Positions 1 through 58,530 of a DNA stretch of 58,530 bases are shown here, one piece after another. Within the stretch, counting starts at the first letter, position 1; every line of letters starts with the position of its first letter. Below the pieces are notes generated by a model. The model ran no database searches. It was not told the DNA's origin and saw only the letters and a list, made by a program, of their open reading frames with translations. A program made the position numbers and the translations under genes. The stretch lies in the IMG/VR virus record IMGVR_UViG_3300035678_000002, positions 1 through 58,530 of that record. One strand, 5' to 3'. The DNA is from a virus.

Positions 1-3000
1 GGGAGATCCACTTGTCGCCCGACGTGCCGGAGTCCTTCGCCTGCTCGAGGCCCTTCAGCGGGGTGGCGTAGCGGACCTGGCCGGGGAGGGCGTTGGCCGG
101 GGGGATGACCGCGCCGGTCGGGATCTGCCCGGCCGGGGTACCGGCCGGGGTGAACCGGTCGATCAGCTTCTTCGCCTTGTCGGCGGACGGCCCCTTCGCG
201 GTGGTCGCGATGAACGACAGGTCGCCGAGCAGGTGGCCCTGCTCCTGGGCGTTGAGCTGGCCGAAGTCGGAACCGCGCAGCGCCCCGTACGTGGCCAGCT
301 GGTGCGCCATGGTGTGCGACTTGCCGGACGCGTGGACGCCGTAGATGGTGTCCAGGGCGGCCTGCACGTGCGGTTGCACGTTCGCCTGCACGGTCGTCGG
401 CGTGTACCCGGACGGGCTGGCGGCGGGGGCCTGCGGGTGCAGGGTGGCGTTGATCGCGGTCTGGAACGCGCCGGGGAGCCGCGCGACCCGCTCGTCGATG
501 GCGTCGCGGTACGTCTTGTCGAGCTTGTCGAAGTCGGCCTTGCTGAGCTTCCCGAGCGCGGTCACCACGGCCGGGTCGAAGGAGTCCCGGCCGGGCCTCG
601 GGTCGGTGATGCCGATCGCCACGATCTGGTCGCCACTGAGGTTGGTGGGCGTGCTGAGCTGGAACTCCTTGGTGAACAGCGCGTTGTACCGGATCGGCAG
701 CGGGTGGCCCGTGTCGTGCGCGATCTTGTCCAGGTCGGCGTTGATCAGGTCCTGGTCGCCCTGGGTCATGAGGCGGAACTGGCTGATCGGGACCTCGCTG
801 TACACCCGGGTCCGGTCGTACGGGTTGATGACCTTCGTGCCGAAGTTGGAGATGTCCGAGGCGTGGCGCATGCGCCGGTCGGAGTAGACGGTCCGCATCC
901 CGTTGAGGTGGTCCTTGAGGGTTGCGGGCATCACCTTGAACGGGTTGTCGGTGGTGGACCAGGTGCTGACGGGTCCGCCCCGCTCGGCCCGCGTCTGAAG
1001 CCCGTCCAGGTGGGCATCGATGGCATCGCGGGCGTACAACGGCAGGCTGCCGAAATCCTGCGGGTCCAGCTTGCGGTACGTATCCAGCATGGTCGGGCTG
1101 GCGTAGCTGCCGCTGGCGGCGGCCTTGACGGCCTCGTGCTGGTTCGGGGTGAGCGGGACACTGCCGTCCAGTCGGCGAAGCGCGAGCCACGTCCCGGTCT
1201 TCGCGTGGTCGTTGGTCTGGTCGGTGATGCGCTGCCGCAGGATTCGCGCGACCTTCACCTGCGCGGCCAGCGGCAGGCCCTCGAACTCCTTCAGCCGTTC
1301 CGGCGGGATCTCCGGGTCACTGCCGGAGATGTGCAGCAGGTTGTCCACCACGTGGTTCTTGGTGGCGGTGGACCAGGGGCTGCCAGGCGCCAGGCCGGTT
1401 TCGATGATGTGTACGCGTAGCGCCTTGACGGCCTCGGCGTGGATCGGGTGAGAGGAGGCCAGCTCGGCTTCGGTGGCCCGGAAGATGTCCGAGATGTCGG
1501 AGGAGCTGAGCCGGGGTGCGGGCACGAAGTTGTACTTGTTCTGCGCCCGCGAGATCGAGCGGTACGTGCCGCTGTGGCCGCTGTACGGGTTGTCGATCAG
1601 CTCCGCGCGCAGCCAGACCGGCATCGTCGGGTTGTCCTCGGCGATCCGCTGGGCTTCCTTCTCCAGGCGGGCGCCGGGGGAGTTGGGGTCGCTCATCTTC
1701 GACGGCGATGCGACCCGGGCGTGCAGGTACTCGGACCACACGTCGTCGGCGGTGATCTTCCCGGCGCGGAAGTCGGCCTCGGCCTGGCGCAGCTGGTGGA
1801 TGCCCGGGTGCACGCCGGTGTACGCGGTCAGCGCCTTCTCGGCGTCCTTGTCCAGGGCCGTGATGCCGTTGGCCGGGTCCTTCTGGGCGGTGTGCAGCCC
1901 GTGCAGCGCGTCGGTGATCTTGCGCTGCTCCTCCGGCTTGAGGGCGTCGAACTGCGTCTTCGACAGGGCGGACAGATCCTTGACCCGATCGACGTGCATG
2001 GTGCCCGGGGTCAGGCCGCTCGGCTTGTCGGCCGCCTTCAGAGCGTCGGCGACCTTCGCCGCCTCCTTGGCGCCCCTGGTCTGCGCCTCGGCGTGCAGCG
2101 CGTTCAGCGACGGCTCGTGGTCGCGCTTGGTGCCGTCCGGCTGCGGCCCGGCGTCGATCATCTTCTTCAGGGCGGCGGCGCGGGCGGCGGCGTGCGGGGT
2201 GGACTGGCTGTGGTTCGCGATGAAGTCGAGGCGCGCGGTGATGGTCCTGCGGTCGACGGCGTCGAGCCTGCCGACCGAGGTGTGGCTGAGCTGGCCGATC
2301 CGCTTGATCACGTCGTCCGAGGGGGCGGCACTCGAGGCCGCCTTGACGGCCTCGTTCATCGGGTCGCTGTAGCCCTTGGCCGGTGGCACGGGGACGGCAC
2401 TACTCCCAGGGGCCTTGCCTCCGGGAGCGGCCGAGACGGGATGCCTTGATCCAAAACGATCGAGGAGATCGGTCGCGGCCTGCTGCTTCTTCGGGTCGAG
2501 GAACTTGCCCTTGGCGTTGGCGAGGTCGTCGCGGATCGTCTTCTGCTCGGCGGGGGCGAGGCTGTCGAACTCGGCCTTGGACAGCTTGCCGTACGAGTCG
2601 AGGTGCGTCTTGGCCATCTGCGCCTTGGGGGCGCTGCGGTTGGCGACGGCGTTGGCATGCTGGACGTGCGCGGCGGTGCCCGGGGACAGCGGCGCGGACG
2701 GCGTGGGGCCGGACGGTGCCGCCGGGGCGGCGGGGTGGAAGCGGTCCTTCAGATCCTGGGCGAGCTGCCGGGTCTGCGAGCCGGTGCCGTTGGCGATCTG
2801 GTGGTTCAGGTCGGCGGTGACCTGCTTCTGCTCGGCCGGGGTGAGGCTGTCGAACTGCTTCTTGTCCAGGTTGCGGTAGATGAACGTGCGGGCGGCCGGG
2901 GCCAGCTTGGCCGACGGGTCGATGGCCTGGCGTACCTGGTCCACCGTGTCCGGCCTGCGCGCCTTGGGCGCGGCGGACGGAGTGGGGGCGGCGGGGGGCA

Positions 3001-4015
3001 GGCCCAGCGTGGCGCGCGCCTGCGCGGTGGTGGGCGCCGGGACCGGCTTGCTGGCCTGGCCGAGGCTGACCTTGCCGGGGGTCTGGCTGACCTTCTGGTA
3101 GACCTTCCCGCTCGGGGTGGTGACCGTGCCGGGCGTGCCGGGCGCCAGACCGTTGGCGGCGCCGGGCGCGGGCAGCTTCGCCAGTAGCTCGTCCGACTTC
3201 TTCTGCTGCGGGCCGAAGCCGCGCGCCTTGATGGCGGTCAGCTCGTTGCGGATGGTCGTCTTGTCCGCGTCGGTCAGCCCGTTCCACTCCTGCGGGGTGA
3301 TCTTCGCGGCCTTGTCCAGCTTGTAGGTGTCGGTGACCTTCGGCTGGGTGATGACGAATGCGGGGCCGCGACCGGCGACCGTGGGCTTCTTCTGCTTCGG
3401 ACCGAGCGGAAGCGGTGCCGTCTTGACGGTGATGCCTGCCGCCTTGGTGACGGCCTGCCCGGCATGGTGGGCCTGACCTCCGGCGAGGTCGGCCTTCTGG
3501 TTGACCTGCCTGAGGGGTACGGCCTGCGCGTTGTGGGCCGGGTGGGTGGGGGCGGGCTTCGGCTTGATCTCGGTGAGCAGGCGGCGGGGGATCGGCTTGC
3601 CCTGGGAGCGCAGGTCGGCGATGCGCTGCACCCGGCGCGCGTTGGCCTTCTTGACCCGCTCCTCTTCGATCTGGTGGTACGTGCCGGGGGACACCGAGTG
3701 CAGGGTGCCCTTCCAGCCCTTGCAGGGGCCGGGGTGCAGCGGGTGACGGCAGGCGGTCAGCGAGCACGGCTCGTGCGCGTCGTCGTCCTGCTGCGTCCAG
3801 GCGGTGACGGAGGCGAGGACGGCAGCCGGGCCACCGAGGTCGATGGGAGCCGCAGGCGACGTGCCTGGCCCGGCGATCGAGGCGGTCATGTTGTGGCGGC
3901 CGACGGCGGCGCCGACGTCGAGAAGGATGCGGCCGATGTCGAACGGCATCGCGGAGGTCTTGCCGTTGGCGCGACCGGCAAGCACCATTCCGAGCGTCGT
4001 CATGCCCGCGAGCAT
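1..4015 (-). CDS. Giant virion-type polyvalent protein, N-terminal part (continues at 58530)
   Basis: The minus strand is open without a stop from an ATG at 4015 (or in-frame ATG at 4003) to base 1. Near the N-terminus is a Cys/His cluster (C-SLTA-C-RHPLHPGP-C) that could bind zinc. The rest is Ala/Pro-rich linker alternating with helical repeats of the form L-x3-F-x2-L-x3-EQ-x2-I-x2-DL, seen at least eight times. The frame reads into the NUDIX/ADP-ribosyltransferase segment at the other end of the window if one terminal g is shared, making about 1,748 residues. It lies after portal, MuF and a sugar cassette, so an internal or injected virion protein is likely by inference. No ribosome site is strong. 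Confidence 0.75.
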   Translation of the reverse strand, partial: MLAGMTTLGMVLAGRANGKTSAMPFDIGRILLDVGAAVGRHNMTASIAGPGTSPAAPIDLGGPAAVLASVTAWTQQDDDAHEPCSLTACRHPLHPGPCKGWKGTLHSVSPGTYHQIEEERVKKANARRVQRIADLRSQGKPIPRRLLTEIKPKPAPTHPAHNAQAVPLRQVNQKADLAGGQAHHAGQAVTKAAGITVKTAPLPLGPKQKKPTVAGRGPAFVITQPKVTDTYKLDKAAKITPQEWNGLTDADKTTIRNELTAIKARGFGPQQKKSDELLAKLPAPGAANGLAPGTPGTVTTPSGKVYQKVSQTPGKVSLGQASKPVPAPTTAQARATLGLPPAAPTPSAAPKARRPDTVDQVRQAIDPSAKLAPAARTFIYRNLDKKQFDSLTPAEQKQVTADLNHQIANGTGSQTRQLAQDLKDRFHPAAPAAPSGPTPSAPLSPGTAAHVQHANAVANRSAPKAQMAKTHLDSYGKLSKAEFDSLAPAEQKTIRDDLANAKGKFLDPKKQQAATDLLDRFGSRHPVSAAPGGKAPGSSAVPVPPAKGYSDPMNEAVKAASSAAPSDDVIKRIGQLSHTSVGRLDAVDRRTITARLDFIANHSQSTPHAAARAAALKKMIDAGPQPDGTKRDHEPSLNALHAEAQTRGAKEAAKVADALKAADKPSGLTPGTMHVDRVKDLSALSKTQFDALKPEEQRKITDALHGLHTAQKDPANGITALDKDAEKALTAYTGVHPGIHQLRQAEADFRAGKITADDVWSEYLHARVASPSKMSDPNSPGARLEKEAQRIAEDNPTMPVWLRAELIDNPYSGHSGTYRSISRAQNKYNFVPAPRLSSSDISDIFRATEAELASSHPIHAEAVKALRVHIIETGLAPGSPWSTATKNHVVDNLLHISGSDPEIPPERLKEFEGLPLAAQVKVARILRQRITDQTNDHAKTGTWLALRRLDGSVPLTPNQHEAVKAAASGSYASPTMLDTYRKLDPQDFGSLPLYARDAIDAHLDGLQTRAERGGPVSTWSTTDNPFKVMPATLKDHLNGMRTVYSDRRMRHASDISNFGTKVINPYDRTRVYSEVPISQFRLMTQGDQDLINADLDKIAHDTGHPLPIRYNALFTKEFQLSTPTNLSGDQIVAIGITDPRPGRDSFDPAVVTALGKLSKADFDKLDKTYRDAIDERVARLPGAFQTAINATLHPQAPAASPSGYTPTTVQANVQPHVQAALDTIYGVHASGKSHTMAHQLATYGALRGSDFGQLNAQEQGHLLGDLSFIATTAKGPSADKAKKLIDRFTPAGTPAGQIPTGAVIPPANALPGQVRYATPLKGLEQAKDSGTSGDKWIS
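2448..2461 (+). repeat. Dispersed 14-bp element, copy 1
   Basis: GATCCAAAACGATC. Both GATC boxes are intact, 10 bp apart. It lies inside the giant gene and is antisense to it. Confidence 0.7.
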
Positions 4016-4019
4016 AGCG

Positions 4020-4033
4020 GATCGTTTTTGATC
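4020..4033 (-). repeat. Dispersed 14-bp element, copy 2
   Basis: GATCAAAAACGATC, full match including both GATC boxes. It sits just upstream of the giant gene start, sense to it and next to the tandem repeats at 4041-4080, so it is well placed to control expression. Confidence 0.8.
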
Positions 4034-4040
4034 TTCAGCG

Positions 4041-4080
4041 CCGTTCCGGACTGTTCCAGATCGTTCCGGATCGTTCGGAA
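4041..4080. repeat. Four tandem 10-bp GTTCCgGA units
   Basis: Four consecutive 10-bp units (ccgttccgga, ctgttccaga, tcgttccgga, tcgttcggaa) fill the gap between the epimerase stop and the giant gene. The period equals one helical turn, so all copies face one side of the DNA. CTGTTCC and GGAACAG at the edges could also form a hairpin. An operator is the simplest reading; a weak terminator is the alternative. Confidence 0.6.
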
Positions 4081-4083
4081 CAG

Positions 4084-4968
4084 TCAGCCCCGCAGCGCCC
4101 GCGCGACCCCCTCGGCCAGGTCGATCTTCGGCTCGTAGTACCGCCTCAGCCGTGTCGGATCCCCGACCCGGTACGCGACCCCGGCGGGCTTGTCGGCCAG
4201 GTACTCGAAGCACGGCTTGTAGCCGACCTGATCGCAGGCGATGTGCGCCAGCTCAGCCATCGACCACCCGACGCCGGTGCACAGGTTCACCGGCTCGGCC
4301 GGGTCGGCCTCCAGCACGACCTGCGCCTGCACCACGGCCAGCGCCCCGGCCACCACGTCGTCGATGTGCATCCAGTCGCGCACCTGGTTGCCGTCGCCCC
4401 AGATCACGAACGGGTTTTCCCGGCGGCGGGCACGCTCGATCAGCGCCCGGAAGGGGAAGTTCTCCGACTGGTCTTCGCCATAGCCAGAGAACGGCCGGAC
4501 CACGGTGACGGGCAGACCGGTCTTGCGGGCCTCGGCGGCCAGGCGTTCGCCGGTCAGCTTCGTCCAGCCGTACACCGAGTCGGGTTCCATGGCCCCGTCA
4601 AGCTTGATCAGGTTCTCGGCCAGCGACCCCATCGACGCCTTGACCTGGCGATGTACCGGGTAGGCGGCGCTCGACGACAGGTACAGCACCCGGCCCTGCC
4701 CGGTGCGGACCGCCCAGTCGAACATGGCGGCGTCCAGCATCAGGTTGCGAGCGAAGTGCTGCGGCTCGCCGTCGATGGCCGCCCGGTGCGGTGCCGAGGC
4801 GGCGGCGTGCACCACCAGATCCCAGCGCGCCCTGCTGGTCCGGAAGTAGTCGAGGGCGTCGTACCCGTCGGAGATGTCGATACCGGCCGTGGCCCAGCCC
4901 TGCCGGTCGAGGGCGTTGATCATGTGGCGGCCGACGAAGCCGGTACATCCCGTCACCAGCGCCCTCAC
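4084..4968 (-). CDS. NAD-dependent epimerase/dehydratase (extended SDR)
   Basis: Start GTG at 4968 overlaps the methyltransferase stop (GTGA), giving 294 residues, normal for nucleotide-sugar epimerases. The N-terminus has the NAD-binding glycine motif (VTGCTGFVG, residues 5-13). The serine region LSSSAAY lies near 98-103, followed by the catalytic Y-x3-K (YGWTK, Tyr133/Lys137). The C-terminal half has the substrate-side WMHIDD pattern. The family epimerises, dehydrates or reduces NDP-sugars. With the adjoining glycosyltransferase and methyltransferase it probably makes or tailors a sugar for virion or DNA decoration; the target is unknown. Confidence 0.85.
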   Translation of the reverse strand: MRALVTGCTGFVGRHMINALDRQGWATAGIDISDGYDALDYFRTSRARWDLVVHAAASAPHRAAIDGEPQHFARNLMLDAAMFDWAVRTGQGRVLYLSSSAAYPVHRQVKASMGSLAENLIKLDGAMEPDSVYGWTKLTGERLAAEARKTGLPVTVVRPFSGYGEDQSENFPFRALIERARRRENPFVIWGDGNQVRDWMHIDDVVAGALAVVQAQVVLEADPAEPVNLCTGVGWSMAELAHIACDQVGYKPCFEYLADKPAGVAYRVGDPTRLRRYYEPKIDLAEGVARALRG

Positions 4969-5525
4969 CGGCAGGCCCAGATCTGGTACGAGTAGCCGCC
5001 GATCGGGCGGGTGTCGACGGTGGTGTGGATGTCCGGGTTGAACCCGGCGGCGCGGAGCATCCCTCCGACGGCTTCGGCGTCCCAGCCCCACACGTGTTCG
5101 GGGTTCTGGTCGTCGGTCTCCCCGTCGGGGGTGGACAGGAGCAGGCGGCCAGCCTTCGGCCGGATGGCGCGGAGCACAGCGTCGGGGTCGTCGACGTGCT
5201 CGAGGGTTTCCGAGAGGATGAACAGGTCCACCGGGGCGATCTTCTTGATGGTCTGCTCGATGGGGCCGGTGTACGCGTAGCCGGGGGCGAAGTCGCCGAG
5301 CTGGAGGTGCGCGCCGTGGGAGTACTCCAGGCGGCGGGCGATCTCGGCGTTGCCGCAGGACAGGTCCGCGACCCGGCCCTTCGGGGGCAGTATCAGCCCC
5401 GCCATGGCCGAGGTGACGTCGACCCGGAACAGGTGGTCGTGCCAGTGCCGGTGATCGTGCGGCTTCGCGTACAGCTTCGCCAGTTCGTCGGCGGTGGGCA
5501 TAGGGCGCAGGCGGGTTCGCATCAT
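4965..5525 (-). CDS. SAM-dependent methyltransferase
   Basis: Start ATG at 5525 overlaps the upstream glycosyltransferase stop (ATGA); 186 residues. SAM-binding motif I appears as VADLSCGNAEI (about residues 52-62), with the acidic end of strand 2 near LGDF and a later LSETLEHVDD typical of class I small-molecule methyltransferases (motif II region). It lacks a target-recognition domain for DNA. Position between a glycosyltransferase and an epimerase suggests O- or C-methylation of a sugar or glycoconjugate, by inference. It could alternatively act on a protein. Confidence 0.8.
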   Translation of the reverse strand: MMRTRLRPMPTADELAKLYAKPHDHRHWHDHLFRVDVTSAMAGLILPPKGRVADLSCGNAEIARRLEYSHGAHLQLGDFAPGYAYTGPIEQTIKKIAPVDLFILSETLEHVDDPDAVLRAIRPKAGRLLLSTPDGETDDQNPEHVWGWDAEAVGGMLRAAGFNPDIHTTVDTRPIGGYSYQIWACR

Positions 5526-6214
5526 CGCAGGGCCTTCACCTTCGCCGCGTCGGTCGCCAGGTGGGGGGAGTAGTCGAGGTACGCGGTCTGGTCGTGCCCG
5601 TACATCGTGGGGGCGTTGACCCGGGCGTAGCCCTCGTCCATGGGCGCCTTGCCCGCGAACGGGTGCAGGTGCTCGACCACCACGTCCGGCAGGTAGCGCA
5701 GGCATCCGGCGAGCTGGCCGAGGTCGCGCCAGTAGTTGTCGACGAACAGGTGGGTGAGTACCGGCGGGGCCATGTGGCCGAGCGCCCGCACGATGTCGGC
5801 GGTCATCGCGACCTGCGTGGGGATGCGCTCATGCTGGAGCAGGTCGTCGCCGTAGACGATGCCGGTGCCCAGCCCGTGCAGGGCGTTCAGGTAGGCGCGG
5901 TCCCAGCCGATGGTGCGCGGCCGGTGGTCGTCGCCCATGAAGGCGATGGCGAACGTGTCGGCGCTGACCCACCGGGCTGCCGCGTTGAGTGCGCCGACCA
6001 TCGTCTTGACGCCGACGTTGATCCACACTGCTGCCGCCGGTTCGGGCTTGACCACCTCGTAGTATTCGCCGATTCGCGGGTCGTCGTCATCGACGGCGAA
6101 CGCGAGGAGCGTGTCAGCCGTGCAGGTTTCGCGGAGCGTCGCTGCGAGTTCTGCGGCGGCGGCCGGGCGGCCACGGGTGGGGACGATCACCAGCATCTCG
6201 GGGTCAGGGTTCAT
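5522..6214 (-). CDS. GT-A fold glycosyltransferase-like protein
   Basis: 230 residues starting ATG at 6214. The N-terminus IVPTRGRP is the opening strand-loop of GT2-like enzymes. An acidic run DDDD at 42-45 and FMGDDHRPR near 92-100 are candidates for nucleotide-sugar and metal binding (DxD-like). It heads a three-gene cassette with a methyltransferase and an epimerase, all coupled by overlapping stop-start codons. The acceptor may be a capsid or tail protein, as seen in other phages with virion glycans; no sequence feature fixes this. Confidence 0.75.
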   Translation of the reverse strand: MNPDPEMLVIVPTRGRPAAAAELAATLRETCTADTLLAFAVDDDDPRIGEYYEVVKPEPAAAVWINVGVKTMVGALNAAARWVSADTFAIAFMGDDHRPRTIGWDRAYLNALHGLGTGIVYGDDLLQHERIPTQVAMTADIVRALGHMAPPVLTHLFVDNYWRDLGQLAGCLRYLPDVVVEHLHPFAGKAPMDEGYARVNAPTMYGHDQTAYLDYSPHLATDAAKVKALR

Positions 6215-6237
6215 GCCTGGCAGTGTAGGCCGGTCGC

Positions 6238-6408
6238 CTACGTGCCCGTGGTCCAGGGCGTTTCCGGCGCGCTGTCGGGCGTCTTGTTGGCCGCCTTGCG
6301 CCGGGCCTTGACGACCTCCCGCAACGTCAGCTTCTTGCGCTGGGTCTGCGGGGTGGTGCTGGGTGCGCAGCCGGACCCGTCGGTGTTGGTCATGTCGGCG
6401 AGCTTCAC
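6238..6408 (-). CDS. Small basic protein of unknown function
   Basis: 56 residues. GTG at 6408 overlaps the MuF protein stop (GTGA), so translation is probably coupled. After a Thr/Ser-rich start comes a basic helix (QRKKLTLREVVKARRKAANK). No family recognised. The tight coupling to the head protein hints at a role in head assembly, but this is only positional. Confidence 0.6.
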   Translation of the reverse strand: MKLADMTNTDGSGCAPSTTPQTQRKKLTLREVVKARRKAANKTPDSAPETPWTTGT

Positions 6409-7796
6409 GCCCGGCCCGCCTTCTTCAGGGTCTGGTTCTGCTGGGCGGTGCGCTGCGCGGTGGCCTTGGCCGCCTTCTGCTTGCGGTACGCGGCGGCGTC
6501 TTTCTTCGACATCTTCGCGATCTTGGCCTGCTCGCGGCGGCGGGCGAGGATGGCATCGGCGCGCTTGCCGAGGGAGTCCTTCTGCCGCTTGGCCCGCTTG
6601 TCCAGGGCGTCCTGCTGCTTGGTGTCCGACACGGCGGTCGACTTGGCCTTGGCGTTGACCCCGGCGGCCTGCTTCAGGGTCTGCTGGTGGGGGCGTAGCG
6701 CCTTGCGGTATCCGGCGATGGCCTTGCGGGCCATGGCGGCGAGCTTCGGGTTGGTGGCGCCCTGCGCGGCGACCTGGGCGGCCTGGGCGATGGCCTGGTT
6801 GAGGCCGGTGACGGCGGTCTGCGCCACCTGGACGGGGTTGGCCTTGGTGGCGTCGGTCTGGCCGGGTTCGGTCTGGCCGCGCTTCTGGCCCTTGCACAGG
6901 CCGGGCTTGTGGGTCTGCATGCAGAATCGGCCGTCGGTGCACGCCTCCTGCATGAGAGTGATCGAGGCGCTGAGACCGTCTTTGTACTGGCGGTTGCCCA
7001 TCTTGGTGGGCTCGTTTTTGATCTCCAGCAGTTCGACGCACCGGCAGTTGATCACCTCCTGCGGGGGGGCGTCCGGGTCGTGCGGGTGCATCATCTGGAA
7101 GCCGCCGACGATGAACGGCTGCGCGAACGGGACGGTCTGCCCGTCGGCTTCGACATGATCGGGCCGGGTGCGGGAGTCGTCGGTGGCGAGCCAGCGCTTC
7201 ACCCATTCGGTGCCCGGGTCGTTCTCGACGATCATGGCGAAGGCGTCGTGCAGCCCACCGTTGTAAGCGCCGACGACCTCGGTTCGTGCAACGGTGCGGG
7301 CGCGGCCCTTCCACGTGGGGATGCTGGTGTCGGCGAACATCTGTTCGACCTGGGCGGTCACGTCGGGGATGCTTGCGCCGTTGACTGTTGCCGAGTCAAT
7401 GATCTGGGAGACCAGGCCGTACACCTCGGTCGGCACGGCGTTCAGCCGGTTCTCCCGCTGCGCGATCCAGTTCCGCACGAACGGCCGGGACTCGAACGCG
7501 GTATCGTCGGCGAACAGGTTCCGGTACGGGGCGGCCAGCACCTCACGCGCCACCTGGGCGGTGTACTTCGCGGTCAGCGCCGTCCACTTCGGGGTCTGGG
7601 AGAAGACGGTCAGCGGGTCGGGGACGAGGCCGAGCGTGGCGACGCCACCGGCGAACATGGCCGTCTTCACGGCGGCCATCCACTCGAGCATCATCTCCAG
7701 GTACGCCTCATACAGGGGCGGCTCGTACTGGGCGAACACCTCGGCGGCGGCCTGCTTCTGCGCGGCGGCGTCAGGCAGGGTTGTCGGCTGGGCCAT
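6405..7796 (-). CDS. MuF-like minor head protein
   Basis: 463 residues, ATG at 7796 preceded by GAGGAGG. The central region shows the SPP1 gp7/MuF head morphogenesis signature: ARTEVVGAYN, then DDSRTRPDHVEADGQ, and a closing INCRC motif. MuF proteins sit at the portal vertex inside the head. The C-terminal third is lysine/alanine/glutamine-rich and helical, with repeated AxQxAxxxA heptad-like stretches, so probably coiled coil. A Cys cluster (CTDGRFCMQTHKPGLC) follows the MuF core. It sits one short gene pair downstream of the portal, the standard order. Confidence 0.88.
   Translation of the reverse strand: MAQPTTLPDAAAQKQAAAEVFAQYEPPLYEAYLEMMLEWMAAVKTAMFAGGVATLGLVPDPLTVFSQTPKWTALTAKYTAQVAREVLAAPYRNLFADDTAFESRPFVRNWIAQRENRLNAVPTEVYGLVSQIIDSATVNGASIPDVTAQVEQMFADTSIPTWKGRARTVARTEVVGAYNGGLHDAFAMIVENDPGTEWVKRWLATDDSRTRPDHVEADGQTVPFAQPFIVGGFQMMHPHDPDAPPQEVINCRCVELLEIKNEPTKMGNRQYKDGLSASITLMQEACTDGRFCMQTHKPGLCKGQKRGQTEPGQTDATKANPVQVAQTAVTGLNQAIAQAAQVAAQGATNPKLAAMARKAIAGYRKALRPHQQTLKQAAGVNAKAKSTAVSDTKQQDALDKRAKRQKDSLGKRADAILARRREQAKIAKMSKKDAAAYRKQKAAKATAQRTAQQNQTLKKAGRA
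7010..7023 (-). repeat. Dispersed 14-bp element, copy 3
   Basis: GATCAAAAACGAGC, within the MuF-like gene and sense to it, encoding EIKNE. Confidence 0.6.
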
Positions 7797-7977
7797 CGGG
7801 GGCCTCCTCGGTCAGCCCGTACGCCGGGTCGGTGAGCACGCGATTCACGGTCTCGATGCGCCTGCGCTGGCGCTCGACCAGCGGATGGCCTTCGGTCAGC
7901 CCGAGGAGCAGGAGGGCGTCCAGTTCCTGCTGATAGCGAGCCTTGTCCTGCTCGAAATCTTCGCGCGTCCAGTTCAC
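7771..7977 (-). CDS. Short helical protein between portal and MuF
   Basis: 68 residues. GTG at 7977 overlaps the preceding stop (GTGA), and its 3' end overlaps the MuF start by 26 nt. Sequence is charged and helical (WTREDFEQDKARYQQELDAL), ending in an acidic/proline tail. No family recognised. A head-assembly helper is possible from position only. Confidence 0.6.
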   Translation of the reverse strand: MNWTREDFEQDKARYQQELDALLLLGLTEGHPLVERQRRRIETVNRVLTDPAYGLTEEAPDGPADNPA

Positions 7978-8222
7978 TGCCGCCACCACGCGATAAGGAA
8001 CAGGATGCCCCCGTCGGCGATGAGGGAGAGGGCCAGGACGGCGATGACGGCAAGGATCCCGTGCGCGTTCCAGTCCGTCGGAAGGATGGTTGTTACGGGC
8101 CGTGACCGGCGGTGGGTGCCAGGCCCGGGATTCGGGCACTCGTACTGGCGAGTAACAACCTTTTGCCCGTTTCCCGTCACGCTGCGTACACCAGGACCGG
8201 GGATGTACGGCACGTCGATCAC
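7974..8222 (-). CDS. Small membrane protein
   Basis: 82 residues. GTG at 8222 overlaps the portal stop (GTGA). A single hydrophobic segment (ILAVIAVLALSLIADGGILF) lies near the C-terminus after a soluble proline- and arginine-rich N-terminal part with one Cys. Function unknown; it is not an obvious holin because of the single late membrane span. Confidence 0.6.
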   Translation of the reverse strand: MIDVPYIPGPGVRSVTGNGQKVVTRQYECPNPGPGTHRRSRPVTTILPTDWNAHGILAVIAVLALSLIADGGILFLIAWWRQ

Positions 8223-10204
8223 GGCGTCAGCTCCCCACGGGTGGCCAGCAGCGTCGAACGCAGCAACTCCGGGTCGTGCGCGACGCCCCGGGTCATCAGC
8301 TCCGTGCAGTAGCCGCCCAGCAGCTCCTCCAGCGCGTCAGCGTCCGCCCCCAGCGTCACGGCCTGCTCGCGCACATACGTCCACGCACCGGCCAGCAGGG
8401 CGGGCACGCGGGAGTGGTCAGGCAAGACCCGGGTGTGCAGCTCATGCTTCGGCACCGGATACCGGGCGCGCTGCGGGCCGGGCACCAGGCGGCCCCCAGC
8501 CACCTCCAGCGCCCGACGTACGGCACTGTCGGCGGCGTAGAAGAGCTGCAACTCGATGAGGTCGGAGTTGATGCTGGCAGCGAGCTGCCCCAGCTTCTGC
8601 TTCTTCGGCGGCGTGACGTTGCCCGCCTCGGCGTCGGCGACGGACGGGAACTGCGGCAGGCCACGCGCTCCGGCGTCGGCCGGGTTGGTACCGGCCGTGT
8701 CGTAGCCGGGGTCGCCGGGCATCAGGTCACCCGCGCCGGGCAGCTGCGGGGGTGCGGGCGGCGCGGGCATGGAGATCGGCGGCAGGCCGAGGATCTTCTG
8801 CACGGCGGGGTCGCCCGCATAGGCGGGCTGCGCCAGGACGAGGGCCTTGACCAGGTTGTATTCCAGCTCCTTGGCGTCGGGCGCGTCGTCCTCGGTGAAC
8901 GAGGCGTTGGCGCGGGCCGCCTTGTGGCTGATCAGTTCCTTCTCGGCGAACTGGAGTGCCTGGTCGGAGCGGTTGGGCCGCACGGTGAGGGCAGCGATGT
9001 CGAACCAGAGGGTCATCTTCTCCGGGTTGACGACGCCTGCGGCCTTGAGGGCGGGCTGGAAGTAGCCGATGTTCAGGGCGTCGGCGAGCTGGATCAGCAG
9101 CGGCTCGATGTGGACCTTGATCGAGGATTCTTCGATCTGCCAGCTGGACCAGTGGTTCGACTTGCCCATGCCGGACAGCACTTCAGGCGGGATGTCCAGG
9201 CCCATGCCGAGGCGGGTGACGGCGTCGGTGCGCATCTTCGAGATGTGCTCGGAGATGGTCGAGTCGAACGTCAAGTGTTTGATCTTGTCCAGGGCCTCCA
9301 CGGCGACCTGGAGGATGATCGGCACCACGGCGGCGGCGTTGTCGCGCTGCTGCATCGACGTGGCCATGGTCCGCTGGAGCAGGTCCGCGAAGCCCTCCAC
9401 ACCCGTGCGCTGCGGAACCCCCGGGTTCTCCCCCGGGGTGCGCGGGAAGTCGATGTTGTCGGGCAGCAGCAGGATCCCGGCACCGGCCAGCCGCGAGTCC
9501 AGCTCGGCGAACACCCGCTTGGTGCACTGCTCCATCTCGCGCAGCACCGGCAGGATGGCCCGCACGGTGGAGTCGGCGGCGTCGTAGCGGCGCGGGTGCG
9601 GATTCCAGGCCCGGATCAGCAGGTCCGTCTGCGGGTTCAGCTTGTACTGCCCGCCGCCGTGGGTGATGGAGCGGCGCACCATGATGTCGTCGCCGCGCCG
9701 GTACACCTCGGACGAGGAGCACACGTACCACTTGTCGCTGCTGGGCTCGCCGTTCTGGGCCTTCTGGTAGCCCTCGGCGACGATGAACACGTCCCCGGCG
9801 ACCATCATATTGATGCCCATCAGGCGCTGGGCCTGGGCTTTCGCGGCGGGGCTGCCGAACATGGTCTCGGCGATCAGCTTGGCCTTGGCGTCGGTGACCT
9901 CGTCGCCGACCACCCCGTCGTCGGTGACCTGCGCCGCGTACATCCGGCAGCGGGAGACGGCGTTGCCGATCCAGTTGACGACGAAGCGCATCTCGCCGCA
10001 GATGTCGTAGTGGCGCCACGCCTCCCACTGCCAGCGGTGGTCGCCGAGCTTGAACATCTGCCAGCTGGCGGCGTCGCCGAGGTTGATCGGGACGGCGGCG
10101 CCGATCAGGGAGGCGCGGCGTTCGGCGGCGCGCTGGTCGAGGGCCGGGTTTCCGGTGGGGCCGAGCGTTCCGGCGGGTACGACCTTCTTCCTGCCGAACG
10201 CCAC
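8219..10204 (-). CDS. Portal protein
   Basis: 661 residues from GTG 10204, close behind GAAGGGG. The sequence has the layout of siphovirus portals: an early conserved core (W-EAWRHYDICGEMRFVVNWIGNAVSRCRMYAAQV), a wing/stem region, and a long helical and Pro-rich C-terminal part. Portals form the dodecameric DNA channel at the head vertex and dock the terminase. Length is large for the family, but such long portals occur in actinophages. Position upstream of the MuF protein supports the call. Confidence 0.88.
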   Translation of the reverse strand: MAFGRKKVVPAGTLGPTGNPALDQRAAERRASLIGAAVPINLGDAASWQMFKLGDHRWQWEAWRHYDICGEMRFVVNWIGNAVSRCRMYAAQVTDDGVVGDEVTDAKAKLIAETMFGSPAAKAQAQRLMGINMMVAGDVFIVAEGYQKAQNGEPSSDKWYVCSSSEVYRRGDDIMVRRSITHGGGQYKLNPQTDLLIRAWNPHPRRYDAADSTVRAILPVLREMEQCTKRVFAELDSRLAGAGILLLPDNIDFPRTPGENPGVPQRTGVEGFADLLQRTMATSMQQRDNAAAVVPIILQVAVEALDKIKHLTFDSTISEHISKMRTDAVTRLGMGLDIPPEVLSGMGKSNHWSSWQIEESSIKVHIEPLLIQLADALNIGYFQPALKAAGVVNPEKMTLWFDIAALTVRPNRSDQALQFAEKELISHKAARANASFTEDDAPDAKELEYNLVKALVLAQPAYAGDPAVQKILGLPPISMPAPPAPPQLPGAGDLMPGDPGYDTAGTNPADAGARGLPQFPSVADAEAGNVTPPKKQKLGQLAASINSDLIELQLFYAADSAVRRALEVAGGRLVPGPQRARYPVPKHELHTRVLPDHSRVPALLAGAWTYVREQAVTLGADADALEELLGGYCTELMTRGVAHDPELLRSTLLATRGELTP

Positions 10205-10209
10205 CTACA

Positions 10210-10518
10210 TCACCCCTTCACGCGTGCCAGCGCACCGGCCGCGCCAGACAGGGCCAGCCCGAGGGCGGGCACGAACAGCCACGGCGAGTCGCCGTAAGCG
10301 TAGATGATCGCGGCTGCGGGGATGGCCAGCCAGATGGAGACGCACCAGGGGCAGAGCAGCAGGTAGGCGAGCATGTTGTGCTTGCGCTCCTTGAGCGCTT
10401 CCACGACGGCTTCGCGGGGGCGGGCGGTGATCATGTCCATCGTGATCAGCACGATGAGGCGGGCGAACGCGAGCAGATAGATGAGGTAAACGACAGAGGA
10501 GCCGGGCATGGCCACCAT
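10210..10518 (-). CDS. DUF1360-like membrane protein
   Basis: About 102 residues from ATG 10518, or 99 from ATG 10509. It has two to three hydrophobic segments and the motif LLCPWCVSIWLA, matching the CPWC-x-x-W pattern of DUF1360 proteins of Bacillus and Streptomyces. Role unknown. Both start codons lie inside a stem-loop (10498-10540), so translation may be controlled. The gene ends 5 nt before the portal start. Confidence 0.65.
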   Translation of the reverse strand: MVAMPGSSVVYLIYLLAFARLIVLITMDMITARPREAVVEALKERKHNMLAYLLLCPWCVSIWLAIPAAAIIYAYGDSPWLFVPALGLALSGAAGALARVKG

Positions 10519-10540
10519 CGTAGGTGGTCAGCCCGGCTCC
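10498..10540 (-). promoter_or_regulatory. Stem-loop covering the start of the DUF1360-like gene
   Basis: GGAGCCGGGC and GCCCGGCTCC form a 10-bp stem, with an inner CCACC/GGTGG stem. In the mRNA the GGTGG in front of ATG 10509 is paired and ATG 10518 lies in the loop. This could limit ribosome access or end transcription from upstream; no U run follows. Confidence 0.5.
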
Positions 10541-10559
10541 GGGTGTATGCGGCTGGCGG

Positions 10560-10688
10560 TCAGCGGCGGTTCATGCGAGCGGCGATCAGGAACACGACGG
10601 CGATCAGGGCGACGTTCGCGGCGAGAGCCCAGGGGTGGTGCCATTCCCAGGCGGCCCATTCCCAGCGGGACCAGAACAGCCAGCTCAT
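10560..10688 (-). CDS. Trp-rich single-span membrane peptide
   Basis: 42 residues. ATG 10688 overlaps the preceding TGA (TGATG). The first 20 residues hold seven Trp (MSWLFWSRWEWAAWEW), followed by one hydrophobic span (ALAANVALIAVVFLIAA) and a basic tail. Function unknown; a membrane-active or lysis-regulating peptide is conceivable. Confidence 0.6.
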   Translation of the reverse strand: MSWLFWSRWEWAAWEWHHPWALAANVALIAVVFLIAARMNRR

Positions 10689-10882
10689 CAGGCGGCCCGG
10701 CGGGCGACGGTCCGCAGGTGCAGGGCGGTCTCGTCCTCGGCGTGGAGCAGGACGATCACGCGGGGCATCTCGGGGTGCTGGGTGCTGATGGCGTCGGCGA
10801 CCGCGCGGGTCGCCTTGCGCCAGGTCTGCGCTTCGCGGGTGTCGCGGTGCTTGCCGCCTTGGCCGTTCCCGAAGATCTTCAT
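10688..10882 (-). CDS. Small protein of unknown function
   Basis: 64 residues, ATG 10882 behind GAGGGGGAG. It has a basic, Gly-rich N-terminus and an alternating hydrophobic core (RVIVLLHAEDETALHL). No family recognised. First gene after a promoter of the ACAG class at 10915-10944, and coupled to the Trp-rich peptide by TGATG. Confidence 0.6.
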   Translation of the reverse strand: MKIFGNGQGGKHRDTREAQTWRKATRAVADAISTQHPEMPRVIVLLHAEDETALHLRTVARRAA

Positions 10883-10914
10883 GTCGCTCCCCCTCGCTCG
10901 GTCTGTCTATTGAC

Positions 10915-10944
10915 AGCATACAGCCCCCATGCCCGGCAGGGCAA
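10915..10944 (-). promoter_or_regulatory. Promoter, TTGCCC-18-TATGCT, ACAG class
   Basis: On the minus strand TTGCCC (10944-10939), 18 bp, TATGCT (10920-10915), then 8 nt and ACAG. The spacer is part of an inverted repeat (ATACAGCCC/GGGCTGTAT) that can also terminate the upstream gene, a fused terminator-promoter. Confidence 0.65.
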
Positions 10945-10965
10945 GAGGGCTGTATCGCCTGCCGG

Positions 10966-11265
10966 TCAGCCAGAGATCGCGTCCAGGAACACGAGCAGGG
11001 CGGGCTTGAGCCGTGCGTCCATCCCGAAGATCGCCCCCGGGATCCACGGGTGCTCCTGGTCGACTTCACGCCGGGCGGCGCGGGCGGCCTCGGCCACATC
11101 CCCATCGGACAGGAACGCGGCGACGGGCCTCATCTCCATGTCGAACGACCAGTGCCCGATGGCCTGCCGCTGCGCGAACGCGTGGTGCTTGACCATCTCC
11201 TCCGCGACGTCGACGTACGTGGCCGCCTGGTCGTCGGGGACGTCGAACACGACGGTCAGCCTCAT
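10966..11265 (-). CDS. Unknown protein coupled to the macro-domain gene
   Basis: 99 residues; ATG 11265 overlaps the macro-domain gene stop (ATGA). The N-terminus (MRLTVVFDVPDD) reads as a beta strand and the rest is alpha/beta with a helical middle. No family recognised. The overlap suggests co-expression with ADP-ribose chemistry, by inference only. Confidence 0.6.
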   Translation of the reverse strand: MRLTVVFDVPDDQAATYVDVAEEMVKHHAFAQRQAIGHWSFDMEMRPVAAFLSDGDVAEAARAARREVDQEHPWIPGAIFGMDARLKPALLVFLDAISG

Positions 11266-11900
11266 CGGGTCACCTCGGCCTGGGCCAGCGCGATGCGGTA
11301 GGTGTCCTCGTCGAACACGACCAACCGTACGGTCTTCACCTGCGTGTTCGCGGAGCGGATCGCCGTCAGGGCCTGCTTGACCGCGTCGTCCTTGGGCCAG
11401 CCGTACACACCGGCCGAGATCAGCGGGAAGGCCACAGTCCGGGCGCCGGTGACGTCAGCGGCCTCGAGCGACTGGGTGTAGCAGCTGCGCAGCACGTCCG
11501 ACAGGTCCTTGCGCGGGTCGTACACGGGGCCGACGGTGTGGACCACCCACTGCGCGGGCAGGGCGCCTGCGGTGGTGATCAGGGCGTGTCCGGCGGGGAG
11601 GCCGTCGGGCAGGTCGCGGCGCAGTTCCTTGCATTCCGCCAGGATGGCGGGGCCGCCCGCGCGGTGGATCGCCCCGTCCACTCCGCCGCCGCCGAGCAGG
11701 CTGGACTTGGCGGCGTTGACGATGACGTCGACCTTCTCGGTGGTGATGTCGCCCTGCACGATCTCGATCCGCAGGGTGGGGCGGGAGTAGAACCAGTGCG
11801 GGAACCAGGCGAGGGCCGTGATGCCGAGGATGATCGGGGCCAGCCACCACCAGCCTGCGCCGGTGGGGGCCACGATCCCGGTCAGGGCTTGAGTCTCCAT
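11262..11900 (-). CDS. Membrane-anchored macro-domain protein (ADP-ribose binding or hydrolysis)
   Basis: 212 residues, ATG 11900 behind GAGGAGG. A transmembrane segment at about 16-36 (WWWLAPIILGITALAWF) precedes a macro domain. This has the family start IVQGDITTEKVDVIVNAA and the loop LLGGGGVDGAIHRAGGP (Asp75). The second Asn of the NAAN motif is Lys (NAAK, 62-65), which is unusual and may alter catalysis. Macro domains of this type bind ADP-ribose and remove it from proteins or O-acetyl-ADP-ribose. It has its own promoter. Anti-defence or counter-toxin use is plausible given the phage ADP-ribosyltransferase, but is inference. Confidence 0.85.
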   Translation of the reverse strand: METQALTGIVAPTGAGWWWLAPIILGITALAWFPHWFYSRPTLRIEIVQGDITTEKVDVIVNAAKSSLLGGGGVDGAIHRAGGPAILAECKELRRDLPDGLPAGHALITTAGALPAQWVVHTVGPVYDPRKDLSDVLRSCYTQSLEAADVTGARTVAFPLISAGVYGWPKDDAVKQALTAIRSANTQVKTVRLVVFDEDTYRIALAQAEVTR

Positions 11901-11927
11901 GTCGTCCTCCTCAATCTGTCTGTGCAC

Positions 11928-11957
11928 AGCATACAGCCTCCCCGCCCACCAGGGCAA
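11928..11957 (-). promoter_or_regulatory. Promoter, TTGCCC-18-TATGCT, ACAG class
   Basis: Minus strand TTGCCC (11957-11952), 18 bp, TATGCT (11933-11928), 8 nt, ACAG, then GAGGAGG before the macro-domain gene. AGCCTCC/GGAGGCT flanks give the same fused inverted repeat as at 10915. Confidence 0.7.
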
Positions 11958-11979
11958 GGAGGCTGCAACCTTCAGTGAA

Positions 11980-12726
11980 TCAGCTGGCGGCGGTCGCGCT
12001 GGCCACGTTGTCGGCGGCGGTGACCGTGGCCTCGTCGATGGGGTCGACGTCGAAGACCTCGTAGCCGGTCCGGCCGTTGTCCCAGCGCCAGCCCGCCACA
12101 CGCTGCGCGCTGACCTCGTCGTACGCCTCCACGACCGTGCGCATGTCGGCCGCCACGGGGCGCGTGACCGTGAACTTCTTGCGCTCCGGGATCGGGGCCA
12201 GCCCGTACGACGCGAGCACCTTGTTGGCGCCGATGTCGCAGTACTTGGGACCGGCGATGTGCCCGAGCAGGATGATCTCGCGCAGCATGTCCAGGGTGGC
12301 CTGCACGGTGGTCGGGACGTCCGGGTCGGTCACGCTCGGGTCGGGGTCTTCCGGGCCGGAGGTGAACACGGGGGTGTCGAGGGCGACGGCGGCGGAGATG
12401 ACCAGCTGCCGGGTGCCGACCAGGCGGGCTTCGAGCAGCTTCAGGGCCTCGACCCGGCTCCCGGCGTTGACGCCGATCTCCGCCGTGCCGGAGACGGGGA
12501 CCTGGATGAGATACGTGGAGCTGGTGCCGATCAGCTCGGTGATGCCCAGGGCGGTGAGCTTCTTGTTGGCCCACTCGGCGGTGATCTCGCCCTGGAGGTG
12601 CCAGTCACGGGCCGACGCGGCGATGTACTCGCGCAGGGCGGCCAGGCTGGTCGACTCGGGCAGGGCGAGGTTGGCGTTCTCCGTCACCCACTCGGTCCAG
12701 GTGAGGGCCGGGTCTGCGTACTGCAT
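11980..12726 (-). CDS. Unknown protein, 248 residues
   Basis: ATG 12726 is chosen because TTGGAGGAGATCAC precedes it; an upstream extension would run through the tRNA-like gene. The sequence is mixed alpha/beta. It contains a central acidic loop (SGPEDPDPSVTDPDVP) and a K-K-F-T-V-T-R-P strand, with no transmembrane segment, and ends in an Ala-rich tail. The style (long strands, acidic loop, no catalytic motif) would fit a virion or decoration protein, but no family was recognised. Own ACAG-class promoter. Confidence 0.65.
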   Translation of the reverse strand: MQYADPALTWTEWVTENANLALPESTSLAALREYIAASARDWHLQGEITAEWANKKLTALGITELIGTSSTYLIQVPVSGTAEIGVNAGSRVEALKLLEARLVGTRQLVISAAVALDTPVFTSGPEDPDPSVTDPDVPTTVQATLDMLREIILLGHIAGPKYCDIGANKVLASYGLAPIPERKKFTVTRPVAADMRTVVEAYDEVSAQRVAGWRWDNGRTGYEVFDVDPIDEATVTAADNVASATAAS

Positions 12727-12760
12727 GTGATCTCCTCCAACGTGGTATCTGTCGGCCCTC

Positions 12761-12789
12761 AGCTTACATGGTGCGCCAAGGGGCGTCCA
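12761..12789 (-). promoter_or_regulatory. Promoter, TGGACG-17-TAAGCT, ACAG class
   Basis: Minus strand TGGACG (12789-12784), 17 bp, TAAGCT (12766-12761), 8 nt, ACAG; serves the 248-residue protein. The -35 matches 4 of 6 consensus bases. Confidence 0.55.
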
Positions 12790-12803
12790 GCCGGAGGCGA
12801 CGG

Positions 12804-12891
12804 TGGCGAGGGCAGGATTCGAACCTGCGTCCCAGACCCTGATAGCCGCACTATCCGGGGTCCGTGCTCTGGGCCGCTGAGCTATCTCGCC
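12804..12891 (-). tRNA. tRNA-like gene with extended anticodon arm
   Basis: 88 nt. Acceptor GGCGAGA/CCTCGCC, D stem GCTC/GAGC, and T arm GCAGG-TTCGAAT-CCTGC are good. The anticodon region is about 14-15 nt too long: an outer CGGACCC/GGGTCTG stem carries an inner GATA-GTGCGGC-TATC hairpin. The inner 7-nt loop would present GCG (Arg) with U at position 33, but two stacked stems are not standard. Possibly a tRNA with a small insertion or a decoy. Confidence 0.6.
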
Positions 12892-12990
12892 TGGAACCCT
12901 GCCGTGGAGGTACGCATTCGGACACCACCACAACGCCCGTGAGCCATGTTGGGCCGCGTTCTGCGCCCAGTGCACGACAGGGTCAACAAC

Positions 12991-13022
12991 ATCCCCGGGG
13001 CGTTAGCCAGGGCGCCGGGGAT
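12991..13022 (-). terminator. Hairpin terminator
   Basis: ATCCCCGG/CCGGGGAT, 8 bp, with further GC p airing inside, directly after the minimal tRNA-like element. It is GC-rich without a long U run, as usual in actinobacteria, and may work in both directions. Confidence 0.55.
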
Positions 13023-13024
13023 CG

Positions 13025-13068
13025 TGGACCGGTGGGGAGTCGAACCCCGTGATGCCCAACTCCGGCCC
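13025..13068 (-). ncRNA. Minimal tRNA-like element (acceptor plus T arm only)
   Basis: GGGCCGG pairs with CCGGTCC as a 7-bp acceptor stem. A T arm with loop TTCGACT follows a 12-nt linker, and no D or anticodon arm is present (about 43 nt). It is bounded upstream by element copy 4 and downstream by a terminator. Could be a minihelix-like RNA or an eroded tRNA. Confidence 0.4.
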
Positions 13069-13077
13069 GACCATCAT

Positions 13078-13091
13078 GATCGAAAACGTCG
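13078..13091 (+). repeat. Dispersed 14-bp element, copy 4
   Basis: GATCGAAAACGTCG, intergenic, antisense to the local minus-strand transcript, between the 13097 gene and the minimal tRNA-like element. Confidence 0.65.
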
Positions 13092-13096
13092 TGCTG

Positions 13097-13420
13097 TTAC
13101 GTGCTGGCCTGCTCGACCGCCTCGTAGCAGGCGGCAGTGCACGGCGCGTCCAGGTGGGCGTGCGGCGGACCGATCCGCCTCGCCACCAGGATGCTGCCCT
13201 TACCGAACCGGCCGCCCTCGATGCGCACCTCCCCGACCTCCAGATCCACGGAGATGCTGAAATCACGCGAGTTCAGATACCGCTTGCAGTGGTCGTACAG
13301 GTAGTCGGCCACCCGGTTCTCATCGTCGGCGAACGTGGCCGGGACGTGCACGGTCAGCGCGGCCTCCGGCGTGGTGCCGGAGCGGCCGATCCGCTCGAAC
13401 TTCACGATCAGGTCGCTCAT
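13097..13420 (-). CDS. Unknown protein, 107 residues
   Basis: ATG 13420 follows ATAGGAGGAGAT, a near-ideal ribosome site, so longer upstream starts are rejected. The sequence alternates strands (LIVKFERIG, ALTVHVPATF, SISVDLEVGEVRIEGG), suggesting a small beta-rich fold. No family recognised. Last gene of a five-gene run from 14103. Confidence 0.65.
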   Translation of the reverse strand: MSDLIVKFERIGRSGTTPEAALTVHVPATFADDENRVADYLYDHCKRYLNSRDFSISVDLEVGEVRIEGGRFGKGSILVARRIGPPHAHLDAPCTAACYEAVEQAST

Positions 13421-13428
13421 ATCTCCTC

Positions 13429-13536
13429 CTATGACCACCAGCGGCCTCGCGGGCGCCGGTTGAAGAACCAGTTCCAGGTGATGTAGCGCGGCACGCACCG
13501 CCTCGCCGGAACACCGCCGACCTTCACGACCCTCAC
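13429..13536 (-). CDS. Small basic Trp/Arg-rich peptide
   Basis: 35 residues from GTG 13536, which overlaps the stop of the CCPM-family gene (GTGA). The C-terminus NWFFNRRPRGRWWS is strongly basic and aromatic. Supported by the overlap and by a clear ribosome site for the next gene immediately after its stop. Function unknown; too short to exclude a chance reading frame. Confidence 0.4.
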   Translation of the reverse strand: MRVVKVGGVPARRCVPRYITWNWFFNRRPRGRWWS

Positions 13537-13790
13537 GCGAACCGCGCGGCGAGCAGCCGCACCGACATGGCGGCGTATCTCTTCGCCAGACGGAACCGGC
13601 CGCGCTTCACGGACTTCACGGCGGCGACCATCGGGCAGCAGCTCGTGTCCCCGCTATGGCCCGTGCCGCCGCCGGAGCTGGTCGGCCGGTACGCAGGGCC
13701 AGGCCCCACACCACCACGGGACCGCTGCCGATGAGGCGGGCGGGCGGCACCCTGCGGGCGTGACTGCCTGCGCCTCCTGTCGTTCCCCAT
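13533..13790 (-). CDS. Small basic CCPM-family protein, paralogue of 53009
   Basis: 85 residues, ATG 13790 behind GGGGGAG. The C-terminal 35 residues starting CCPMVAAVKSVKRGRF closely match the plus-strand gene at 53009-53224. The N-terminus is arginine-rich and variable. The conserved part has a Cys pair followed by a basic helix and a hydrophobic end (AAMSVRLLAARFA), which might bind nucleic acid or a membrane. Function unknown. Confidence 0.6.
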   Translation of the reverse strand: MGNDRRRRQSRPQGAARPPHRQRSRGGVGPGPAYRPTSSGGGTGHSGDTSCCPMVAAVKSVKRGRFRLAKRYAAMSVRLLAARFA

Positions 13791-13792
13791 CG

Positions 13793-13981
13793 CTACTCCC
13801 CCTCGACCTCGGTGACCGGACCCCAGCGCAGTACCTGGCTCCAGCTCACACCGGACTCCCAGCCCACCGCGCTCCAGTAGTGGCCCTCCTCGCCCATGCG
13901 GGTCCAGAGCGTCCCCGTCCGCGTCTTGACCTTCCGCACGTCCGGCGGCGGGTCGGTGAGGCGCGGCCAGGTGCGGGGCAC
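13793..13981 (-). CDS. Unknown small protein
   Basis: 62 residues from GTG 13981, one codon after the preceding stop. Contains PPPDVRKVKTRTGTLW and several Trp in the second half, ending in acidic VTEVEGE; beta-rich. Its stop is immediately before the CCPM-family gene. No family recognised. Confidence 0.5.
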   Translation of the reverse strand: MPRTWPRLTDPPPDVRKVKTRTGTLWTRMGEEGHYWSAVGWESGVSWSQVLRWGPVTEVEGE

Positions 13982-13983
13982 GG

Positions 13984-14103
13984 CTACGTCCTCTGTCCGC
14001 TGGCGCGGGCCAGCCGGGCGGCGATGCCGTTCACCTGCTTGGTGCTGGCGTTGGCGGCGATGGCCTTGCCGAGCGCCGCCCACAGCTTGTCGACTGCGGT
14101 CAT
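13984..14103 (-). CDS. Small helical protein
   Basis: 39 residues, ATG 14103 preceded by GGAGGAGGAG. Composition and spacing (VDKLWAALGKAIAANAS) indicate an amphipathic helix pair. First gene of the run down to 13097. Function unknown. Confidence 0.55.
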   Translation of the reverse strand: MTAVDKLWAALGKAIAANASTKQVNGIAARLARASGQRT

Positions 14104-14307
14104 GATCTCCTCCTCCTGGGCTACGTGGTAGGTCGCCGGGACACGGGTCCACGCCGTGGCCACGGGGGACACCCCTAGGTGCATCCCGGCGACCCGCCGA
14201 CCAGCGCTTTTCCGTTCGGGTGTCGCACCCGCACCGTACTGGCTGGTCGACAGCACCCAGCGTTTGCTCCGCCGCAGGGGCGGGGGCATCTCTGCCCGGG
14301 TGCATCC

Positions 14308-14377
14308 GTGCCGTGCGGGGAGTTGAACCCCGTCTTCCCCGGGTTAGGGGGCGCCCCACCTCCAGGGCTTCACGGCG
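14308..14377 (-). tRNA. tRNA-like gene, possible Val (AAC)
   Basis: 70 nt. Acceptor pairs GCCGTG/CACGGC with a mismatch at the end; D arm GCCC-TGGAGGTG-GGGC; T arm CGGGG-TTCAACT-CCCCG. The anticodon arm has a CCCC/GGGG stem and 7-nt loop CTAACCC, giving AAC with U33. The most canonical of the set, but short, with a 4-bp anticodon stem. Confidence 0.5.
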
Positions 14378-14504
14378 GTACTGGGCCAGTTCGGGTCTCT
14401 GCGCATCCGCAGCTCACCGGTGTATCCCATGTCTGGGCGGTGGGTCCTTGCTGGCCGTTCCTGTTACCAGCTGGCCTCTCACCAGCCCTCCGCCGATATC
14501 ACTG

Positions 14505-14559
14505 GGCGGTCCGCGCCCCGTCTTTCCGGGGTGTCTGAGGGGTGCGGCAGGGGCGGACC
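14505..14559. other. Strong inverted repeat
   Basis: GGTCCGC(g)CCCC and GGGGCGGACC arms pair with one bulge around a loop that itself holds CCCC/GGGG pairing. Lies between tRNA-like elements; RNA structure or terminator. Confidence 0.45.
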
Positions 14560-14588
14560 CTTACTGCTTCAGCGCACCGCGCCTCTCG

Positions 14589-14660
14589 TGACCCTGGACG
14601 GATATGCGCCGCCGACCTCCTGCCGTGAGGCAGGTGCTCTATCTGCTGAGCTACAACGCC
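14589..14660 (-). tRNA. Degenerate tRNA-like element, Val (CAC)-like 5' half
   Basis: The 5' half is a good tRNA: GGCGTTG, D arm GCTC-AGCAGATA-GAGC, stem CCTGC/GCAGG. The anticodon loop is only CTCACG, six nt, containing CAC. The T loop is CGCATAT rather than TTCGANN and the acceptor 3' strand pairs poorly. Probably decayed or noncanonical. Confidence 0.4.
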
Positions 14661-14726
14661 GACCGCTTACTCAAGGCGGCCACTCCAGTTACCTACGGGT
14701 CGAGTGGTCCCGTAGGCCCTTCGCGA

Positions 14727-14839
14727 GGGGAGAGCAGGTCCTGCCCCTGCATATCTGACGGTGCTGTCCATGGATGCTTCCGGCTGCATTGCCCGGACAC
14801 AGCTTGCTCCGTCAGCGCTCTGCGTTGAGCTACCTCCCC
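14727..14839 (-). tRNA. tRNA-like element with large anticodon insertion
   Basis: 113 nt. Acceptor GGGGAGG/TCTCCCC and D stem GCTC/GAGC are intact, and GCAGG/CCTGC forms a T-type stem but with loop GGCAGGA. The anticodon position holds a long structured insert closed by CTGACGG/CCGTCAG, with further nested pairing (GCTGT..CC/GGACAGC and ATGC/GCAT). Intron-like insertion or non-translational tRNA mimic. Confidence 0.4.
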
Positions 14840-14844
14840 GAGGT

Positions 14845-14896
14845 GTGAGAGGCGGCGCCGGGATAGACCCCGCCGATGCTGCCGCCTACCTCTCAC
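14845..14896. other. Strong inverted repeat upstream of tRNA-like element
   Basis: GTGAGAGGCGGC pairs with GCCGCC(ta)CCTCTCAC, 12 bp plus a 2-nt bulge, with an inner CGGG/CCCG. It directly precedes the 5' end of the element at 14839 and could guide processing. Confidence 0.45.
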
Positions 14897-15002
14897 GTTC
14901 GCGTCTGGTGTGGCCTCATCCCCCGAGGCGTGGGGGCATCACCTGACGCTTGCACCTGTGTTTCTGTGGGGTGTCACATCCGGTGCCCCGATGCGTCTTC
15001 CG

Positions 15003-15097
15003 TGGGAAGAGCAGGATTCGAACCTGCGGCCTTCTTACCGGCCCCTCGTCCGGCTGACCCCTGAGCGGGGTGCGCTCTACCGCTGAGCTATCTCCCC
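15003..15097 (-). tRNA. tRNA-like gene with expanded anticodon/variable region
   Basis: 95 nt. Acceptor GGGGAGA/TCTTCCC, D arm GCTC-AGCGGTA-GAGC and T arm GCAGG-TTCGAAT-CCTGC are near perfect. Between D and T arms are 46 nt instead of about 23, folding as CCCC-GCTCA-GGGG, CCGG/CCGG and GGCC/GGCC hairpins. No 7-nt loop with U33 is evident. Class II with long variable arm is the alternative, but the anticodon stem still fails. Confidence 0.6.
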
Positions 15098-15149
15098 ATG
15101 ACCGGCTAGTAGATCACCCCTGGCCGCCGGTCCGAGCCAGGGAGGGCTG

Positions 15150-15323
15150 CTACTTCTGGTCGCCGCCCTTGAAGACCACGATGATCTTCCCGAGCAGGGA
15201 CTTGTCGGAGGTCTTGCCGTCACCGGCCGAGGCGCCGTGGCCCTTCGGGTGTCCGGTGCCGCCGAACCAGCGGCTGCTGGACTTGCCCGACTCCTTGCCG
15301 ACGTACCGGGTCTTGCGGGTCAT
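15150..15323 (-). CDS. Small Gly/Lys-rich protein
   Basis: 57 residues, ATG 15323 behind GGAGGAGACGCG. Lys/Gly/Ser-rich (KESGKSSSRWFGG, GKTSDKSLLGK), ending in a hydrophobic strand and KGGDQK. No family recognised; could be nucleic-acid associated by composition. Follows the gene at 15345 in the same direction. Confidence 0.55.
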   Translation of the reverse strand: MTRKTRYVGKESGKSSSRWFGGTGHPKGHGASAGDGKTSDKSLLGKIIVVFKGGDQK

Positions 15324-15344
15324 CGCGTCTCCTCCGAGGTGGGG

Positions 15345-15563
15345 CTACTGCGGGAGCGTGTTGAACGGGTCGTTGGGGCCGTTGTCGCTGGTGCGCTTGA
15401 CGGCGGTGGTGGCGATCTTCACCGGGGACAGGACGATCGCGCCGGTCTCGGTACCGTCGGCGCCGGTCAGCCGTTCGGCGGTGTAGAACTCGACGTCCTT
15501 GTCCACGATGCCGTCCAGGTTGACGCGTCCGCGACCATCGACGCGGTGCAGGACCAGATCCAC
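15345..15563 (-). CDS. Small beta-rich protein of unknown function
   Basis: 72 residues from GTG 15563 behind GAGGAGAAACCT. Contains GRGRVNLDGIVDKDVEFYTAE and IVLSPVKIATTAVKR, alternating strands. No motif recognised. Its leader follows the folded element at 15602-15683, which might regulate it. Confidence 0.6.
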   Translation of the reverse strand: MDLVLHRVDGRGRVNLDGIVDKDVEFYTAERLTGADGTETGAIVLSPVKIATTAVKRTSDNGPNDPFNTLPQ

Positions 15564-15601
15564 AGGTTTCTCCTCAGGGTGTGCATAGCTCCGGGCGTCG
15601 A

Positions 15602-15683
15602 GAGGGGACCGGGTGGCCCTACCTCCCGAGCGGATCGCTCGGGTTGACAGACCGGGGAGGCGTGGGCCTTTCCCGGTCCCCTC
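15602..15683 (-). ncRNA. Highly structured intergenic element
   Basis: GAGGGGACCGGG pairs perfectly with CCCGGTCCCCTC (12 bp) at the outer ends. Inside are GGCCC/GGGCC and CCTC/GAGG helices and a CCGAGCG-gat-CGCTCGG hairpin, leaving little unpaired. It fills the gap between two minus-strand genes. Could be a terminator/leader, or a small structured RNA. No known riboswitch recognised. Confidence 0.5.
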
Positions 15684-15686
15684 CGT

Positions 15687-16040
15687 CTACTGTGACCCTA
15701 CACCATGCGCCACGACGGGCGAGGCCGCCCCAACGCATGGGGTTTGCGGGTCACGGCGGGCCAGGATCTCGGCCCGGAAGTGGCTGAACAGGTTCTCCCA
15801 GTCGCAGTCGGCCGGGTGGCCGTCGAAGTCGACGCCGGGTGTGCGGGCGGCGAACATGCCGATCAGCCAGGCGCGCTCGCCGTCGGTGGTCTCGTTGGCG
15901 CCCATCAGGGTGTCGGCGATGGGGCTGGCGTACCAGGGGCCGCTGAGGTGGTCCGCCATCAGTCCGTCGTTGACGTCGAGCTGCCTGGTGATGAGCTGCG
16001 CGACGTGGCGGTTAAGCGTGTCGGCGATCCCGGCGTTCAT
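15687..16040 (-). CDS. Unknown protein, 117 residues
   Basis: ATG 16040 overlaps the preceding stop by one base (TGATG). Sequence holds LTRHVAQ-like helices, a central GPWYASPIADTLMGANET and a Trp/Asp segment (GHPADCDWENLFSHF). No family recognised. Co-transcribed with the gene starting at 16255. Confidence 0.6.
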   Translation of the reverse strand: MNAGIADTLNRHVAQLITRQLDVNDGLMADHLSGPWYASPIADTLMGANETTDGERAWLIGMFAARTPGVDFDGHPADCDWENLFSHFRAEILARRDPQTPCVGAASPVVAHGVGSQ

Positions 16041-16255
16041 CAGTGCACCTCGACCATCGCGAGGGAGGCGACGGTGTGCACGTCGGTGCTCTGGTCGCAG
16101 GCGACGGTGAGCAGGACGTTCGGGGATCCCTGCGGGTGGAAGGACTGCTTCAGCACGCCGCGCACCTGCTCGCCCTTGACGTTGCGGAACTTGACGACGT
16201 GTCCGGCGTAGGCGCCGTTGCTCTGGCCGATCTGGAATGCGTTCCAGGTCTTCAT
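16040..16255 (-). CDS. Small KOW/SH3-like beta protein (unknown)
   Basis: 71 residues, ATG 16255 behind GGGAGGACACC. Strands such as GHVVKFRNVKGEQVRGVLKQSF and NVLLTVACDQ suggest a small beta barrel of the SH3/KOW style. The assignment is by pattern only. First gene after a textbook promoter at 16287-16315. Confidence 0.55.
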   Translation of the reverse strand: MKTWNAFQIGQSNGAYAGHVVKFRNVKGEQVRGVLKQSFHPQGSPNVLLTVACDQSTDVHTVASLAMVEVH

Positions 16256-16286
16256 GGTGTCCTCCCTGGCTGGTCTGTCGTGTCTC

Positions 16287-16315
16287 AGCTTAGTCGCCCC
16301 CTCGTGCACTGTCAA
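16287..16315 (-). promoter_or_regulatory. Promoter, TTGACA-17-TAAGCT, ACAG class
   Basis: Minus strand TTGACA (16315-16310), 17 bp, TAAGCT (16292-16287), 8 nt, ACAG. Best consensus promoter in the window. A plus-strand TTGACA at 16346 may drive the divergent gene, but no good -10 was found for it. Confidence 0.8.
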
Positions 16316-16408
16316 CCCATGGTAGACGGTTCCGTAGATTAACGCTTGACACCGGGGGATCATGAGGGACCATAGAGGGAGGAGGAGCCACCCGACAGGA
16401 GGGGCGCG

Positions 16409-16675
16409 ATGGGCGCGCAGACGCTGGAGAAGGAAACGTTCGAGCTGCCGACGGTCAACCCGTGGCGGCGCCTACCGACCCCGCCGAGCCGCGAGCAGGT
16501 CCGCTTCGCCATCGACCTCTGCCGCTCCGAGCTGCCCTACGCGGAGCGCGTCGCCACCGTCCGCAGCCTCTCCGTGCTGGACAGCCAGGCCGTGTCCGAG
16601 CTGATCGACCGGCTCAAGGACGTCCGGGCGAAGCGCCTGGCGCGGCTGCGGCGCTCCCGGCGGCGCCGCAGGTAG
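16409..16675 (+). CDS. Lone plus-strand helical protein
   Basis: 88 residues, ATG 16409 behind GGAGGGG. Pro-rich N-terminus (VNPWRRLPTPPSREQ) leads into helices (VRFAIDLCRSELPYAERVATVRSL, VSELIDRLKD) and an Arg-rich tail. Oriented against neighbouring terminase and structural genes, with its own terminator at 16691, so an independent unit. No family recognised. Confidence 0.65.
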   Translation: MGAQTLEKETFELPTVNPWRRLPTPPSREQVRFAIDLCRSELPYAERVATVRSLSVLDSQAVSELIDRLKDVRAKRLARLRRSRRRRR

Positions 16676-16690
16676 CATCGGCTAGACGTG

Positions 16691-16726
16691 AAGGGCTCGG
16701 TCCTCCCCCCGTGGGGCCGGGCCTTT
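16691..16726 (+). terminator. Rho-independent-type terminator
   Basis: AAGGGCTCGG/CCGGGCCTTT pairs over 10 bp (two G-T) with a CCCC/GGGG inner loop, ending in TTT. Follows the plus-strand gene at 16409. Confidence 0.75.
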
Positions 16727-16747
16727 CACCTTGCCCGGGGACGGGAA

Positions 16748-16781
16748 CGCCCCGAGCCCCGGGGGCGGGGTAGTCGGGGCG
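16748..16781. terminator. Second hairpin, terminase side
   Basis: CGCCCCGA/TCGGGGCG with an inner CCCC/GGGG. It lies between the convergent 3' ends of the lone plus gene and the terminase. The remaining 16782-16867 shows no gene. Confidence 0.55.
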
Positions 16782-16867
16782 CCTTGAGTGTCGCAGCACT
16801 GCCGCGATTCATCCCGGTTGCCGATCCGCGAGGCCGTAGCCGTGCTGGATCATTCTCCTCGGGCAGC

Positions 16868-18289
16868 TTAGCCGTACGGGGAGCTGGAGGGCATCCAGTC
16901 GTTGGGCGACGGGGCGGCGATGCGGACCAGCTTGTTCTCCTTGCCCATCAGGAACAGCCCGGCCTGCACCAGGGCGTCGATCCGGTCCGGGCTCTTGGCG
17001 TCCTCGGGCACCCACGTGCACATCTGGTCTTCCAGCTCGATGAACGTGCCGACGTGATGCCAGCGGTTCTGCTCGTAGCGGGAGGCGACCGGTTCGGCGC
17101 GCAGCTTCTTGCCCGCCAGCGAGGTGACCTCCTTGACGGGCGGGGGGCCGGGCTCGAACAGGCCTTCCTTCTGCATCTCGGCGTAGGCGTCGGTGACGAC
17201 CTGCATGAGCCACTTCTTGCCCATGTTCGTCTCGATGATCAGCCAGGTGGCGTCGTAGCGCAGGAACATCTCCCAGGCGCGGCGAGCGGCGGCGTGCCCG
17301 ACGATCTTCTTGGTCCAGTCGGCGAGCACGTAATCCTCGTTGCCGTGGTCGCGGCCGCAGGCGAGCAGGCCGGTCTCGTCGCCCGCGCCGGTGGCGCCGG
17401 GGTCCATGGAGATGACGACGGTCTTCAGTTCGGGCAGCTCGGGCGCCTTGATGCGGTTATTTTCGATCATGGTGCGGGACCACAGGGCGCCCTCGATGTC
17501 TTCGAGGAGGTACCCGTACAGCTCCTGGAGTCCGGCCCGGGTGCCCTCGTAGATCTTCTTCAGCTCGTCGACGACCTCGCGGGAGAGGTTCGCGATGTTG
17601 TCGAAGATCGAGCCGGTGGTGATGACGATTGTGCCGTCGGTCTCGTGCTGCCACTTGATCAGCAGCTTGATCGGCTTCGGGGTGGTGGTGACCACCACGC
17701 GCGGCCGGTCGTTGATCAGCGGGGCGCGCATCGAGGGCAGGATGCCCTCGAACCAGGCGCCCCAGGTGTAGCGCCACTTCGCCAGCTCGTCGAGCCAGGC
17801 CCCGGCGGCGTTGTAGCCACGGCCGACGTCGTCGTTGTCGGCGCCCTCGAAGTAGATGATCTGCCCGGAGTTGAACTCGATCATCAGCTTGGGCGACTTG
17901 CGGTACTCGAAGTCGCGGTGGTTCTCCATGCCCATCCGGCGCAGCACCGACAGCAGGCCCGAGTTGCCCTCGATACATGCCGTACGGCAATCGTTCAGGG
18001 TCTCGGCGATGCACAGCCACTCGGTGCGCTGGCCGAACGCGTCGACCGGGTGCTTGAACACGCGGTCGAGGAGGTCTTCGGCGCCGGTGCGGGTCTTGCC
18101 CCAGCCACGGCCGGAGCGGATCAGCCAGACCAGCCAGTCGCCGGGCGGGGCGAACTGCTCGGGGCGCCCGACCCACCACCAGGCGCCCTTCAGGATGTCG
18201 TCGAGGGTTTCGCGGTTCTGTTCCCGCAGCCAGGTCCGGCGCAGGGTGGCGGGCAGCAGGGCCAGCTTCTGGGCGGCGGACAGGCTCAC
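16868..18289 (-). CDS. terL: Terminase large subunit
   Basis: 473 residues from GTG 18289, which overlaps the stop of the small upstream gene (GTGA). A TTG at 18364 in frame would add 25 Pro/Gly-rich residues and is less likely. ATPase domain: Walker A SGRGWGKT (about 59-66) and Walker B AWLDELA. Nuclease domain: ISMDPGATG with the first metal Asp, ETNMGKKW in the middle, and SPDRIDALVQA with the late Asp. The enzyme cuts and pumps DNA into proheads at the portal. Carries element copy 5 in frame. Confidence 0.93.
   Translation of the reverse strand: MSLSAAQKLALLPATLRRTWLREQNRETLDDILKGAWWWVGRPEQFAPPGDWLVWLIRSGRGWGKTRTGAEDLLDRVFKHPVDAFGQRTEWLCIAETLNDCRTACIEGNSGLLSVLRRMGMENHRDFEYRKSPKLMIEFNSGQIIYFEGADNDDVGRGYNAAGAWLDELAKWRYTWGAWFEGILPSMRAPLINDRPRVVVTTTPKPIKLLIKWQHETDGTIVITTGSIFDNIANLSREVVDELKKIYEGTRAGLQELYGYLLEDIEGALWSRTMIENNRIKAPELPELKTVVISMDPGATGAGDETGLLACGRDHGNEDYVLADWTKKIVGHAAARRAWEMFLRYDATWLIIETNMGKKWLMQVVTDAYAEMQKEGLFEPGPPPVKEVTSLAGKKLRAEPVASRYEQNRWHHVGTFIELEDQMCTWVPEDAKSPDRIDALVQAGLFLMGKENKLVRIAAPSPNDWMPSSSPYG
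17455..17468 (-). repeat. Dispersed 14-bp element, copy 5
   Basis: GATCGAAAATAACC, in the terminase gene, sense, encoding MIENN. Confidence 0.6.
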
Positions 18290-18438
18290 GTTAGGTGCCC
18301 CAACGAAGCTGCCAGCTCCGCGAGTTGTTCCCGTCGCCGGGCTCGGTAGGCGTACGCAGGGCAAGAGTGTGTGCGCGGTGCCCGGGGGTCACCCAGCCGC
18401 CCGGCACTCGGGCGACCCCCGGCCGCGCTCGCCCTCAC
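18286..18438 (-). CDS. Small basic protein between the terminase subunits
   Basis: 50 residues from GTG 18438 overlapping the small-terminase stop, ending with a TGA that overlaps the large-subunit GTG. Both junctions are GTGA, so it links the two genes translationally. C-terminal half (AYRARRREQLAELAASLG) is a convincing amphipathic basic helix. The N-terminal half is Pro/Arg-rich. Function unknown. Confidence 0.45.
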   Translation of the reverse strand: MRASAAGGRPSAGRLGDPRAPRTHSCPAYAYRARRREQLAELAASLGHLT

Positions 18439-19169
18439 TGCGGAGGAGGTGCAGGAAGGGCGGCGTCCAGCTCGCGAGTCGCCTCCTCCGCGCTCGCGGT
18501 CAGCTCCTGGAACCCGGCGGCGATCTGCTCCGGGCTCATCCGCTGCACCATCGCGTCCAGGGTCTTCATGATGTTGTCGTGCTGCACGCCGACCTCGACG
18601 CGCACCTCCGGCTTACCGGCGGCGTCGGTCTTCGTGGTGGCCGCGACGGTGACCGAGGTAGCCGAGGTGGCGCCCTTGTTCAGCGTCTCGAGGCCCAGCG
18701 CGGCGCGCTCGATGCGGGCGGCGGTGTCGAGCATCAGCACCAGGGCGTGGGGGCTGATGGAGTCGACGTCGAGGGTCTTCAGCCGCTCGAGGGCCTTGTC
18801 CATCAGCGCGCGGGCGGCCTTGGAGTGCTTGCGGGCCATCTCCTCGCGGGCGTCCTGGAGACGGATGGCGGCGATGCGGTCCTGCTCGGCGTCCCATAGC
18901 CCGGCCCGCGCCACCCACTTGCCGTAGCGGGCGATGCGGGCGATGCTGCCGTACTTCAGCGGGCTCATCGAGGCGAGCTGGGCGACGGTGCGGATGCGGC
19001 CCATGTCCCGGTACATCAGGAACAGGCCGTGGTTGCGGGGCAGTTCGCCGGGCTGGCGGTCCCAGGCGTCGATGGACGGGTCCAGCTCCAGCTCCCGGCG
19101 GGCGAGGGAGTCGAGCACTTCGGGCGTACGGCTGTGGTCGTTGCTGGTCTTGCGGTTCCGGCGGGTCAT
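18435..19169 (-). CDS. terS: Terminase small subunit-like protein
   Basis: 244 residues, ATG 19169 behind GGAGGAG. Residues about 46-100 (FLMYRDMGRIRTVAQLASMSPLKYGS then IARYGKWVARAGLWDAEQD) match the helix-turn-helix plus WxxRAxxWD pattern of actinophage small terminases. The rest is helical, with an oligomerisation-like centre, and a Pro-rich end (PAPPPQ). It would recognise the packaging site and recruit the large subunit. Position directly upstream of terL supports the call. Confidence 0.75.
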   Translation of the reverse strand: MTRRNRKTSNDHSRTPEVLDSLARRELELDPSIDAWDRQPGELPRNHGLFLMYRDMGRIRTVAQLASMSPLKYGSIARIARYGKWVARAGLWDAEQDRIAAIRLQDAREEMARKHSKAARALMDKALERLKTLDVDSISPHALVLMLDTAARIERAALGLETLNKGATSATSVTVAATTKTDAAGKPEVRVEVGVQHDNIMKTLDAMVQRMSPEQIAAGFQELTASAEEATRELDAALPAPPPQ

Positions 19170-19212
19170 GGGCTCCTCCTACGAGGGCCAAGCCTACGGG
19201 ACGTCCAGGGAC

Positions 19213-19398
19213 CTACTCGTCTTCGCCGAACAGCATGCGCCAGAGCCGCCGCATGGCGAGGTTCTTGGTGCCGCCGCCGACCTCCATGTTGCGGGAGGGC
19301 ACCTTGCCGGTCGCCTTGTACGCCTTGGCGGCGCCCTGCGCTGCCTTGCCGCCGGTCAGCTTGCCGTCGGACCGCTTCTTGTTGGCGGGATTGCCCAT
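19213..19398 (-). CDS. Small Lys/Gly-rich protein
   Basis: 61 residues; ATG 19398 is chosen because GAAGGAGAGGGTC precedes it. N-terminal half resembles small basic phage proteins (NPANKKRSDGKLTGGKAAQGAAKAYKATGK). C-terminal half is an amphipathic helix (MRRLWRMLFGEDE). Element copy 6 lies in the leader, within 30 bp of the start. Function unknown. Confidence 0.55.
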   Translation of the reverse strand: MGNPANKKRSDGKLTGGKAAQGAAKAYKATGKVPSRNMEVGGGTKNLAMRRLWRMLFGEDE

Positions 19399-19413
19399 GA
19401 CCCTCTCCTTCAT

Positions 19414-19427
19414 GATCAAAAACAATG
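19414..19427 (+). repeat. Dispersed 14-bp element, copy 6
   Basis: GATCAAAAACAATG in the leader of the 19398 gene, antisense. In transcript direction it abuts the ribosome site, as copy 8 does for the gene at 27630. Confidence 0.7.
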
Positions 19428-19443
19428 GGGTGTTAGGTGGTGC

Positions 19444-19650
19444 TCAGCGGATCTCCACCGAGCGGATATACAGGTCCGGGAACTCCTCGTCGTCGTCCTC
19501 CCAGACCAGCAGGCGCGTGCCCGGGTAGCGGGGCTTGCCGATCAGACCAGCCCTGACCGCCTCGGCCACCTCCTGCTGGGCGAACAGCTCGACCAGCTCG
19601 TGCGCGCTGTACGGGTCGACCCGCGACGACCACAACGCCCAGGCCCTCAT
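19444..19650 (-). CDS. Small protein of unknown function
   Basis: 68 residues. ATG 19650 overlaps the preceding stop (ATGA). Trp-bearing helical start (RAWALWSSRVDPYSAHELVELFAQQEV), then LLVWEDDDEEFPDLYIRSVEIR, a strand-rich end. No family recognised. Confidence 0.55.
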   Translation of the reverse strand: MRAWALWSSRVDPYSAHELVELFAQQEVAEAVRAGLIGKPRYPGTRLLVWEDDDEEFPDLYIRSVEIR

Positions 19651-20009
19651 ACGCCGGGCCAGAGTAGCCAGGCGGGGACGTCGAACACACTGACGATCAT
19701 CGCCGCGCCGTCCGCCCACATCTCGGCGTCGTCGGCGATCAGCGGCGGGATCTCCTCGGCGGCCAGGCGGCGGCCGGTGGCCCGGTAGACCAGGGCGTCG
19801 GTGCGGCCCCGGTCCATGGCCTTCTCGCCGTGCCACTCGTACAGCCAGGCGGTGAACCCCTGCGGGGACCAGCCCGACCAGACGATCTGTGCGGGGGCGG
19901 CCAGGTCGGGCGGCAGGAAGGCCACCTCCTCGCCGTCGAACGGCCCTCCGAGCAGCAGCAGGCGGGCGCAGATGCTGGACGGGGTGTGCGGCCAGGCCCA
20001 GTTAGCCAC
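19647..20009 (-). CDS. Unknown protein, 120 residues
   Basis: Start GTG 20009, overlapping the upstream gene by 8 nt. Features: LLLLGGPFDGEEVAFLPPD near the N-terminus and an acidic helix (AEEIPPLIADDAEMW). GGPFDG is typical of small actinophage proteins of unknown role. Part of a chain of overlapping genes from 20870 to 19444. Confidence 0.6.
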   Translation of the reverse strand: MANWAWPHTPSSICARLLLLGGPFDGEEVAFLPPDLAAPAQIVWSGWSPQGFTAWLYEWHGEKAMDRGRTDALVYRATGRRLAAEEIPPLIADDAEMWADGAAMIVSVFDVPAWLLWPGV

Positions 20010-20190
20010 GACGGGGCCGCATCAGGACGACGGCGGACATGGCGTAGCGGGCTTCCGATCCGACCGGCCACATGGAGTGCGCCGCCGGGCCGTCCTCCTT
20101 GTAGATGCGAATCATCTCGTCCACCTCGTTCAGGCGCTCGGACCGAAGGCCCGCAGTGGAGCAGGCCAGGTCCCAGGTCTCGTCATCCAC
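20002..20190 (-). CDS. Small protein of unknown function
   Basis: 62 residues from GTG 20190, preceded by GGAAGG and overlapping the previous stop. An ATG at 20208 would overlap more. Helical middle (ERLNEVDEMIRIYKED) and a basic end (RPRRG). No family recognised. Confidence 0.5.
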   Translation of the reverse strand: MDDETWDLACSTAGLRSERLNEVDEMIRIYKEDGPAAHSMWPVGSEARYAMSAVVLMRPRRG

Positions 20191-20320
20191 GGCGCACCTT
20201 CCACACACTGAGCGGGTGACGCTGGTTCGGGGTCAGGAAGCAGGGTGCTCCGGCGCACCAGCGACCGAGGTGCCAGCGGCCGAGGCGCATCTCCCAGTGC
20301 TTCCAGTGATGCCTGATCAT
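20183..20320 (-). CDS. Small His/Trp-rich peptide
   Basis: 45 residues. ATG 20320 overlaps the stop of the preceding gene (ATGA). Begins MIRHHWKHWEMRLGRWHLGRW with a later Cys pair spaced CAGAPC, a possible metal site. Function unknown. Confidence 0.5.
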   Translation of the reverse strand: MIRHHWKHWEMRLGRWHLGRWCAGAPCFLTPNQRHPLSVWKVRRG

Positions 20321-20493
20321 TGATCTCTCCGCTCGGTCTCCTCGATGGACGGGCGGGGCGGGTCGGTCAGCTTCCATGGCTCGCGTCCGGCGTCGAGATC
20401 GAGGCGATCCCGCACGGCGGACACCGCCGACCAGTTGCGGTCGCGGATGGCGCGGGTCAGGTTGTCGGAGAGGTCGGCGGCCTCGGGGTTCAT
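20317..20493 (-). CDS. Small helical protein
   Basis: 58 residues. ATG 20493 overlaps the previous stop (ATGA) and its own stop overlaps the next start. Sequence NPEAADLSDNLTRAIRDRNW then VRDRLDLDAG is soluble and helical. No family recognised. Confidence 0.55.
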   Translation of the reverse strand: MNPEAADLSDNLTRAIRDRNWSAVSAVRDRLDLDAGREPWKLTDPPRPSIEETERRDQ

Positions 20494-20870
20494 CGGGCTC
20501 TCCCGTCATTTTCGATCATGATGCGTTCAGGGCACCGGGTCCACCGGCAGGGATTCTCCCGGAAGACGTGCTCGTACATGTCGGCGTAGCGCTCCTCGTA
20601 GAACGCCCACTGTTTCGTCCCGCCCTGATGGCCGCAGTGCGAGCGCACCCACCAGCTGAACGAGTCGTCGCGGGGCAGCCGCTGGTCGACGGGCCACTGC
20701 CCGTCGGGCATGGGACGTTTCAGCCAGACCACGCCGGGTTGAGCCGACGTGGTGCCCTTGCCCAGCCAGGTGTTCGTCTGCGCGGCGACCCGCCGCTCCG
20801 TGGGGAGCGGCGGGTGCTGGCGTTCCTGGTTGCGCTCGTGGCGCTTGCGGCCCTCTGCGGTCACGACCAC
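20490..20870 (-). CDS. Unknown protein with Cys/His pairs
   Basis: 126 residues. The start at 20870 overlaps the end of the ParB-like gene by 10 nt. A conserved-looking core HCGHQGG, KQWAFYEERYADMYEHVF, then CRWTRCPERI may form a zinc site. Element copy 7 encodes its last residues (MIENDG). Confidence 0.6.
   Translation of the reverse strand: MVVTAEGRKRHERNQERQHPPLPTERRVAAQTNTWLGKGTTSAQPGVVWLKRPMPDGQWPVDQRLPRDDSFSWWVRSHCGHQGGTKQWAFYEERYADMYEHVFRENPCRWTRCPERIMIENDGRAR
20504..20517 (-). repeat. Dispersed 14-bp element, copy 7
   Basis: GATCGAAAATGACG, at the 3' end of the 20490-20870 gene, sense. Confidence 0.6.
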
Positions 20871-21655
20871 TCAGGCAGGGCGGTGGTGCGGCGGCGCTGG
20901 TTGTACAGGTTGGTGATGACCCGGGCGACCTGCGTGGACAGGTTGCCGGAGCGGGTGAACATCTGGCCCCGGGCGTTGCCGACCAGCCCGTCCGGGCCGC
21001 CGGGGACGCTGGCGAGGCGCTTGGCCAGGTCTCCCAGGTCGACGTCCCGGCCGTAGCGGGCGAGCATCCGACCGACGCCCTCCACGAGCGCGCCCTGCAC
21101 GGCGGCCGGGCGGTGCCCGTACGCCAGGGTCAGCACGGCCAGGGTGCCATCGGCGGCCTCCGGGTTCAGCGCGTACACGCGCTCCAGGCTGGCGATGGCG
21201 GACAGGCGCGACTCGATGGCGGACACGCCGACCGACCAGCCGTGGTCGTTGAGGAACCCGGCCAGGCGCACGGCGGCGGGGTCCTGCTCGACGCAGGCGA
21301 TGAGGAACTGGTCGATGCGCGACACCTTCTCGGTGGTGTTGAGCAGCCGGAACAGCGCGGCCTCTTCGGGGATGGTGAGCCCGTGGTACTCCATCGTCGG
21401 GATGACGCCGGTGTAGGCGGCGGCCTCGGCGGCCCGGTAGCGGTGCTGGCCGTCGATGACGTGGATGCGCTTCGGCGAGCGGAAGGAGGTGGTCAGCACG
21501 CCGAGGGCGTCGGGCTTGAAGGCGTCGGCCATCTTGCCGACGCGGGCCTTCTTCAGGCTGCGCTGCACGTTGGGGTCGACCCAGAGGTCACCCACCTTGC
21601 GTTCGACCATCTCGTACGTGACGCGGTTGGGGTTGGTCGGCCTCGGGTTGCTCAC
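20861..21655 (-). CDS. ParB/Srx-fold protein, DUF6551-like
   Basis: 264 residues. ATG 21655 overlaps the upstream ParB-like gene stop (ATGA). Residues about 25-80 carry the ParB-N signature: VDPNVQR, MADAFKPDALGVL, and IDGQHRYRAA. This domain in stand-alone proteins can bind or hydrolyse nucleotides or DNA. The C-terminal half is helical with no clear HTH. Together with its neighbour it forms a pair without a ParA, so classical partitioning is unlikely; a role in replication, regulation or host DNA takeover is possible. Confidence 0.75.
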   Translation of the reverse strand: MSNPRPTNPNRVTYEMVERKVGDLWVDPNVQRSLKKARVGKMADAFKPDALGVLTTSFRSPKRIHVIDGQHRYRAAEAAAYTGVIPTMEYHGLTIPEEAALFRLLNTTEKVSRIDQFLIACVEQDPAAVRLAGFLNDHGWSVGVSAIESRLSAIASLERVYALNPEAADGTLAVLTLAYGHRPAAVQGALVEGVGRMLARYGRDVDLGDLAKRLASVPGGPDGLVGNARGQMFTRSGNLSTQVARVITNLYNQRRRTTALPEWS

Positions 21656-22533
21656 TGGTTGTGTCCCTTCATCTGCTTGATGATCTTCTCCAGCTCACGG
21701 CGTACGGCCATGAGACGGGTGTGTGCCGGGGCGACCTGCGCCCAGGTCAGCTCGGCGTTGGGCGGCCCCAGCTCGACGAGCCCGGCCACCAGACCCTCCA
21801 TCTGCGGCAGGGACTTGTCCCAGGCGGTCAACTGGCGGGCGGCGGGGGCCGGGTCGACCGTCACGACCGGGCGGGGGCGCGTCACGGTGTTACGGACGCC
21901 CATCAGCCGCTGGTAGTTGGGCCAGATGTTGGCGCCCTGGTCGATGTCGGCCATGATCTCGCGGGCCAGCTCGCGCTTGTCGTCCGGCGCGTCGGTGGTG
22001 CCGAAGCCGGTGTGGTAGACGACTTCGATGCGGTGGGCGGTGGCGGCGGAGATGCCGAACGGCTCGCAGATGACGCACAGCACGTAGTCCTCGCTGCGGG
22101 AGCGGTCCCGGCCGGGCTTGCGCGTCCCGGCCTGCGTCTGGCGGCGCAGCTCGACACCCCGGCGCCGGGCCTCGTCGATTCGCTTGACGGCGTTGGGGGC
22201 GTCGAGGCGGCGCAGCAGCTCCCACAGGCGGCAGACCTCGCTCCACTTCCACGGCAGGGCGAGGTCGTCGTCCTGGTTGTCGGCGAGCATGCGCTTCGCG
22301 GCGTCTTCGATGTTGTCGACGAAGACGGCCTGAGTCCGGGGCTCGTCCAGCAGCAGCAGCGCGCGCAGCCGCCGCCCGCCGGAGATGATCGTGCCGTCTT
22401 TCCAGAGGGTGATGGGGCGGCGCAGACCCCCGTCGCGGATGCTGGTGGCGAGCGGCATGCAGCTGCCGTAGCTGTCGCGTAGGCGCGGGATCCGCACCGA
22501 CTCGGTACGGATGGTGCGCTCGACGTTCATCAT
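21652..22533 (-). CDS. ParB-like nuclease-domain protein
   Basis: 293 residues from ATG 22533, overlapping the preceding stop (TGATGA). N-terminal ParB signature: SIRDGGLRRPITLWKDG then SGGRRLRALLLLDE (about residues 30-65). A helical middle with a basic stretch (EARRRGVELRRQTQAG) follows, then a segment (ISAATAHRIEVVYHTG) that could be a helix-turn-helix. The C-terminal quarter is a probable coiled coil (LMAVRRELEKIIKQMK). No parA gene is adjacent. It is a candidate binder of dispersed DNA sites. Confidence 0.75.
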   Translation of the reverse strand: MMNVERTIRTESVRIPRLRDSYGSCMPLATSIRDGGLRRPITLWKDGTIISGGRRLRALLLLDEPRTQAVFVDNIEDAAKRMLADNQDDDLALPWKWSEVCRLWELLRRLDAPNAVKRIDEARRRGVELRRQTQAGTRKPGRDRSRSEDYVLCVICEPFGISAATAHRIEVVYHTGFGTTDAPDDKRELAREIMADIDQGANIWPNYQRLMGVRNTVTRPRPVVTVDPAPAARQLTAWDKSLPQMEGLVAGLVELGPPNAELTWAQVAPAHTRLMAVRRELEKIIKQMKGHNQ

Positions 22534-22973
22534 CGGATCGCCGCCAACTCGCGGGTGTCCCACTCGACGTCCCCGGCGACGTGCAGCGGACCCGGCTCGA
22601 CCGGCTCCCGGTCGGGAAGGCCAGCGATCTGGAGCGGCCAGCCGTGCTGCACGACCAGCTCGTATCGCACGGGGGACGCCTCGATCTCCAGCGGGGCGGA
22701 CGTGGCGATGCGGGGCTGATTCTCCCGATGCTGGCGCTGGGCGGACTCACTCATGCGCATGGCGACGATGTACGCCCAGTCGCGGCGATCCGCCTCGGGG
22801 ATGCTCTCTGGGCGGTGGCGACCGCCGGTCGGGGCCGGTGAGGACCAGGCCTGTCCGTCCCAGGGATTCCAGACGTCGGTGCGCAGGAAGCGGTTGGCGG
22901 CGTAGAGGGCGGCGGCGAAGGCCACGATGAAGGCCAGGGCCACGGGCAGGGGTATTACAACCGGGTTGAGCAT
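22530..22973 (-). CDS. Single-span membrane protein
   Basis: 147 residues; ATG 22973 is supported by GAGGAGGGACCG. One N-terminal membrane span (VALAFIVAFAAALYAANRF), then a soluble tail beginning with Trp/Pro-rich segments. First gene of the leftward transcript, with promoter at 23008-23036. Function unknown. Confidence 0.65.
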   Translation of the reverse strand: MLNPVVIPLPVALAFIVAFAAALYAANRFLRTDVWNPWDGQAWSSPAPTGGRHRPESIPEADRRDWAYIVAMRMSESAQRQHRENQPRIATSAPLEIEASPVRYELVVQHGWPLQIAGLPDREPVEPGPLHVAGDVEWDTRELAAIR

Positions 22974-23007
22974 CTTCGGTCCCTCCTCGGTGGTCGTGAA
23001 CGTCTCC

Positions 23008-23036
23008 AGCATGCATCGCCCGCCGCCCTCTGTCAA
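23008..23036 (-). promoter_or_regulatory. Leftward promoter, TTGACA-17-CATGCT
   Basis: Minus strand TTGACA (23036-23031), 17 bp, CATGCT (23013-23008), about 35 nt ahead of the membrane protein gene. It lacks the +8 ACAG found at other promoters. Likely head of the long leftward transcript. Confidence 0.7.
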
Positions 23037-23098
23037 CCATGGCATTACAGCGCACGTCAGCGCGGATGCGGCCCATGGTCTCGGCAAGGTCAGTCCTG

Positions 23099-23104
23099 TA
23101 GGCT
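23099..23104 (+). promoter_or_regulatory. Candidate rightward early promoter (-10 TAGGCT)
   Basis: TAGGCT preceded by TG, then 8 nt and ACGA instead of ACAG. No good -35. Divergent from the leftward promoter and upstream of the early block. Confidence 0.4.
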
Positions 23105-23145
23105 GGTGGTAGACGAACGCCCCGCAACATAGGTGAGGAACAGAT

Positions 23146-23490
23146 ATGCCTAGTTACAAGACGATGTGGCAGGAGGCGAGCCAGGAGATCGAGCGGCTGA
23201 AGGGCGAAGTCCAGCGGCTGCGCACCGCCCTCGCCGCCAGCCCCGACGACAACCTTCGCGAGCTGGAGCGGACCCGGCAGATCGTGGACCTGGCCGGTAT
23301 CGCCCGGCACATGCGCGTCGAGCGGTTCACCCCGCAGCAGTGGAAGCAGCGCGGGCACCTCCCCGAGGTCGACTTCCCGGAGATCAAGGAACCGCTCTGG
23401 TACGCCTCGACGATCCGCGAGCACTTCGCCGAACGCACGCAGCGGGTCTGGTACGACCACCCCGAGTCGGAGCTGTCGCCCGCAGCCTGA
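23146..23490 (+). CDS. MerR-like DNA-binding protein with coiled coil
   Basis: 114 residues, ATG 23146 preceded by GGTGAGGAAC. Residues 1-40 form a charged coiled coil (SQEIERLKGEVQRLRTAL). Residues about 60-105 carry a winged-helix pattern: VDLAGIARHMRVERFTPQQWKQRGHLPEVDFPE, then EPLWYASTIREHFAE, as in actinobacterial excisionase/MerR-type regulators. It is the only compact predicted DNA-binding regulator in the window and sits at the divergent early promoter region, so it is the first candidate for a repressor. A terminator follows. Confidence 0.7.
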   Translation: MPSYKTMWQEASQEIERLKGEVQRLRTALAASPDDNLRELERTRQIVDLAGIARHMRVERFTPQQWKQRGHLPEVDFPEIKEPLWYASTIREHFAERTQRVWYDHPESELSPAA

Positions 23491-23507
23491 CGGGTGTAGA
23501 AAGAAGC

Positions 23508-23535
23508 AGCGCTCCGGGTCGCCACCCGAAGCGCT
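23508..23535 (+). terminator. Hairpin terminator after regulator gene
   Basis: AGCGCT and CGGGT pair with ACCCG and AGCGCT around a short loop; isolates the regulator from the replication genes. Confidence 0.65.
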
Positions 23536-23639
23536 GAACGAACATCCAGTGAACCGTCACCACCACTGTCACCCCGGAGTCTACCGAGGCCATACAGGCA
23601 CGGCAACTCACGAGGGTGCCCTATCTGAAAAGGGTCACC

Positions 23640-24428
23640 TTGTCGTTCGAGACTTTGATCTGGGTGCGTACTCAGAAGACCGGCAGCCCCATTAGCCGCG
23701 CCGTGCTGCGCGTGCTGGCCGACCATGCCGGGCAGGACCACTCCTGCTATCTGCGCACCAAGCTGATCACCGCCGAGACTGAGCTGAGCGAAAGCAGCGT
23801 CCGCAAGGCGCTCGTCAGGCTGGTCGAGAGCGGGTTCGTGCGGGTGTACGAGCGCTATGACCGCACCGGCAAGCGGGTGTCGAACCGGTACCAGCTGCTG
23901 CCTGAGGGCCGCGACACGCCGCCGCCGGACGCCGAGGACTGGGCCGACGTCAGGCAGCAGAAGGAAGGGGACACCCCCTCCCACACGGAGGGGCCCCTCT
24001 CCACGACGGAGGTACAGACCCTCTCCACGACGGAGGGTATTCCTTATTCAGAAGCATCTAGTTCTGAAGCAACTCCAGTTAAGGGCGCCGCTGCGCAGCG
24101 AGCGACGAGGATCCCCGACAACTACCAGCCGACCGAAGAGATGCGGGCCTGGTTCGTCGCTGAGCAGTTGGGGGCCGTAATTGACGGCCGGATCGAGCAC
24201 GACAAGTTCGTGGACTACTGGCTGGGCTGCCCCGGCGTGAAGGGCCGCAAGGTGGACTGGCCCGCGACATGGCGCAACTGGATGCGCACGGCCGCCGAGC
24301 GGGCGCCCCGGCGCCCCGGTAACGGCCTGGTGCCGACGTCCGGTGCGCCGTACCGGCCGAGCACGACCGACGCCCGGATCAGTCAGGGGATGGCCCTGGC
24401 CGCCAAGTACGAGGAGCAGGGACTGTGA
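23640..24428 (+). CDS. Phage replication initiator-like protein (winged HTH)
   Basis: Start TTG 23640 has AAAAGGG 6 nt upstream and begins at the usual family N-terminus (SFETLIWVRTQKTG); GTG 23616 in frame would add 8 residues and has its ribosome site too close. About 262 residues. Winged helix-turn-helix at about 20-85 (SRAVLRVLADHAG, ELSESSVRKALVRLVESGFV, ending RYQLLPEG) as in DnaD/RepA-like initiators. A low-complexity linker and a C-terminal domain (PTEEMRAWF, ATWRNWMRTA) follow, the latter typical of helicase-loading initiators. Next gene may be its loader. Confidence 0.75.
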   Translation: MSFETLIWVRTQKTGSPISRAVLRVLADHAGQDHSCYLRTKLITAETELSESSVRKALVRLVESGFVRVYERYDRTGKRVSNRYQLLPEGRDTPPPDAEDWADVRQQKEGDTPSHTEGPLSTTEVQTLSTTEGIPYSEASSSEATPVKGAAAQRATRIPDNYQPTEEMRAWFVAEQLGAVIDGRIEHDKFVDYWLGCPGVKGRKVDWPATWRNWMRTAAERAPRRPGNGLVPTSGAPYRPSTTDARISQGMALAAKYEEQGL

Positions 24429-25069
24429 ATCTTTCCGAGACCGCCCGGCTGTTGTCCGCGATGAGCGCCTACGACCGCCGGACCATCGGCGACGGCGACG
24501 TGATCGCCTGGCAGGCCGTCCTCCCCGATGCGGCTTTCGAGGATTGCCTGGAGGCCGTGAAGCAGCACTACGCCGAGCAGACCGACTGGATGATGCCCGC
24601 GCACGTCCGGCGCGCGGTCCGGGACATCGAGCGAGCACGGCAGATGTCGCCGTGGGCGCCCGGCCAGCACGGCGTGCCCCGCGACGAGGCGGTACCCGAG
24701 GTGACGCCCGGCGGGCGGCTGGCCCTGAGCGATCTCCCGGCGGCCGTGGCCGAGCTGGTGGCCCGCGTACGGGCCGACCTGCCGGAGGGCTCCAGGGAGG
24801 CGCTGATGCCCCGGACGGTGGCCTGGGAGCGGGAGCACGCCGCGTTCCTGCGGACGCAGAGCGCCGAGCCGAACCCGCACTACCGGCCGAGGGCGGTCGA
24901 GTGTGCCGACCCGGAGAACTGCTACGCGATGGACCACGCGCACAACTATCCGAAGACGGCCGAGGTCCGGCCGATGTGCCCCGTGGTGGACGGCCCGTGT
25001 CCCGGCGACGCCCAGGGGGCGATCTGTTGGGGGCCGTGCGGGCGCCAGGCCGAGGGCACGGCCAACTGA
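24425..25069 (+). CDS. Putative replicative helicase loader
   Basis: 214 residues from GTG 24425, overlapping the initiator stop (GTGA). The N-terminal 70 residues (ARLLSAMSAYDRRTIGDGD, IAWQAVLPDAAFEDCLEAV, HVRRAVRDIE) fit the small helical domain of G39P-type helicase loaders found beside phage initiators. The C-terminal part has a Cys-rich cluster (CADPENC, CPVVDGPCPG, CWGPC) that could bind zinc. A replicative helicase gene was not seen, so the host helicase would be the partner. Confidence 0.6.
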   Translation: MNLSETARLLSAMSAYDRRTIGDGDVIAWQAVLPDAAFEDCLEAVKQHYAEQTDWMMPAHVRRAVRDIERARQMSPWAPGQHGVPRDEAVPEVTPGGRLALSDLPAAVAELVARVRADLPEGSREALMPRTVAWEREHAAFLRTQSAEPNPHYRPRAVECADPENCYAMDHAHNYPKTAEVRPMCPVVDGPCPGDAQGAICWGPCGRQAEGTAN

Positions 25070-25266
25070 TGGCGAGCGTGTACGGGGCGGCGTTCGACTC
25101 GGCGGTCCATCGGTGGATGGTGATCGAGAACGCGCACGACAAGCAGCATCCGGACCGCAGTAGGTGCGGGGGTGTGGGCGGGTGCTCGATGATGGCCGCC
25201 GCCGTCGACCTGGAGCACGAGATGGTCGACGCGCTGGACGAGTGGCGGCGCCGGGTACCCGCTTGA
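25069..25266 (+). CDS. Small protein of unknown function
   Basis: 65 residues, ATG 25069 overlapping the preceding TGA by one base. It has a Cys/Gly turn (RCGGVGGC) then a helix (VDLEHEMVDALDEWRRRV). Contains a degenerate relative of the 14-bp element (GATCGAGAACG). No family recognised. Confidence 0.55.
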   Translation: MASVYGAAFDSAVHRWMVIENAHDKQHPDRSRCGGVGGCSMMAAAVDLEHEMVDALDEWRRRVPA

Positions 25267-25302
25267 CGGGTGGCGCGGCTCGTGTATGCTGGGCGTAGAC
25301 AG
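25263..25302 (+). promoter_or_regulatory. Promoter, TTGACG-16-TATGCT, ACAG class
   Basis: TTGACG 25263-25268, 16 bp, TATGCT 25285-25290, 8 nt, ACAG 25299-25302, then AAGGAGG before the ERF gene. The -35 overlaps the preceding stop codon. Confidence 0.7.
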
Positions 25303-25322
25303 TCCTTCAAGGAGGTACGCAC

Positions 25323-26240
25323 ATGCCGAAGCACGATTCCCTGGCCGCCGCCCTGGCCGCGTTCCAAGCCGAGCTGCCGAAGCTCCGCAAAGACGAGACC
25401 GCCAAGGTCACCGGGGAGAGCAAGAGCGGCGCCAAGATCAGCTACTCGTACGGTTACGCCGGTCTGGACGCTGTGGTCGAGGCCGTCCTGCCCGCGCTCG
25501 GCAAGCACGGCCTGTCCATCACCTCCAAGAGCGTCATCGACGCCAGTGGCGGCTTCATGCTGGAGGTGGCGCTGCTGCACGAGGGCGGCGACCGGGAGAT
25601 CGGCTACTGGCCACTGCCCGACCCCCGCCGGGCCGGGCCGCAGGACATCGGCTCGTCGTACACCTACGGCCGCCGGTACCTGACCCTGGCTCTGACCGGC
25701 ACCTTCCCCGGCGGGGAGGACGACGACGGCCAGAAGGCCCAGCAGTCGGCCCGCGATCGCTGGGAGGACGCCCGGCCCCGCACGGATCAGGCGTTCGACC
25801 AGCACCGCCGGGGCGTCAACGCCGACGAGCCGCAGGAGCCGCCCAAGCCGCCGAAGACGTCCTGGACCGACGCCGAGGTGTTCGGCTACCAGGCGAAGAT
25901 GGTCACCTCCGAACTGGACTTGGCCGTCAAGGGCTACGACTGGATGGCCGGTAACGGCCTGCACGACCGCAAGGTCGGCAACCCGGCCGACGCCGCCGAG
26001 CCGCCGCGCACCGCGACGGACATCATGGCGTCCCGCCTCGGCGATGAGGCGCTGGCCCCCGACGCCACTCTCGACAGCCTCCACCACCTCAAGACCATCG
26101 CGACGGACCGGGCGCTGCTGAAGATCCAGGTCTCCGACACGGAGACCCTGGACCAGGTGCTCTTCGAGGCGCGGGAGCTGGCCCAGCACGCGGAGGTCGC
26201 GGCGGCTAAGGCCGACACGCCTGATCCGCAGGCTGAGTGA
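25323..26240 (+). CDS. erf: ERF-family single-strand annealing protein
   Basis: 305 residues, ATG 25323 behind AAGGAGG. Residues 1-145 show the ERF pattern: an N-terminal helix, then ISYSYGYAGLDAVVEAVLPALGKHGLSI, followed by DIGSSYTYGRRYLTLALTG. ERF proteins form rings and anneal complementary single strands in phage recombination. A Pro/Glu-rich linker leads to a second helical domain (230-300). It has its own promoter and is followed by small genes. No partner exonuclease was recognised. Confidence 0.88.
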   Translation: MPKHDSLAAALAAFQAELPKLRKDETAKVTGESKSGAKISYSYGYAGLDAVVEAVLPALGKHGLSITSKSVIDASGGFMLEVALLHEGGDREIGYWPLPDPRRAGPQDIGSSYTYGRRYLTLALTGTFPGGEDDDGQKAQQSARDRWEDARPRTDQAFDQHRRGVNADEPQEPPKPPKTSWTDAEVFGYQAKMVTSELDLAVKGYDWMAGNGLHDRKVGNPADAAEPPRTATDIMASRLGDEALAPDATLDSLHHLKTIATDRALLKIQVSDTETLDQVLFEARELAQHAEVAAAKADTPDPQAE

Positions 26241-26452
26241 TGCAGGCCAGTAGGGCGCTGGTGCTGTCGTTCCAGCGGGCCGGGTTCACCCTGGTCCGCT
26301 CGAACAGGCACTCGATCTGGCGCTGCCCCTGCGGGCACGCCCAGGTCACATCCCCGGCCACACCCGGCAAGGGCCGATCGGTGGACAACTGCAAAGCCGA
26401 CATCGCCCGCACGCTGCGGGCCTGCCGCCAGCCGACCAGGGAGTGCGCGTGA
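26240..26452 (+). CDS. HicA-like small protein with Cys motif
   Basis: 70 residues. ATG 26240 shares a base with the ERF stop (TGATG). The core FQRAGFTLVRSNRHSIWRC then CGHAQVTSP resembles the HicA-type dsRNA-binding fold, with a CPCGH turn. The catalytic His position of HicA appears as NRHSIW. Could be a toxin-like or RNA-binding protein; no partner HicB was seen. Confidence 0.5.
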   Translation: MQASRALVLSFQRAGFTLVRSNRHSIWRCPCGHAQVTSPATPGKGRSVDNCKADIARTLRACRQPTRECA

Positions 26453-26622
26453 CGTCCGAGAAGAAGGGTCCGCTGAAGCGCCTCGCCAAGGCGCTGGGCC
26501 TGAGCAAGACCACCGGCGGCAACCACATCCCGTACGAGGGCTGCTGGGCCTGCTCGCTGGGCCACCACGGCATGCAGTTCGACAACGCCTGCACCTGTTG
26601 CAGGGCCAACCACACACGCTGA
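26449..26622 (+). CDS. Small zinc-ribbon-like protein
   Basis: 57 residues from GTG 26449 (GTGA overlap). Basic N-terminus (SEKKGPLKRLAKALGLSKTT), then CWAC and CTCC pairs separated by SLGHHGMQFDNA, a plausible zinc site. Function unknown. Confidence 0.55.
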   Translation: MTSEKKGPLKRLAKALGLSKTTGGNHIPYEGCWACSLGHHGMQFDNACTCCRANHTR

Positions 26623-26630
26623 GGAGCGAC

Positions 26631-27143
26631 ATGAGCGACACGAATCCCGGGGCCGCCCAGGACGGCGACCCCGGGGGGCTGACGGACGCGGAGAAGCTGG
26701 CCGCGCTCGAGACGTACCTGAAGGTGCTGAAGCCCGCCGCCGAGACGCTGCGGGCGGCCGTCACCGCCGACATGGGCAGGCGTCACGTGGAGCGCGTCGG
26801 GGCGTACCTGCCCGACGGCACCAAGATGGCGGCCGTGGGCTACTCCGACGGGCGCAAGACGGCGCGGGTCACCGACGAGCCCGCGCTGCTGAAGTGGTGC
26901 CTCGAGACCCACCCCGACGAGGTGCAGACCATCCAGGTCGTGCGCCCGGCGTTCCTGAAGCTGATCCTCGACAACTCCAAGGAAGACGGGCTGGGCGCGG
27001 ACCCGCGCACCGGCGAGGTGCTGCCGTTCATCGAGGTGGCGCAGGGCTCCCCGTACATCACGGTCACCACCACCGGCCCAGGCGTCGAGCGCATGGCGTC
27101 CCTGGCCAACGGATTCATCGGAATGCTGGAGGCAGTGAAGTGA
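26631..27143 (+). CDS. Unknown protein associated with ERF gene
   Basis: 170 residues, ATG 26631 behind GAGGAGCGAC. N-terminal helix pair (LTDAEKLAALETYLKVLKPAAETLRAAV split by a turn), middle strands (KMAAVGYSDGRKTARV) and C-terminal strands. It resembles conserved proteins that lie next to phage recombinases in actinophages. Specific activity not predicted. Confidence 0.6.
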   Translation: MSDTNPGAAQDGDPGGLTDAEKLAALETYLKVLKPAAETLRAAVTADMGRRHVERVGAYLPDGTKMAAVGYSDGRKTARVTDEPALLKWCLETHPDEVQTIQVVRPAFLKLILDNSKEDGLGADPRTGEVLPFIEVAQGSPYITVTTTGPGVERMASLANGFIGMLEAVK

Positions 27144-27328
27144 GAAAGATTCTGCTGATCGGCGTCGCCGTCGTCGCGCTGGTCGCGACCACGGCTGGCG
27201 GCTGCGGCGGTAAGGACAAGGGCGACAAGTTCACCCGGGACTGCACGGCGCGGGGCGGCCACGTCTCCACCCACCGCGAGGGCCACAAGGTCACCAGGGT
27301 CTGCCTGCCGCCGCCGTCCGGCTGGTGA
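27140..27328 (+). CDS. Small probable lipoprotein
   Basis: 62 residues from GTG 27140 (GTGA overlap). Signal peptide with hydrophobic core (ILLIGVAVVALVATTAGGC) ending in a Cys that could be lipidated, although the lipobox is weak. The mature part is basic with two Cys (RDC, RVC). Early secreted lipoproteins can change the cell surface. Function unknown. Confidence 0.55.
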   Translation: MRKILLIGVAVVALVATTAGGCGGKDKGDKFTRDCTARGGHVSTHREGHKVTRVCLPPPSGW

Positions 27329-27419
27329 TCACGATCTAGCGGAGTCCGGTAGGGCCGCTCCAACTGCGGCGGCCCGCCGGTCTGCGGCCCGGCCCGGCGG
27401 GTTCCGCGCACCGGGGTTC

Positions 27420-27488
27420 GGGCCTGTAGCTCATTGGTGGAGCGACCGCGTAGCGGAAGGTAGGCGGGTTCGATTCCCGTCAGGTCCA
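27420..27488 (+). tRNA. tRNA-like gene with truncated anticodon arm
   Basis: 69 nt. Acceptor GGGCCTG/CAGGTCC, D arm GCTC-ATTGGTG-GAGC and T arm GCGGG-TTCGATT-CCCGT are canonical. The anticodon arm folds as CCGC-GTA-GCGG with only a 3-nt loop, giving no standard 7-nt loop. If GTA were read it would be Tyr. Lies in a 301-bp gap (27329-27629) that otherwise contains only the hairpin at 27558 and element copy 8. Confidence 0.6.
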
Positions 27489-27557
27489 CGCACAGATCCC
27501 CGACCTATCCGGCCCGGGGGTTTCTCAGCCGACGCCGGTTCGGGTGCACACCGGCAC

Positions 27558-27591
27558 GGCTGGCCCGGAAATTCAGGAGTCCGGGCCAGCC
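27558..27591 (+). terminator. Perfect 12-bp hairpin terminator
   Basis: GGCTGGCCCGGA/TCCGGGCCAGCC around a 10-nt loop, 70 nt after the tRNA-like gene and before the Ltp-like gene. Confidence 0.65.
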
Positions 27592-27601
27592 ACCATCTCG
27601 C

Positions 27602-27615
27602 AATCGTTTTTGATC
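27602..27615 (-). repeat. Dispersed 14-bp element, copy 8
   Basis: GATCAAAAACGATT immediately before the ribosome site of the Ltp-like gene, antisense. Geometry matches copy 6. Confidence 0.75.
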
Positions 27616-27629
27616 ATGGAGGAGAAGCA

Positions 27630-28121
27630 ATGAGGACCCGTATCGCAGTCGCGCTCGGCGCGGCAGTGCTCGCCCTGGCCGGAGGTGTCGCCTGCGGAGG
27701 CGGCGCCACCCCGACCCCCACCCCCGCACCCACCAGCCGCCCCACCACCACCCCCACCAAGACCCCGCCGCCCACCGTCTCCGCCACGCCGCCCAGCTCC
27801 GACGCCACGGCCAGCGCCTCCGCACGGCCGATCAGCCTGGAGCAGCAGAACGCCGCCCGGACGGCGCAGGACTACCTGGACGGGCAGGGCTTCTCCCACA
27901 AGGGGCTGATCACGCAGCTCAAGTACGAGGGCTACTCGACCAAGGACGCCACGGCGGCCGTCAACTCCCTGCACGTCGACTGGTACGCGCAGGCCGTCAT
28001 CGTGGCCAAGAGCTACCTGGGCAGTCAGGCATTCTCCCGCTCGGGGCTGATCAAGCAGCTGGAGTACGAGGGCTTCAGCGCCGCGCAGGCAGCCCACGGC
28101 GCCAAGGGCGCCGGTCTTTGA
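27630..28121 (+). CDS. Ltp-like lipoprotein, probable superinfection exclusion
   Basis: 163 residues, ATG 27630 behind GGAGGAG. N-terminal signal with Cys at 22 (LAGGVAC), a long Thr/Pro stalk (about 25-65) and two tandem helix-turn-helix repeats (about 75-118 and 119-160), each with AxxYL-x3-FS-x2-GLI-x-QL-x2-EGxS. This is the architecture of Ltp of Streptococcus phage TP-J34, which blocks DNA injection by superinfecting phages from the outer face of the membrane. The stalk would cross the cell wall. Element copy 8 overlaps its leader. Confidence 0.82.
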   Translation: MRTRIAVALGAAVLALAGGVACGGGATPTPTPAPTSRPTTTPTKTPPPTVSATPPSSDATASASARPISLEQQNAARTAQDYLDGQGFSHKGLITQLKYEGYSTKDATAAVNSLHVDWYAQAVIVAKSYLGSQAFSRSGLIKQLEYEGFSAAQAAHGAKGAGL

Positions 28122-28204
28122 GCGATACCGCCCTGCTCGTGATGATTTTCGGTATCCCGGGCATCGTCGCGGCGGTCGAGTGCGTCGGGCGGCACTGGTC
28201 GTAA
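28118..28204 (+). CDS. Short hydrophobic peptide
   Basis: 28 residues from TTG 28118, overlapping the Ltp-like stop. One hydrophobic segment (ALLVMIFGIPGIVAAV) and a polar tail. Could be a membrane peptide coupled to the exclusion protein; a chance frame is not excluded. Confidence 0.35.
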   Translation: MSDTALLVMIFGIPGIVAAVECVGRHWS

Positions 28205-28213
28205 CCTGTCTGC

Positions 28214-28504
28214 ATGCAGCTCGCGCAGCTCGCCCGCGACCTCGGGTACGCCCTCAGCCGCTCCTTCGCCGTCACGCCCAAGGGCGCGGCGGGAGAGGAG
28301 CGGCTGGACGCCTACTGGACTTCCGGCGAGGGGGCCGCGAAGATCCGCTGGGCGGAGCCGTGCGCGTTCTGCCGCTGCCTAGACCACCTGGGCAAGTACG
28401 TCAACCCGAAGCAGGTCAAGGGGCACTGCGCGAACCTCGAGAAGCGGGCCACCGGGCACTACCCGAACCCGCAGCACAGCAAGACCAAGCACTGTCCCTG
28501 TTAG
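28214..28504 (+). CDS. Unknown Cys-rich protein
   Basis: 96 residues, ATG 28214 with little spacing after the preceding stop. Helical start (QLAQLARDLGYALSRSF), then CAFCRC, HC and CPC motifs, together a likely zinc site. No family recognised. Confidence 0.6.
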   Translation: MQLAQLARDLGYALSRSFAVTPKGAAGEERLDAYWTSGEGAAKIRWAEPCAFCRCLDHLGKYVNPKQVKGHCANLEKRATGHYPNPQHSKTKHCPC

Positions 28505-28518
28505 CAGCATCCTTGATG

Positions 28519-28540
28519 TATGCTGGTGACATACAGGAGG
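28519..28540 (+). promoter_or_regulatory. Promoter -10 TATGCT, ACAG class
   Basis: TATGCT 28519-28524, 8 nt, ACAG 28533-28536, directly followed by GAGGAG. No good -35 found. Confidence 0.5.
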
Positions 28541-28551
28541 AGATGGGCAGG

Positions 28552-28758
28552 ATGGACACCACCAGCCGCGTCAAGCTGTACCAGAGTCAGGGCAAGCTCA
28601 CCCCCGCCAAGCGGCGCCGGATGATCCAGAAAGCGGGCCGTGACCCGTACGCCATCGTCGTCAAGGACGACGGCATGGGCTACCCGCCCGCCATGCAGGG
28701 CCTCAAGGAACTGGTCAGCTTCCGGCGCCCCGAGCCCGGCGAGCCCGAGCCGTTCTGA
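28552..28758 (+). CDS. Small basic protein of unknown function
   Basis: 68 residues. ATG 28552 is preferred over ATG 28543 because the latter is only 2 nt from GGAGG. Basic N-terminal half (TPAKRRRMIQKAGRD), strand IVVKDDG and a Pro/Glu tail. No family recognised. Confidence 0.55.
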   Translation: MDTTSRVKLYQSQGKLTPAKRRRMIQKAGRDPYAIVVKDDGMGYPPAMQGLKELVSFRRPEPGEPEPF

Positions 28759-28759
28759 C

Positions 28760-29176
28760 ATGAAGTTCGAGGCCGCCAAGACCCTCGCGCAGGCCCGCTC
28801 CTTCGGCATGTGCGAGGGCTGTCGTGCGTTCACAGCCCTGGACCCGCACCACCGGATGACGCGCGGCTCCGGCGGCGTGCACGGGGTCGCCTCGGACGTC
28901 TCGAACGACTCCCGCAACCTGCTGATGCTCTGCCGGTCGTGCCATGACCGGACGCTCGACGACGCGGGCGCGTGCATGGCGGTCGGCTGGGTGATCGAGC
29001 GGCGGTCCGGGGTCGACCCGCGTGAGGTACCGGCGAAGATCCACACCGTGAACGGGTACGGCTGGTGGTACCTGACCGAGGACGGCGGCTACCAGTGGGC
29101 CGACGGCCTCAACCTGGACCCCGGCTACGCCCTCAGCTACAAGATCGAAAACGACGAGGAAGAGAGCAACGCATGA
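28760..29176 (+). CDS. HNH endonuclease
   Basis: 138 residues from ATG 28760. The HNH fold is visible: CEGC, then LDPHHRMTRGSGG, NDSRNLLMLCRSCHDRT, with paired Cys for structural zinc and the catalytic His, Asn and His. In this early position it could serve DNA processing or be a free-standing homing enzyme; HNH proteins that help terminase usually sit beside terL, which this does not. Element copy 9 encodes its C-terminus (KIENDEE). Confidence 0.85.
   Translation: MKFEAAKTLAQARSFGMCEGCRAFTALDPHHRMTRGSGGVHGVASDVSNDSRNLLMLCRSCHDRTLDDAGACMAVGWVIERRSGVDPREVPAKIHTVNGYGWWYLTEDGGYQWADGLNLDPGYALSYKIENDEEESNA
29143..29156 (+). repeat. Dispersed 14-bp element, copy 9
   Basis: GATCGAAAACGACG, at the 3' end of the HNH gene, sense; the only coding copy on the plus-strand early transcript. 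Confidence 0.65.
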
Positions 29177-29559
29177 CCCAGCCCGAGTACGGCACTGCCG
29201 ACCACGCAACGATGATCACCTTCGGGAGGCACCCCGGCGTCCAGACCGCGCTGGCGTGGCTGGCCTTCTCCCACCTGCCCGAGACGCTTCAGAGCCTGTC
29301 CCGCCCGCTCTACGAGGCCGCCATCGGCCTGATCCGCCGCATCCCGAACGACTCGGCCGAGTTGACCACCGCGCTGAACACGCTCGTCGAGGCCAAGGAC
29401 TGGTTCGTGCGCGCGGGCATCCGCAACGACCGGGGCAGGCCCGGCCCGGTGGCACGCCCGGCCACCGTCGTCGACCCGCCCGCAGTGCCCCAGGTGCGGA
29501 CCACCCGGGATCTCCCGACGTTCGGACCGCGCTCGGTCCCGGATCGGCCCCAGGCATGA
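29173..29559 (+). CDS. Acb2-like helical fold protein (unknown)
   Basis: 128 residues, ATG 29173 overlapping the HNH stop (ATGA). The helical core (HLPETLQSLSRPLYEAAIGL, ELTTALNTLVEAKDWFVRA) recalls the Acb2-type cyclic-nucleotide sponge proteins, in which LP-x2-L, FVRA-type motifs recur. That is a visual resemblance only. The C-terminal third is Pro/Arg-rich. If correct it would sequester immune cyclic nucleotides. Confidence 0.45.
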   Translation: MTQPEYGTADHATMITFGRHPGVQTALAWLAFSHLPETLQSLSRPLYEAAIGLIRRIPNDSAELTTALNTLVEAKDWFVRAGIRNDRGRPGPVARPATVVDPPAVPQVRTTRDLPTFGPRSVPDRPQA

Positions 29560-30116
29560 ACGTCGACATCACCGGCCACGACGAGCACACGCTGACCGGC
29601 GCCCGCGAGGCCGTCGACAGGGCCATCCAGGAGGGTGGCGACGCGACCGTCGTCATCAGCGAACTCCAGAACGCGGGCATCCTGCTGCGGGAGCGCACTG
29701 AGGACATCGAGGGCGTCTCCGACGGCTACCACACGTTCGGGGAGCTGTACGACCACCGGCGGGCGCTCACGGCGGCACTGGCGGCCGAGCGCGCGGACAT
29801 CTCCTGGCGCTCCAAGGCGCACCACCCCGACGACAGCCCCATGTTCGAGGGCGGCTACTTCATCATGGGGATCGACACGCCCCACGGCACGATCACCTAT
29901 CACTACAAGCTGACCCACTGGGACGACTTCGATGCGGTACCCGAGTGGCCGCACGCGCCCAAGTGGGACGGCGCTACTCCGGGCGACACCGTGACCCGGC
30001 TCCTGGCCTGGGCACGCGGAGGCGAAGAGGTGCCGGTGCAGATGACCGCGACGACCCGGGTCATCACGCAGATCGGCGACGACCCGGGTCGTACGCGGAC
30101 TGACGTCTGGTCGTGA
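29556..30116 (+). CDS. Conserved phage protein of unknown function
   Basis: 186 residues, ATG 29556 overlapping the previous stop (ATGA). The middle contains SDGYHTFGELYDHRRALTAAL and SPMFEGGYFIMGIDTPHG, then ITYHYKLTHWD, and WDGATPGDTVTRLLAWA. This pattern (YHTFxELYxHR, ITYHxxxxxWD, DGxTxxDVxxRL) is widespread in phages with no known activity. Last gene of the rightward block; its stop is 1 nt from the convergent leftward gene with no terminator between. Confidence 0.7.
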   Translation: MNVDITGHDEHTLTGAREAVDRAIQEGGDATVVISELQNAGILLRERTEDIEGVSDGYHTFGELYDHRRALTAALAAERADISWRSKAHHPDDSPMFEGGYFIMGIDTPHGTITYHYKLTHWDDFDAVPEWPHAPKWDGATPGDTVTRLLAWARGGEEVPVQMTATTRVITQIGDDPGRTRTDVWS

Positions 30117-30117
30117 G

Positions 30118-30471
30118 CTACGGCCCGAGCAGCGAATACGGGGCGACCTTGAGCTGCGCAGAGTCGACGTTCCAGAGCAGCTGCGAGCCGTAGAACTGGA
30201 TCGGGAACGGGCCGACAAGCTGGGTACCGGAGGCTGTCGTCGGGATCGTGTACGAGCGCGGTCCCGTCGCCAGCCCATCCACCCCGGACACCACCTGCAC
30301 GGACAGGACGTGCGTCGCGGCCCCGTCGGAGTTGAGCACGGCCAGCATGGTCGCCCCGTCGTTCGAGCTGACGTTACCGTTGGTCACGTCCCCGGCCACC
30401 GAGGGCGCCGGGAAGGCCGTCAGCGCGTTGCGGCTCACGCTGGTCACGTTCGTCGGGGTACGCCCGGCCAT
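30118..30471 (-). CDS. Probable minor virion protein
   Basis: 117 residues, ATG 30471 behind GAGGGGCG. Beta-strand-rich with Thr/Ser/Val/Gly composition (VSVQVVSGVDG, SYTIPTTASGTQLVGPFP), like small phage decoration or tail-tip proteins. No family recognised. Last gene of the leftward late region. Confidence 0.5.
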   Translation of the reverse strand: MAGRTPTNVTSVSRNALTAFPAPSVAGDVTNGNVSSNDGATMLAVLNSDGAATHVLSVQVVSGVDGLATGPRSYTIPTTASGTQLVGPFPIQFYGSQLLWNVDSAQLKVAPYSLLGP

Positions 30472-30515
30472 CGCCCCTCGTTTCAGGTAGTCCCTGCTGC
30501 GGGTACCAGTCTGGC

Positions 30516-30680
30516 ATGTTTGCTCTGATCGCAGCGATCATCTGGTTCCTGGCCGCCTTCGGCGTGCATCTCGGCGACATCGACCTGCTGCTGCTCGGGC
30601 TGGCCTTCCTCGGCCTGTACTTCGCCTTCGGCACGGTGCTGCCGCTGGCACCCGCAACGTGGCGCCAGCGGCAGCCCTGA
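30516..30680 (+). CDS. Small membrane protein
   Basis: 54 residues from ATG 30516, plus strand inside the leftward lysis region. Two hydrophobic spans (LIAAIIWFLAAFGVHLG and DLLLLGLAFLGLYFAFG) and a basic end (RQRQP). Weak ribosome site. Many actinophages carry such two-span peptides near lysis genes. Confidence 0.5.
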   Translation: MFALIAAIIWFLAAFGVHLGDIDLLLLGLAFLGLYFAFGTVLPLAPATWRQRQP

Positions 30681-30685
30681 CCCGC

Positions 30686-30943
30686 TCAGGTGGCCGGAGA
30701 GTCCCGTTCGGCGATGGCCTGGCGCAGATAGCACGCCAGGTCCAGCGCCTCCTCATACGCGTCTCGCAGGGCGTCCCGGCCGTTATGCGGCTGGAGCGCC
30801 GTCCCGTACCGCTGGATGCCGACCTGGAGGCGGACCGTCAGGTCGTCGATGACCATGCCCTGCACCGACGGTGCGTCATTCGGCGTCGGCATCGGCTGCT
30901 CGGCGTACGCCAGCACCACATCGGCCAACTCCGACCCGGTCAC
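30686..30943 (-). CDS. MazG-like nucleotide pyrophosphohydrolase fold
   Basis: 85 residues from GTG 30943 (GTGA overlap). The end (ALRDAYEEALDLACYLRQAI) carries the ExxD-type helix of MazG-like all-alpha NTP pyrophosphatases, and LQPHNGRD precedes it as in phage homologues. It lacks the first ExxE half seen in full-length MazG, so activity is uncertain. Confidence 0.6.
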   Translation of the reverse strand: MTGSELADVVLAYAEQPMPTPNDAPSVQGMVIDDLTVRLQVGIQRYGTALQPHNGRDALRDAYEEALDLACYLRQAIAERDSPAT

Positions 30944-31191
30944 CTCGGCGGCGGGACGAGCTTGGCCGGGACGAGCGGGCGCCCCAGGTTGTCCTTCGGG
31001 TTCGCCACCGGCGTCACGTGCTGCCGGGCGTACGCGGTCAGCACCACCTGGAGAACACCGGCCGCGACATCCACCCAGTGGGCCGCCGTGCCGGTAAGCA
31101 CCCCACTGGCCTGCAACACCACCAGCACCGCGAGGACCGTGGTGGCCCACACGACCAGGGTGGCGAGCGGCGCCTTCCGAAAGGGGTTCAC
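30940..31191 (-). CDS. Holin-like membrane protein
   Basis: 83 residues from GTG 31191, overlapping the endolysin stop. Two hydrophobic spans (LATLVVWATTVLAVLVVLQ and AAGVLQVVLTAYA) separated by a short loop, and a soluble C-terminal tail with DNLGRPLVP. Position directly after the endolysin supports a holin or lysis accessory role. Confidence 0.6.
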   Translation of the reverse strand: MNPFRKAPLATLVVWATTVLAVLVVLQASGVLTGTAAHWVDVAAGVLQVVLTAYARQHVTPVANPKDNLGRPLVPAKLVPPPR

Positions 31192-32063
31192 CCCTGCCAC
31201 CTCACACCCATCTGCGCCCAGGTCTTCGCGTCGACCTGCCCGGTGACCTTGATCCCGCGCATGCCCTGGTACCAGCGCACCCCGGCCTCCGTCTTGGGGC
31301 CGAACACCCCGTCGGCGGCACCAGCGTGCTTCGCGCCGATGAAGCGCTGCACGAACGTCACGTCCGGGCCACTCATGTCCGGGTTGGCGGACTTCAGTAC
31401 GCGGGTGCCGGGGGCGTGGGTGGCGGGCTTGACCGGCGGCTTCGGCGCGGGAGGCTTCGGCGCCGGGCACGGGTTGAAGGCGGGGGCGCTGTTCTGCGCG
31501 GCCAGGTCGTAGCCGGTGCAGGTCGCGCCGTTGCCGTGCGAGCCGCCGTGCTTGCCGGAGATGTGCACGTGGTCGGTGTGCGGGTTGGAGCCGGTGTACT
31601 TGCGGGCCGCCCAGCCGACCGTGACCGACCAGATGACCCGGTTGTGGATCACATACTGGAGGTCGCCGTGGTGGGCCAGGCTCTCGTTCACGATGGCCTG
31701 CGCGCGGGCGCCGGTCACCATCGGGTCGATGGCGTGCACCACGCCGGAGGCGTCCTTGTTGTGGTCGGAGCAGGTGCCCTGGTGCGCCGCGTCGGCGATC
31801 CAGCCGACGACGACGCCGTTGCCCCAGCAGGCCCAGATCTTCTGCCGCCGCACGGCGAGGTTGTGCGCCAGCGTCGCGGCGACCTCCATCGGGATGGCGA
31901 AGAGGCTCGGGTCGAACGTCTCGGCCACGTCCGGGTAGTCGCCGAACGGGTCGTGGTCGGGGGCGTCCGGGCTGATGTACTGCTCGTACTCGGCGCCGCC
32001 CTGGTCCGTGGTCGGGCCGGTGAAGTCGGCCAGAGTGATGGTCGTGTCTTCGTCAGGCTGCAT
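31188..32063 (-). CDS. Endolysin: LAS-type peptidase plus peptidoglycan-binding domain
   Basis: 291 residues from ATG 32063. The peptidase shows zinc ligands of the D-Ala-D-Ala carboxypeptidase/VanY group: SDHN (His), HAIDP (Asp) and TDHVH (HxH). A Pro/Lys linker (PKPPAPKPPVKP) leads to a C-terminal peptidoglycan-binding domain with DVTFVQRFIG and GVFGPKTEAGVRWYQ. It would cut the peptide cross-links of the host wall at the end of infection. Flanked by membrane proteins, as in a lysis cassette. Confidence 0.88.
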   Translation of the reverse strand: MQPDEDTTITLADFTGPTTDQGGAEYEQYISPDAPDHDPFGDYPDVAETFDPSLFAIPMEVAATLAHNLAVRRQKIWACWGNGVVVGWIADAAHQGTCSDHNKDASGVVHAIDPMVTGARAQAIVNESLAHHGDLQYVIHNRVIWSVTVGWAARKYTGSNPHTDHVHISGKHGGSHGNGATCTGYDLAAQNSAPAFNPCPAPKPPAPKPPVKPATHAPGTRVLKSANPDMSGPDVTFVQRFIGAKHAGAADGVFGPKTEAGVRWYQGMRGIKVTGQVDAKTWAQMGVRWQG

Positions 32064-32415
32064 ACGTCTCCTCCTCGCCAGCCGGTTGGCTGTCTGCCTT
32101 ACGGTACGCCCCGGCCTGCCGGTGGCGGCGGAGCAGCTGAAGATCGAAAATGATCCAGGCCCGCCACGCCAGGACCAGCGGCATCCCCACGGTCAGCGAG
32201 CCCGCCCGCAGCCAGGCGAACCAGTCGGCCTCGCCGAACAGGACGCGCACCACGGCCAGGTCGAGCACCCACGTGAGCACCAGCATGTACCAGAAGACGT
32301 GCCAGCCGCCCCGGGAACGCCAGAAGCGGGCCAGGGCGGTGAAGCCGATGAAGCCAGCGGTGGAGAAGGCCGCCGAGATGAAGACGCCTATGGTGCCGAG
32401 CAGTTCCGGGGTCAC
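32053..32415 (-). CDS. Membrane protein, holin candidate
   Basis: 120 residues, GTG 32415 overlapping the previous stop. Three to four hydrophobic segments (GTIGVFISAAFSTAGFIGF, VFWYMLVLTWVLDLAVV, GSLTVGMPLVLAW) followed by a basic-acidic tail. Typical of multi-span membrane proteins in lysis cassettes. Overlaps the endolysin start by 11 nt. Element copy 10 lies in antisense. Confidence 0.55.
   Translation of the reverse strand: MTPELLGTIGVFISAAFSTAGFIGFTALARFWRSRGGWHVFWYMLVLTWVLDLAVVRVLFGEADWFAWLRAGSLTVGMPLVLAWRAWIIFDLQLLRRHRQAGAYRKADSQPAGEEETYAA
32142..32155 (+). repeat. Dispersed 14-bp element, copy 10
   Basis: GATCGAAAATGATC, both GATC boxes intact, antisense inside the holin-candidate gene. 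Confidence 0.7.
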
Positions 32416-32627
32416 TCGCCGCCTCCGCCTCGCAAGACCGCATCAATCAGTGGGCCGAGATGATTCTCCGTCCGCAACTTTTGCAGGGAGGCCGCCACGG
32501 CGTCGACGCGTGGGGCGATCCTCTCTACTTTCCGCTGCTGCTCCTCGGCTTGGTCGCGCAGCCGTTCGGCCTGGCGCACCGCCTCCTGGGCCTGCTCCAG
32601 CTCCTTGCGCCACCGCCACCACGTCAC
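32412..32627 (-). CDS. Small coiled-coil protein
   Basis: 71 residues, GTG 32627 overlapping the preceding stop. WWRWRKELEQAQEAV then QAERLRDQAEEQQRKV forms a clear coiled coil with an N-terminal Trp patch suited to membrane contact. Acts perhaps with the two membrane proteins around it; function unknown. Confidence 0.6.
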   Translation of the reverse strand: MTWWRWRKELEQAQEAVRQAERLRDQAEEQQRKVERIAPRVDAVAASLQKLRTENHLGPLIDAVLRGGGGE

Positions 32628-32938
32628 GAGGTACCACCTCGGCCTCTAGTGTCCCCCCGGCCCACTCGCTGGTGCAGGGCATTGAGGACTTTGTCCTGGT
32701 TCTCTGCGAGCACCATCAGTTTCCCCACCGAGTCCACGAGCGATTCGACGCTCTTAGTATTCGCCGCCACTCCGGCTTCGGCGATCTCGGCCCGCTTTTC
32801 GGCACCCTCTCGCAGCAAATCGGCCACTCGGCTAGAGAGGATCTTTCCCCTGAGCAGGGAATAGAACACCGTGAGTAGCGCCGTAACCAGGACTCCGATC
32901 AGATACCAGGGCAAATTCTGCGCGTTCACCAAGGTCAT
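32624..32938 (-). CDS. Membrane-anchored coiled-coil protein
   Basis: 104 residues, ATG 32938 after GGGAGAACGGGG. One N-terminal span (WYLIGVLVTALLTVFYSLL), then a long helix (RVADLLREGAEKRAEIAEAG, VESLVDSVGKLM), resembling phage membrane proteins with holin or spanin-like roles. First gene of the lysis cassette. The 54-bp leader holds a short CCTTT/AAAGG hairpin. Confidence 0.6.
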   Translation of the reverse strand: MTLVNAQNLPWYLIGVLVTALLTVFYSLLRGKILSSRVADLLREGAEKRAEIAEAGVAANTKSVESLVDSVGKLMVLAENQDKVLNALHQRVGRGDTRGRGGTS

Positions 32939-32992
32939 GTTGCCCCGTTCTCCCTATCCTGATGGATCATCCTTTCATAAAGGTCTGATGAA

Positions 32993-33619
32993 TCAGGAGA
33001 CGGTGGGCAGGGCAACCATCATCAGGCTCAGCGTCGGCGGGATCGCGTTGTCCGTGTTGAACGGCCCGGCCGGGGTGCCCGTCCAGAACATCTTCAGCTC
33101 CAGGAAGTCGCCCGCCGCCAGCTTCCACATCGAGATCATCGACGACCACTGCTGTCCGGTCACCGTGCTTACCGGACCGTACTTCCCCCCCTGCACGCCG
33201 GTGCCGCCGGTCGCTCCGTTCAAGGCGACCGTGACCTGAAAGGCGCCGCTCGCGCCCAGCGCACTGCCGAAGTTGATGCCCCCCATACCGCAGGCCAGCA
33301 CCACGCACGCGGAGGGCGCTGTCAGCCGGGTCGGACTCCCCGCATTCCACCAGGCCCCATTCGCCAGCGGGCTGTTCGCCCCGTTGTTCAGCGCAACCGT
33401 GTCGAAGGTGATAGCGGTCAGGGCGGATTTTGTCAGGGACTGCACGGCGGCGCGAGACACCGCCACCGAGGCGAACTTCGAGAAATTGGCAGCCAGCGTC
33501 GCGGTCTTCACCAGCGCCGAATCGACATCCTGCGCCATCGACTGCACGTCGGCGGCGGAGACGACGTCATCCGTCCACGGATAGCGCAGCCGCAGGTAAG
33601 GCGTCTTACGCATGGTCAT
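32993..33619 (-). CDS. Probable minor tail or fibre protein
   Basis: 208 residues, ATG 33619. Begins with a helical adaptor (PYLRLRYPWTDDVVSAADVQ, MAQDVDSALVKTATLAANFSK), the kind of N-terminus used to attach fibre-type proteins, then beta-rich sequence (GQQWSSMISMWKLAAGD, LELKMFWTG). Follows another tail protein without a gap. Receptor binding is plausible. Confidence 0.6.
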   Translation of the reverse strand: MTMRKTPYLRLRYPWTDDVVSAADVQSMAQDVDSALVKTATLAANFSKFASVAVSRAAVQSLTKSALTAITFDTVALNNGANSPLANGAWWNAGSPTRLTAPSACVVLACGMGGINFGSALGASGAFQVTVALNGATGGTGVQGGKYGPVSTVTGQQWSSMISMWKLAAGDFLELKMFWTGTPAGPFNTDNAIPPTLSLMMVALPTVS

Positions 33620-33620
33620 G

Positions 33621-34217
33621 TCAGGTCACCGGCCCCAGATACATCCCCCAGAAACGCGAGCCCAGCTGGACCGCCTTCTGAGTGCTTCCGTTGAGGATGA
33701 GCGTGCAACTGGCCGAGCCCTGATAGATGGGCGCCATGGCGAAGAAGTTGATCCACTCACCATTGGTGTTCGTGTCGTCGTTGCGCTGGTAGAAGTTCGA
33801 CGAGGAGACGACGGTCGTCACCGGGTCGGTCGTATTGACGGCGATCTGCCCCATGTTCATATCCCCGACGACCGGCACACCCGAGACGATGTTGACCAGG
33901 ATCGTCGTCCCGAACAGCCACCACGAGGGCTGCTGCGCGAGAGGCTGACTCCACACCGACGAGCCGACGGCCAGGCCCCCCGTGTTGTCCCATTCGATGG
34001 CACCGACCGACAGGTTCTGCGAGCCCGCGAGGAACCCGCTCCCGGTGACCGTCTGCCGCCCGATGAACGACGGGCGGCCCATGAACGCCCGGAACGGTGC
34101 CTGCTCGGCGCGGATATCCGCGTCGATCGACGTGGCGAGGCGGAAGGCGTCCTGCACGTCCGCGAAGTCGGGCGTGAGCGGATAGGGGTAACCCTCGACC
34201 GGGGTGTTTGCGCTCAT
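33621..34217 (-). CDS. Probable minor tail protein
   Basis: 198 residues, ATG 34217 overlapping the upstream stop (ATGA). Short helical lead (YPLTPDFADVQDAFRLATSIDAD split by a turn) followed by jelly-roll-like strands with VTGSGFLAGSQNL and SCTLILNGSTQ. Shares the lead plus beta layout of its neighbour, so both may be fibre or tip components. Confidence 0.6.
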   Translation of the reverse strand: MSANTPVEGYPYPLTPDFADVQDAFRLATSIDADIRAEQAPFRAFMGRPSFIGRQTVTGSGFLAGSQNLSVGAIEWDNTGGLAVGSSVWSQPLAQQPSWWLFGTTILVNIVSGVPVVGDMNMGQIAVNTTDPVTTVVSSSNFYQRNDDTNTNGEWINFFAMAPIYQGSASCTLILNGSTQKAVQLGSRFWGMYLGPVT

Positions 34218-35446
34218 GCGAAATAGTCCGAGACCTTGATGGCGGACATGGCCATGTATTTGATGGTATACGTCGTCGCCAGGTTGTTCGGGGAGAACGT
34301 AAAAGCGAACTGAATCGGCGTCGTCGGGTCGGTGGAATAGGTAAGTGCGGTTCCGTGCCCGGTTCCGCCGACGCCCTGATCGTTGGACTGCGACGGATTG
34401 GACCGCATGTTGAATGCGATCTGCCCGACGGTCGGCCCGCCGAAGAAGAACACCGAGAAGTAGTTACTCGCCGCCTCCACAAGCTGGATCTCGAAGGCGA
34501 GCAGCCAAATTCCGACCGGCAGGTAAAGCGACCTGGTGTCGTACCCGAGATTGGTATTCGTGCCGATGTTGAACTCGGTCGCATTGAACACGAGGTGGCC
34601 GAACGTGGCCGTATTGATGGTCACGTTGCTGTTGCTGACGCGCACGCGCGGGAACAGCCCGGCGAGCGAGGTCAGCGGGTCGATCGTCGCCATAGCAGCG
34701 TCGGCCCCGGCCGCCAGCGACTGGAGGGCGGTCTGCTTCGGGAACGTCACGGCCGGGTCGGCGCACATCGGGTCCGCCGAGGCGGGCATCGGCAGGCTGT
34801 ACGAGCGGACCGCGACGCTGCGGTACTTGGTGGTGATCGTCCCCAGCACCGTCGACTCGTCGCGGCCTGCGATCCCGACCGATGTGCCCGAGGTGTAGTC
34901 GGTGAGCCCCGCGTCGAAGACGGTCGCCATCCAGCCGCCCGGCTCCAGCGCGCCGACCGCCCACAGCTTCAACGACATGACGTTCGTCTGGAGCGGGCGG
35001 CTCCAGAAGATCTGACACCGCAGGTTGTAGAAGGTGTTCGCGACGTACGTCAGCCCGGTCACCAGGGTCGTCGAGACGGTGGTGAGCGCCCCGGCGATGC
35101 GCTTGGAGAAGCGCAGCGAGACTGCGCCGCCGGTCGCGACCATCATGCTGGCGAGGTAGTAGTTGGAGGTGTCGGCCAGCTTCGCGACGAAACCGGCGGT
35201 GGCCAGGTTGGTGGCCGGGATCGCCGAGATCGCCACCTGCGCGGTGATGTCGACGTCCTGCGTCCGAAGGTCGACCCAGCCGAGGTTGTCCCCGGCGGCG
35301 GCGATCGCGATGCTGGCCGTGTTCGGCGCCACGTTGTACTGCGGCGCAGTGCCCCCGGCCAGCGTGTACACCTGCCCCGAGGTGGCGGCGCCGAAGCCGT
35401 TGGAGACGGTCCGGTTGAACGTGTCGCTATAGCCGGTGGTGGCCAC
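34214..35446 (-). CDS. Minor tail protein / fibre-like
   Basis: 410 residues from GTG 35446. The first half (YSDTFNRTVSNGFG, GWVDLRTQDVDITAQVAI, IYYLASM-type strands) resembles a lectin/laminin-G type carbohydrate-binding sandwich, commonly at actinophage tail tips. The second half is another beta domain with WLLAFEIQLVEAASN. Probably binds the host surface. Confidence 0.65.
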   Translation of the reverse strand: MATTGYSDTFNRTVSNGFGAATSGQVYTLAGGTAPQYNVAPNTASIAIAAAGDNLGWVDLRTQDVDITAQVAISAIPATNLATAGFVAKLADTSNYYLASMMVATGGAVSLRFSKRIAGALTTVSTTLVTGLTYVANTFYNLRCQIFWSRPLQTNVMSLKLWAVGALEPGGWMATVFDAGLTDYTSGTSVGIAGRDESTVLGTITTKYRSVAVRSYSLPMPASADPMCADPAVTFPKQTALQSLAAGADAAMATIDPLTSLAGLFPRVRVSNSNVTINTATFGHLVFNATEFNIGTNTNLGYDTRSLYLPVGIWLLAFEIQLVEAASNYFSVFFFGGPTVGQIAFNMRSNPSQSNDQGVGGTGHGTALTYSTDPTTPIQFAFTFSPNNLATTYTIKYMAMSAIKVSDYFA

Positions 35447-35488
35447 ATCCGCCCCCTAACTCAGTCGCTGGGTCGAGCCGGTAGACGT

Positions 35489-35743
35489 CTACGCCTTGAC
35501 GATGAACTGCTCAGCCCACACGGCGGCCGAGATGACTTCGGCGGACGCGAGGTCGAGACGAGCACCGACGGCGAGGACTGAGTTGCCGAAGAACGGGTCG
35601 AGCAGGATGGTGAGCACTCCATCCGCTTCGCTCACGATCGACGCCGAGGAGTACTGGCCCTGCACCGCGCTGAGGATATCGGCGCTGTTCGTGCCGTCGT
35701 ACAGGTAGTACGGCCTTGCCCGAACTGCGTATTCGATTGCCAT
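35489..35743 (-). CDS. Small tail-associated protein
   Basis: 84 residues, ATG 35743 behind AAGGAGACAAA. Strands (YAVRARPYYLYDGTN, GVLTILLDPFFGNSVLAVGA) and a WAEQFIV end. Common as a short gene between minor tail proteins; function unknown. Confidence 0.6.
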   Translation of the reverse strand: MAIEYAVRARPYYLYDGTNSADILSAVQGQYSSASIVSEADGVLTILLDPFFGNSVLAVGARLDLASAEVISAAVWAEQFIVKA

Positions 35744-35752
35744 TTTGTCTCC

Positions 35753-36325
35753 TTAAGCCAGCAGGGGATCGAGTGGATACATGCAGCAGAACTGGAGGAT
35801 CGTCGGCGCAGTAACGGTCGGAGGGTCGAAGAGCGTGAATGCCCCCGCCTGGCTGACAACGAGCCGCACGTTCGTCGCGTTAATCGATCCGGGCAGGATC
35901 GCCTCTGCGGACGGCCCGGGGAGACTACCGGCGGGGAGAATCCCCGCAGGCCCCGTGACGGCGGCGTTGGATAGCTCCCCGGTCAGCTGCACGCTGTCGC
36001 CGACGATCCGGTACTGCCCGATCGGGGCGATGGTGCCGCCCCGGTCCGTCCAGGAGTTGAGGTAGCCGAGGCTGCTCATCGGCTGCCAACGGTTCAGCGC
36101 CGAGAGGGCGCCGAGGATCAGCCAGGACGAGTCCTGCCGAAACACGGCCACCGTGTCGCCCACGATCGGCACGTACGAGGTGACCACCCCGACCCCGGCC
36201 GAGAACTGGCCGCCGGACACGGAGATGGTGATCGCGGTGGCGGACACTGCGGTGATGGTGGCGGTGCGCATCCCGTTGGGGATCCCGGCCGTCTTCTGCG
36301 TCTGGTGGGCCAGCTTGGTTGTCAC
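35753..36325 (-). CDS. Minor tail protein
   Basis: 190 residues from GTG 36325 (GTGA overlap). N-terminal beta segment (RTATITAVSATAITISVSGG) with a VPIVGDTVAVFRQDSSWLILG motif, an OB-like start used in baseplate/tip proteins, followed by a second beta domain (YRIVGDSVQLTGEL). Ends with a Cys pair. Co-translated with the gene upstream. Confidence 0.65.
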   Translation of the reverse strand: MTTKLAHQTQKTAGIPNGMRTATITAVSATAITISVSGGQFSAGVGVVTSYVPIVGDTVAVFRQDSSWLILGALSALNRWQPMSSLGYLNSWTDRGGTIAPIGQYRIVGDSVQLTGELSNAAVTGPAGILPAGSLPGPSAEAILPGSINATNVRLVVSQAGAFTLFDPPTVTAPTILQFCCMYPLDPLLA

Positions 36326-37464
36326 GAGGTCACCGGGGCGTACGCGCGCAGGCTCAAGGGCATGTCTCCGGTCTCGCGCAGCGGCAGGGTGAACCCGACG
36401 ATCACCTGCGTGCTGGAGGCACCCTCGGCGTTCATGGCGATGAGGTCGCCCAGCTGAAGCGACGCGTCGGGGACGATCGACACCGGATCCCAGACCTGGG
36501 TGATGGCGGTCGCCGCCTTCAGCGTGCTCTGGGCGGCGGCCAGGCACTGCGACTGGGTCAGCGCCGACTGGTTCTGGATCAGCAGCGGCTTGCGGCCGAA
36601 GTTGCCCAGGTAGTTGGTGGGGCTCCCGGCCGCCACGTCACGCACGATGGCGTACACCGGCGCCGAGCCGTCCTGGCGTTCCGAGGCGAAGACCACCGAG
36701 TTGTAGACGCCGGTCCGGGACACGGTGATCGTCCAGTCGGCGATGGCGTTGTTCACCCCGGGCGCCGCGTTGGTGCCGTCGGACATGGTGAGCTGCGCGA
36801 CCTGGCCCGGCTTCGTCCACGGCACGAACCGCTGCACGAACGACCCGTCGGCGAGGGGGTACCACAGCATGGCGACGGTGGCGCTCATGTCGTCCAGGGC
36901 CTGCGCCCGGTCGGACTGCCACGCCAGCGGGGGGATCTTCACACCGGTCAGGTCGCAGGTGCCGAACACGGCGTCGCCCAGCGCGTCCTGCACGAGGCGC
37001 CGGAACTCGGTGCTGATCGTGTTGGCGGGGATCGACGACTGCGGCGTCTCGAACAGCGCGTCCACCACGTCGGCGGCGAGGTCGCTGCCGGTCAGGCTGA
37101 CCTGCCCGGCGCGGGTCATCTGGACCTGCTCGATGCGCCCATAGAACACCGGGAAGGAAACTATCGAGCCATCCCCGTACGTGATGCCCCGGGAGACGCG
37201 CAGCCGGTTCCCGAACGGGGTCAGCAGCCCGCCCGTGTCGACGCTGCCGTTGCTCTTGAGCGGGAACCAGGACCGGTCCAGCGACAGGGTCAGAACGCGC
37301 GCCACGCGGCTGTTGAGGGTGGCGCGCACGCTGCCGTCAACAAATGGCAGGTCGGCTTGCAGCACGTTGCCCTGCCGGTCCAGCACGTCGATCCGGTTGT
37401 AGGCGGTGTGCGGGCGCGTCAGCGCGTCCCGGTATTGCGCGTCGAGACCTCCAGCCCAGACCAT
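36322..37464 (-). CDS. Minor tail protein, DUF5047-like
   Basis: 380 residues, ATG 37464 overlapping the preceding TGA. The N-terminal 45 residues (AQYRDALTRPHTAYNRIDVLD, then GSVRATLNSRVARVLTLSLDRSW) match the DUF5047 family of actinophage tail proteins. The C-terminal half has LGDLIAMN, suggesting a hub/baseplate fold. It lies after the tape measure and distal tail genes, the expected place for a tail hub. Confidence 0.75.
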   Translation of the reverse strand: MVWAGGLDAQYRDALTRPHTAYNRIDVLDRQGNVLQADLPFVDGSVRATLNSRVARVLTLSLDRSWFPLKSNGSVDTGGLLTPFGNRLRVSRGITYGDGSIVSFPVFYGRIEQVQMTRAGQVSLTGSDLAADVVDALFETPQSSIPANTISTEFRRLVQDALGDAVFGTCDLTGVKIPPLAWQSDRAQALDDMSATVAMLWYPLADGSFVQRFVPWTKPGQVAQLTMSDGTNAAPGVNNAIADWTITVSRTGVYNSVVFASERQDGSAPVYAIVRDVAAGSPTNYLGNFGRKPLLIQNQSALTQSQCLAAAQSTLKAATAITQVWDPVSIVPDASLQLGDLIAMNAEGASSTQVIVGFTLPLRETGDMPLSLRAYAPVTS

Positions 37465-38756
37465 CAGCCCGCCAGCCCGTCCAGGACCTGCGTCCACGTC
37501 AGCCCGGCGCCGGTGACGCCCGCCCAGCTCGCGAACCGGTTGCAGGTGTCCGACCAGCGCGCGGCCACGGTGCCCTGCATGGGGCCGCCGGGGGCGCTGG
37601 TCACGGCGTGGGGCATCGAGAAGACGCGCAGGGGGATCCGGTGGTCGGGCAGCACCCGGGAGATCGTGTCGGCGCCGACCGAGAGGTACCGGTCGGGCAG
37701 GCCGTATTCGTCGGGGGCTTGGAACAGCAGCGGCGAGCCGGGCGCCAGCAGGGCGACCAGCCGGTCCCGGTCCGGGAAGGTGCGGGATACCAGCGTCAGG
37801 GTGGACGTGACGGAGCTGCGCTGCTTCGACACGACGACCGGGTTCGGCTGGTTGTTGATGTTGAAGGTGGCCGCGTTGGCCGCCTGCGACTCGACGTCCA
37901 GGCTCTGCCAGAAGACGCCTTCGGCGGGGATGCACAGCGGGTTCGGGTCGAACGCGAAGTCGACTCGCACGTTGTTGCCGGGCCGCAGCGGGTCCTTGAA
38001 CCGGCAGGCACCCAGCGAGGGCAGCAGCGCCGCGCCCGAGGTCGCCGACCCGGCGGCGCTGACCATGGTGATCGTGCTGATGCTGACCATGACCGTCGCG
38101 GCGGGGGTGCCCGTCATCGTGACGAACATCTGCACGGACACCGTGTTGGCGGGGGCCACTGCGGTGGCCGTCACGGTGGTCGCGGCGAGCACGGTGGCGG
38201 CGGTGCTCGGACTCGTCAGGATCGCCCCGGCGGCGTCCCGGAAGGTCATCCCCACGGTGACGGCCTGCGAGACGTTGGCGGACAGGACGGCCGTCACGGT
38301 GAACGAGGCGCCCGGGGTGGCCGGGATGTCCTCCGCCCGGATCGTGGGGGTGGTGGTGGCCCCGCCGGTGAAGAAGGTCAGGAAGTCGGCGCCGGACCGC
38401 GTGGAGGTGGGCTGAATGATGACGGCCGGGTCGGTCGGATACCACGGGTCGGTGTAGCCGTCGACGAACGTCGGGTTGGCGTTCAGGGTCACCACGGGGG
38501 CGGTGGCGGTGTAGTAGACCGCGCTGTCCATGGGCGCCTCGGTGTCGTACAGGACCGCCTTGTACCCGGCCTGCATGGGCGCGTACGCCACCCCGGCGAT
38601 GGTCGTCGAGGAGCCGTGCCCGCGCACCGGCGTGGCCGCCCCGGTGACCGGGTCGACCCGGTTCACGAGGGCGTACGGGGCGTCGATGTCGCTGAAATCC
38701 AGGTCGAGCCGGACCTGCGCCTTGGCTACGTCGGCGGTCGCGACGATCGTGGACAC
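37464..38756 (-). CDS. Minor tail protein (distal tail/Dit-like)
   Basis: 430 residues from GTG 38756, just after the tape measure. N-terminal strands carry KAQVRLDLDFSDIDAPYALVNR, cut here by position, and a carbohydrate-binding-like insertion (PATPGASFTVTAVL, TVGMTFRDAAGAIL) typical of CBM domains. C-terminal part (WQSLDVESQAANA) follows. Likely connects tape measure to tip. Assignment by order and beta-rich architecture. Confidence 0.65.
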   Translation of the reverse strand: MSTIVATADVAKAQVRLDLDFSDIDAPYALVNRVDPVTGAATPVRGHGSSTTIAGVAYAPMQAGYKAVLYDTEAPMDSAVYYTATAPVVTLNANPTFVDGYTDPWYPTDPAVIIQPTSTRSGADFLTFFTGGATTTPTIRAEDIPATPGASFTVTAVLSANVSQAVTVGMTFRDAAGAILTSPSTAATVLAATTVTATAVAPANTVSVQMFVTMTGTPAATVMVSISTITMVSAAGSATSGAALLPSLGACRFKDPLRPGNNVRVDFAFDPNPLCIPAEGVFWQSLDVESQAANAATFNINNQPNPVVVSKQRSSVTSTLTLVSRTFPDRDRLVALLAPGSPLLFQAPDEYGLPDRYLSVGADTISRVLPDHRIPLRVFSMPHAVTSAPGGPMQGTVAARWSDTCNRFASWAGVTGAGLTWTQVLDGLAG

Positions 38757-38760
38757 CCGC

Positions 38761-41163
38761 TCACCTCGTCCCGTACGCGAGTTCGTTGGCCTGGTCGTTC
38801 ATCTTCTTATCGATGCGCACGTCGAGGATATCGGTGATCTCCCTGGTGCCGAGGTAGACCTTGACCAGCGTGGTGCCCGCGCTGCCCAGCTTGCTGCCCA
38901 GCATGTCCAGCAGGCCCGTGCTCTTGGCGACGGCCGCCGCCTTGGCCGGGTCACCCATCGGGATCACGGCCTCCGGCCCGGCCTCGCCGACGACCGCGAG
39001 GGTGGGCGCGTTGACCAGGCCGCCGGACGCCAGCATCGGGATGTGCGGCAGGCCGATGTGGATGAGGCTGCCCACCCGGTCGATGCCGGAGTTGAAGCCG
39101 CTGATCACGGAGTTGATGCCGGACTTGAGCCCGGCCAGGATGTCGTGCCCCACGTTGCGCATGAACCCGGAGATCCGGCCGGGCAGCCGCATGACGAAGC
39201 CGACCACGGCGTTGGCGCCTGACTCGACTTCACTCCTCGCCCAGTTCCATGCGCTGCGGAACGCGCCGCCGATGATGCCGGGCAGCCGGTTCATGAACGA
39301 GGCGATCTTGCCGGGGAGCTGGGTGAAGATGAAGACCACGGCGGCGACGTCGGAGAGCAGCAGCGTCTTGCCGAGCGTGAAGGCCAGGTTCCACAGGTCG
39401 ACGAACAGGTGCCCGATGCCCTTGACTGCACCCCAGACCAGGCCCGGCATCGTGAGGAAGTAGGCGATGATCAGTCCGACTCCGATGCCGATCGCCATAC
39501 CGGCGGCGTGCAGGGCGCCCAGGAAGACGTTCGCGAGCAGCCCGGGGAGCGCGCTCAGGGCCGCCCAGATCCGGCCGGGGATGCTGGAGAAGAAGCCGGG
39601 CAGGGTGACCGTGAACCAGTTACCGATGTTCGTGCCGACCGAGACGATCCACTGCCAGATGGCCTGGAAGAAGCCCGCGATGGCTCCCCCGGCGGACTTC
39701 AACGCGCTGGTGACCGCGCCCCAGTTCTTGTAGATCAGGTACGCCCCGGCGGCGATGGCGACGGCGGCGAGGATGATCCAGCCGACCGGGTTGAGCGCGT
39801 CCACGATCGCTTCCCACGCGGCGACGGCGACGAGGGCCACCCGGTACGCACCCCAGGCGATGACCGCAGCGCCCAGCAGGTCGGGGTGCTTGGCGAGCAG
39901 GTCGGCGATGCTCACCAGGAACGGCGTGATCGTCTTGAGCGCGCCCGCCAGTTCACCGGCGAACGTGCCCGCCAGCGTCACGACCATCGGGAGCAGCGGC
40001 GTGAGCACCTGCGCCATGGTGCTCAGCGCGGTGTTCAGCAGCAGGAAGAGGTTCGCCAGCACCTCCTTGCCCTGCGCGGTGGCGAAGAAGGCCGCCAGCT
40101 GGCCGATGAGGCTGGACAGGAATCCGAGGGCCTGCGCGCCGTCCGCCTGGAGGGCCGAGATGATCGACGTGACAAGATCGAAAACGTTGCCGATAAGGCC
40201 GCCGACCTGCCGGATGATCACCAGGGCGTCGTTGAAGAACTTGGTCAGCGCACCCGAGCTGGCCGCCTGCGCGATGAACGCCGAGAACATCGTCAGCATG
40301 TGCGCGAGACCACCGGAGAGGGTGGCGAACAGCGGACCACCGGCGGCGGCCAGGGTGACGAACGCGCCCGCGACCGCGCCCAGCGCCGGGATGAACGGCT
40401 GGATCGCCTTGTGCGCGGACACGAAGATCGACGCGATGTCGGCCTTGCGGTTGCCGAAGGCCCGCAGGAAGTTGTCGGCGACCTTGCCCAGGTCCACCGA
40501 GAGCGCGATGAAGCCCTTGTGCAGGGTCGGCAGCAGCTGGTGCGAGACGTGCGTCAGCGTGCCCTCGAGCTGGTTGAAGAAGACGTTCTGCACGTCCTGC
40601 TGCAACTGGTGGAACGCCGGGTGCAGGGCCTGAATCTCTTTCACGAACTGCCGCGCGCCCGGCGAGAGCTTCTTCATCGCCGCGTCGAACTGCTTGGCCT
40701 TCGCCGGGTCGAAGGCGTACTTGAGGGCGTCGCCGACACCGGAGAAGGCCATCTTGAGGGTGGCCGCCGCCGCGACGGCGGTCAGCATGGCGGCGGGCAG
40801 GGTCGCGGCGAGGGCGGTAGCGGCCGGGGCGAGGGCGGCGACCAGCTGCACCGCCATCGCGATCAGGGCGGGCATGAAGGCGGTAGTGGCGACGGCGAAC
40901 CCGGCGGAGAGACCCTTCCAGAGGGAGTTCCCGCCCTTCCTGCCCTCCTTCTTCATGTTGTTTTCGATCTTGTTGTCGACGCCTTTGCCCAGCTCGTCGG
41001 CAGCCGACTCGCCAGCCTTGGTCGCCGACTTGTCCAGCTCCTCGAACCGCAGCCCCTTGGTCTGCTCGTCGAGCGCCTTCTTGATCTCCTGCCGCAGACC
41101 CGGCGTGAACTTCGACAGGTCGGCGAACACCTGAACGAACGCCCGCCCCAGAACTCCAGCCAT
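38761..41163 (-). CDS. Tape measure protein
   Basis: 800 residues from ATG 41163. Helical N-terminus (FVQVFADLSKFTPGLRQEIKK split by turns), many hydrophobic membrane-active segments, and the typical C-terminal motif LASGGLVNAPTLAV with GEAGPEAVIPMG. At roughly 1.5 angstrom per residue for this class it implies a tail of about 120 nm. It governs tail length and enters the host membrane during injection. It contains element copies 11 (antisense) and 12 (sense). Confidence 0.92.
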   Translation of the reverse strand: MAGVLGRAFVQVFADLSKFTPGLRQEIKKALDEQTKGLRFEELDKSATKAGESAADELGKGVDNKIENNMKKEGRKGGNSLWKGLSAGFAVATTAFMPALIAMAVQLVAALAPAATALAATLPAAMLTAVAAAATLKMAFSGVGDALKYAFDPAKAKQFDAAMKKLSPGARQFVKEIQALHPAFHQLQQDVQNVFFNQLEGTLTHVSHQLLPTLHKGFIALSVDLGKVADNFLRAFGNRKADIASIFVSAHKAIQPFIPALGAVAGAFVTLAAAGGPLFATLSGGLAHMLTMFSAFIAQAASSGALTKFFNDALVIIRQVGGLIGNVFDLVTSIISALQADGAQALGFLSSLIGQLAAFFATAQGKEVLANLFLLLNTALSTMAQVLTPLLPMVVTLAGTFAGELAGALKTITPFLVSIADLLAKHPDLLGAAVIAWGAYRVALVAVAAWEAIVDALNPVGWIILAAVAIAAGAYLIYKNWGAVTSALKSAGGAIAGFFQAIWQWIVSVGTNIGNWFTVTLPGFFSSIPGRIWAALSALPGLLANVFLGALHAAGMAIGIGVGLIIAYFLTMPGLVWGAVKGIGHLFVDLWNLAFTLGKTLLLSDVAAVVFIFTQLPGKIASFMNRLPGIIGGAFRSAWNWARSEVESGANAVVGFVMRLPGRISGFMRNVGHDILAGLKSGINSVISGFNSGIDRVGSLIHIGLPHIPMLASGGLVNAPTLAVVGEAGPEAVIPMGDPAKAAAVAKSTGLLDMLGSKLGSAGTTLVKVYLGTREITDILDVRIDKKMNDQANELAYGTR
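40176..40189 (+). repeat. Dispersed 14-bp element, copy 11
   Basis: GATCGAAAACGTTG, antisense within the tape measure gene. Confidence 0.65.
40956..40969 (-). repeat. Dispersed 14-bp element, copy 12
   Basis: GATCGAAAACAACA, sense in the tape measure gene, encoding KIENN. Confidence 0.65.
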
Positions 41164-41166
41164 GGA

Positions 41167-41736
41167 TCAGGATCCTACGGGTGCGGGAGGCTGGGCCTGG
41201 CCCATCAGGGCCGCAAACGCCGACTCGGCGGCGCGAGCGTCATACATCTCCTCCGGCTTCACACCCTCCACACCGATCGGGGGGAGCCTCAGGTCGATGT
41301 CGAACTTGTTGCGTTCCTTCTCGTCCATGGTGCGCACGCAGATCACGTAGATGGCGTTCAGTGCCGCCGCGAGACTCACCGTGTTCAGGTCCACCCCGAG
41401 CCGGGTCAGCTCCCCGCCGATGATGTGCCAGCTCTCCCCCGACGAGCGGATCAGCCGGTCCGCCTCCCACCACGGCCGCCCGGCCGCCGCCGTCAGCAGC
41501 TCCCGGGACCGCACGGCGATCAGCTCGGCGGTCACCGTGCCGTCCAGCAGCAGGTCCGCCACGCGCTCCTCCGCGTCGCCGTCCATCAGCCCGGGGATCA
41601 GCGGCAGCGGCACGTCCTCGTCGAGGATGGCCACGAACCAGTCGACCGCCGGGTGCGGGGGCACCCTGAAGGTGTCCCCGCCCAGGTCGACCTCAATGGC
41701 CCAGATCCGCAGCGCGGCGAGGGCGTCAGCGGGCAT
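41167..41736 (-). CDS. Tail assembly chaperone-like protein
   Basis: 189 residues. ATG 41736 overlaps the preceding gene by 11 nt. Features PHPAVDWFVAILDEDVPLPL, GRPWWEADRLI, GGELTRLGVDLNTVSL, and a C-terminal PPIGVEG. This order (short acidic domain, PWW-x-x-RL, then helix pair) is that of actinophage tail chaperones. It is directly upstream of the tape measure, as expected. No slippery site was found linking it to another frame. Confidence 0.65.
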   Translation of the reverse strand: MPADALAALRIWAIEVDLGGDTFRVPPHPAVDWFVAILDEDVPLPLIPGLMDGDAEERVADLLLDGTVTAELIAVRSRELLTAAAGRPWWEADRLIRSSGESWHIIGGELTRLGVDLNTVSLAAALNAIYVICVRTMDEKERNKFDIDLRLPPIGVEGVKPEEMYDARAAESAFAALMGQAQPPAPVGS

Positions 41737-42136
41737 CGCTTGGCAGCTCGCCGCAGTGGTGAGAGTCCGGGGAGCCCCACACGTAGCCGTGGGAGCAGGC
41801 CGCCGGGGTGTTGCCCCGCAGGATCCGGTCCCTGTCCTGACGACCGGCGGCGTAGCCCCGGACGTGGCCCTCTCCGCGCCCGATCGTCCGGCCCGTGTCG
41901 AAGGCGACCTTGCGCAGGTGATCGTGGCGCCAGAAGTGGAACGGCAGCCACGTCGCAAGCGCCACGTAGGCGATGAGCTGGATCGGCCAGGGCACGTACC
42001 GGGCCAGGTACTCCGTCCACGGGATCGTCCCCGCCGGATGCAGCAGCCCTGCGACGCACTCCATGACGATGGCCGTCAGGGTGACCCCGAGGAACAGGAT
42101 GCTCCAGATCAGCCGCTTGCGGTTGAGGCCGCTCAC
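41726..42136 (-). CDS. Two-span membrane protein with C-terminal Cys/His motif
   Basis: 136 residues from GTG 42136 (GTGA-type overlap). Two hydrophobic spans (LIWSILFLGVTLTAIVMEC and WPIQLIAYVALATWLPFHF), then a polar tail (RGEGHVRGYAAGRQDRDRI) and CSHGYVWGSPDSHHC, a possible metal site. Odd within a tail assembly region. Function unknown. Confidence 0.6.
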   Translation of the reverse strand: MSGLNRKRLIWSILFLGVTLTAIVMECVAGLLHPAGTIPWTEYLARYVPWPIQLIAYVALATWLPFHFWRHDHLRKVAFDTGRTIGRGEGHVRGYAAGRQDRDRILRGNTPAACSHGYVWGSPDSHHCGELPSDAR

Positions 42137-42399
42137 ACGGTCACCTCCGGGTCGAGCCGGGCGCAGGCGCCCTCGGGCAGGGCGCCGCCGTCCTCGTGCG
42201 GCACCGTGTACGACATCCCGCCGTCGACCGCGACCAGCTCGCCCACCGGCCAGGTTGCCGGTGTCGGATCCTGACCTTCCGGGACCGCGATGCGGGTCAG
42301 GTCGTAGTCGATCAGGACGGCACCGCACCAGGCGCAGCGCTGCCGCAGGAGAGCGCCGACCCGCACGTACATCCCGGTGATGTGGATGACGGCGTTCAC
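42133..42399 (-). CDS. Small protein with Cys pair
   Basis: 88 residues from GTG 42399 (GTGA overlap). Contains CAWCGAVLIDYDL (rubredoxin-like knuckle) and an acidic Pro-rich second half. Only one full Cys pair plus one late Cys, so zinc binding is uncertain. Function unknown. Confidence 0.55.
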   Translation of the reverse strand: MNAVIHITGMYVRVGALLRQRCAWCGAVLIDYDLTRIAVPEGQDPTPATWPVGELVAVDGGMSYTVPHEDGGALPEGACARLDPEVTV

Positions 42400-42752
42400 C
42401 GGCTCCGCCGTACCGCTGCCACCTTCTTGGCGGGGGTGGCCTGGCCGTTGAACTTCTCGCCCGCCGTGCGGATCGAGCCGAACACGTCCACGGCGGACAC
42501 GTCCCCTTCGATCATCGCGTCGTCGAGCCAGTCCTTGTCCTCGTCCTTGACGATCATCCCTTCGACGATCTTGCCGAGGGTGCCGAGGTTGCGGATCAGG
42601 CGGTCTCGCAGCTCCTGCGGGATCTCCTGATTGTTTTCGATCTTGGGCAGGCCGCGACTCACCCGGGCCAGCACGACCAGCGCACCGTCCGTCGGCCTGC
42701 GCATCTCGACCTGGCGGTCGCCCAGCTCGACCATCACCGTCAGCTCGCTCAC
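42396..42752 (-). CDS. Tail assembly chaperone candidate
   Basis: 118 residues from GTG 42752 (GTGA overlap). Opens VMVELGDRQVEMRRPTDGAL, then a helix with IVEGMIVKDEDKDWLDDAMI, the usual pattern of the first tail assembly chaperone (LxxxMVxDPxDxxWLExxML). A basic tail (TPAKKVAAVRRSR) ends it. Element copy 13 lies in frame (PKIENNQ). Confidence 0.6.
   Translation of the reverse strand: MSELTVMVELGDRQVEMRRPTDGALVVLARVSRGLPKIENNQEIPQELRDRLIRNLGTLGKIVEGMIVKDEDKDWLDDAMIEGDVSAVDVFGSIRTAGEKFNGQATPAKKVAAVRRSR
42629..42642 (-). repeat. Dispersed 14-bp element, copy 13
   Basis: GATCGAAAACAATC, sense in the tail chaperone candidate. Confidence 0.65.
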
Positions 42753-43648
42753 GAGAGCCCCATCTCGGCGCCCCAGGCGGTCAGCGCCTTCGCGGCCTGC
42801 ACGATGTGCGGCATCACGTGGTGGTCGTGCCGGAACAGGGCGGTGTCCGCCCACATCTCGACGTCGGCCAGGCTCGGCGACCCCGCCGACGGGTCCGGGG
42901 CGGGGGTCGGGGCGGGCTGCGACTTGGCCGTCCAGAAGTAGACGTCACCCTCCCGCTTGCGCAGCTCCCACCAGTCCGAGGCCCGCAGGTACCAGCGGCC
43001 CTGCGCACCCCACGCGGGACCCCACGAGTTGTTGCCGCCGACCAGCAGCACGCCGGTGCCGTTGCCCGGCGCGTCGGCCGCGACGATCTCGTCCACGACC
43101 AGCTCATGGCCGCCCGCGAGACCCGACGGCACGCTGACCTCGAGCAGGCCCGACGATCCGGCGTTGAACATGCTGTTGAACCAGGGCAGGCCGGTGATCC
43201 CGGGCCGGTCCATCAGGGCCTGCAACGACGCGTCGAGGTCGAGGGCCGCCTGATAGCCGGACGTGATGCCCGCCTGGACCGCCATCTTCGACGAGGTGAG
43301 CCCGTCGGAGCCGGTGTCATCCGGGGCGTACGTGCCGGGGAAGCCGTCGTTGGCGGTGTTGTCGTGGTACCAGGAGACCGCGCCCGCCTCGTCCGGCGCG
43401 TACCGCCAGGGCTGGCTGCCGGGCGCGTAGAACGGCTCGTGGTAGGCGCACGAGGTCGCGGCGTTGCCGGTGCACGAGCCGATCTGGCCCTGGTCGAGGA
43501 CCGCGATGTGCTGGGCGTGCCGGACCGAGGTGACGATCCCCGTCGGCGGCTGGAGGGCGTACGCCTTCGACCGGCTGTCGAGGTTGACGTTGCGGCCCAG
43601 CAGCGGGTGCATCGGCAGCCGCTCCCGGTAGATGCTGACGACGCTCAC
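42749..43648 (-). CDS. Papain-like cysteine peptidase in tail module
   Basis: 299 residues from GTG 43648 (GTGA overlap). The C1 peptidase triad is visible: Gln and Cys59 in DQGQIGSCTGNAA, His181 in GGHELVVDEI, Asn207 in GGNNSWGPAWG, followed by GRWYLRASDWW as in papain-fold enzymes. The C-terminal 60 residues after a Pro/Ala linker (PAPTPAPDPSAG) are helical and may dock it. Such peptidases in phage tail regions are rare; it could process a virion protein or cut host surface proteins. Confidence 0.85.
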   Translation of the reverse strand: MSVVSIYRERLPMHPLLGRNVNLDSRSKAYALQPPTGIVTSVRHAQHIAVLDQGQIGSCTGNAATSCAYHEPFYAPGSQPWRYAPDEAGAVSWYHDNTANDGFPGTYAPDDTGSDGLTSSKMAVQAGITSGYQAALDLDASLQALMDRPGITGLPWFNSMFNAGSSGLLEVSVPSGLAGGHELVVDEIVAADAPGNGTGVLLVGGNNSWGPAWGAQGRWYLRASDWWELRKREGDVYFWTAKSQPAPTPAPDPSAGSPSLADVEMWADTALFRHDHHVMPHIVQAAKALTAWGAEMGLS

Positions 43649-43854
43649 TCCGCCACCTCGATCTCAACGGCCGAGATCAGCCGCTGCTCGGAGACGACCA
43701 GGCAGATCGGGCCGTTCGTGCCCCCCTGGCGGAAGACCAGCGTCTCGCCGACGGGGGTCACCGTCACGTTCACGGAGACCTCGGCCGTGGCGATCGGCTG
43801 TTCGCCAGCGGTATTCCATGACCCGTCCTGCCAGGTCACCTTGAGCTTCTTCAC
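43645..43854 (-). CDS. Small beta-strand protein
   Basis: 69 residues from GTG 43854 behind GAGGAGAAGCA. Almost all strands (KKLKVTWQDGSW, AEVSVNVTVTPVGETLVF, LISAVEIEVAE). Could be a decoration or tail-tube-adjacent protein. No family recognised. Confidence 0.6.
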   Translation of the reverse strand: MKKLKVTWQDGSWNTAGEQPIATAEVSVNVTVTPVGETLVFRQGGTNGPICLVVSEQRLISAVEIEVAE

Positions 43855-43865
43855 TGCTTCTCCTC

Positions 43866-44321
43866 CTACACGTCTCCGCCGCCGCTGGCGTCTGCTGCGG
43901 CGGCGCTCTGCATCCTGTAGCCCTCGCTCGTCGCGACCTCGCGCAGGGCGTCCCTCAGCCATGGCTTACCTCGCCGGGCAGGCTGGTGGACCCATCTGCG
44001 CACCATCGGCTGGCCGTGCCAGACGAACGCGAGGGCCTTCTTCTTCTTCGGGTAGATCGTGAGGGCGCGGCGCCCCTCGTGCACGGCGAGCGCGTACTTG
44101 ACCTTGGTGAAGACCTCACCCGTGATCTTGTTGGCGCCGTTCGTGATCTTGAACTGGTGGCTTGCCCGCAGGTTCCCGTGGTCGACGGGCACCAACACCC
44201 GGGAGCGGTTGAGCACCTTCAGCGTCGTCTTCACGACCTCGCGACCGACGTCGTCTTGCAGAATGCCCTTGATGACCGGCAGGAACAGGTCAACCCTGAC
44301 CGACTTCACCCCGCCCGGCAT
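43866..44321 (-). CDS. HK97 gp10-like head-tail protein
   Basis: 151 residues from ATG 44321, overlapping the previous gene by 32 nt. Pattern HGNLRASHQFKI then YALAVHEGRRA and PWLRDALREV matches the HK97 gp10/tail-completion family (L-R-x-S, YA-x-x-VHEG, FL-x-x-AL). It likely seals the neck or tail end. Last 20 residues are Ala/Gly-rich. Confidence 0.7.
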   Translation of the reverse strand: MPGGVKSVRVDLFLPVIKGILQDDVGREVVKTTLKVLNRSRVLVPVDHGNLRASHQFKITNGANKITGEVFTKVKYALAVHEGRRALTIYPKKKKALAFVWHGQPMVRRWVHQPARRGKPWLRDALREVATSEGYRMQSAAAADASGGGDV

Positions 44322-44484
44322 CCGGAACCTCCTCCGTCACGTCCCGAAGATAGCCGGTATCCACATGCTGCGTGGCCCAGAGGTCGGCCGCGTCCTGCGT
44401 GAACCGGTCGCCCACGTCGAGGGCGTTGAAGCTCACCAGCACCTCGTACGTGCGCTTGCCGGTCTTACGGCCCGTTCCGGGCAT
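44290..44484 (-). CDS. Small head-tail region protein
   Basis: 64 residues. ATG 44484 is preferred (GGGAG 7 nt upstream) over GTG 44490. Basic start (GTGRKTGKRTYEVLV), then FNALDVGDRFTQ and a helix. Small conserved-looking genes of this kind often lie between head-tail connectors. Function unknown. Confidence 0.55.
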   Translation of the reverse strand: MPGTGRKTGKRTYEVLVSFNALDVGDRFTQDAADLWATQHVDTGYLRDVTEEVPDAGRGEVGQG

Positions 44485-44494
44485 GGCCACTCCC

Positions 44495-45034
44495 TCAGCA
44501 GTCCGCGCACGGCGCGGGCACCGACACGGTCACCAGCAGTTTACCGCCGGTGCAGCCGCCTTCGACCGGCAGCGGCGTCCACTCCCCGACCGCCCGGCGC
44601 TGCGTCGGCCGCCAGCAGCACGCCGCCGTCCGGCGCATCAGCGTCTGGTGGACCATCTGCGTCGCGGCGGCCGTCGACCAGTCCGCCGTGCTCGGCGGGT
44701 CGACGTTGTCGAACGTGTCGTCCGAGGTGGACCAGGGCATGCAGAACGCCACGCCCATCTCCAGCACCACGGCGTACGCGAGGGGGCCGCACGGCAGCCA
44801 GGTGTTGTCCGGCGCCGGGAAGCTGTCCCAGGACGGGAAGATGTTGGCGATGCGCACCCACGCCAGCCCGGCGCAGCACTCGTCGACGTTCGCGCCGACC
44901 AGCGGGCCGGTCTCCTGACCCAGGCGGAGCTGGATGTACTTGGGCGGGCTGGCCTGCGTGTTCAGCTGCGTGGTGAAGCAGGCCAGCAGCTGCTGCGCGA
45001 CCGGCATGCCGATCGGATCCGACGGGGCGGTCAT
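44495..45034 (-). CDS. Head-tail connector
   Basis: 179 residues, ATG 45034 overlapping the adaptor stop (ATGA). Cys-rich with CCAGLAWVRIANIFPS, a strand region (LAYAVVLEMGV) and QTLMRRTAACCWRP, ending GGCTGGKLLVTVSV. The layout fits the stopper/neck family of actinophages next to the adaptor, by position and pattern. Confidence 0.6.
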   Translation of the reverse strand: MTAPSDPIGMPVAQQLLACFTTQLNTQASPPKYIQLRLGQETGPLVGANVDECCAGLAWVRIANIFPSWDSFPAPDNTWLPCGPLAYAVVLEMGVAFCMPWSTSDDTFDNVDPPSTADWSTAAATQMVHQTLMRRTAACCWRPTQRRAVGEWTPLPVEGGCTGGKLLVTVSVPAPCADC

Positions 45035-45840
45035 GGCCAGGTGGTGATGCGGGTCGGGGACTGGTCCATCGAGAACACCTTCGGCGACTGCGTGAGACGG
45101 CCGGGGTTGAACTGCACCACCAGCTGGTCGACCTCGTTGAGGCCGGTCAGCCCCCGGTCGAGGTAGGTGTTGACGCCGGGGAACTGGATGGAGACGCCCG
45201 CCCTGGTCAGCGACTGCATGCGCTGCGGCAGTCGGCACGGCTGGCCCGCGATGGCCTTGCCGATCTCGCAGGCGAGGATGCTGGCGGCGTTCAGCGCCTC
45301 GTCCGGCACCGCACGGCCGAACACGCCGGTCACGGACCAGGTGTCCGTCACGCCGATGTTCTTGTTCAGGTCCTGGCACTGCGGCCAGCAGGCACCGTCG
45401 GTGCGGACCAGCAGGAACCCGTTGTCGATCCGGTACGCGCTCGGGTTCACGGTGGCGCCGTCGATGATCACGGAGGTGATCGAGACGGTCTTCGGCAGCT
45501 CCACCTCGCAGGAGGCGCCGCAGCAGTTGATCCCCGCGCACCCGGCGTTGTGCCACACGCCGTTCTGGATGTAGAGCGGGTAATAGCTGTTGCCCTCGTC
45601 GGTGCCCCACGGATTGATCAGGTTCACCGGGTACGTCTGGTACAGCGGCGGCAGCATGGGGGCGTTGCACGGCCTGAGCGTGAGACTGACGGTCCCGAAC
45701 TGCCGACCCGTCAGCGTGTACAGGGTGAACGTCGCCAGGTTCAGGGCGAGGTCTTTCTGCGCCTGCGTCAGCCCACTCCAGGTCGTCGAGCAGGCCGCCA
45801 TGTTCGTGACGGTCCAGCCGTTCGGCACCGCGCTGGCCAT
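45031..45840 (-). CDS. Head-to-tail adaptor (gp6-like)
   Basis: 269 residues from ATG 45840 behind GAGGGGGCAGGG. Helical opening (GLTQAQKDLALNLATF, LYTLTGRQFG) as in phage connector proteins, and a Cys-rich middle (CAGINCCGASC) that may form a zinc or disulphide knot. C-terminal helical part with ALNAASILACEIGKA and a loop RGLTGLNEVD. Binds the portal ring in the usual order portal-adaptor-stopper. Confidence 0.68.
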   Translation of the reverse strand: MASAVPNGWTVTNMAACSTTWSGLTQAQKDLALNLATFTLYTLTGRQFGTVSLTLRPCNAPMLPPLYQTYPVNLINPWGTDEGNSYYPLYIQNGVWHNAGCAGINCCGASCEVELPKTVSITSVIIDGATVNPSAYRIDNGFLLVRTDGACWPQCQDLNKNIGVTDTWSVTGVFGRAVPDEALNAASILACEIGKAIAGQPCRLPQRMQSLTRAGVSIQFPGVNTYLDRGLTGLNEVDQLVVQFNPGRLTQSPKVFSMDQSPTRITTWP

Positions 45841-45860
45841 CCCTGCCCCCTCCTTGCGGA

Positions 45861-45889
45861 GCGGGAGCCGCCGAACCGGCGACTCCCGC
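45861..45889 (-). terminator. Hairpin between tail protein and adaptor genes
   Basis: GCGGGAG/CTCCCGC with an inner GCCG/CGGC around AACC. It lies in the 65-bp gap and may attenuate transcription after the major tail protein. Confidence 0.5.
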
Positions 45890-45905
45890 GCTTACCGTTG
45901 GTTGC

Positions 45906-46598
45906 TCAGGACGCGCAGCCGCAGGACGCGGCGGGCGGTGCGAGGTACGTCCACTGAAGGTGCCGGTGGGTGTCGTTCGGCAGAGCCACCAGCAGCTTAG
46001 CCGCCGCCCCGTTGGTCATGTTGGCGAGCACGTTCTTGGGGCCGGTGCCCCAGTTGGTGCCCTGCTTGGTGCGGCCCGACACCGTGAACGAGATGGCACC
46101 GTTTTCGACCTTGAGGTCGCCGACGGTCCCCTCGATCACGTTCGGCATGAGGAAGTACCCGTACGGCACCAGCGAGAACGTGCCGAGCGTGGCGCATGCG
46201 GGCTGGGAGATGTTCGACCACACCTCCAGCCCGAACGCGTTGGTCGCGTAGTTGCTCGTCCGCGTCTGGAAGCCCACCGCCGCCGGGGATCCGGCGTCGT
46301 TGAGCACCAGCGTGGAGCCGGTGATCAGGCCGAACAGCTCCGGGTCGACGTTGCAGAAGGTGATCGTGACATCGATCCACTTCAGCTGCTTCGGCGACTT
46401 CTCGTTGACGCACATGATCCCGGCCGCGTTCAGGACGATGATTTCCTGACCCGACTCGACCTGATCCTGCATCTCCACCGAGACGAAGCCGGTCGAGACG
46501 GCCGACACGCAGGAGCCCACCTTGGGCGTCCCGCACGAGTCGACCGCCTGGACCCGCATGGTGGTGCCCTGAATAGGCGCCTGACATACGGCCACCAT
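45906..46598 (-). CDS. Major tail (tube) protein
   Basis: 230 residues from start 46598. Core FGLEVWSNISQPAC, YGYFLMPNVIEG, VGDLKVENGAISFTV, and GRTKQGTNWGTGP follow the pattern of actinophage major tail proteins (C-F-x-x-W-x-x-x, YLLLP, G-x-IENGAISFTV, WGxGPY). Builds the tail tube. Cys-rich ends (CGCAS). Element copy 14 lies in frame (KVENG). Its place ahead of the adaptor genes is unusual. Confidence 0.72.
   Translation of the reverse strand: MVAVCQAPIQGTTMRVQAVDSCGTPKVGSCVSAVSTGFVSVEMQDQVESGQEIIVLNAAGIMCVNEKSPKQLKWIDVTITFCNVDPELFGLITGSTLVLNDAGSPAAVGFQTRTSNYATNAFGLEVWSNISQPACATLGTFSLVPYGYFLMPNVIEGTVGDLKVENGAISFTVSGRTKQGTNWGTGPKNVLANMTNGAAAKLLVALPNDTHRHLQWTYLAPPAASCGCAS
46097..46110 (-). 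repeat. Dispersed 14-bp element, copy 14 (variant)
   Basis: GGTCGAAAACGGTG, weakest copy; first GATC degenerated. Sense in the major tail gene. Confidence 0.4.
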
Positions 46599-46601
46599 GT
46601 G

Positions 46602-46991
46602 TTACTCCTTGGCCTTGTCGGCCCGCTTGGTGCGGGCCGGGGTGGTCTTGTCTTCGGTGTTGGCGGCCCGGGCGGCGTTGACCCGCCGCTGCTCGTCGGC
46701 CGCGTAGGCGTCCCCGTCGACCGTGGGTACGGGCTGGTCGTCCGCCTTCTCGCCGTCGTTTTCGATCTTGGCGCTCCAGCGGTCAGCGCGCTCGGCGTTG
46801 AACGCCTCGGCCACATCCTCCGGCACGCGGAAGGACAGGGCCGCATCGTTCTCGCCGCGCACGGCCTCCACGACCCGGGGGTCGTAGCCCTTCTCCTCGG
46901 CGACCTCGATCAGTCGCGTCGCCACCTCGCTGTGCGGCTCGTGCTCGTTGACGAGCACGACGGCGACGTTGTAGTCAGCTCCAGTTGCCAT
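46602..46991 (-). CDS. Unknown virion-region protein
   Basis: 129 residues, ATG 46991 behind GAGGAGTGGAAG. Small alpha/beta N-terminal domain (NVAVVLVNEHEPHSEVATRL split by a turn), then an acid/basic tail ending in ARTKRADKAKE. Carries element copy 15 in frame (AKIENDG). No family recognised. Confidence 0.6.
   Translation of the reverse strand: MATGADYNVAVVLVNEHEPHSEVATRLIEVAEEKGYDPRVVEAVRGENDAALSFRVPEDVAEAFNAERADRWSAKIENDGEKADDQPVPTVDGDAYAADEQRRVNAARAANTEDKTTPARTKRADKAKE
46754..46767 (-). repeat. Dispersed 14-bp element, copy 15
   Basis: GATCGAAAACGACG, sense in the 46602-46991 gene. Confidence 0.65.
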
Positions 46992-47001
46992 CTTCCACTC
47001 C

Positions 47002-47931
47002 TCAGTACAGCGATCCAGCAATGGCCGCGCCGGTCGACGCCGTCATGGCGGCCAGGTTGACCAGCACGAAGAAGGCCACGCAGTCGACCGTGGTGGCGTA
47101 CGCCTGCTGGGCGGTCGCCTGCCAGGCGTTACCCGACCGGTCGAACGTGCGCTCCGGCGGCGTGACGTACACGGTGGGGTCACGCCAGACGGTCACCGCA
47201 CCGGTGGCCACGAGGTACGCGGTACCGGCCACCGGGGCCGACGCGTCGTTGTTCGGCTTGTTGCCCGAGTAGCCCCGGCCGAAGGACCACACGTTGCCCA
47301 TCGGCGTGAACTGCACGCCGGTAAGCCCCTTGGGCGCGCGCTGCGGCAACGGCATCATCTGCCGCTCGACCAGGAACGGCGTCAGCACCGGGCGGCAGTG
47401 GATGATGCCCGGGTAGCTGTACGCCGACAGGGCGTCCTCGAGCAGGCCCACGCCGTATTCGAGCGTGACCGCCGTGCCCGGCGTCGGGGTGATGTCGAGG
47501 ATGCCGGAGCCGCCGTTCAGCTCCGGGCGAACCAGCGCGGCCTGCACGTCCGCGTTGCCGCCCCAGAACGCCTGCTCCGCGACGAACTGGGCGTTGTCGT
47601 CGAGCCGGACCCGCAGCCGCCGCTCGACCTCGGTCGCGTCGTACGGGAACGTGCCCGCCTTGAGGGTGGCGCCGACCTGGTACGGCAGGCCGATGGCCGT
47701 GCCGTCACAGCCGTCGAACGGGCTGAGGGTGATCGTCGGGTTGGAGCAGGAGGCCGCCGCGATCAGGTGGGCCTGGCCGCAGTGCTCCTCCAGGTACTGC
47801 ACGCCGCCGACGGCGCCGTGGTCCGGCAGCGGAAACGGGCCGTTGGCAGCTGCCAGCAGGCCGTACCGGATGGTGCCGACCGCAGGCTGATCTACGTAGA
47901 CCGGCCCGGTCAGTGGCGTAAGGGTCGCCAT
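47002..47931 (-). CDS. Capsid-proximal structural protein
   Basis: 309 residues, ATG 47931 behind GAAGGGAGG. Mainly beta with Gly/Pro loops; contains PGIIHCRPVLTPFLVE and GYSGNKPNNDA. Typical of proteins encoded right after the major capsid gene in actinophages and thought to be minor head components; identity not certain. Preceded by a strong terminator. Confidence 0.6.
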   Translation of the reverse strand: MATLTPLTGPVYVDQPAVGTIRYGLLAAANGPFPLPDHGAVGGVQYLEEHCGQAHLIAAASCSNPTITLSPFDGCDGTAIGLPYQVGATLKAGTFPYDATEVERRLRVRLDDNAQFVAEQAFWGGNADVQAALVRPELNGGSGILDITPTPGTAVTLEYGVGLLEDALSAYSYPGIIHCRPVLTPFLVERQMMPLPQRAPKGLTGVQFTPMGNVWSFGRGYSGNKPNNDASAPVAGTAYLVATGAVTVWRDPTVYVTPPERTFDRSGNAWQATAQQAYATTVDCVAFFVLVNLAAMTASTGAAIAGSLY

Positions 47932-47961
47932 CGGGTTGTCCTCCCTTCCCGTAGGTGTTCC

Positions 47962-47995
47962 CGCACCGGGCCGTCCTTGCGGACGGCCCGGTGCG
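47962..47995 (-). terminator. Perfect hairpin terminator after capsid gene
   Basis: CGCACCGGGCCGTCC pairs with GGACGGCCCGGTGCG over 15 bp around TTGC, the strongest hairpin in the structural region. Likely lowers downstream expression relative to capsid. Confidence 0.8.
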
Positions 47996-48003
47996 TGGTC
48001 TGG

Positions 48004-49878
48004 TTACGGGTTGGTCGGGAAGACGCCCTGCGTGGCGATGACCGCCTGCGCGTTCAGCGCGTACGAGGCCGCGCCGTCCGGGATGAGGCCGCCGCCGATG
48101 TTGCCGATGGTGTAGACCCGGCTGTCGAAGCAGGTCTTCGCCGCGAGGATGCCCTGTTCGGTGAAGAGCTGGGTCGTCTTGTTCTGCGCCAGCAGCGTCG
48201 AGTCGTACACGGTGTCCAGGGTGATGATGTCCGCGTTGCCGCGCACCCAGGTACCGGCCGCGTAGAGCAGGAACTGCATGGTGTGCGGCCAGTCCTGCAC
48301 GAAGTCCGTGGAGGTCGGGCTGGCACCGAACTGCTGCCACACCGACGGCGCGCCGGACGGGTAGGCCGCCCAGTAGAAGGCGTCCTGCCAGTCGTACACC
48401 CACTGCACGCGGGCACCACGGACGGACAGCCAGTCGGCCATCTTCGCCATGGTGACGGCGAACTGGTCGCCGGAGGTGTCGCCGTCGAGGAACTGGCGGC
48501 GGGAGACGTCCGCGCGGATCCAGGACTGCACCCAGTACGGGAGCACCACTTCGAGGGTGGAGCCGAGCGCCATCCGCTGGCGGTACTTGTAGTCCTGGAT
48601 GGCCATGTCGATGGCGCTGAGCAGGGTGGAGACCACGGAGTGGTCGGTGGCCCAGGTGGTACCGGCGCCGGGGGTGTGCGCGGTGACGTTGCTGGGCAGC
48701 GCGAGCGCGGTCGAGCCGGTCACCAGCGCGTTGATCATGAACTGGTTGATCTTGTGCGTGTGCGCGACCATCGCGCCGCGCACGAACCGGGCGATCAGCT
48801 CCGGGTAGCCCCGCAGCTGGAGCAGATCCGCCTGAATCGCCAGGCCGTCCGCCTCGAGCCGGGTGTCCGTGAAGGACGGGCACGGCACGCTCATGGTCGG
48901 CTTCGTGACACCCGAGATGACCTGCGCCTCGGTGTAGTGGAAGTAGCCCGCACCCGAGTAGATCGACGAGAAGTCCGGGCCGGTCGTGTACTTGATGCCG
49001 CCCCGGGAGACGTTGATCTCCGGGATGTCCAGCAGGCCGTCCGAAGACTCCAGCTCGCACAGGTCGTAGATGACCTCCGACGGGGCACACCAGCCCGCAC
49101 CGGCAGCCGTCAGGCTGTTCGGCGACGCCTTGCGCGCCAGCGCGATCGACGCCAGCAGCGAACCGCCCGGCAGCCGCTTCTCGGAGGACGCGTAGTCGAT
49201 GACCGCCGTCGCGTCGTCCGCGAGGCCGCCCGACGCGGTCAGCTCCTTCGGGTACTCCAGCTTGAACTGCGCGATCGGGTCACGCCGCGCGCCGCCCGCG
49301 CCGCCCATGGCGGAGTACTGGAGGAACGCCTTCTCGACCGCCTTGCCGACCTTCGTCCAGTCCATCTCGGAACCGGCCGGATAGTCGGAGCTGTTGGCCC
49401 CGGCGAGGATGACGGCCGGAGCCCGCTGCGCCACCGTCTCGGCGGGGACAGCGGGGGTGGTCTGGGAGGCCACCGCTGCGACGCCCGGAGCGGTCGGCTT
49501 CGCAGCCGCCGCCGCCGTGGTGGTCGCTGCGGGAGTCTCCGGGGTGCCGGTCCCCTCGGTGCCCGCGCTCTCGGTGCTCGCGGCGGTGTCGGTCTCGTCC
49601 TCGTCGCCGAGGCTGTCGGAGAGGGCGGCGAAGGCGCCAGCCGCGCCGGTACGGCGGGTCTTCTCGGCGTCGACGCCCTGGACGATCTTGGTCAGCTCGC
49701 GCATCGTCTCGATGTCGTCGCCCGACACGTCGGAGACGTCCATCTCCGCGTAGGTCGCTGCTGCGGCACGGGCCTGCGAGCGAATCGAAGCCAGGTCATC
49801 GGTCGGCACGGCGGTGAAGACGTATTCGCCCTCGCCGTTCTTGTCGCCCGGAACCGTGAACGGCAGGTTCACTGTCAC
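48004..49878 (-). CDS. Major capsid protein with N-terminal scaffold-like region
   Basis: 624 residues from GTG 49878. The first 160 residues are acidic, then Ala/Thr/Pro-rich, as in delta or scaffold domains. The rest (SLLASIALARKAS, LPYWVQSWIRADVSRR, FVQDWPHTMQFLLYAAGTW) fits the HK97-type fold; length is larger than usual because of the N-terminal part. The protease upstream would remove the delta region. Located on its own after a plus-strand insert. Confidence 0.82.
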   Translation of the reverse strand: MTVNLPFTVPGDKNGEGEYVFTAVPTDDLASIRSQARAAAATYAEMDVSDVSGDDIETMRELTKIVQGVDAEKTRRTGAAGAFAALSDSLGDEDETDTAASTESAGTEGTGTPETPAATTTAAAAAKPTAPGVAAVASQTTPAVPAETVAQRAPAVILAGANSSDYPAGSEMDWTKVGKAVEKAFLQYSAMGGAGGARRDPIAQFKLEYPKELTASGGLADDATAVIDYASSEKRLPGGSLLASIALARKASPNSLTAAGAGWCAPSEVIYDLCELESSDGLLDIPEINVSRGGIKYTTGPDFSSIYSGAGYFHYTEAQVISGVTKPTMSVPCPSFTDTRLEADGLAIQADLLQLRGYPELIARFVRGAMVAHTHKINQFMINALVTGSTALALPSNVTAHTPGAGTTWATDHSVVSTLLSAIDMAIQDYKYRQRMALGSTLEVVLPYWVQSWIRADVSRRQFLDGDTSGDQFAVTMAKMADWLSVRGARVQWVYDWQDAFYWAAYPSGAPSVWQQFGASPTSTDFVQDWPHTMQFLLYAAGTWVRGNADIITLDTVYDSTLLAQNKTTQLFTEQGILAAKTCFDSRVYTIGNIGGGLIPDGAASYALNAQAVIATQGVFPTNP

Positions 49879-49952
49879 TGCGGTCTCTCTTCAACTTCGA
49901 GCGCTCCGCCGGACCGTGGCAGCACGGATACACCTGCGGGCGATCATAGCGG

Positions 49953-49958
49953 TAGTCT
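49953..49958 (+). promoter_or_regulatory. Candidate promoter for the 49984 gene (-10 TAGTCT)
   Basis: TAGTCT followed by 8 nt and ACGG, near the ACAG class. No clear -35. Divergent from the capsid gene. Confidence 0.4.
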
Positions 49959-49983
49959 GCCGTTTCACGGAGGAGGAGGCCGT

Positions 49984-51015
49984 ATGTCCGAACACTTCAC
50001 GCCCGAAGGCGTCGGGAAGCTGCTGCACGAGGCAGATGCCATCAACGCCAAGCTCGACCTGGACCGGGTCATCAATCCCCGCGCCGGGGAGAAGGTCTGC
50101 ATCGGGGTGCCGCACCTGAACGAGGGCGGCTGGAACTTCATCGAATCGGCCCTACGAATGGTCGCGTACGACAAAGCCCACGGCGACCACCTGATGCACA
50201 ACTCCGGCCTGATGAACAACGGCGCCTTGGCACCCGTGTGGGGCCGCTCGGTGGAGCTGTCCCACGCGCGCAACACCGCGACCGCCGCGTTCCTGTCCAG
50301 CGATTCGGAGTGGCTGCTCTGGTGGGACTCGGACATCGGCGCCGAGCAGGACGCGCTGGAGAAGCTGCTGGAGGTCGCCGACCCGGTGACGGCGCCGATC
50401 GTCGGCGGCCTGTGCTTCATCGAGGGCGAGTACTCGCACGACTTCCGGGGCGGCCTACGGTCCAGCCTGGCCCCGACGCTGTACGACTGGTCGTGGACTG
50501 AGCCGAAGTCGGGGATGCCCGGCGCGTACAAGCTGGTCACCCGTCAGGACTGGGCGAAGGACTCGGTGACCCGGGTCGGCGCGACCGGCTGCGGGTTCCT
50601 GCTCACCCACCGCTCGGTGTACGAGAAGATCTCCTACTGGCTTCAGGAGCAGGGCGCCCCGCCACACATCTGGTTCGAGCGCATCCCCGGGCCGGACGGG
50701 GAGAAGTGCGGCGAGGACGTGTCGTTCTGCCTGCGCGCGCACCAGGTCGGCCTGCCCGTCATGGTGCACACCGGCGTCCTCACCACCCACCAGAAGACGG
50801 TCTGGTACGGGGCGGCGGACTACCAGATGAAGCCGTTCACGCCTCCGGCCATGGATGTGCTGCCGCTGCCGGTGGACCAGTGGCCGAAGCTGATGATCAA
50901 CCCGAACGCCGTCGAGGAAGCCGAGCGCGACTCCCCGATGCGGGAGAAGCAGGCGGGCGAAGCGCTACCCGGGGCCGAGCTGTCCCCGGCGGCGGCGGGC
51001 GACCCGAACGCCTGA
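49984..51015 (+). CDS. GT-A glycosyltransferase beside capsid gene
   Basis: 343 residues, ATG 49984 behind GGAGGAGGAGG. Opening CIGVPHLNEGGWNFI, then HARNTATAAFLSSDSEW, and WWDSDIG with a DxD metal motif (115-117), then GGLCF and GEDVSFCLRA (ED-like catalytic region). This is the layout of GT2/GT-A enzymes. Plus strand, own terminator; inserted between capsid and protease genes, so a virion target is attractive by inference. Complements the sugar cassette at 4-6 kb. Confidence 0.8.
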   Translation: MSEHFTPEGVGKLLHEADAINAKLDLDRVINPRAGEKVCIGVPHLNEGGWNFIESALRMVAYDKAHGDHLMHNSGLMNNGALAPVWGRSVELSHARNTATAAFLSSDSEWLLWWDSDIGAEQDALEKLLEVADPVTAPIVGGLCFIEGEYSHDFRGGLRSSLAPTLYDWSWTEPKSGMPGAYKLVTRQDWAKDSVTRVGATGCGFLLTHRSVYEKISYWLQEQGAPPHIWFERIPGPDGEKCGEDVSFCLRAHQVGLPVMVHTGVLTTHQKTVWYGAADYQMKPFTPPAMDVLPLPVDQWPKLMINPNAVEEAERDSPMREKQAGEALPGAELSPAAAGDPNA

Positions 51016-51022
51016 CCGCAGC

Positions 51023-51057
51023 AAAGCACCCCTCACCGGTTCGGTGGGGGGCGCTTT
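51023..51057 (+). terminator. Terminator after glycosyltransferase
   Basis: AAAGC-CCCC-CACCG pairs with CGGTG-GGG-GCTTT. It lies between convergent genes and may serve both. Confidence 0.75.
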
Positions 51058-51069
51058 CTGTCCGGGGGC

Positions 51070-51285
51070 CTATCGGCCGGTGCGGCGCTTGCGGGCCTTG
51101 TGGGGCACGGCCAGCGGGGTGCGTACCCCGTCCGTCTGGCCGTTGACCACGGTGCCGTTCAGGGAGAAGCACGGCTCGCCCATCTTGGCACGGCAGATCT
51201 GCGAGCACTTGCGATAGTCATTCCAGTCGATCAACTCAGCCATCTTCTCCCCCGCGCCCCAGCCGATCGGCGTCTCGACGGTCAT
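51070..51285 (-). CDS. Zinc-finger-type small protein
   Basis: 71 residues from ATG 51285 (ATGA overlap). CSQICRAKMGEPC and HKARKRRTGR match the small zinc finger (CxxCxAxxGxPC...HxxR) common in actinobacteria. Last of five overlapping leftward genes. Probable nucleic-acid or protein adaptor. Confidence 0.6.
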   Translation of the reverse strand: MTVETPIGWGAGEKMAELIDWNDYRKCSQICRAKMGEPCFSLNGTVVNGQTDGVRTPLAVPHKARKRRTGR

Positions 51286-51398
51286 GACTTCCGCTTCGCC
51301 TTCATGTGGCTCGATCCGCAGAACGGGCTTTCGGTGTGGGCGTGCACCAGGACATTGTGTACGTACTTGATCGACTCTCCGCAGTTCGCGCAGGTCAT
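51282..51398 (-). CDS. Small zinc-ribbon protein
   Basis: 38 residues from ATG 51398 (ATGA overlap). CANCGESIKYVHN, then CGSSH and a basic tail, a compact CxxC...CxxxH zinc knuckle. Confidence 0.6.
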   Translation of the reverse strand: MTCANCGESIKYVHNVLVHAHTESPFCGSSHMKAKRKS

Positions 51399-51643
51399 GA
51401 GCGCACCTCGCGGACTTGTATCGAGACACTGCGGACGCCATCGGAGAGCCACGACATGCCCTCGGTGGCAACCCACGACTTCGCCTCGTCGTAGCCCATC
51501 TCGGCCAGCGCGGCACGCACCGCCTGCACGTCTGCGGCCGTCAGGTCTCGGCCACGCGCCGAGAAGTTGACGATGTCGTCTGCACCCAGGAGGCGGAGGT
51601 GCAGGTCTTCGCTGACCTTCTCGCCCAGGCTGCTCATGTTCAT
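51395..51643 (-). CDS. Small helical protein
   Basis: 82 residues from ATG 51643 (ATGA overlap). Helices (SEDLHLRLLGADDIV, DVQAVRAALAEMGYDEAKS) and a strand end (VRSVSIQVREV). No family recognised. Confidence 0.55.
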   Translation of the reverse strand: MNMSSLGEKVSEDLHLRLLGADDIVNFSARGRDLTAADVQAVRAALAEMGYDEAKSWVATEGMSWLSDGVRSVSIQVREVRS

Positions 51644-51849
51644 GAACGTTGTCCTTTCCGTTGGCACGCCGGGCAGACCCTGACGTGCAGCTCCTTGCCG
51701 GTCACAGAGATGCCGTCGAAGGCGATCCAGCCGCGCACCCGGAGCCTGTCGTTGGACGCCCAGGCTCCGATCAGGCACCGGTCGCAGGCCTGGTGCTCGC
51801 GGCCCGGGTCGTCCTCCTCCAGCTCGAACAGGGGCTCGGTCACGCTCAC
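51640..51849 (-). CDS. Zinc-ribbon-like small protein
   Basis: 69 residues from GTG 51849 (GTGA overlap). CDRC and CPAC pairs about 40 residues apart flank strands (RVRGWIAFDGISV), a zinc-ribbon layout. Confidence 0.6.
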   Translation of the reverse strand: MSVTEPLFELEEDDPGREHQACDRCLIGAWASNDRLRVRGWIAFDGISVTGKELHVRVCPACQRKGQRS

Positions 51850-52025
51850 CGCCTGTCCCGTACGAAGTCGGCGTTGCCGCTGATCAGGCACAGGATGGCG
51901 ACGGCCGCGTAGACCGCCAGGATCAGCAGGGCAGCGGCGAGGATGTACGGCCCGAGGAGCAGGAACACGAGGAACGTCACCACCGGGTGGCGCCTGGCCT
52001 GGTACTGGGTCATTCCGCTGCGCAT
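51846..52025 (-). CDS. Small membrane protein
   Basis: 59 residues, ATG 52025 after GCAGGGAGAG. Two adjacent hydrophobic spans (VVTFLVFLLLGPYILAAALL continuing AVYAAVAILCLI). First gene of the zinc-ribbon cluster. Own -10 at 52056. Confidence 0.6.
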   Translation of the reverse strand: MRSGMTQYQARRHPVVTFLVFLLLGPYILAAALLILAVYAAVAILCLISGNADFVRDRR

Positions 52026-52055
52026 CTGGGCTCTCCCTGCTCGCTGTATGCCATC

Positions 52056-52061
52056 AGAGTA
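52056..52061 (-). promoter_or_regulatory. Promoter -10 TACTCT, ACAG class
   Basis: Minus strand TACTCT (52061-52056), 8 nt, ACAG. Weak -35. Divergent from the promoter at 52068. Confidence 0.5.
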
Positions 52062-52067
52062 CACCCA

Positions 52068-52097
52068 TTGCGCCGCCCCGCATAGGCCGTGTATGCT
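52068..52097 (+). promoter_or_regulatory. Promoter, TTGCGC-18-TATGCT, ACAG class
   Basis: TTGCGC 52068-52073, 18 bp, TATGCT 52092-52097, 8 nt, ACAG, then GGAGGAGG. Drives the cassette 52129-54405. Confidence 0.7.
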
Positions 52098-52128
52098 GTG
52101 CGTAGACAGACGGAGGAGGCACACACAC

Positions 52129-52305
52129 ATGAAGGTCACCATGACCCTTAGGGTCGAGGTCGAGGTCGAGGCGGCAGACCGCGAGCTGGTCGCGGCCGGA
52201 GCGGACGTCCTCTACGAGACGGGGAAGGCGCTCGACTACTGGTTCGACCACACGGACCGGCCGATGTCCGCCCAGTCCGTCGTCATCCTGGCGGACGAGG
52301 AATGA
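52129..52305 (+). CDS. Small beta/helix protein
   Basis: 58 residues, ATG 52129 behind GGAGGAGG. Strand KVTMTLRVEVEVEA, helix LVAAGADVLYETGKAL, strand SVVILADEE. Unknown function; stop overlaps DUF1810 start. Confidence 0.55.
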   Translation: MKVTMTLRVEVEVEAADRELVAAGADVLYETGKALDYWFDHTDRPMSAQSVVILADEE

Positions 52306-52997
52306 GCATCCTGACGCAACGCACACCGGGCCTGGATCGGTTCCACGCCGCCCAGGCCCACCAGGGCATCTACCGGCAGGCGCTGCTGGAGATCCGCTCG
52401 GGCGTCAAGCGCAACCACTGGATGTGGTTCGTCTTCCCGAAGATGGCCACCAGTGTGGGCGGCAGCCGCATGAGCCGCCACTACGCCATCGCCGACCGGG
52501 CCGAGGCTGCCGCCTACCTCGCCGACCCGGTGCTGCGGCTGCGGCTCTACAACTGCACGGTCGGGGTGCTCAAGCACAACCGGCTGATGTTCCGCTATCC
52601 CGACGACGGCAAGCTGCGGGCGTCGATGACCTTGTTTGCGCAGGTCGCCGAGGATCCGACGAAGCTGAACGAGGTGCTGGCCAAGTTCTTCAACGGCCCA
52701 GACCGGCGCACCCTGGACCTGCTGAAGGCGCAGGAGGAGGGCACCGAGGACAGGTACTGGGAGAGCGTGCGCCCGACCTTCCCCCGGCCCCAGGCCCGCA
52801 CCTTGTTCGAGCCGGACCGGGAGACGCAGGAGGAGTTCGACCCGTGGACCCGGGAGCAGGTGGAGTCGTTCGTCAGGGGCTGCGGGCTCAGTGGGGCGGC
52901 GTTCCGGCTGATGGTGGGCGCGTGGATGGCGGACCAGGATCGGTCGTACGACGCGGGCTGGAACGCTCACGCCGATGCGAACACCTACAACGGATAG
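52302..52997 (+). CDS. DUF1810 domain protein
   Basis: 231 residues, ATG 52302 (ATGA overlap). Residues 10-150 match DUF1810: LDRFHAAQAHQGIYRQAL, HWMWFVFPKMA, SRHYAIADRAEAAAYLADP, a family of unknown biochemistry found across bacteria. About 75 extra C-terminal residues form a separate helical part. Carried on an accessory-type plus-strand cassette, so not essential for the virion by position. Confidence 0.8.
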   Translation: MSILTQRTPGLDRFHAAQAHQGIYRQALLEIRSGVKRNHWMWFVFPKMATSVGGSRMSRHYAIADRAEAAAYLADPVLRLRLYNCTVGVLKHNRLMFRYPDDGKLRASMTLFAQVAEDPTKLNEVLAKFFNGPDRRTLDLLKAQEEGTEDRYWESVRPTFPRPQARTLFEPDRETQEEFDPWTREQVESFVRGCGLSGAAFRLMVGAWMADQDRSYDAGWNAHADANTYNG

Positions 52998-53008
52998 GAG
53001 AAGGACGG

Positions 53009-53224
53009 ATGCCCTCGAATAATGGCGGATGGACGCCCCGGCCGGGCTCGAACAGGCGCGCTCGGGTCCGCCGCCCCAGCGAGGTCGGGAACAGCGTCAA
53101 CGGGCAGGGCTGCTGCCCGATGGTCGCGGCGGTGCGGTCGGTCAGGCGGGGCAAGTTCCGGCTGGCCCGGCGTTACGCGGTGATGTCGGTGCGGCTGATG
53201 GTGGTGCGGTTCGCGTGGGCGTAG
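53009..53224 (+). CDS. Small basic CCPM-family protein, paralogue of 13533
   Basis: 71 residues, ATG 53009 behind GGAGAAGGACGG. The C-terminal part from CCPMVAAVRSVRRGKF to the end aligns closely with the gene at 13533-13790. N-terminus differs (PSNNGGWTPRPGSNRRARVRR split by position). Duplication or repeated capture within the genome. Confidence 0.6.
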   Translation: MPSNNGGWTPRPGSNRRARVRRPSEVGNSVNGQGCCPMVAAVRSVRRGKFRLARRYAVMSVRLMVVRFAWA

Positions 53225-53424
53225 AGAAGACCGTACGGATCTGGCACGGCTGCAAGGTCGTGCTGCTGCTGAGCGTGAACGAGTCCGGCGGGTATTCGAC
53301 GATGGGCGCGGCGGGCGGGGCGGCCAACTCGACTCAGGTCGACATCGAGATCGACCCGTGGGCCGGGCTTCTCGTCGAGAACGGCGCGGGAAACAGCCCG
53401 GTCCCGTATCGCGACGTCGTCTGA
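53215..53424 (+). CDS. Small protein of unknown function
   Basis: 69 residues from GTG 53215, overlapping the CCPM-family gene by 10 nt, which parallels the small gene overlapping its paralogue at 13536. Strand-rich start (VRIWHGCKVVLLLSV), Gly/Ala loop and IEIDPWAGLLVENG end. No family recognised. Confidence 0.5.
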   Translation: MGVEKTVRIWHGCKVVLLLSVNESGGYSTMGAAGGAANSTQVDIEIDPWAGLLVENGAGNSPVPYRDVV

Positions 53425-53430
53425 GTCGTG

Positions 53431-53448
53431 TAGGCTTAGGGCTGACAG
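53431..53448 (+). promoter_or_regulatory. Promoter -10 TAGGCT, ACAG class
   Basis: TAGGCT 53431-53436, 8 nt, ACAG 53445-53448. No clear -35. Precedes the secreted protein gene. Confidence 0.5.
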
Positions 53449-53516
53449 ACATGGGGTTGCCGGTGAACAACGTCTCTAAAGGTGGAAACCGGATCCGTAT
53501 CGAGCGAGGAGAAGGA

Positions 53517-53966
53517 ATGAAGCGCAAGATCACCATCGGGCTGGTCGCACTGGCGGCCATGCTCGGCCTGTTCGTCCTCCAGCCCGGGTCGGTGTCGGTG
53601 GCCGACAAGCCGACCGGCGGCAACCCCGTCGTCCAGGTCATCCACCTGATGACCCCGCAGCGGGCCGAGGCGGTGGCCTGCGCGTCGGGCTACATCTGCG
53701 GCTTCCCCTGCTCGGCGACGTCGGCCTGCGGGTTCTACTACCAGGTCTCGCAGACGGTGGCGCTGAACCAGCCGATCAGCCTGCACCTGAACTCCGGTGA
53801 CGACATCTACTCGGTGCACAACAACAACGGGCATCAGTGGCGCGTCTACCACTACGACCTGTTCCACGGCGGCTGCGGGAGCGCCAGCGCACTGATCTAC
53901 GCCAACACCAAGGGCAACATGAATACGGAGTGGCGTCTCCAGCACTGCATCATGCGCGTCTCGTAG
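53517..53966 (+). CDS. Secreted Cys-rich protein
   Basis: 149 residues, ATG 53517 behind GAGGAGAAGG. Signal peptide (KRKITIGLVALAAMLGLFVL) and a mature part with Cys at CASGYICGFPC, CGFYYQ, GGCG and HC, likely disulphide-bonded. Beta-strand pattern (ALNQPISLHLNSG, HQWRVYHYD). A phage-encoded secreted protein made from its own promoter may alter the host surface or exclude other phages. No family recognised. Confidence 0.65.
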   Translation: MKRKITIGLVALAAMLGLFVLQPGSVSVADKPTGGNPVVQVIHLMTPQRAEAVACASGYICGFPCSATSACGFYYQVSQTVALNQPISLHLNSGDDIYSVHNNNGHQWRVYHYDLFHGGCGSASALIYANTKGNMNTEWRLQHCIMRVS

Positions 53967-53976
53967 CGGACATAGA

Positions 53977-54011
53977 GAAGGCCCGCCCCGCTTCCCTTGG
54001 GGCGGGCCTTC
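53977..54011 (+). terminator. Terminator after secreted protein gene
   Basis: GAAGGCCCGCCCC pairs with GGGGCGGGCCTTC over 13 bp around cttccctt-type loop. Confidence 0.8.
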
Positions 54012-54024
54012 GTCGTGTCTGGGA

Positions 54025-54030
54025 TACGCT
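54025..54030 (+). promoter_or_regulatory. Candidate promoter -10 TACGCT
   Basis: TACGCT, 8 nt, then ACCG; near ACAG class. Gives the gene at 54082 its own start between two terminators. Confidence 0.4.
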
Positions 54031-54081
54031 GCTCGCGCACCGGCGAGATGCCGGGCGCACCACCCCGAGACGGGAGAAGCG

Positions 54082-54405
54082 ATGCCCAGCGAGACGATCT
54101 ATGCCACGCCTGTACGCGTACGCGTGGCGTGGGCCAGCAACCAGAGCGGCGAGGTTCAGGTTGCCACCCTGGCCTCCAGCCAGGAGTACCCGGACGAGGC
54201 GACGGACCGCCTGTTCGCCGTCGTCAACGAATGGCTGAAGCAGGCCGAGATGGAGCCCATCGACGTCGCGAAGCTGCGGGAGAAGCTGGACTACGCCCCC
54301 GACTTCGACGGCTGGCACGCCAGCATCGACGACTGGCGGGACCTCAACCGGCTGATCGCCGTGCTGAAGCGGGCGCGCGACCAGGCGTTCGGCAAGCCCG
54401 AGTAG
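54082..54405 (+). CDS. Unknown plus-strand protein
   Basis: 107 residues, ATG 54082 behind GGGAGAAGCG. N-terminal strands (IYATPVRVRVAWASN, GEVQVATL), then helices (ATDRLFAVVNEWLKQAEM, RLIAVLKRARDQAFG). Isolated between two terminators, so a one-gene unit. No family recognised. Confidence 0.6.
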   Translation: MPSETIYATPVRVRVAWASNQSGEVQVATLASSQEYPDEATDRLFAVVNEWLKQAEMEPIDVAKLREKLDYAPDFDGWHASIDDWRDLNRLIAVLKRARDQAFGKPE

Positions 54406-54412
54406 CGGACAG

Positions 54413-54454
54413 CACGAAGGCCCGCCCCCTCTTCCCCAAGGGCGGGCCTTCGTG
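54413..54454. terminator. Bidirectional terminator between convergent genes
   Basis: CACGAAGGCCCGCCC/GGGCGGGCCTTCGTG, 15 bp, between the plus cassette and the leftward protease operon; the end of both. Confidence 0.8.
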
Positions 54455-54458
54455 TGTC

Positions 54459-54617
54459 TCAGGACGTCTTGCGCCAGGTGGCGTTGGGCGTCTTCGCCGC
54501 GAACGCCTTGGCCTCGGTCTCCCGCACGGCGGAGAACGTCTTGATCGTCTTACCGGTGGCGTCCTTCACCTCGTAGTTGCCGAGACCGGACCCGCCGCCC
54601 CCACAGTTGCATCCCAT
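54459..54617 (-). CDS. Small Cys/Gly N-terminal structural-region protein
   Basis: 52 residues, ATG 54617 behind GGAGGAGG. Starts MGCNCGGGGSGLGNY, followed by a small beta domain (YEVKDATGKTIKTF) and AFAAKTPNATWRKTS. This MGCNCGG-type peptide is regularly found near protease and capsid genes in actinophages; role unknown. Confidence 0.65.
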   Translation of the reverse strand: MGCNCGGGGSGLGNYEVKDATGKTIKTFSAVRETEAKAFAAKTPNATWRKTS

Positions 54618-54636
54618 CGGTGGACCTCCTCCTACC

Positions 54637-56760
54637 TCACTCCTGGACCAGGGCGACCATCAGGTCGCCCATGGCGTCATCGTAATCGGCGGTGAGATCT
54701 TCCGTGGTGGCCGCCGCGACCAGCTCGCGCCACTCGACCGCCCGCTCGTCGCGCAGCTTCGCCTCCTGCTGCTCGGCGAGCATGCCCCGGGCGATGGCCC
54801 GGCCCAGCGCGTCCGGGTCCAGCGGCGCCGCCCCGGCCGTAAGCGCGTCATCCTCGTCGATGACGCGGGGCAGCGCACCGGCCGAGACCAGGCTGAGCAC
54901 GATCTCCTCGTCCTCGGGCATGCCGCTGATCGCCGAGGCGGTGACCGCGCGGGGGATGGGGAAGCCTGCGGTGACGACGTGCAGGGCGGCCACCATCTCC
55001 AGGTTGGCGCCGACGCGCCGCCAGTCGCCGGACAGCGGGGTCGCCCGCATGGTGCGGATCGCTGCCTCGTCGGCCTCCGGTACGAGGGCGCCCGCCACCC
55101 AGATGCCGTACTGGTCTTCGCCCGCGCGCACGAGGGCGCCCAGGCTGGTGGTGGAGTCGTAGTGCTCGGCCGCCGCCCGGTAGCCCAGGTTCGGTCCGGC
55201 GTGGCCGCCCTTGCCGTACGACAGGCGCCCCACGGGGATGCGCGAGCCGTCGGCGGTGACCATCTCGCCGGTGTGGAAGTACGCGTAGTTGGTGGCCGAC
55301 TTGGGGGCCAGGGTGCAGGAGTCGCCGATACCGATGTGGCAGGTGCCCCAGGTGGCGGCGTGGCCGTACACGCGGCCGTCGTCGCCGATGTGCAGCGGCG
55401 TCGGGCCGGTCAGCTTCGGGTCGTCGAACCATTCCTTCGGCGGGGCGGCCGGGGCGGCGCCTGCCATGAGCGCGGCCATCTTCTCTCCGGCCTTCCAGTT
55501 GGCGGGCAGGCTGGCTTCGCAGCCCTTGCGCTTGGCGATGGCGGTCAGCCGGGACTTGAACTGGCCGTAGGGGATCTTCGGGTCGGCGCGGCCGTAGGAG
55601 CTGACCGCGTCGCCGATGCTCGAGCAGGAGGCGATCGGGAAGCGGCGGCCCTTCGGGTCGACGAAGTCCTCGTCGGCGAGCTTGGACCGCTCCGCCTGCG
55701 TCTTGACGGAGTCGGCGACCGCGTAGGTGCCGCCGCCGATGCCGCCGCCGCCCTGGCCCTGCTCGCCGTCGCCGCCGGGGGTTTCCGCGCCGCCGGGCTT
55801 CTGCTTGGTGGGGCTGGGTAGGCGGCGCTTCGCGAACTCGGTGAACTCGTCGTCGGTCAGCCAGATGCCGGTGCCCTCGGCGGCCATCTCCTGGGTGTCC
55901 TGGCTGCCCTTGACGGTCTCGGGGTCGCGCTTGGGCTTCTTGCGGTTGGCGGCCGGGGTGCGGTTCGGGAGGATGGTGTCGCCCATCTCCTCGCTGATGG
56001 CCAGCACGTCGGCCGGGTCCTCGCCCGCCTCGATCGCACGGGCAGCCGCATCCTGGTCAGCGAACCTCTGCACATCGTTTTCGATCTTGGCGGTCCACTC
56101 GACGTCGGCCCAGTCGAACTCGACCAGGGCGCCCGCGACCATCGCGCTCGAGGTCGTGCCGTCCACGTTCGGGTCGGACGAGTCGATCGGGGTCAGCTTC
56201 GCGTGCCCGGACAGTTCGGCGAACGCGGGAATGTGCACCAGGGTGGCGGAGGCCATCCGGCCGGAGCGGATCATCTTCAGCCGGGGGCCGTCGAACGCCT
56301 CCTCGGCCATGACGGGGGAGCCGCAGCCGCAGTCGCCGCCGGTGGCCCCGGCGTGGGCCATCTTGGCGGCCTTCAGCTTCCCGGCCTGTTCTTTCTTCCA
56401 CGCGGCGTACGCCTTGGGCTCGGGGACGTGCTCCACTTCCTGCTGGTCGAGGTCGACGGACGGGCCGATCACCTTGTTCTGGGTGAACTTCATGGCGGCC
56501 GTGGCGGCGTTACGCACGTCGTCGGGCCACGACTCGTCGTCGTAGAACTCGCCCTGGGCGGGCAGCATGCCGCCCTTCTCCTTGCCGATCTTCGAGATGT
56601 GCCCGACGATCACGGCGTTGTTGTGGCCGCCGGAGTCGGTCGCGACGTACCGCAGCGGTAGCGGCAGGTCGCGGTGCCCCAGTGCGCCAGCGTCGAACTG
56701 ACGGCCGTCGCCGGTCGGCTTGCCAATGACGGCCAGCGGCATCTTCCAGGCGGTACCCAT
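54637..56760 (-). CDS. Prohead protease / capsid maturation protein
   Basis: 707 residues from ATG 56760. N-terminal domain (WKMPLAVIGKPTGDGRQFD; RYVATDSGGHNNAVIVGHI) looks like an S78-type or related prohead protease. A Cys/Gly loop (GGDCGCGSP) and a domain with VHIPAFAELS follow. The C-terminal half has a second similar module (IGDDGRVYGHAATWGTCHIG), suggesting internal duplication or a fused scaffold, then helical sequence. Catalytic residues were not fixed by eye. Element copy 16 is in frame (KIENDVQ). Confidence 0.72.
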   Translation of the reverse strand: MGTAWKMPLAVIGKPTGDGRQFDAGALGHRDLPLPLRYVATDSGGHNNAVIVGHISKIGKEKGGMLPAQGEFYDDESWPDDVRNAATAAMKFTQNKVIGPSVDLDQQEVEHVPEPKAYAAWKKEQAGKLKAAKMAHAGATGGDCGCGSPVMAEEAFDGPRLKMIRSGRMASATLVHIPAFAELSGHAKLTPIDSSDPNVDGTTSSAMVAGALVEFDWADVEWTAKIENDVQRFADQDAAARAIEAGEDPADVLAISEEMGDTILPNRTPAANRKKPKRDPETVKGSQDTQEMAAEGTGIWLTDDEFTEFAKRRLPSPTKQKPGGAETPGGDGEQGQGGGGIGGGTYAVADSVKTQAERSKLADEDFVDPKGRRFPIASCSSIGDAVSSYGRADPKIPYGQFKSRLTAIAKRKGCEASLPANWKAGEKMAALMAGAAPAAPPKEWFDDPKLTGPTPLHIGDDGRVYGHAATWGTCHIGIGDSCTLAPKSATNYAYFHTGEMVTADGSRIPVGRLSYGKGGHAGPNLGYRAAAEHYDSTTSLGALVRAGEDQYGIWVAGALVPEADEAAIRTMRATPLSGDWRRVGANLEMVAALHVVTAGFPIPRAVTASAISGMPEDEEIVLSLVSAGALPRVIDEDDALTAGAAPLDPDALGRAIARGMLAEQQEAKLRDERAVEWRELVAAATTEDLTADYDDAMGDLMVALVQE
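56073..56086 (-). repeat. Dispersed 14-bp element, copy 16
   Basis: GATCGAAAACGATG, sense in the prohead protease gene. Confidence 0.7.
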
Positions 56761-56788
56761 GCGCTACCCCTTTTCGTTGCGCATCAGG

Positions 56789-56905
56789 TTACAGCCAGAG
56801 TGCGCCGCTCTGGCCACCGACGATCAGCGCCACCCCGACGCCGATCACCGCGACGGCGGGCGTCAGGTCGGCGATCAGCGCGATCGCTTCGATGATCTTC
56901 TTCAT
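56789..56905 (-). CDS. Small one-span membrane peptide
   Basis: 38 residues, ATG 56905 behind GAGGGGGACACC. KKIIEAIALIADLTPAVAVI continuing GVGVALIVGG, a hydrophobic helix. Upstream of the protease gene; function unknown. Confidence 0.5.
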   Translation of the reverse strand: MKKIIEAIALIADLTPAVAVIGVGVALIVGGQSGALWL

Positions 56906-56927
56906 GGTGTCCCCCTCGGGCCGCTGG

Positions 56928-57038
56928 TCAGAATGTGGTGGTGGGCAGGTGCTCCGGTGTGGCCGCGACCAGGACCAGCAGCAGGAGCGTGGGGATGAAG
57001 TCGAACAGGTGATCGAAGAACGCTCCGAACCTTGTCAT
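56928..57038 (-). CDS. Small membrane peptide
   Basis: 36 residues, ATG 57038 behind GGAGGGGAGGAAG. TRFGAFFDHLFDFIPTLLLL then VLVAATPE: amphipathic helix followed by a span. Good ribosome site supports it. Paired with the peptide at 56905. Confidence 0.5.
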   Translation of the reverse strand: MTRFGAFFDHLFDFIPTLLLLVLVAATPEHLPTTTF

Positions 57039-57079
57039 GACTTCCTCCCCTCCTGTCAGCCCACACGCTACAGCCGCTG

Positions 57080-57301
57080 TCAAATGCCCTTCTGATCAGG
57101 CAGATCCGCCGGATCATCCCAGGACTGCCGGGGACGCTTCTCGATCTCCCCGATCAGGTGCTGGATACCGAGCGGCACCTGAGCCCAGGACTCGGCGTCG
57201 CCGGTCCCGTCGAGGATCCGCCGCCGCTCGTCGGGTGTCGCGTCGTAGGTGCCGAGCACCTGCGTCACCCGCTCGTAGAGGGCCATCTTCGCCGGTGTCA
57301 C
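57080..57301 (-). CDS. Small protein coupled to the giant gene
   Basis: 73 residues from GTG 57301 overlapping the giant gene stop (GTGA). Helical (MALYERVTQVLGTYD, TPDERRRILDGTGDAES) and ends WDDPADLPDQKGI. Co-expressed with the NUDIX-ART protein; could be its chaperone or inhibitor by position only. Confidence 0.55.
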   Translation of the reverse strand: MTPAKMALYERVTQVLGTYDATPDERRRILDGTGDAESWAQVPLGIQHLIGEIEKRPRQSWDDPADLPDQKGI

Positions 57302-58530
57302 TGGGCCTCCTGGATGATCAGCACGGAGCGGTTGAGCCAGTTGAAGGCGGGCTGACCGGGCTTGGCGACGTGGCGCGCCCAACCCCCGGAGGACGTGTGA
57401 TGGGACTGGATCTCGATACCGTCGACACCCTTCGCGGCGGCCCAGCGGCCAGGGTCGTACAGGGTGCCCTCCTCGTAGGTGTTGCCCTTCGCCTTCGAGG
57501 AGCGCGAGCTGGCGGCGTGCGCCTCACCTTCCACCTTGTCGTAATGCTCCGTGACCGCGCTCTTGGGGATCAGGATCCGGGAGATGCTGTTCTTCGTGCC
57601 GTCCGCGTACTGCGTGGCCACCGACTTCTGCGTGGCGAGGTAGTAGCCGTTGCCGAAGATGCCCTTGCCGTAGTAGGCAGGCCCGGAGCGCATCTCCTCG
57701 TTGATCTGCGCGGCGGTCTTGCCACCGGCGCGGTAGTTGCCGCCCTTCACGCCGCGCCACACCTCGATGTAGTCGCCGGTCGCAAGGAGCCGGTCGACCT
57801 CCTTCTTGGAGGCGACGGTCGGGGTGTCGTCGAAGCCCTGCATGCTGCCGATCGCCGCGAGGCGTCCGTCTGCCGTCTTGGCGTCGTACTGCTTGCGGGC
57901 CTGCTTCACGTCCTGGCGGAGCTTGTCGATGTTCGTCTTGTCGGAGACGAGGTTGCGGCCCTTGGACTGCTTGTGCGGGTGCGGCCAGGCGTTGAAGCTG
58001 GCGGGCGCCTGGCGGCCGCCGGACGGCAGGTTCAGCCGCCCCAGCCGCTTGGTGACGGGGCCGGGCCGGGTGACCTGGCCCAGCGTCTGGCCGGTGCCCT
58101 GCGGATACAGGGAGATGACGTTCTGCTCGAGCTTGCCGCCCGCGATGGGCGCGTGTAGCTGGCCGCTCTTGTCGAGGGCGCGGATCTCATCGATCGTCAT
58201 CCACTTCGCGTCCGACGTTTCGGCGCGGGCGTGGGCGGTGGTCAGGTTCGGCTTGATCATCGTCGAGACCTGCGCGGCCACCGTCGTGTACTTCCACGAG
58301 TGGTTCGGCACCGAGAACGTGTGGTCGCCGTGGACCAGGGCGTCCTTGAGGGCGTCGGCCTTGAGGCCCAGCTCTTCGATCGTCTCGCGGGCCGCGCCCT
58401 GGTGCGGGGTCTCCTTCGAGTCGCTGGCGCCGCCGGGGAACGTCCACTTGCCGGGGTCGGAGATGGCGGGGCCGCGCTGCACCATCAGGTAGCGCTTCTC
58501 GCCGGTCTGCGGGTCGACGTGCTGGAGCAG
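57298..58530 (-). CDS. Giant protein, C-terminal part: NUDIX hydrolase plus ADP-ribosyltransferase domains
   Basis: Open to the window edge; continues from base 1 in frame if one g is shared. The first 110 residues are a NUDIX domain with the box GASDSKE-x7-RETIEELGL, matching G-x5-E-x7-RE-x2-EE-x-G-x apart from Thr at the third position. The last 200 residues look like an ADP-ribosyltransferase: YIEVWRGVKGG (Arg), GIFGNGYYLATQKSVATQYA (NAD-binding turn), and YEEGTLYD (Glu). NUDIX enzymes hydrolyse NDP-X such as ADP-ribose or NAD; ART domains transfer ADP-ribose to targets. Such pairs occur in phage polyvalent proteins. Confidence 0.85.
   Translation of the reverse strand: MLQHVDPQTGEKRYLMVQRGPAISDPGKWTFPGGASDSKETPHQGAARETIEELGLKADALKDALVHGDHTFSVPNHSWKYTTVAAQVSTMIKPNLTTAHARAETSDAKWMTIDEIRALDKSGQLHAPIAGGKLEQNVISLYPQGTGQTLGQVTRPGPVTKRLGRLNLPSGGRQAPASFNAWPHPHKQSKGRNLVSDKTNIDKLRQDVKQARKQYDAKTADGRLAAIGSMQGFDDTPTVASKKEVDRLLATGDYIEVWRGVKGGNYRAGGKTAAQINEEMRSGPAYYGKGIFGNGYYLATQKSVATQYADGTKNSISRILIPKSAVTEHYDKVEGEAHAASSRSSKAKGNTYEEGTLYDPGRWAAAKGVDGIEIQSHHTSSGGWARHVAKPGQPAFNWLNRSVLIIQEAQ

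Follow-up and report, generated by a model that had tools for sequence, protein, structure and literature searches.

Why phages carry tRNA genes is a long-standing open question, and beside its tRNA cluster phage T4 encodes two stable RNAs, species 1 and 2 (rnaC and rnaD), that have no assigned function. Both have been confirmed by Northern blot as late RNAs (PMC9697503). The 139-nt rnaC ends in a T arm with the loop TTCGAAT, a point of likeness to the phage elements described below, but the fold we found for it has no clear D-arm cloverleaf, and it is a single locus with no modules moving between scaffolds. A similar architecture has been built deliberately: in the tRNA scaffold for recombinant RNA of Ponchon and colleagues, the acceptor stem, T arm and D arm are retained while the anticodon stem-loop is replaced by a hairpin-based RNA cargo (PMC3753655). 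That system is engineered, whereas the phage units are natural, arrayed, and appear to exchange cassettes between scaffolds. Domains of the mascRNA and tmRNA type (RF01684, RF00023) also combine an acceptor stem and T arm without an anticodon arm, and are weakly matched by two of our elements (D and E, below); however, these matches score far under the family thresholds and no tag-peptide frame was found.

tRNA-like elements between the terminase and portal genes

The window, by which we mean the whole stretch of DNA analysed, is a 58.5-kb uncultured phage record in which tRNA-like elements lie on the minus strand between the terminase and portal genes. The original prediction described five such elements, most of them with abnormal anticodon domains. 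All five are real, lie at the positions given for them (all on the minus strand), and belong to a set that extends beyond those positions, with two further units added in the window (E and G):

15003-15097, minus strand: element A, tRNA-like with intact acceptor, D and T arms (Rfam tRNA, 49.4 bits)
14727-14839, minus strand: element B, tRNA-like with module X (MFE fold with acceptor, D, extended anticodon and T arms)
14589-14660, minus strand: element C, class-2 tRNA-like, 6-nt loop CTCACG, A18/G55 elbow variant (Rfam, 40.2 bits)
14308-14377, minus strand: element D, tRNA-like with a 6-bp acceptor and loop CTAACCC (ARAGORN 'Val AAC')
13026-13068, minus strand: element E, 43-nt minihelix of acceptor stem and T arm only (weak tmRNA/mascRNA-like match to these two parts)
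12804-12891, minus strand: element F, tRNA-like with the anticodon arm lengthened into a long hairpin (Rfam tRNA, 46.7 bits)
27420-27489, plus strand: element G, tRNA-like unit occupying a second site in the genome, its 3-nt loop closed by a 4-bp stem (Rfam, 43 bits)

A tRNA top half is recognised in A, F, C and G, whose RF00005 scores all exceed the gathering threshold of 29 bits; B and D are not reported as tRNA by Rfam at that level. As had been proposed, A and F join intact arms to an altered anticodon domain. That of A, module M3 (window 15028-15073), consists of a hairpin with a 5-nt loop (ACCCC-GCTCA-GGGGT) and another hairpin that precedes the T arm, while that of F (12829-12865) is the hairpin CGGACCC..GATAG-TGCGG-CTATC..GGGTCTG, with a loop of 22 nt against the usual 7. 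The nested hairpin of about 50 nt noted in B is borne on a 7-bp anticodon stem, accompanied by a 7-bp acceptor, a D arm and the T loop GGCAGGA; module X occupies 14762-14807 here (GCAAGCTGTG..GCAATGCAGCCGGAAGCATCC..CAGCA). Element C does have the 6-nt loop described for it, together with an altered T loop, one acceptor mismatch and an MFE fold that is not a cloverleaf; its T loop, which had been read as decayed, instead belongs to a covarying D-loop/T-loop set. Element D is nearly normal, as first thought, and is kept in orthologues in L008, L012, L021, L026 and L037. The minihelix E is also present in L008 and L039, and F has an orthologue at L008 7659-7746. The site of G has the same flanks but other occupants in G001, G002 and G007, the one in G001 being module M3. 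Such genes receive undetermined or wrong-isotype labels from tRNA finders, as happened here with ARAGORN, which called G a tRNA-Ala despite its 3-nt loop (CCGC-GTA-GCGG). A tmRNA was considered and rejected: ARAGORN finds none in the window, and the Rfam match covers only acceptor and T arm, at 20.3 bits against a gathering threshold of 47. A scan of 12-17 kb for promoters and terminators returned nothing above shuffled sequence.

Upstream of the portal gene, 35 related contigs together yielded 102 non-redundant elements, and tRNA-family matches were present in all 17 full-length relatives tested. These are not due to chance: across all clade loci a descriptor scan gave no match on the opposite strand and none downstream of the portal, 263 kb of sequence upstream of portal hold 122 copies of the motif TAGCTC versus 3 copies in 426 kb downstream, and in an acceptor-blind test 77 of 85 TAGCTC/T-arm pairs were flanked by at least six of seven acceptor pairs. 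The carriers are a group of uncultured actinophage-like viruses, without a DNA-level match among cultured phages. The phiAsp2 portal is 38% identical, and its terminase-portal stretch contains no tRNA-like element. Scans of genome contigs for prophages or hosts found no relative; a GC content of 69% and the portal affinity suggest Actinomycetota as the host group.

Loss of the decoding half and selection on the top half

Judged from sequence and predicted folding, most units cannot decode codons, because the decoding arm has been deleted, shrunk or swapped for other structured RNA pieces. A canonical anticodon arm (5-bp stem, 7-nt loop, U33) is present in 9 of the 102 clade elements, so that about 91% are without one, and within the window only D comes near to it; the central region spans anywhere from 9 to 151 nt. 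Ordinary phage tRNA arrays are likewise one-strand clusters of genes with acceptor, D and T arms, but 158 of 160 loops in our control arrays (T4 and six metagenomic arrays) are normal, leaving two that ARAGORN calls abnormal, versus 40 of 88 in the clade.

It might be supposed that the enlarged arms simply contain small introns or intervening sequences in otherwise decoding tRNAs, one of the readings originally offered. Inserts are known in phage tRNAs: in Lak megaphages they are putative introns, and the tRNAs that contain them have assigned anticodons (PMC6784885). Low-GC contigs found here carry excisable inserts, removal of one segment giving an anticodon arm in 9 of 38. The same operation gives one in none of 42 expanded clade elements, however, and the many units with loops of 6, 5 or 3 nt, or with no arm, could not be spliced into tRNAs; we regard introns as scarcely credible for this clade.

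Patterns of covariation indicate that in most units the acceptor stem, D arm, T arm, elbow contacts and C74 are held by selection. Class-2 units show 10 compensatory pairs in an 18-sequence alignment (0 of 500 shuffles), including compensatory acceptor changes among units that have the non-decoding 6-nt loop in common. At the elbow (18-55), a D-loop GG occurs with T55 in 90 of 90 cases and a non-GG with G55 in 11 of 12; the Levitt pair (15-48) is G-C in 47 elements and A-T in 31. C74 is kept in 100 of 102, where units with a C-A first acceptor pair are taken as having a 6-bp acceptor, the A thus being base 73. An encoded 3' CCA is almost absent from clade elements; we dropped it as a mark of functional tRNA, since it is often missing from ordinary phage tRNA genes too, and C74 is again usual in the genes without it.

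Decay of an old tRNA array, the original null view, would be consistent with the predominance of non-decoding units and with the weak ARAGORN and Rfam scores of several, but it is rejected as highly improbable by the compensatory acceptor changes of class 2, the elbow and Levitt covariation, the retention of C74 and the presence of elements in every full-length relative. Decoys for anticodon-cleaving nucleases, in the form first suggested, are likewise unsupported, since it is the acceptor/T/D half that is conserved, and most anticodon loops are missing or altered. That pattern would suit decoys for toxins or defence enzymes acting at the acceptor end or elbow (CCA-end-modifying toxins, for example), the anticodon domain having been discarded to avoid translation, and phage tRNAs have already been proposed to counter tRNA-targeting defences (PMC10264068). 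Recurring structured modules in a discarded arm are left unexplained by such decoys, which we consider rather unlikely.

Central modules and their exchange

In most units, alignments and folding show the anticodon domain to be missing, reduced in size or supplanted by other structured modules, and families of inserted domains recur on different acceptor stems. M3 is found on several acceptor stems and at two genomic sites, with 7 compensatory pairs (0 of 500 shuffles), and M1 has 8 such pairs among 6 sequences, so that comparison with homologous loci, proposed at the outset as a check, yielded compensatory changes in both modules as well as in class 2. L015 and L077/L078/L081 have module X on acceptor stems unlike that of B, while L040 carries an L078-type scaffold without insert, closed instead by a bare GCAA loop. 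The window shares about 96% DNA identity with its nearest full-length relative; at two sites the two genomes have matching flanks but different central domains, and one module occupies different sites in them. Of selection and repeated insertion, the causes suggested for the distortion of a single arm, both occur. In our sample 23 of the long central domains are found only once, a result that would also follow if an unconstrained loop drifted freely.

Breakpoints between relatives fall inside or beside elements and the array sits between the terminase and portal genes, as might be expected if the repeated arms acted as DNA, in recombination, packaging (cos/pac) or integration. It seems very unlikely that this is their role, given RNA-type covariation that includes G-U pairs and tertiary contacts, and the presence of a unit at 27420, a long way from the packaging genes.

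Searches with the modules of six relatives against Rfam (E<0.2) found nothing beyond tRNA and one weak CRISPR-repeat match, and neither E. coli rRNA nor the phage's own genome showed convincing conserved similarity to them. Mimicry of rRNA and an antisense action on the phage genome were both rejected: a 14-nt match of M1 to the complement of E. coli 16S falls in a part of the module that differs between M1 copies, and other matches to rRNA or the phage genome are short only.

A putative scaffold for exchangeable RNAs

We lean towards a reading of the locus as an arrayed set of tRNA-like RNAs that do not decode but serve as scaffolds for exchangeable cassettes, and that are matured by the tRNA enzymes of the host; of the three possibilities originally listed, non-translational mimics is the one that fares best. 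An intact top half in which an unrelated structured RNA stands where the anticodon arm would be is the arrangement expected of a cargo RNA, and the units are probably stable carriers for other RNAs, likely effectors or decoys. Host RNase P would cut the phage transcript at the 5' end of each unit, and RNase Z or exonucleases would trim the 3' end to about C74, followed by CCA addition; the conservation of C74 and of the elbow may be indirect signs of such excision and stabilisation. The products would be compact RNAs, resistant to nucleases, that display their modules much as the laboratory tRNA scaffold displays its cargo. More speculatively, displayed modules may act on host factors as decoys or inhibitors, most plausibly in counter-defence, and may be swapped by homologous recombination between the conserved arms. 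Units that lack an anticodon arm display nothing, which counts against display.

The main rival is that the units are processing signals only, at which RNase P and RNase Z would cut a polycistronic late transcript to separate small mRNAs, the anticodon domain varying freely because nothing reads it. The features common to every unit are just those used by tRNA-maturation enzymes (acceptor, T arm, elbow), some units have no anticodon arm, and units and small ORFs follow each other in turn along the strand that encodes terminase and portal. However, module families on different scaffolds keep their loops and compensatory stems, and the class-2 CTCACG hairpin is constant across divergent phages; we consider a purely punctuating role possible but unlikely.

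Expanded, apparently non-decoding scaffolds are also present in unrelated phages. If the reading as scaffolds with exchangeable cassettes is correct, these would extend it to a general class of phage effector RNA, and it is tempting, though still doubtful, to envisage a natural cassette system of tRNA-shaped cartridges for anti-host RNA modules, matured by host enzymes and reshuffled by recombination between arms. In this clade 'phage tRNA' is separated from 'translation', the decoding half appearing dispensable while the half read by maturation enzymes is tightly selected. Should the modules prove to be anti-host RNAs, the array would represent a natural, evolvable form of tRNA-scaffold technology and a new place in which to seek RNA-based counter-defence.

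Setting and conservation of the array

In this 58,530-base IMG/VR virus record (GC 69%), which also carries major head and tape-measure genes and whose closest cultured portal is that of Actinoplanes phage phiAsp2 (38%), a cluster of tRNA-like elements lies between the terminase and portal genes, on the strand shared by both.

8219-10204 (-), portal
13026-13068 (-), 43-nt minihelix of acceptor and T-arm
16868-18364 (-), terminase large subunit
18435-19169 (-), terminase small subunit
25323-26240, Erf-like annealing protein
27420-27489 (+), tRNA-like element with anticodon arm CCGC-GTA-GCGG

The five tRNA-like elements of the original prediction, among them A (15003-15097 (-)), B (14727-14839 (-)) and D (14308-14377 (-)), were all found with the anatomy claimed for them; the minihelix and the element at 27420 are additional. 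A hairpin at 14848-14899 (-), between elements A and B, ends GTGAGAGG..CCTCTCAC, and a similar hairpin in the viral contig L011 immediately precedes a tRNA-like unit. Encoded a short way downstream of the array, a macro-domain protein (11262-12101 (-), Pfam PF01661, E=1e-37) might serve in ADP-ribose-related counter-defence. Away from the main structural genes lie a DUF1810 protein (52302-52997 (+)), a NUDIX protein (57298-58485 (-)) and an NAD-dependent epimerase (4084-5091 (-)).

A portal search yielded 37 relatives and an alignment-based portal search 80. Elements were sought with a descriptor specifying the acceptor, D arm and T arm and leaving the centre free. Most contigs with portal identity of at least 68% and sufficient upstream sequence carry tRNA-likes 1.2-7 kb upstream of the portal gene on the sense strand. 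The scan returned zero elements on the opposite strand or downstream of portal, and none in relatives with portal identity of 55% or less, barring two doubtful matches in contig L101 without the TAGCTC D arm. The final catalogue, drawn from metagenomic contigs, comprises 102 non-redundant elements from 35 contigs; Rfam tRNA matches occur somewhere in all 17 full-length relatives.

Decoding arm and scaffold

Across the catalogue the central region (base 26 to 48) spans 9-151 nt. A canonical arm (5-bp stem, 7-nt loop, U33) is present in 9 of the 102 elements, several belonging to the CTAACCC class of element D; the centre is expanded in 50, and the anticodon arm is absent or truncated in 4. In some class-2 units, which resemble 14589-14660 (-), the insert is located in the D loop instead. 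By ARAGORN alone, loops are abnormal in 40 of 88 calls in the clade versus 2 of 160 across seven arrays of ordinary phage tRNAs, that of T4 among them. The units are tRNA by covariance-model score and failed the decoding-arm definition, the tmRNA test and the intron test, the last of which leaves the suggestion that units of this clade are tRNA genes with small introns unsupported.

Decay of an old tRNA array, the null reading, is rejected in favour of selection, given covarying acceptors and tertiary contacts and an unbiased acceptor test. Since the catalogue demands paired stems, acceptors were tested separately with no pairing requirement: 77 of 85 TAGCTC/T-arm pairs had at least six of seven acceptor pairs (7/7 in 60, 6/7 in 17), and shifted controls gave no such pairing. 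D loops with GG accompany T55 in 90 of 90 cases and those lacking it accompany G55 in 11 of 12; pair 15-48 reads G-C in 47 cases and A-T in 31. In an alignment of 18 class-2 sequences, both sides changed in 10 of 21 pairs (four in the acceptor, five in the anticodon stem and one in the T arm), a compensatory count matched in 0 of 500 shuffles; covariation p-values here ignore shared ancestry, yet the 18-55 change is seen in at least three element types. Class-2 units have non-decoding loops in common, mostly CTCACG, yet their acceptors covary, so the acceptor changes followed anticodon loss. C74 is kept in 100 of 102 elements. It is also found in most ordinary tRNA genes of phages that do not encode the CCA, so at the 3' end the units look like normal phage tRNA genes; we infer that they mature like tRNAs.

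Central modules and their exchange

The 54 long central domains form eight similarity clusters of 2-6 members and 23 singletons; module families are few and small. Part of the clusters consist of positional orthologues or of units with a D-loop insert, and others sit on differing acceptor stems. In module M3 (element A) one stem position alternates among C:G, U:A and A:U beneath a conserved loop, M1 adopts a junction fold with 8 compensatory pairs among 6 sequences, and module X (element B) is found on three different scaffolds. Contig L040 has a scaffold of the type in L078 with GCAA where the insert would be. M3 recurs in L163, and L214 carries an M4-like domain; both contigs were found by pattern, not portal. 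Hairpins with 7-nt loops ending GATCA occur upstream of portal in L020, L025, L039, L076, L077 and L113, several within an M1 domain.

The window and its near relative G001/L005 are 96.5% identical across the terminase region. At array site 1 the flanks and T arm match between the window and L005, the alignment being broken at the central domain (window 15063-15028), which is M3 in the former and M4 in the latter; at the second site (27420) the flanks match, and the occupant is a 3-nt-loop unit in the window versus M3 in G001. Sites therefore persist while occupants change, and close relatives carry the same module at different sites. Recombination via the conserved arms is a natural mechanism for such swaps, and the Erf-like annealing protein may be tied to it.

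Wider occurrence and possible role

Scaffolds whose centres span 45-75 nt were also sought by pattern: among the matches listed, 65 of 75 have at least six of seven acceptor pairs, on contigs of 31-71% GC of which a few belong to this clade. In the low-GC set, 9 of the 38 matches listed are decodable tRNAs with excisable inserts, akin to Lak phage introns (PMC6784885). Most scaffolds among the matches listed are restored by no single excision, and expanded non-decoding scaffolds thus probably occur beyond this clade. In the decodable tRNAs of the viral contigs L135, L147, L148, L161, L165, L171, L182 and L185 (Asn GTT, Thr TGT, Lys TTT), an insert of 39-53 nt interrupts the anticodon stem on its 5' side. 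A short stem and an A/T-CAGCAAT-like motif are common to most of these inserts, which resemble a family of very small tRNA introns found mainly in low-GC phages. Other phages (L156, L166, L195, L197 and L201, L202) have more non-decoding expanded tRNA-likes, whose central domains are conserved and distinct (GCTCCCGCAGTCCGGATTGAACAACAG.. and AGGCCGGGTGATGGCGACGTCATCC..).

The closest natural relative among those compared is T4 rnaC, a late RNA without known function. A literature search with thin coverage of subscription papers turned up no account of arrays like these, so the novelty of these phage tRNA-like RNAs is provisional. Most likely the units would be transcribed together with neighbouring genes, excised by RNase P, trimmed at the 3' end to about C74 and given CCA, persisting as compact tRNA-protected RNAs that present their modules; the same architecture works in bacteria as a laboratory tRNA scaffold (PMC3753655). 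The main rival, that the units serve as transcript punctuation, better accounts for those without an arm. For module-presenting RNAs, a first guess is that the modules may act as decoy or inhibitor RNAs, since loops that are conserved, stems with compensatory changes and occupants that turn over between otherwise near-identical genomes are reminiscent of a player in host-phage conflict.
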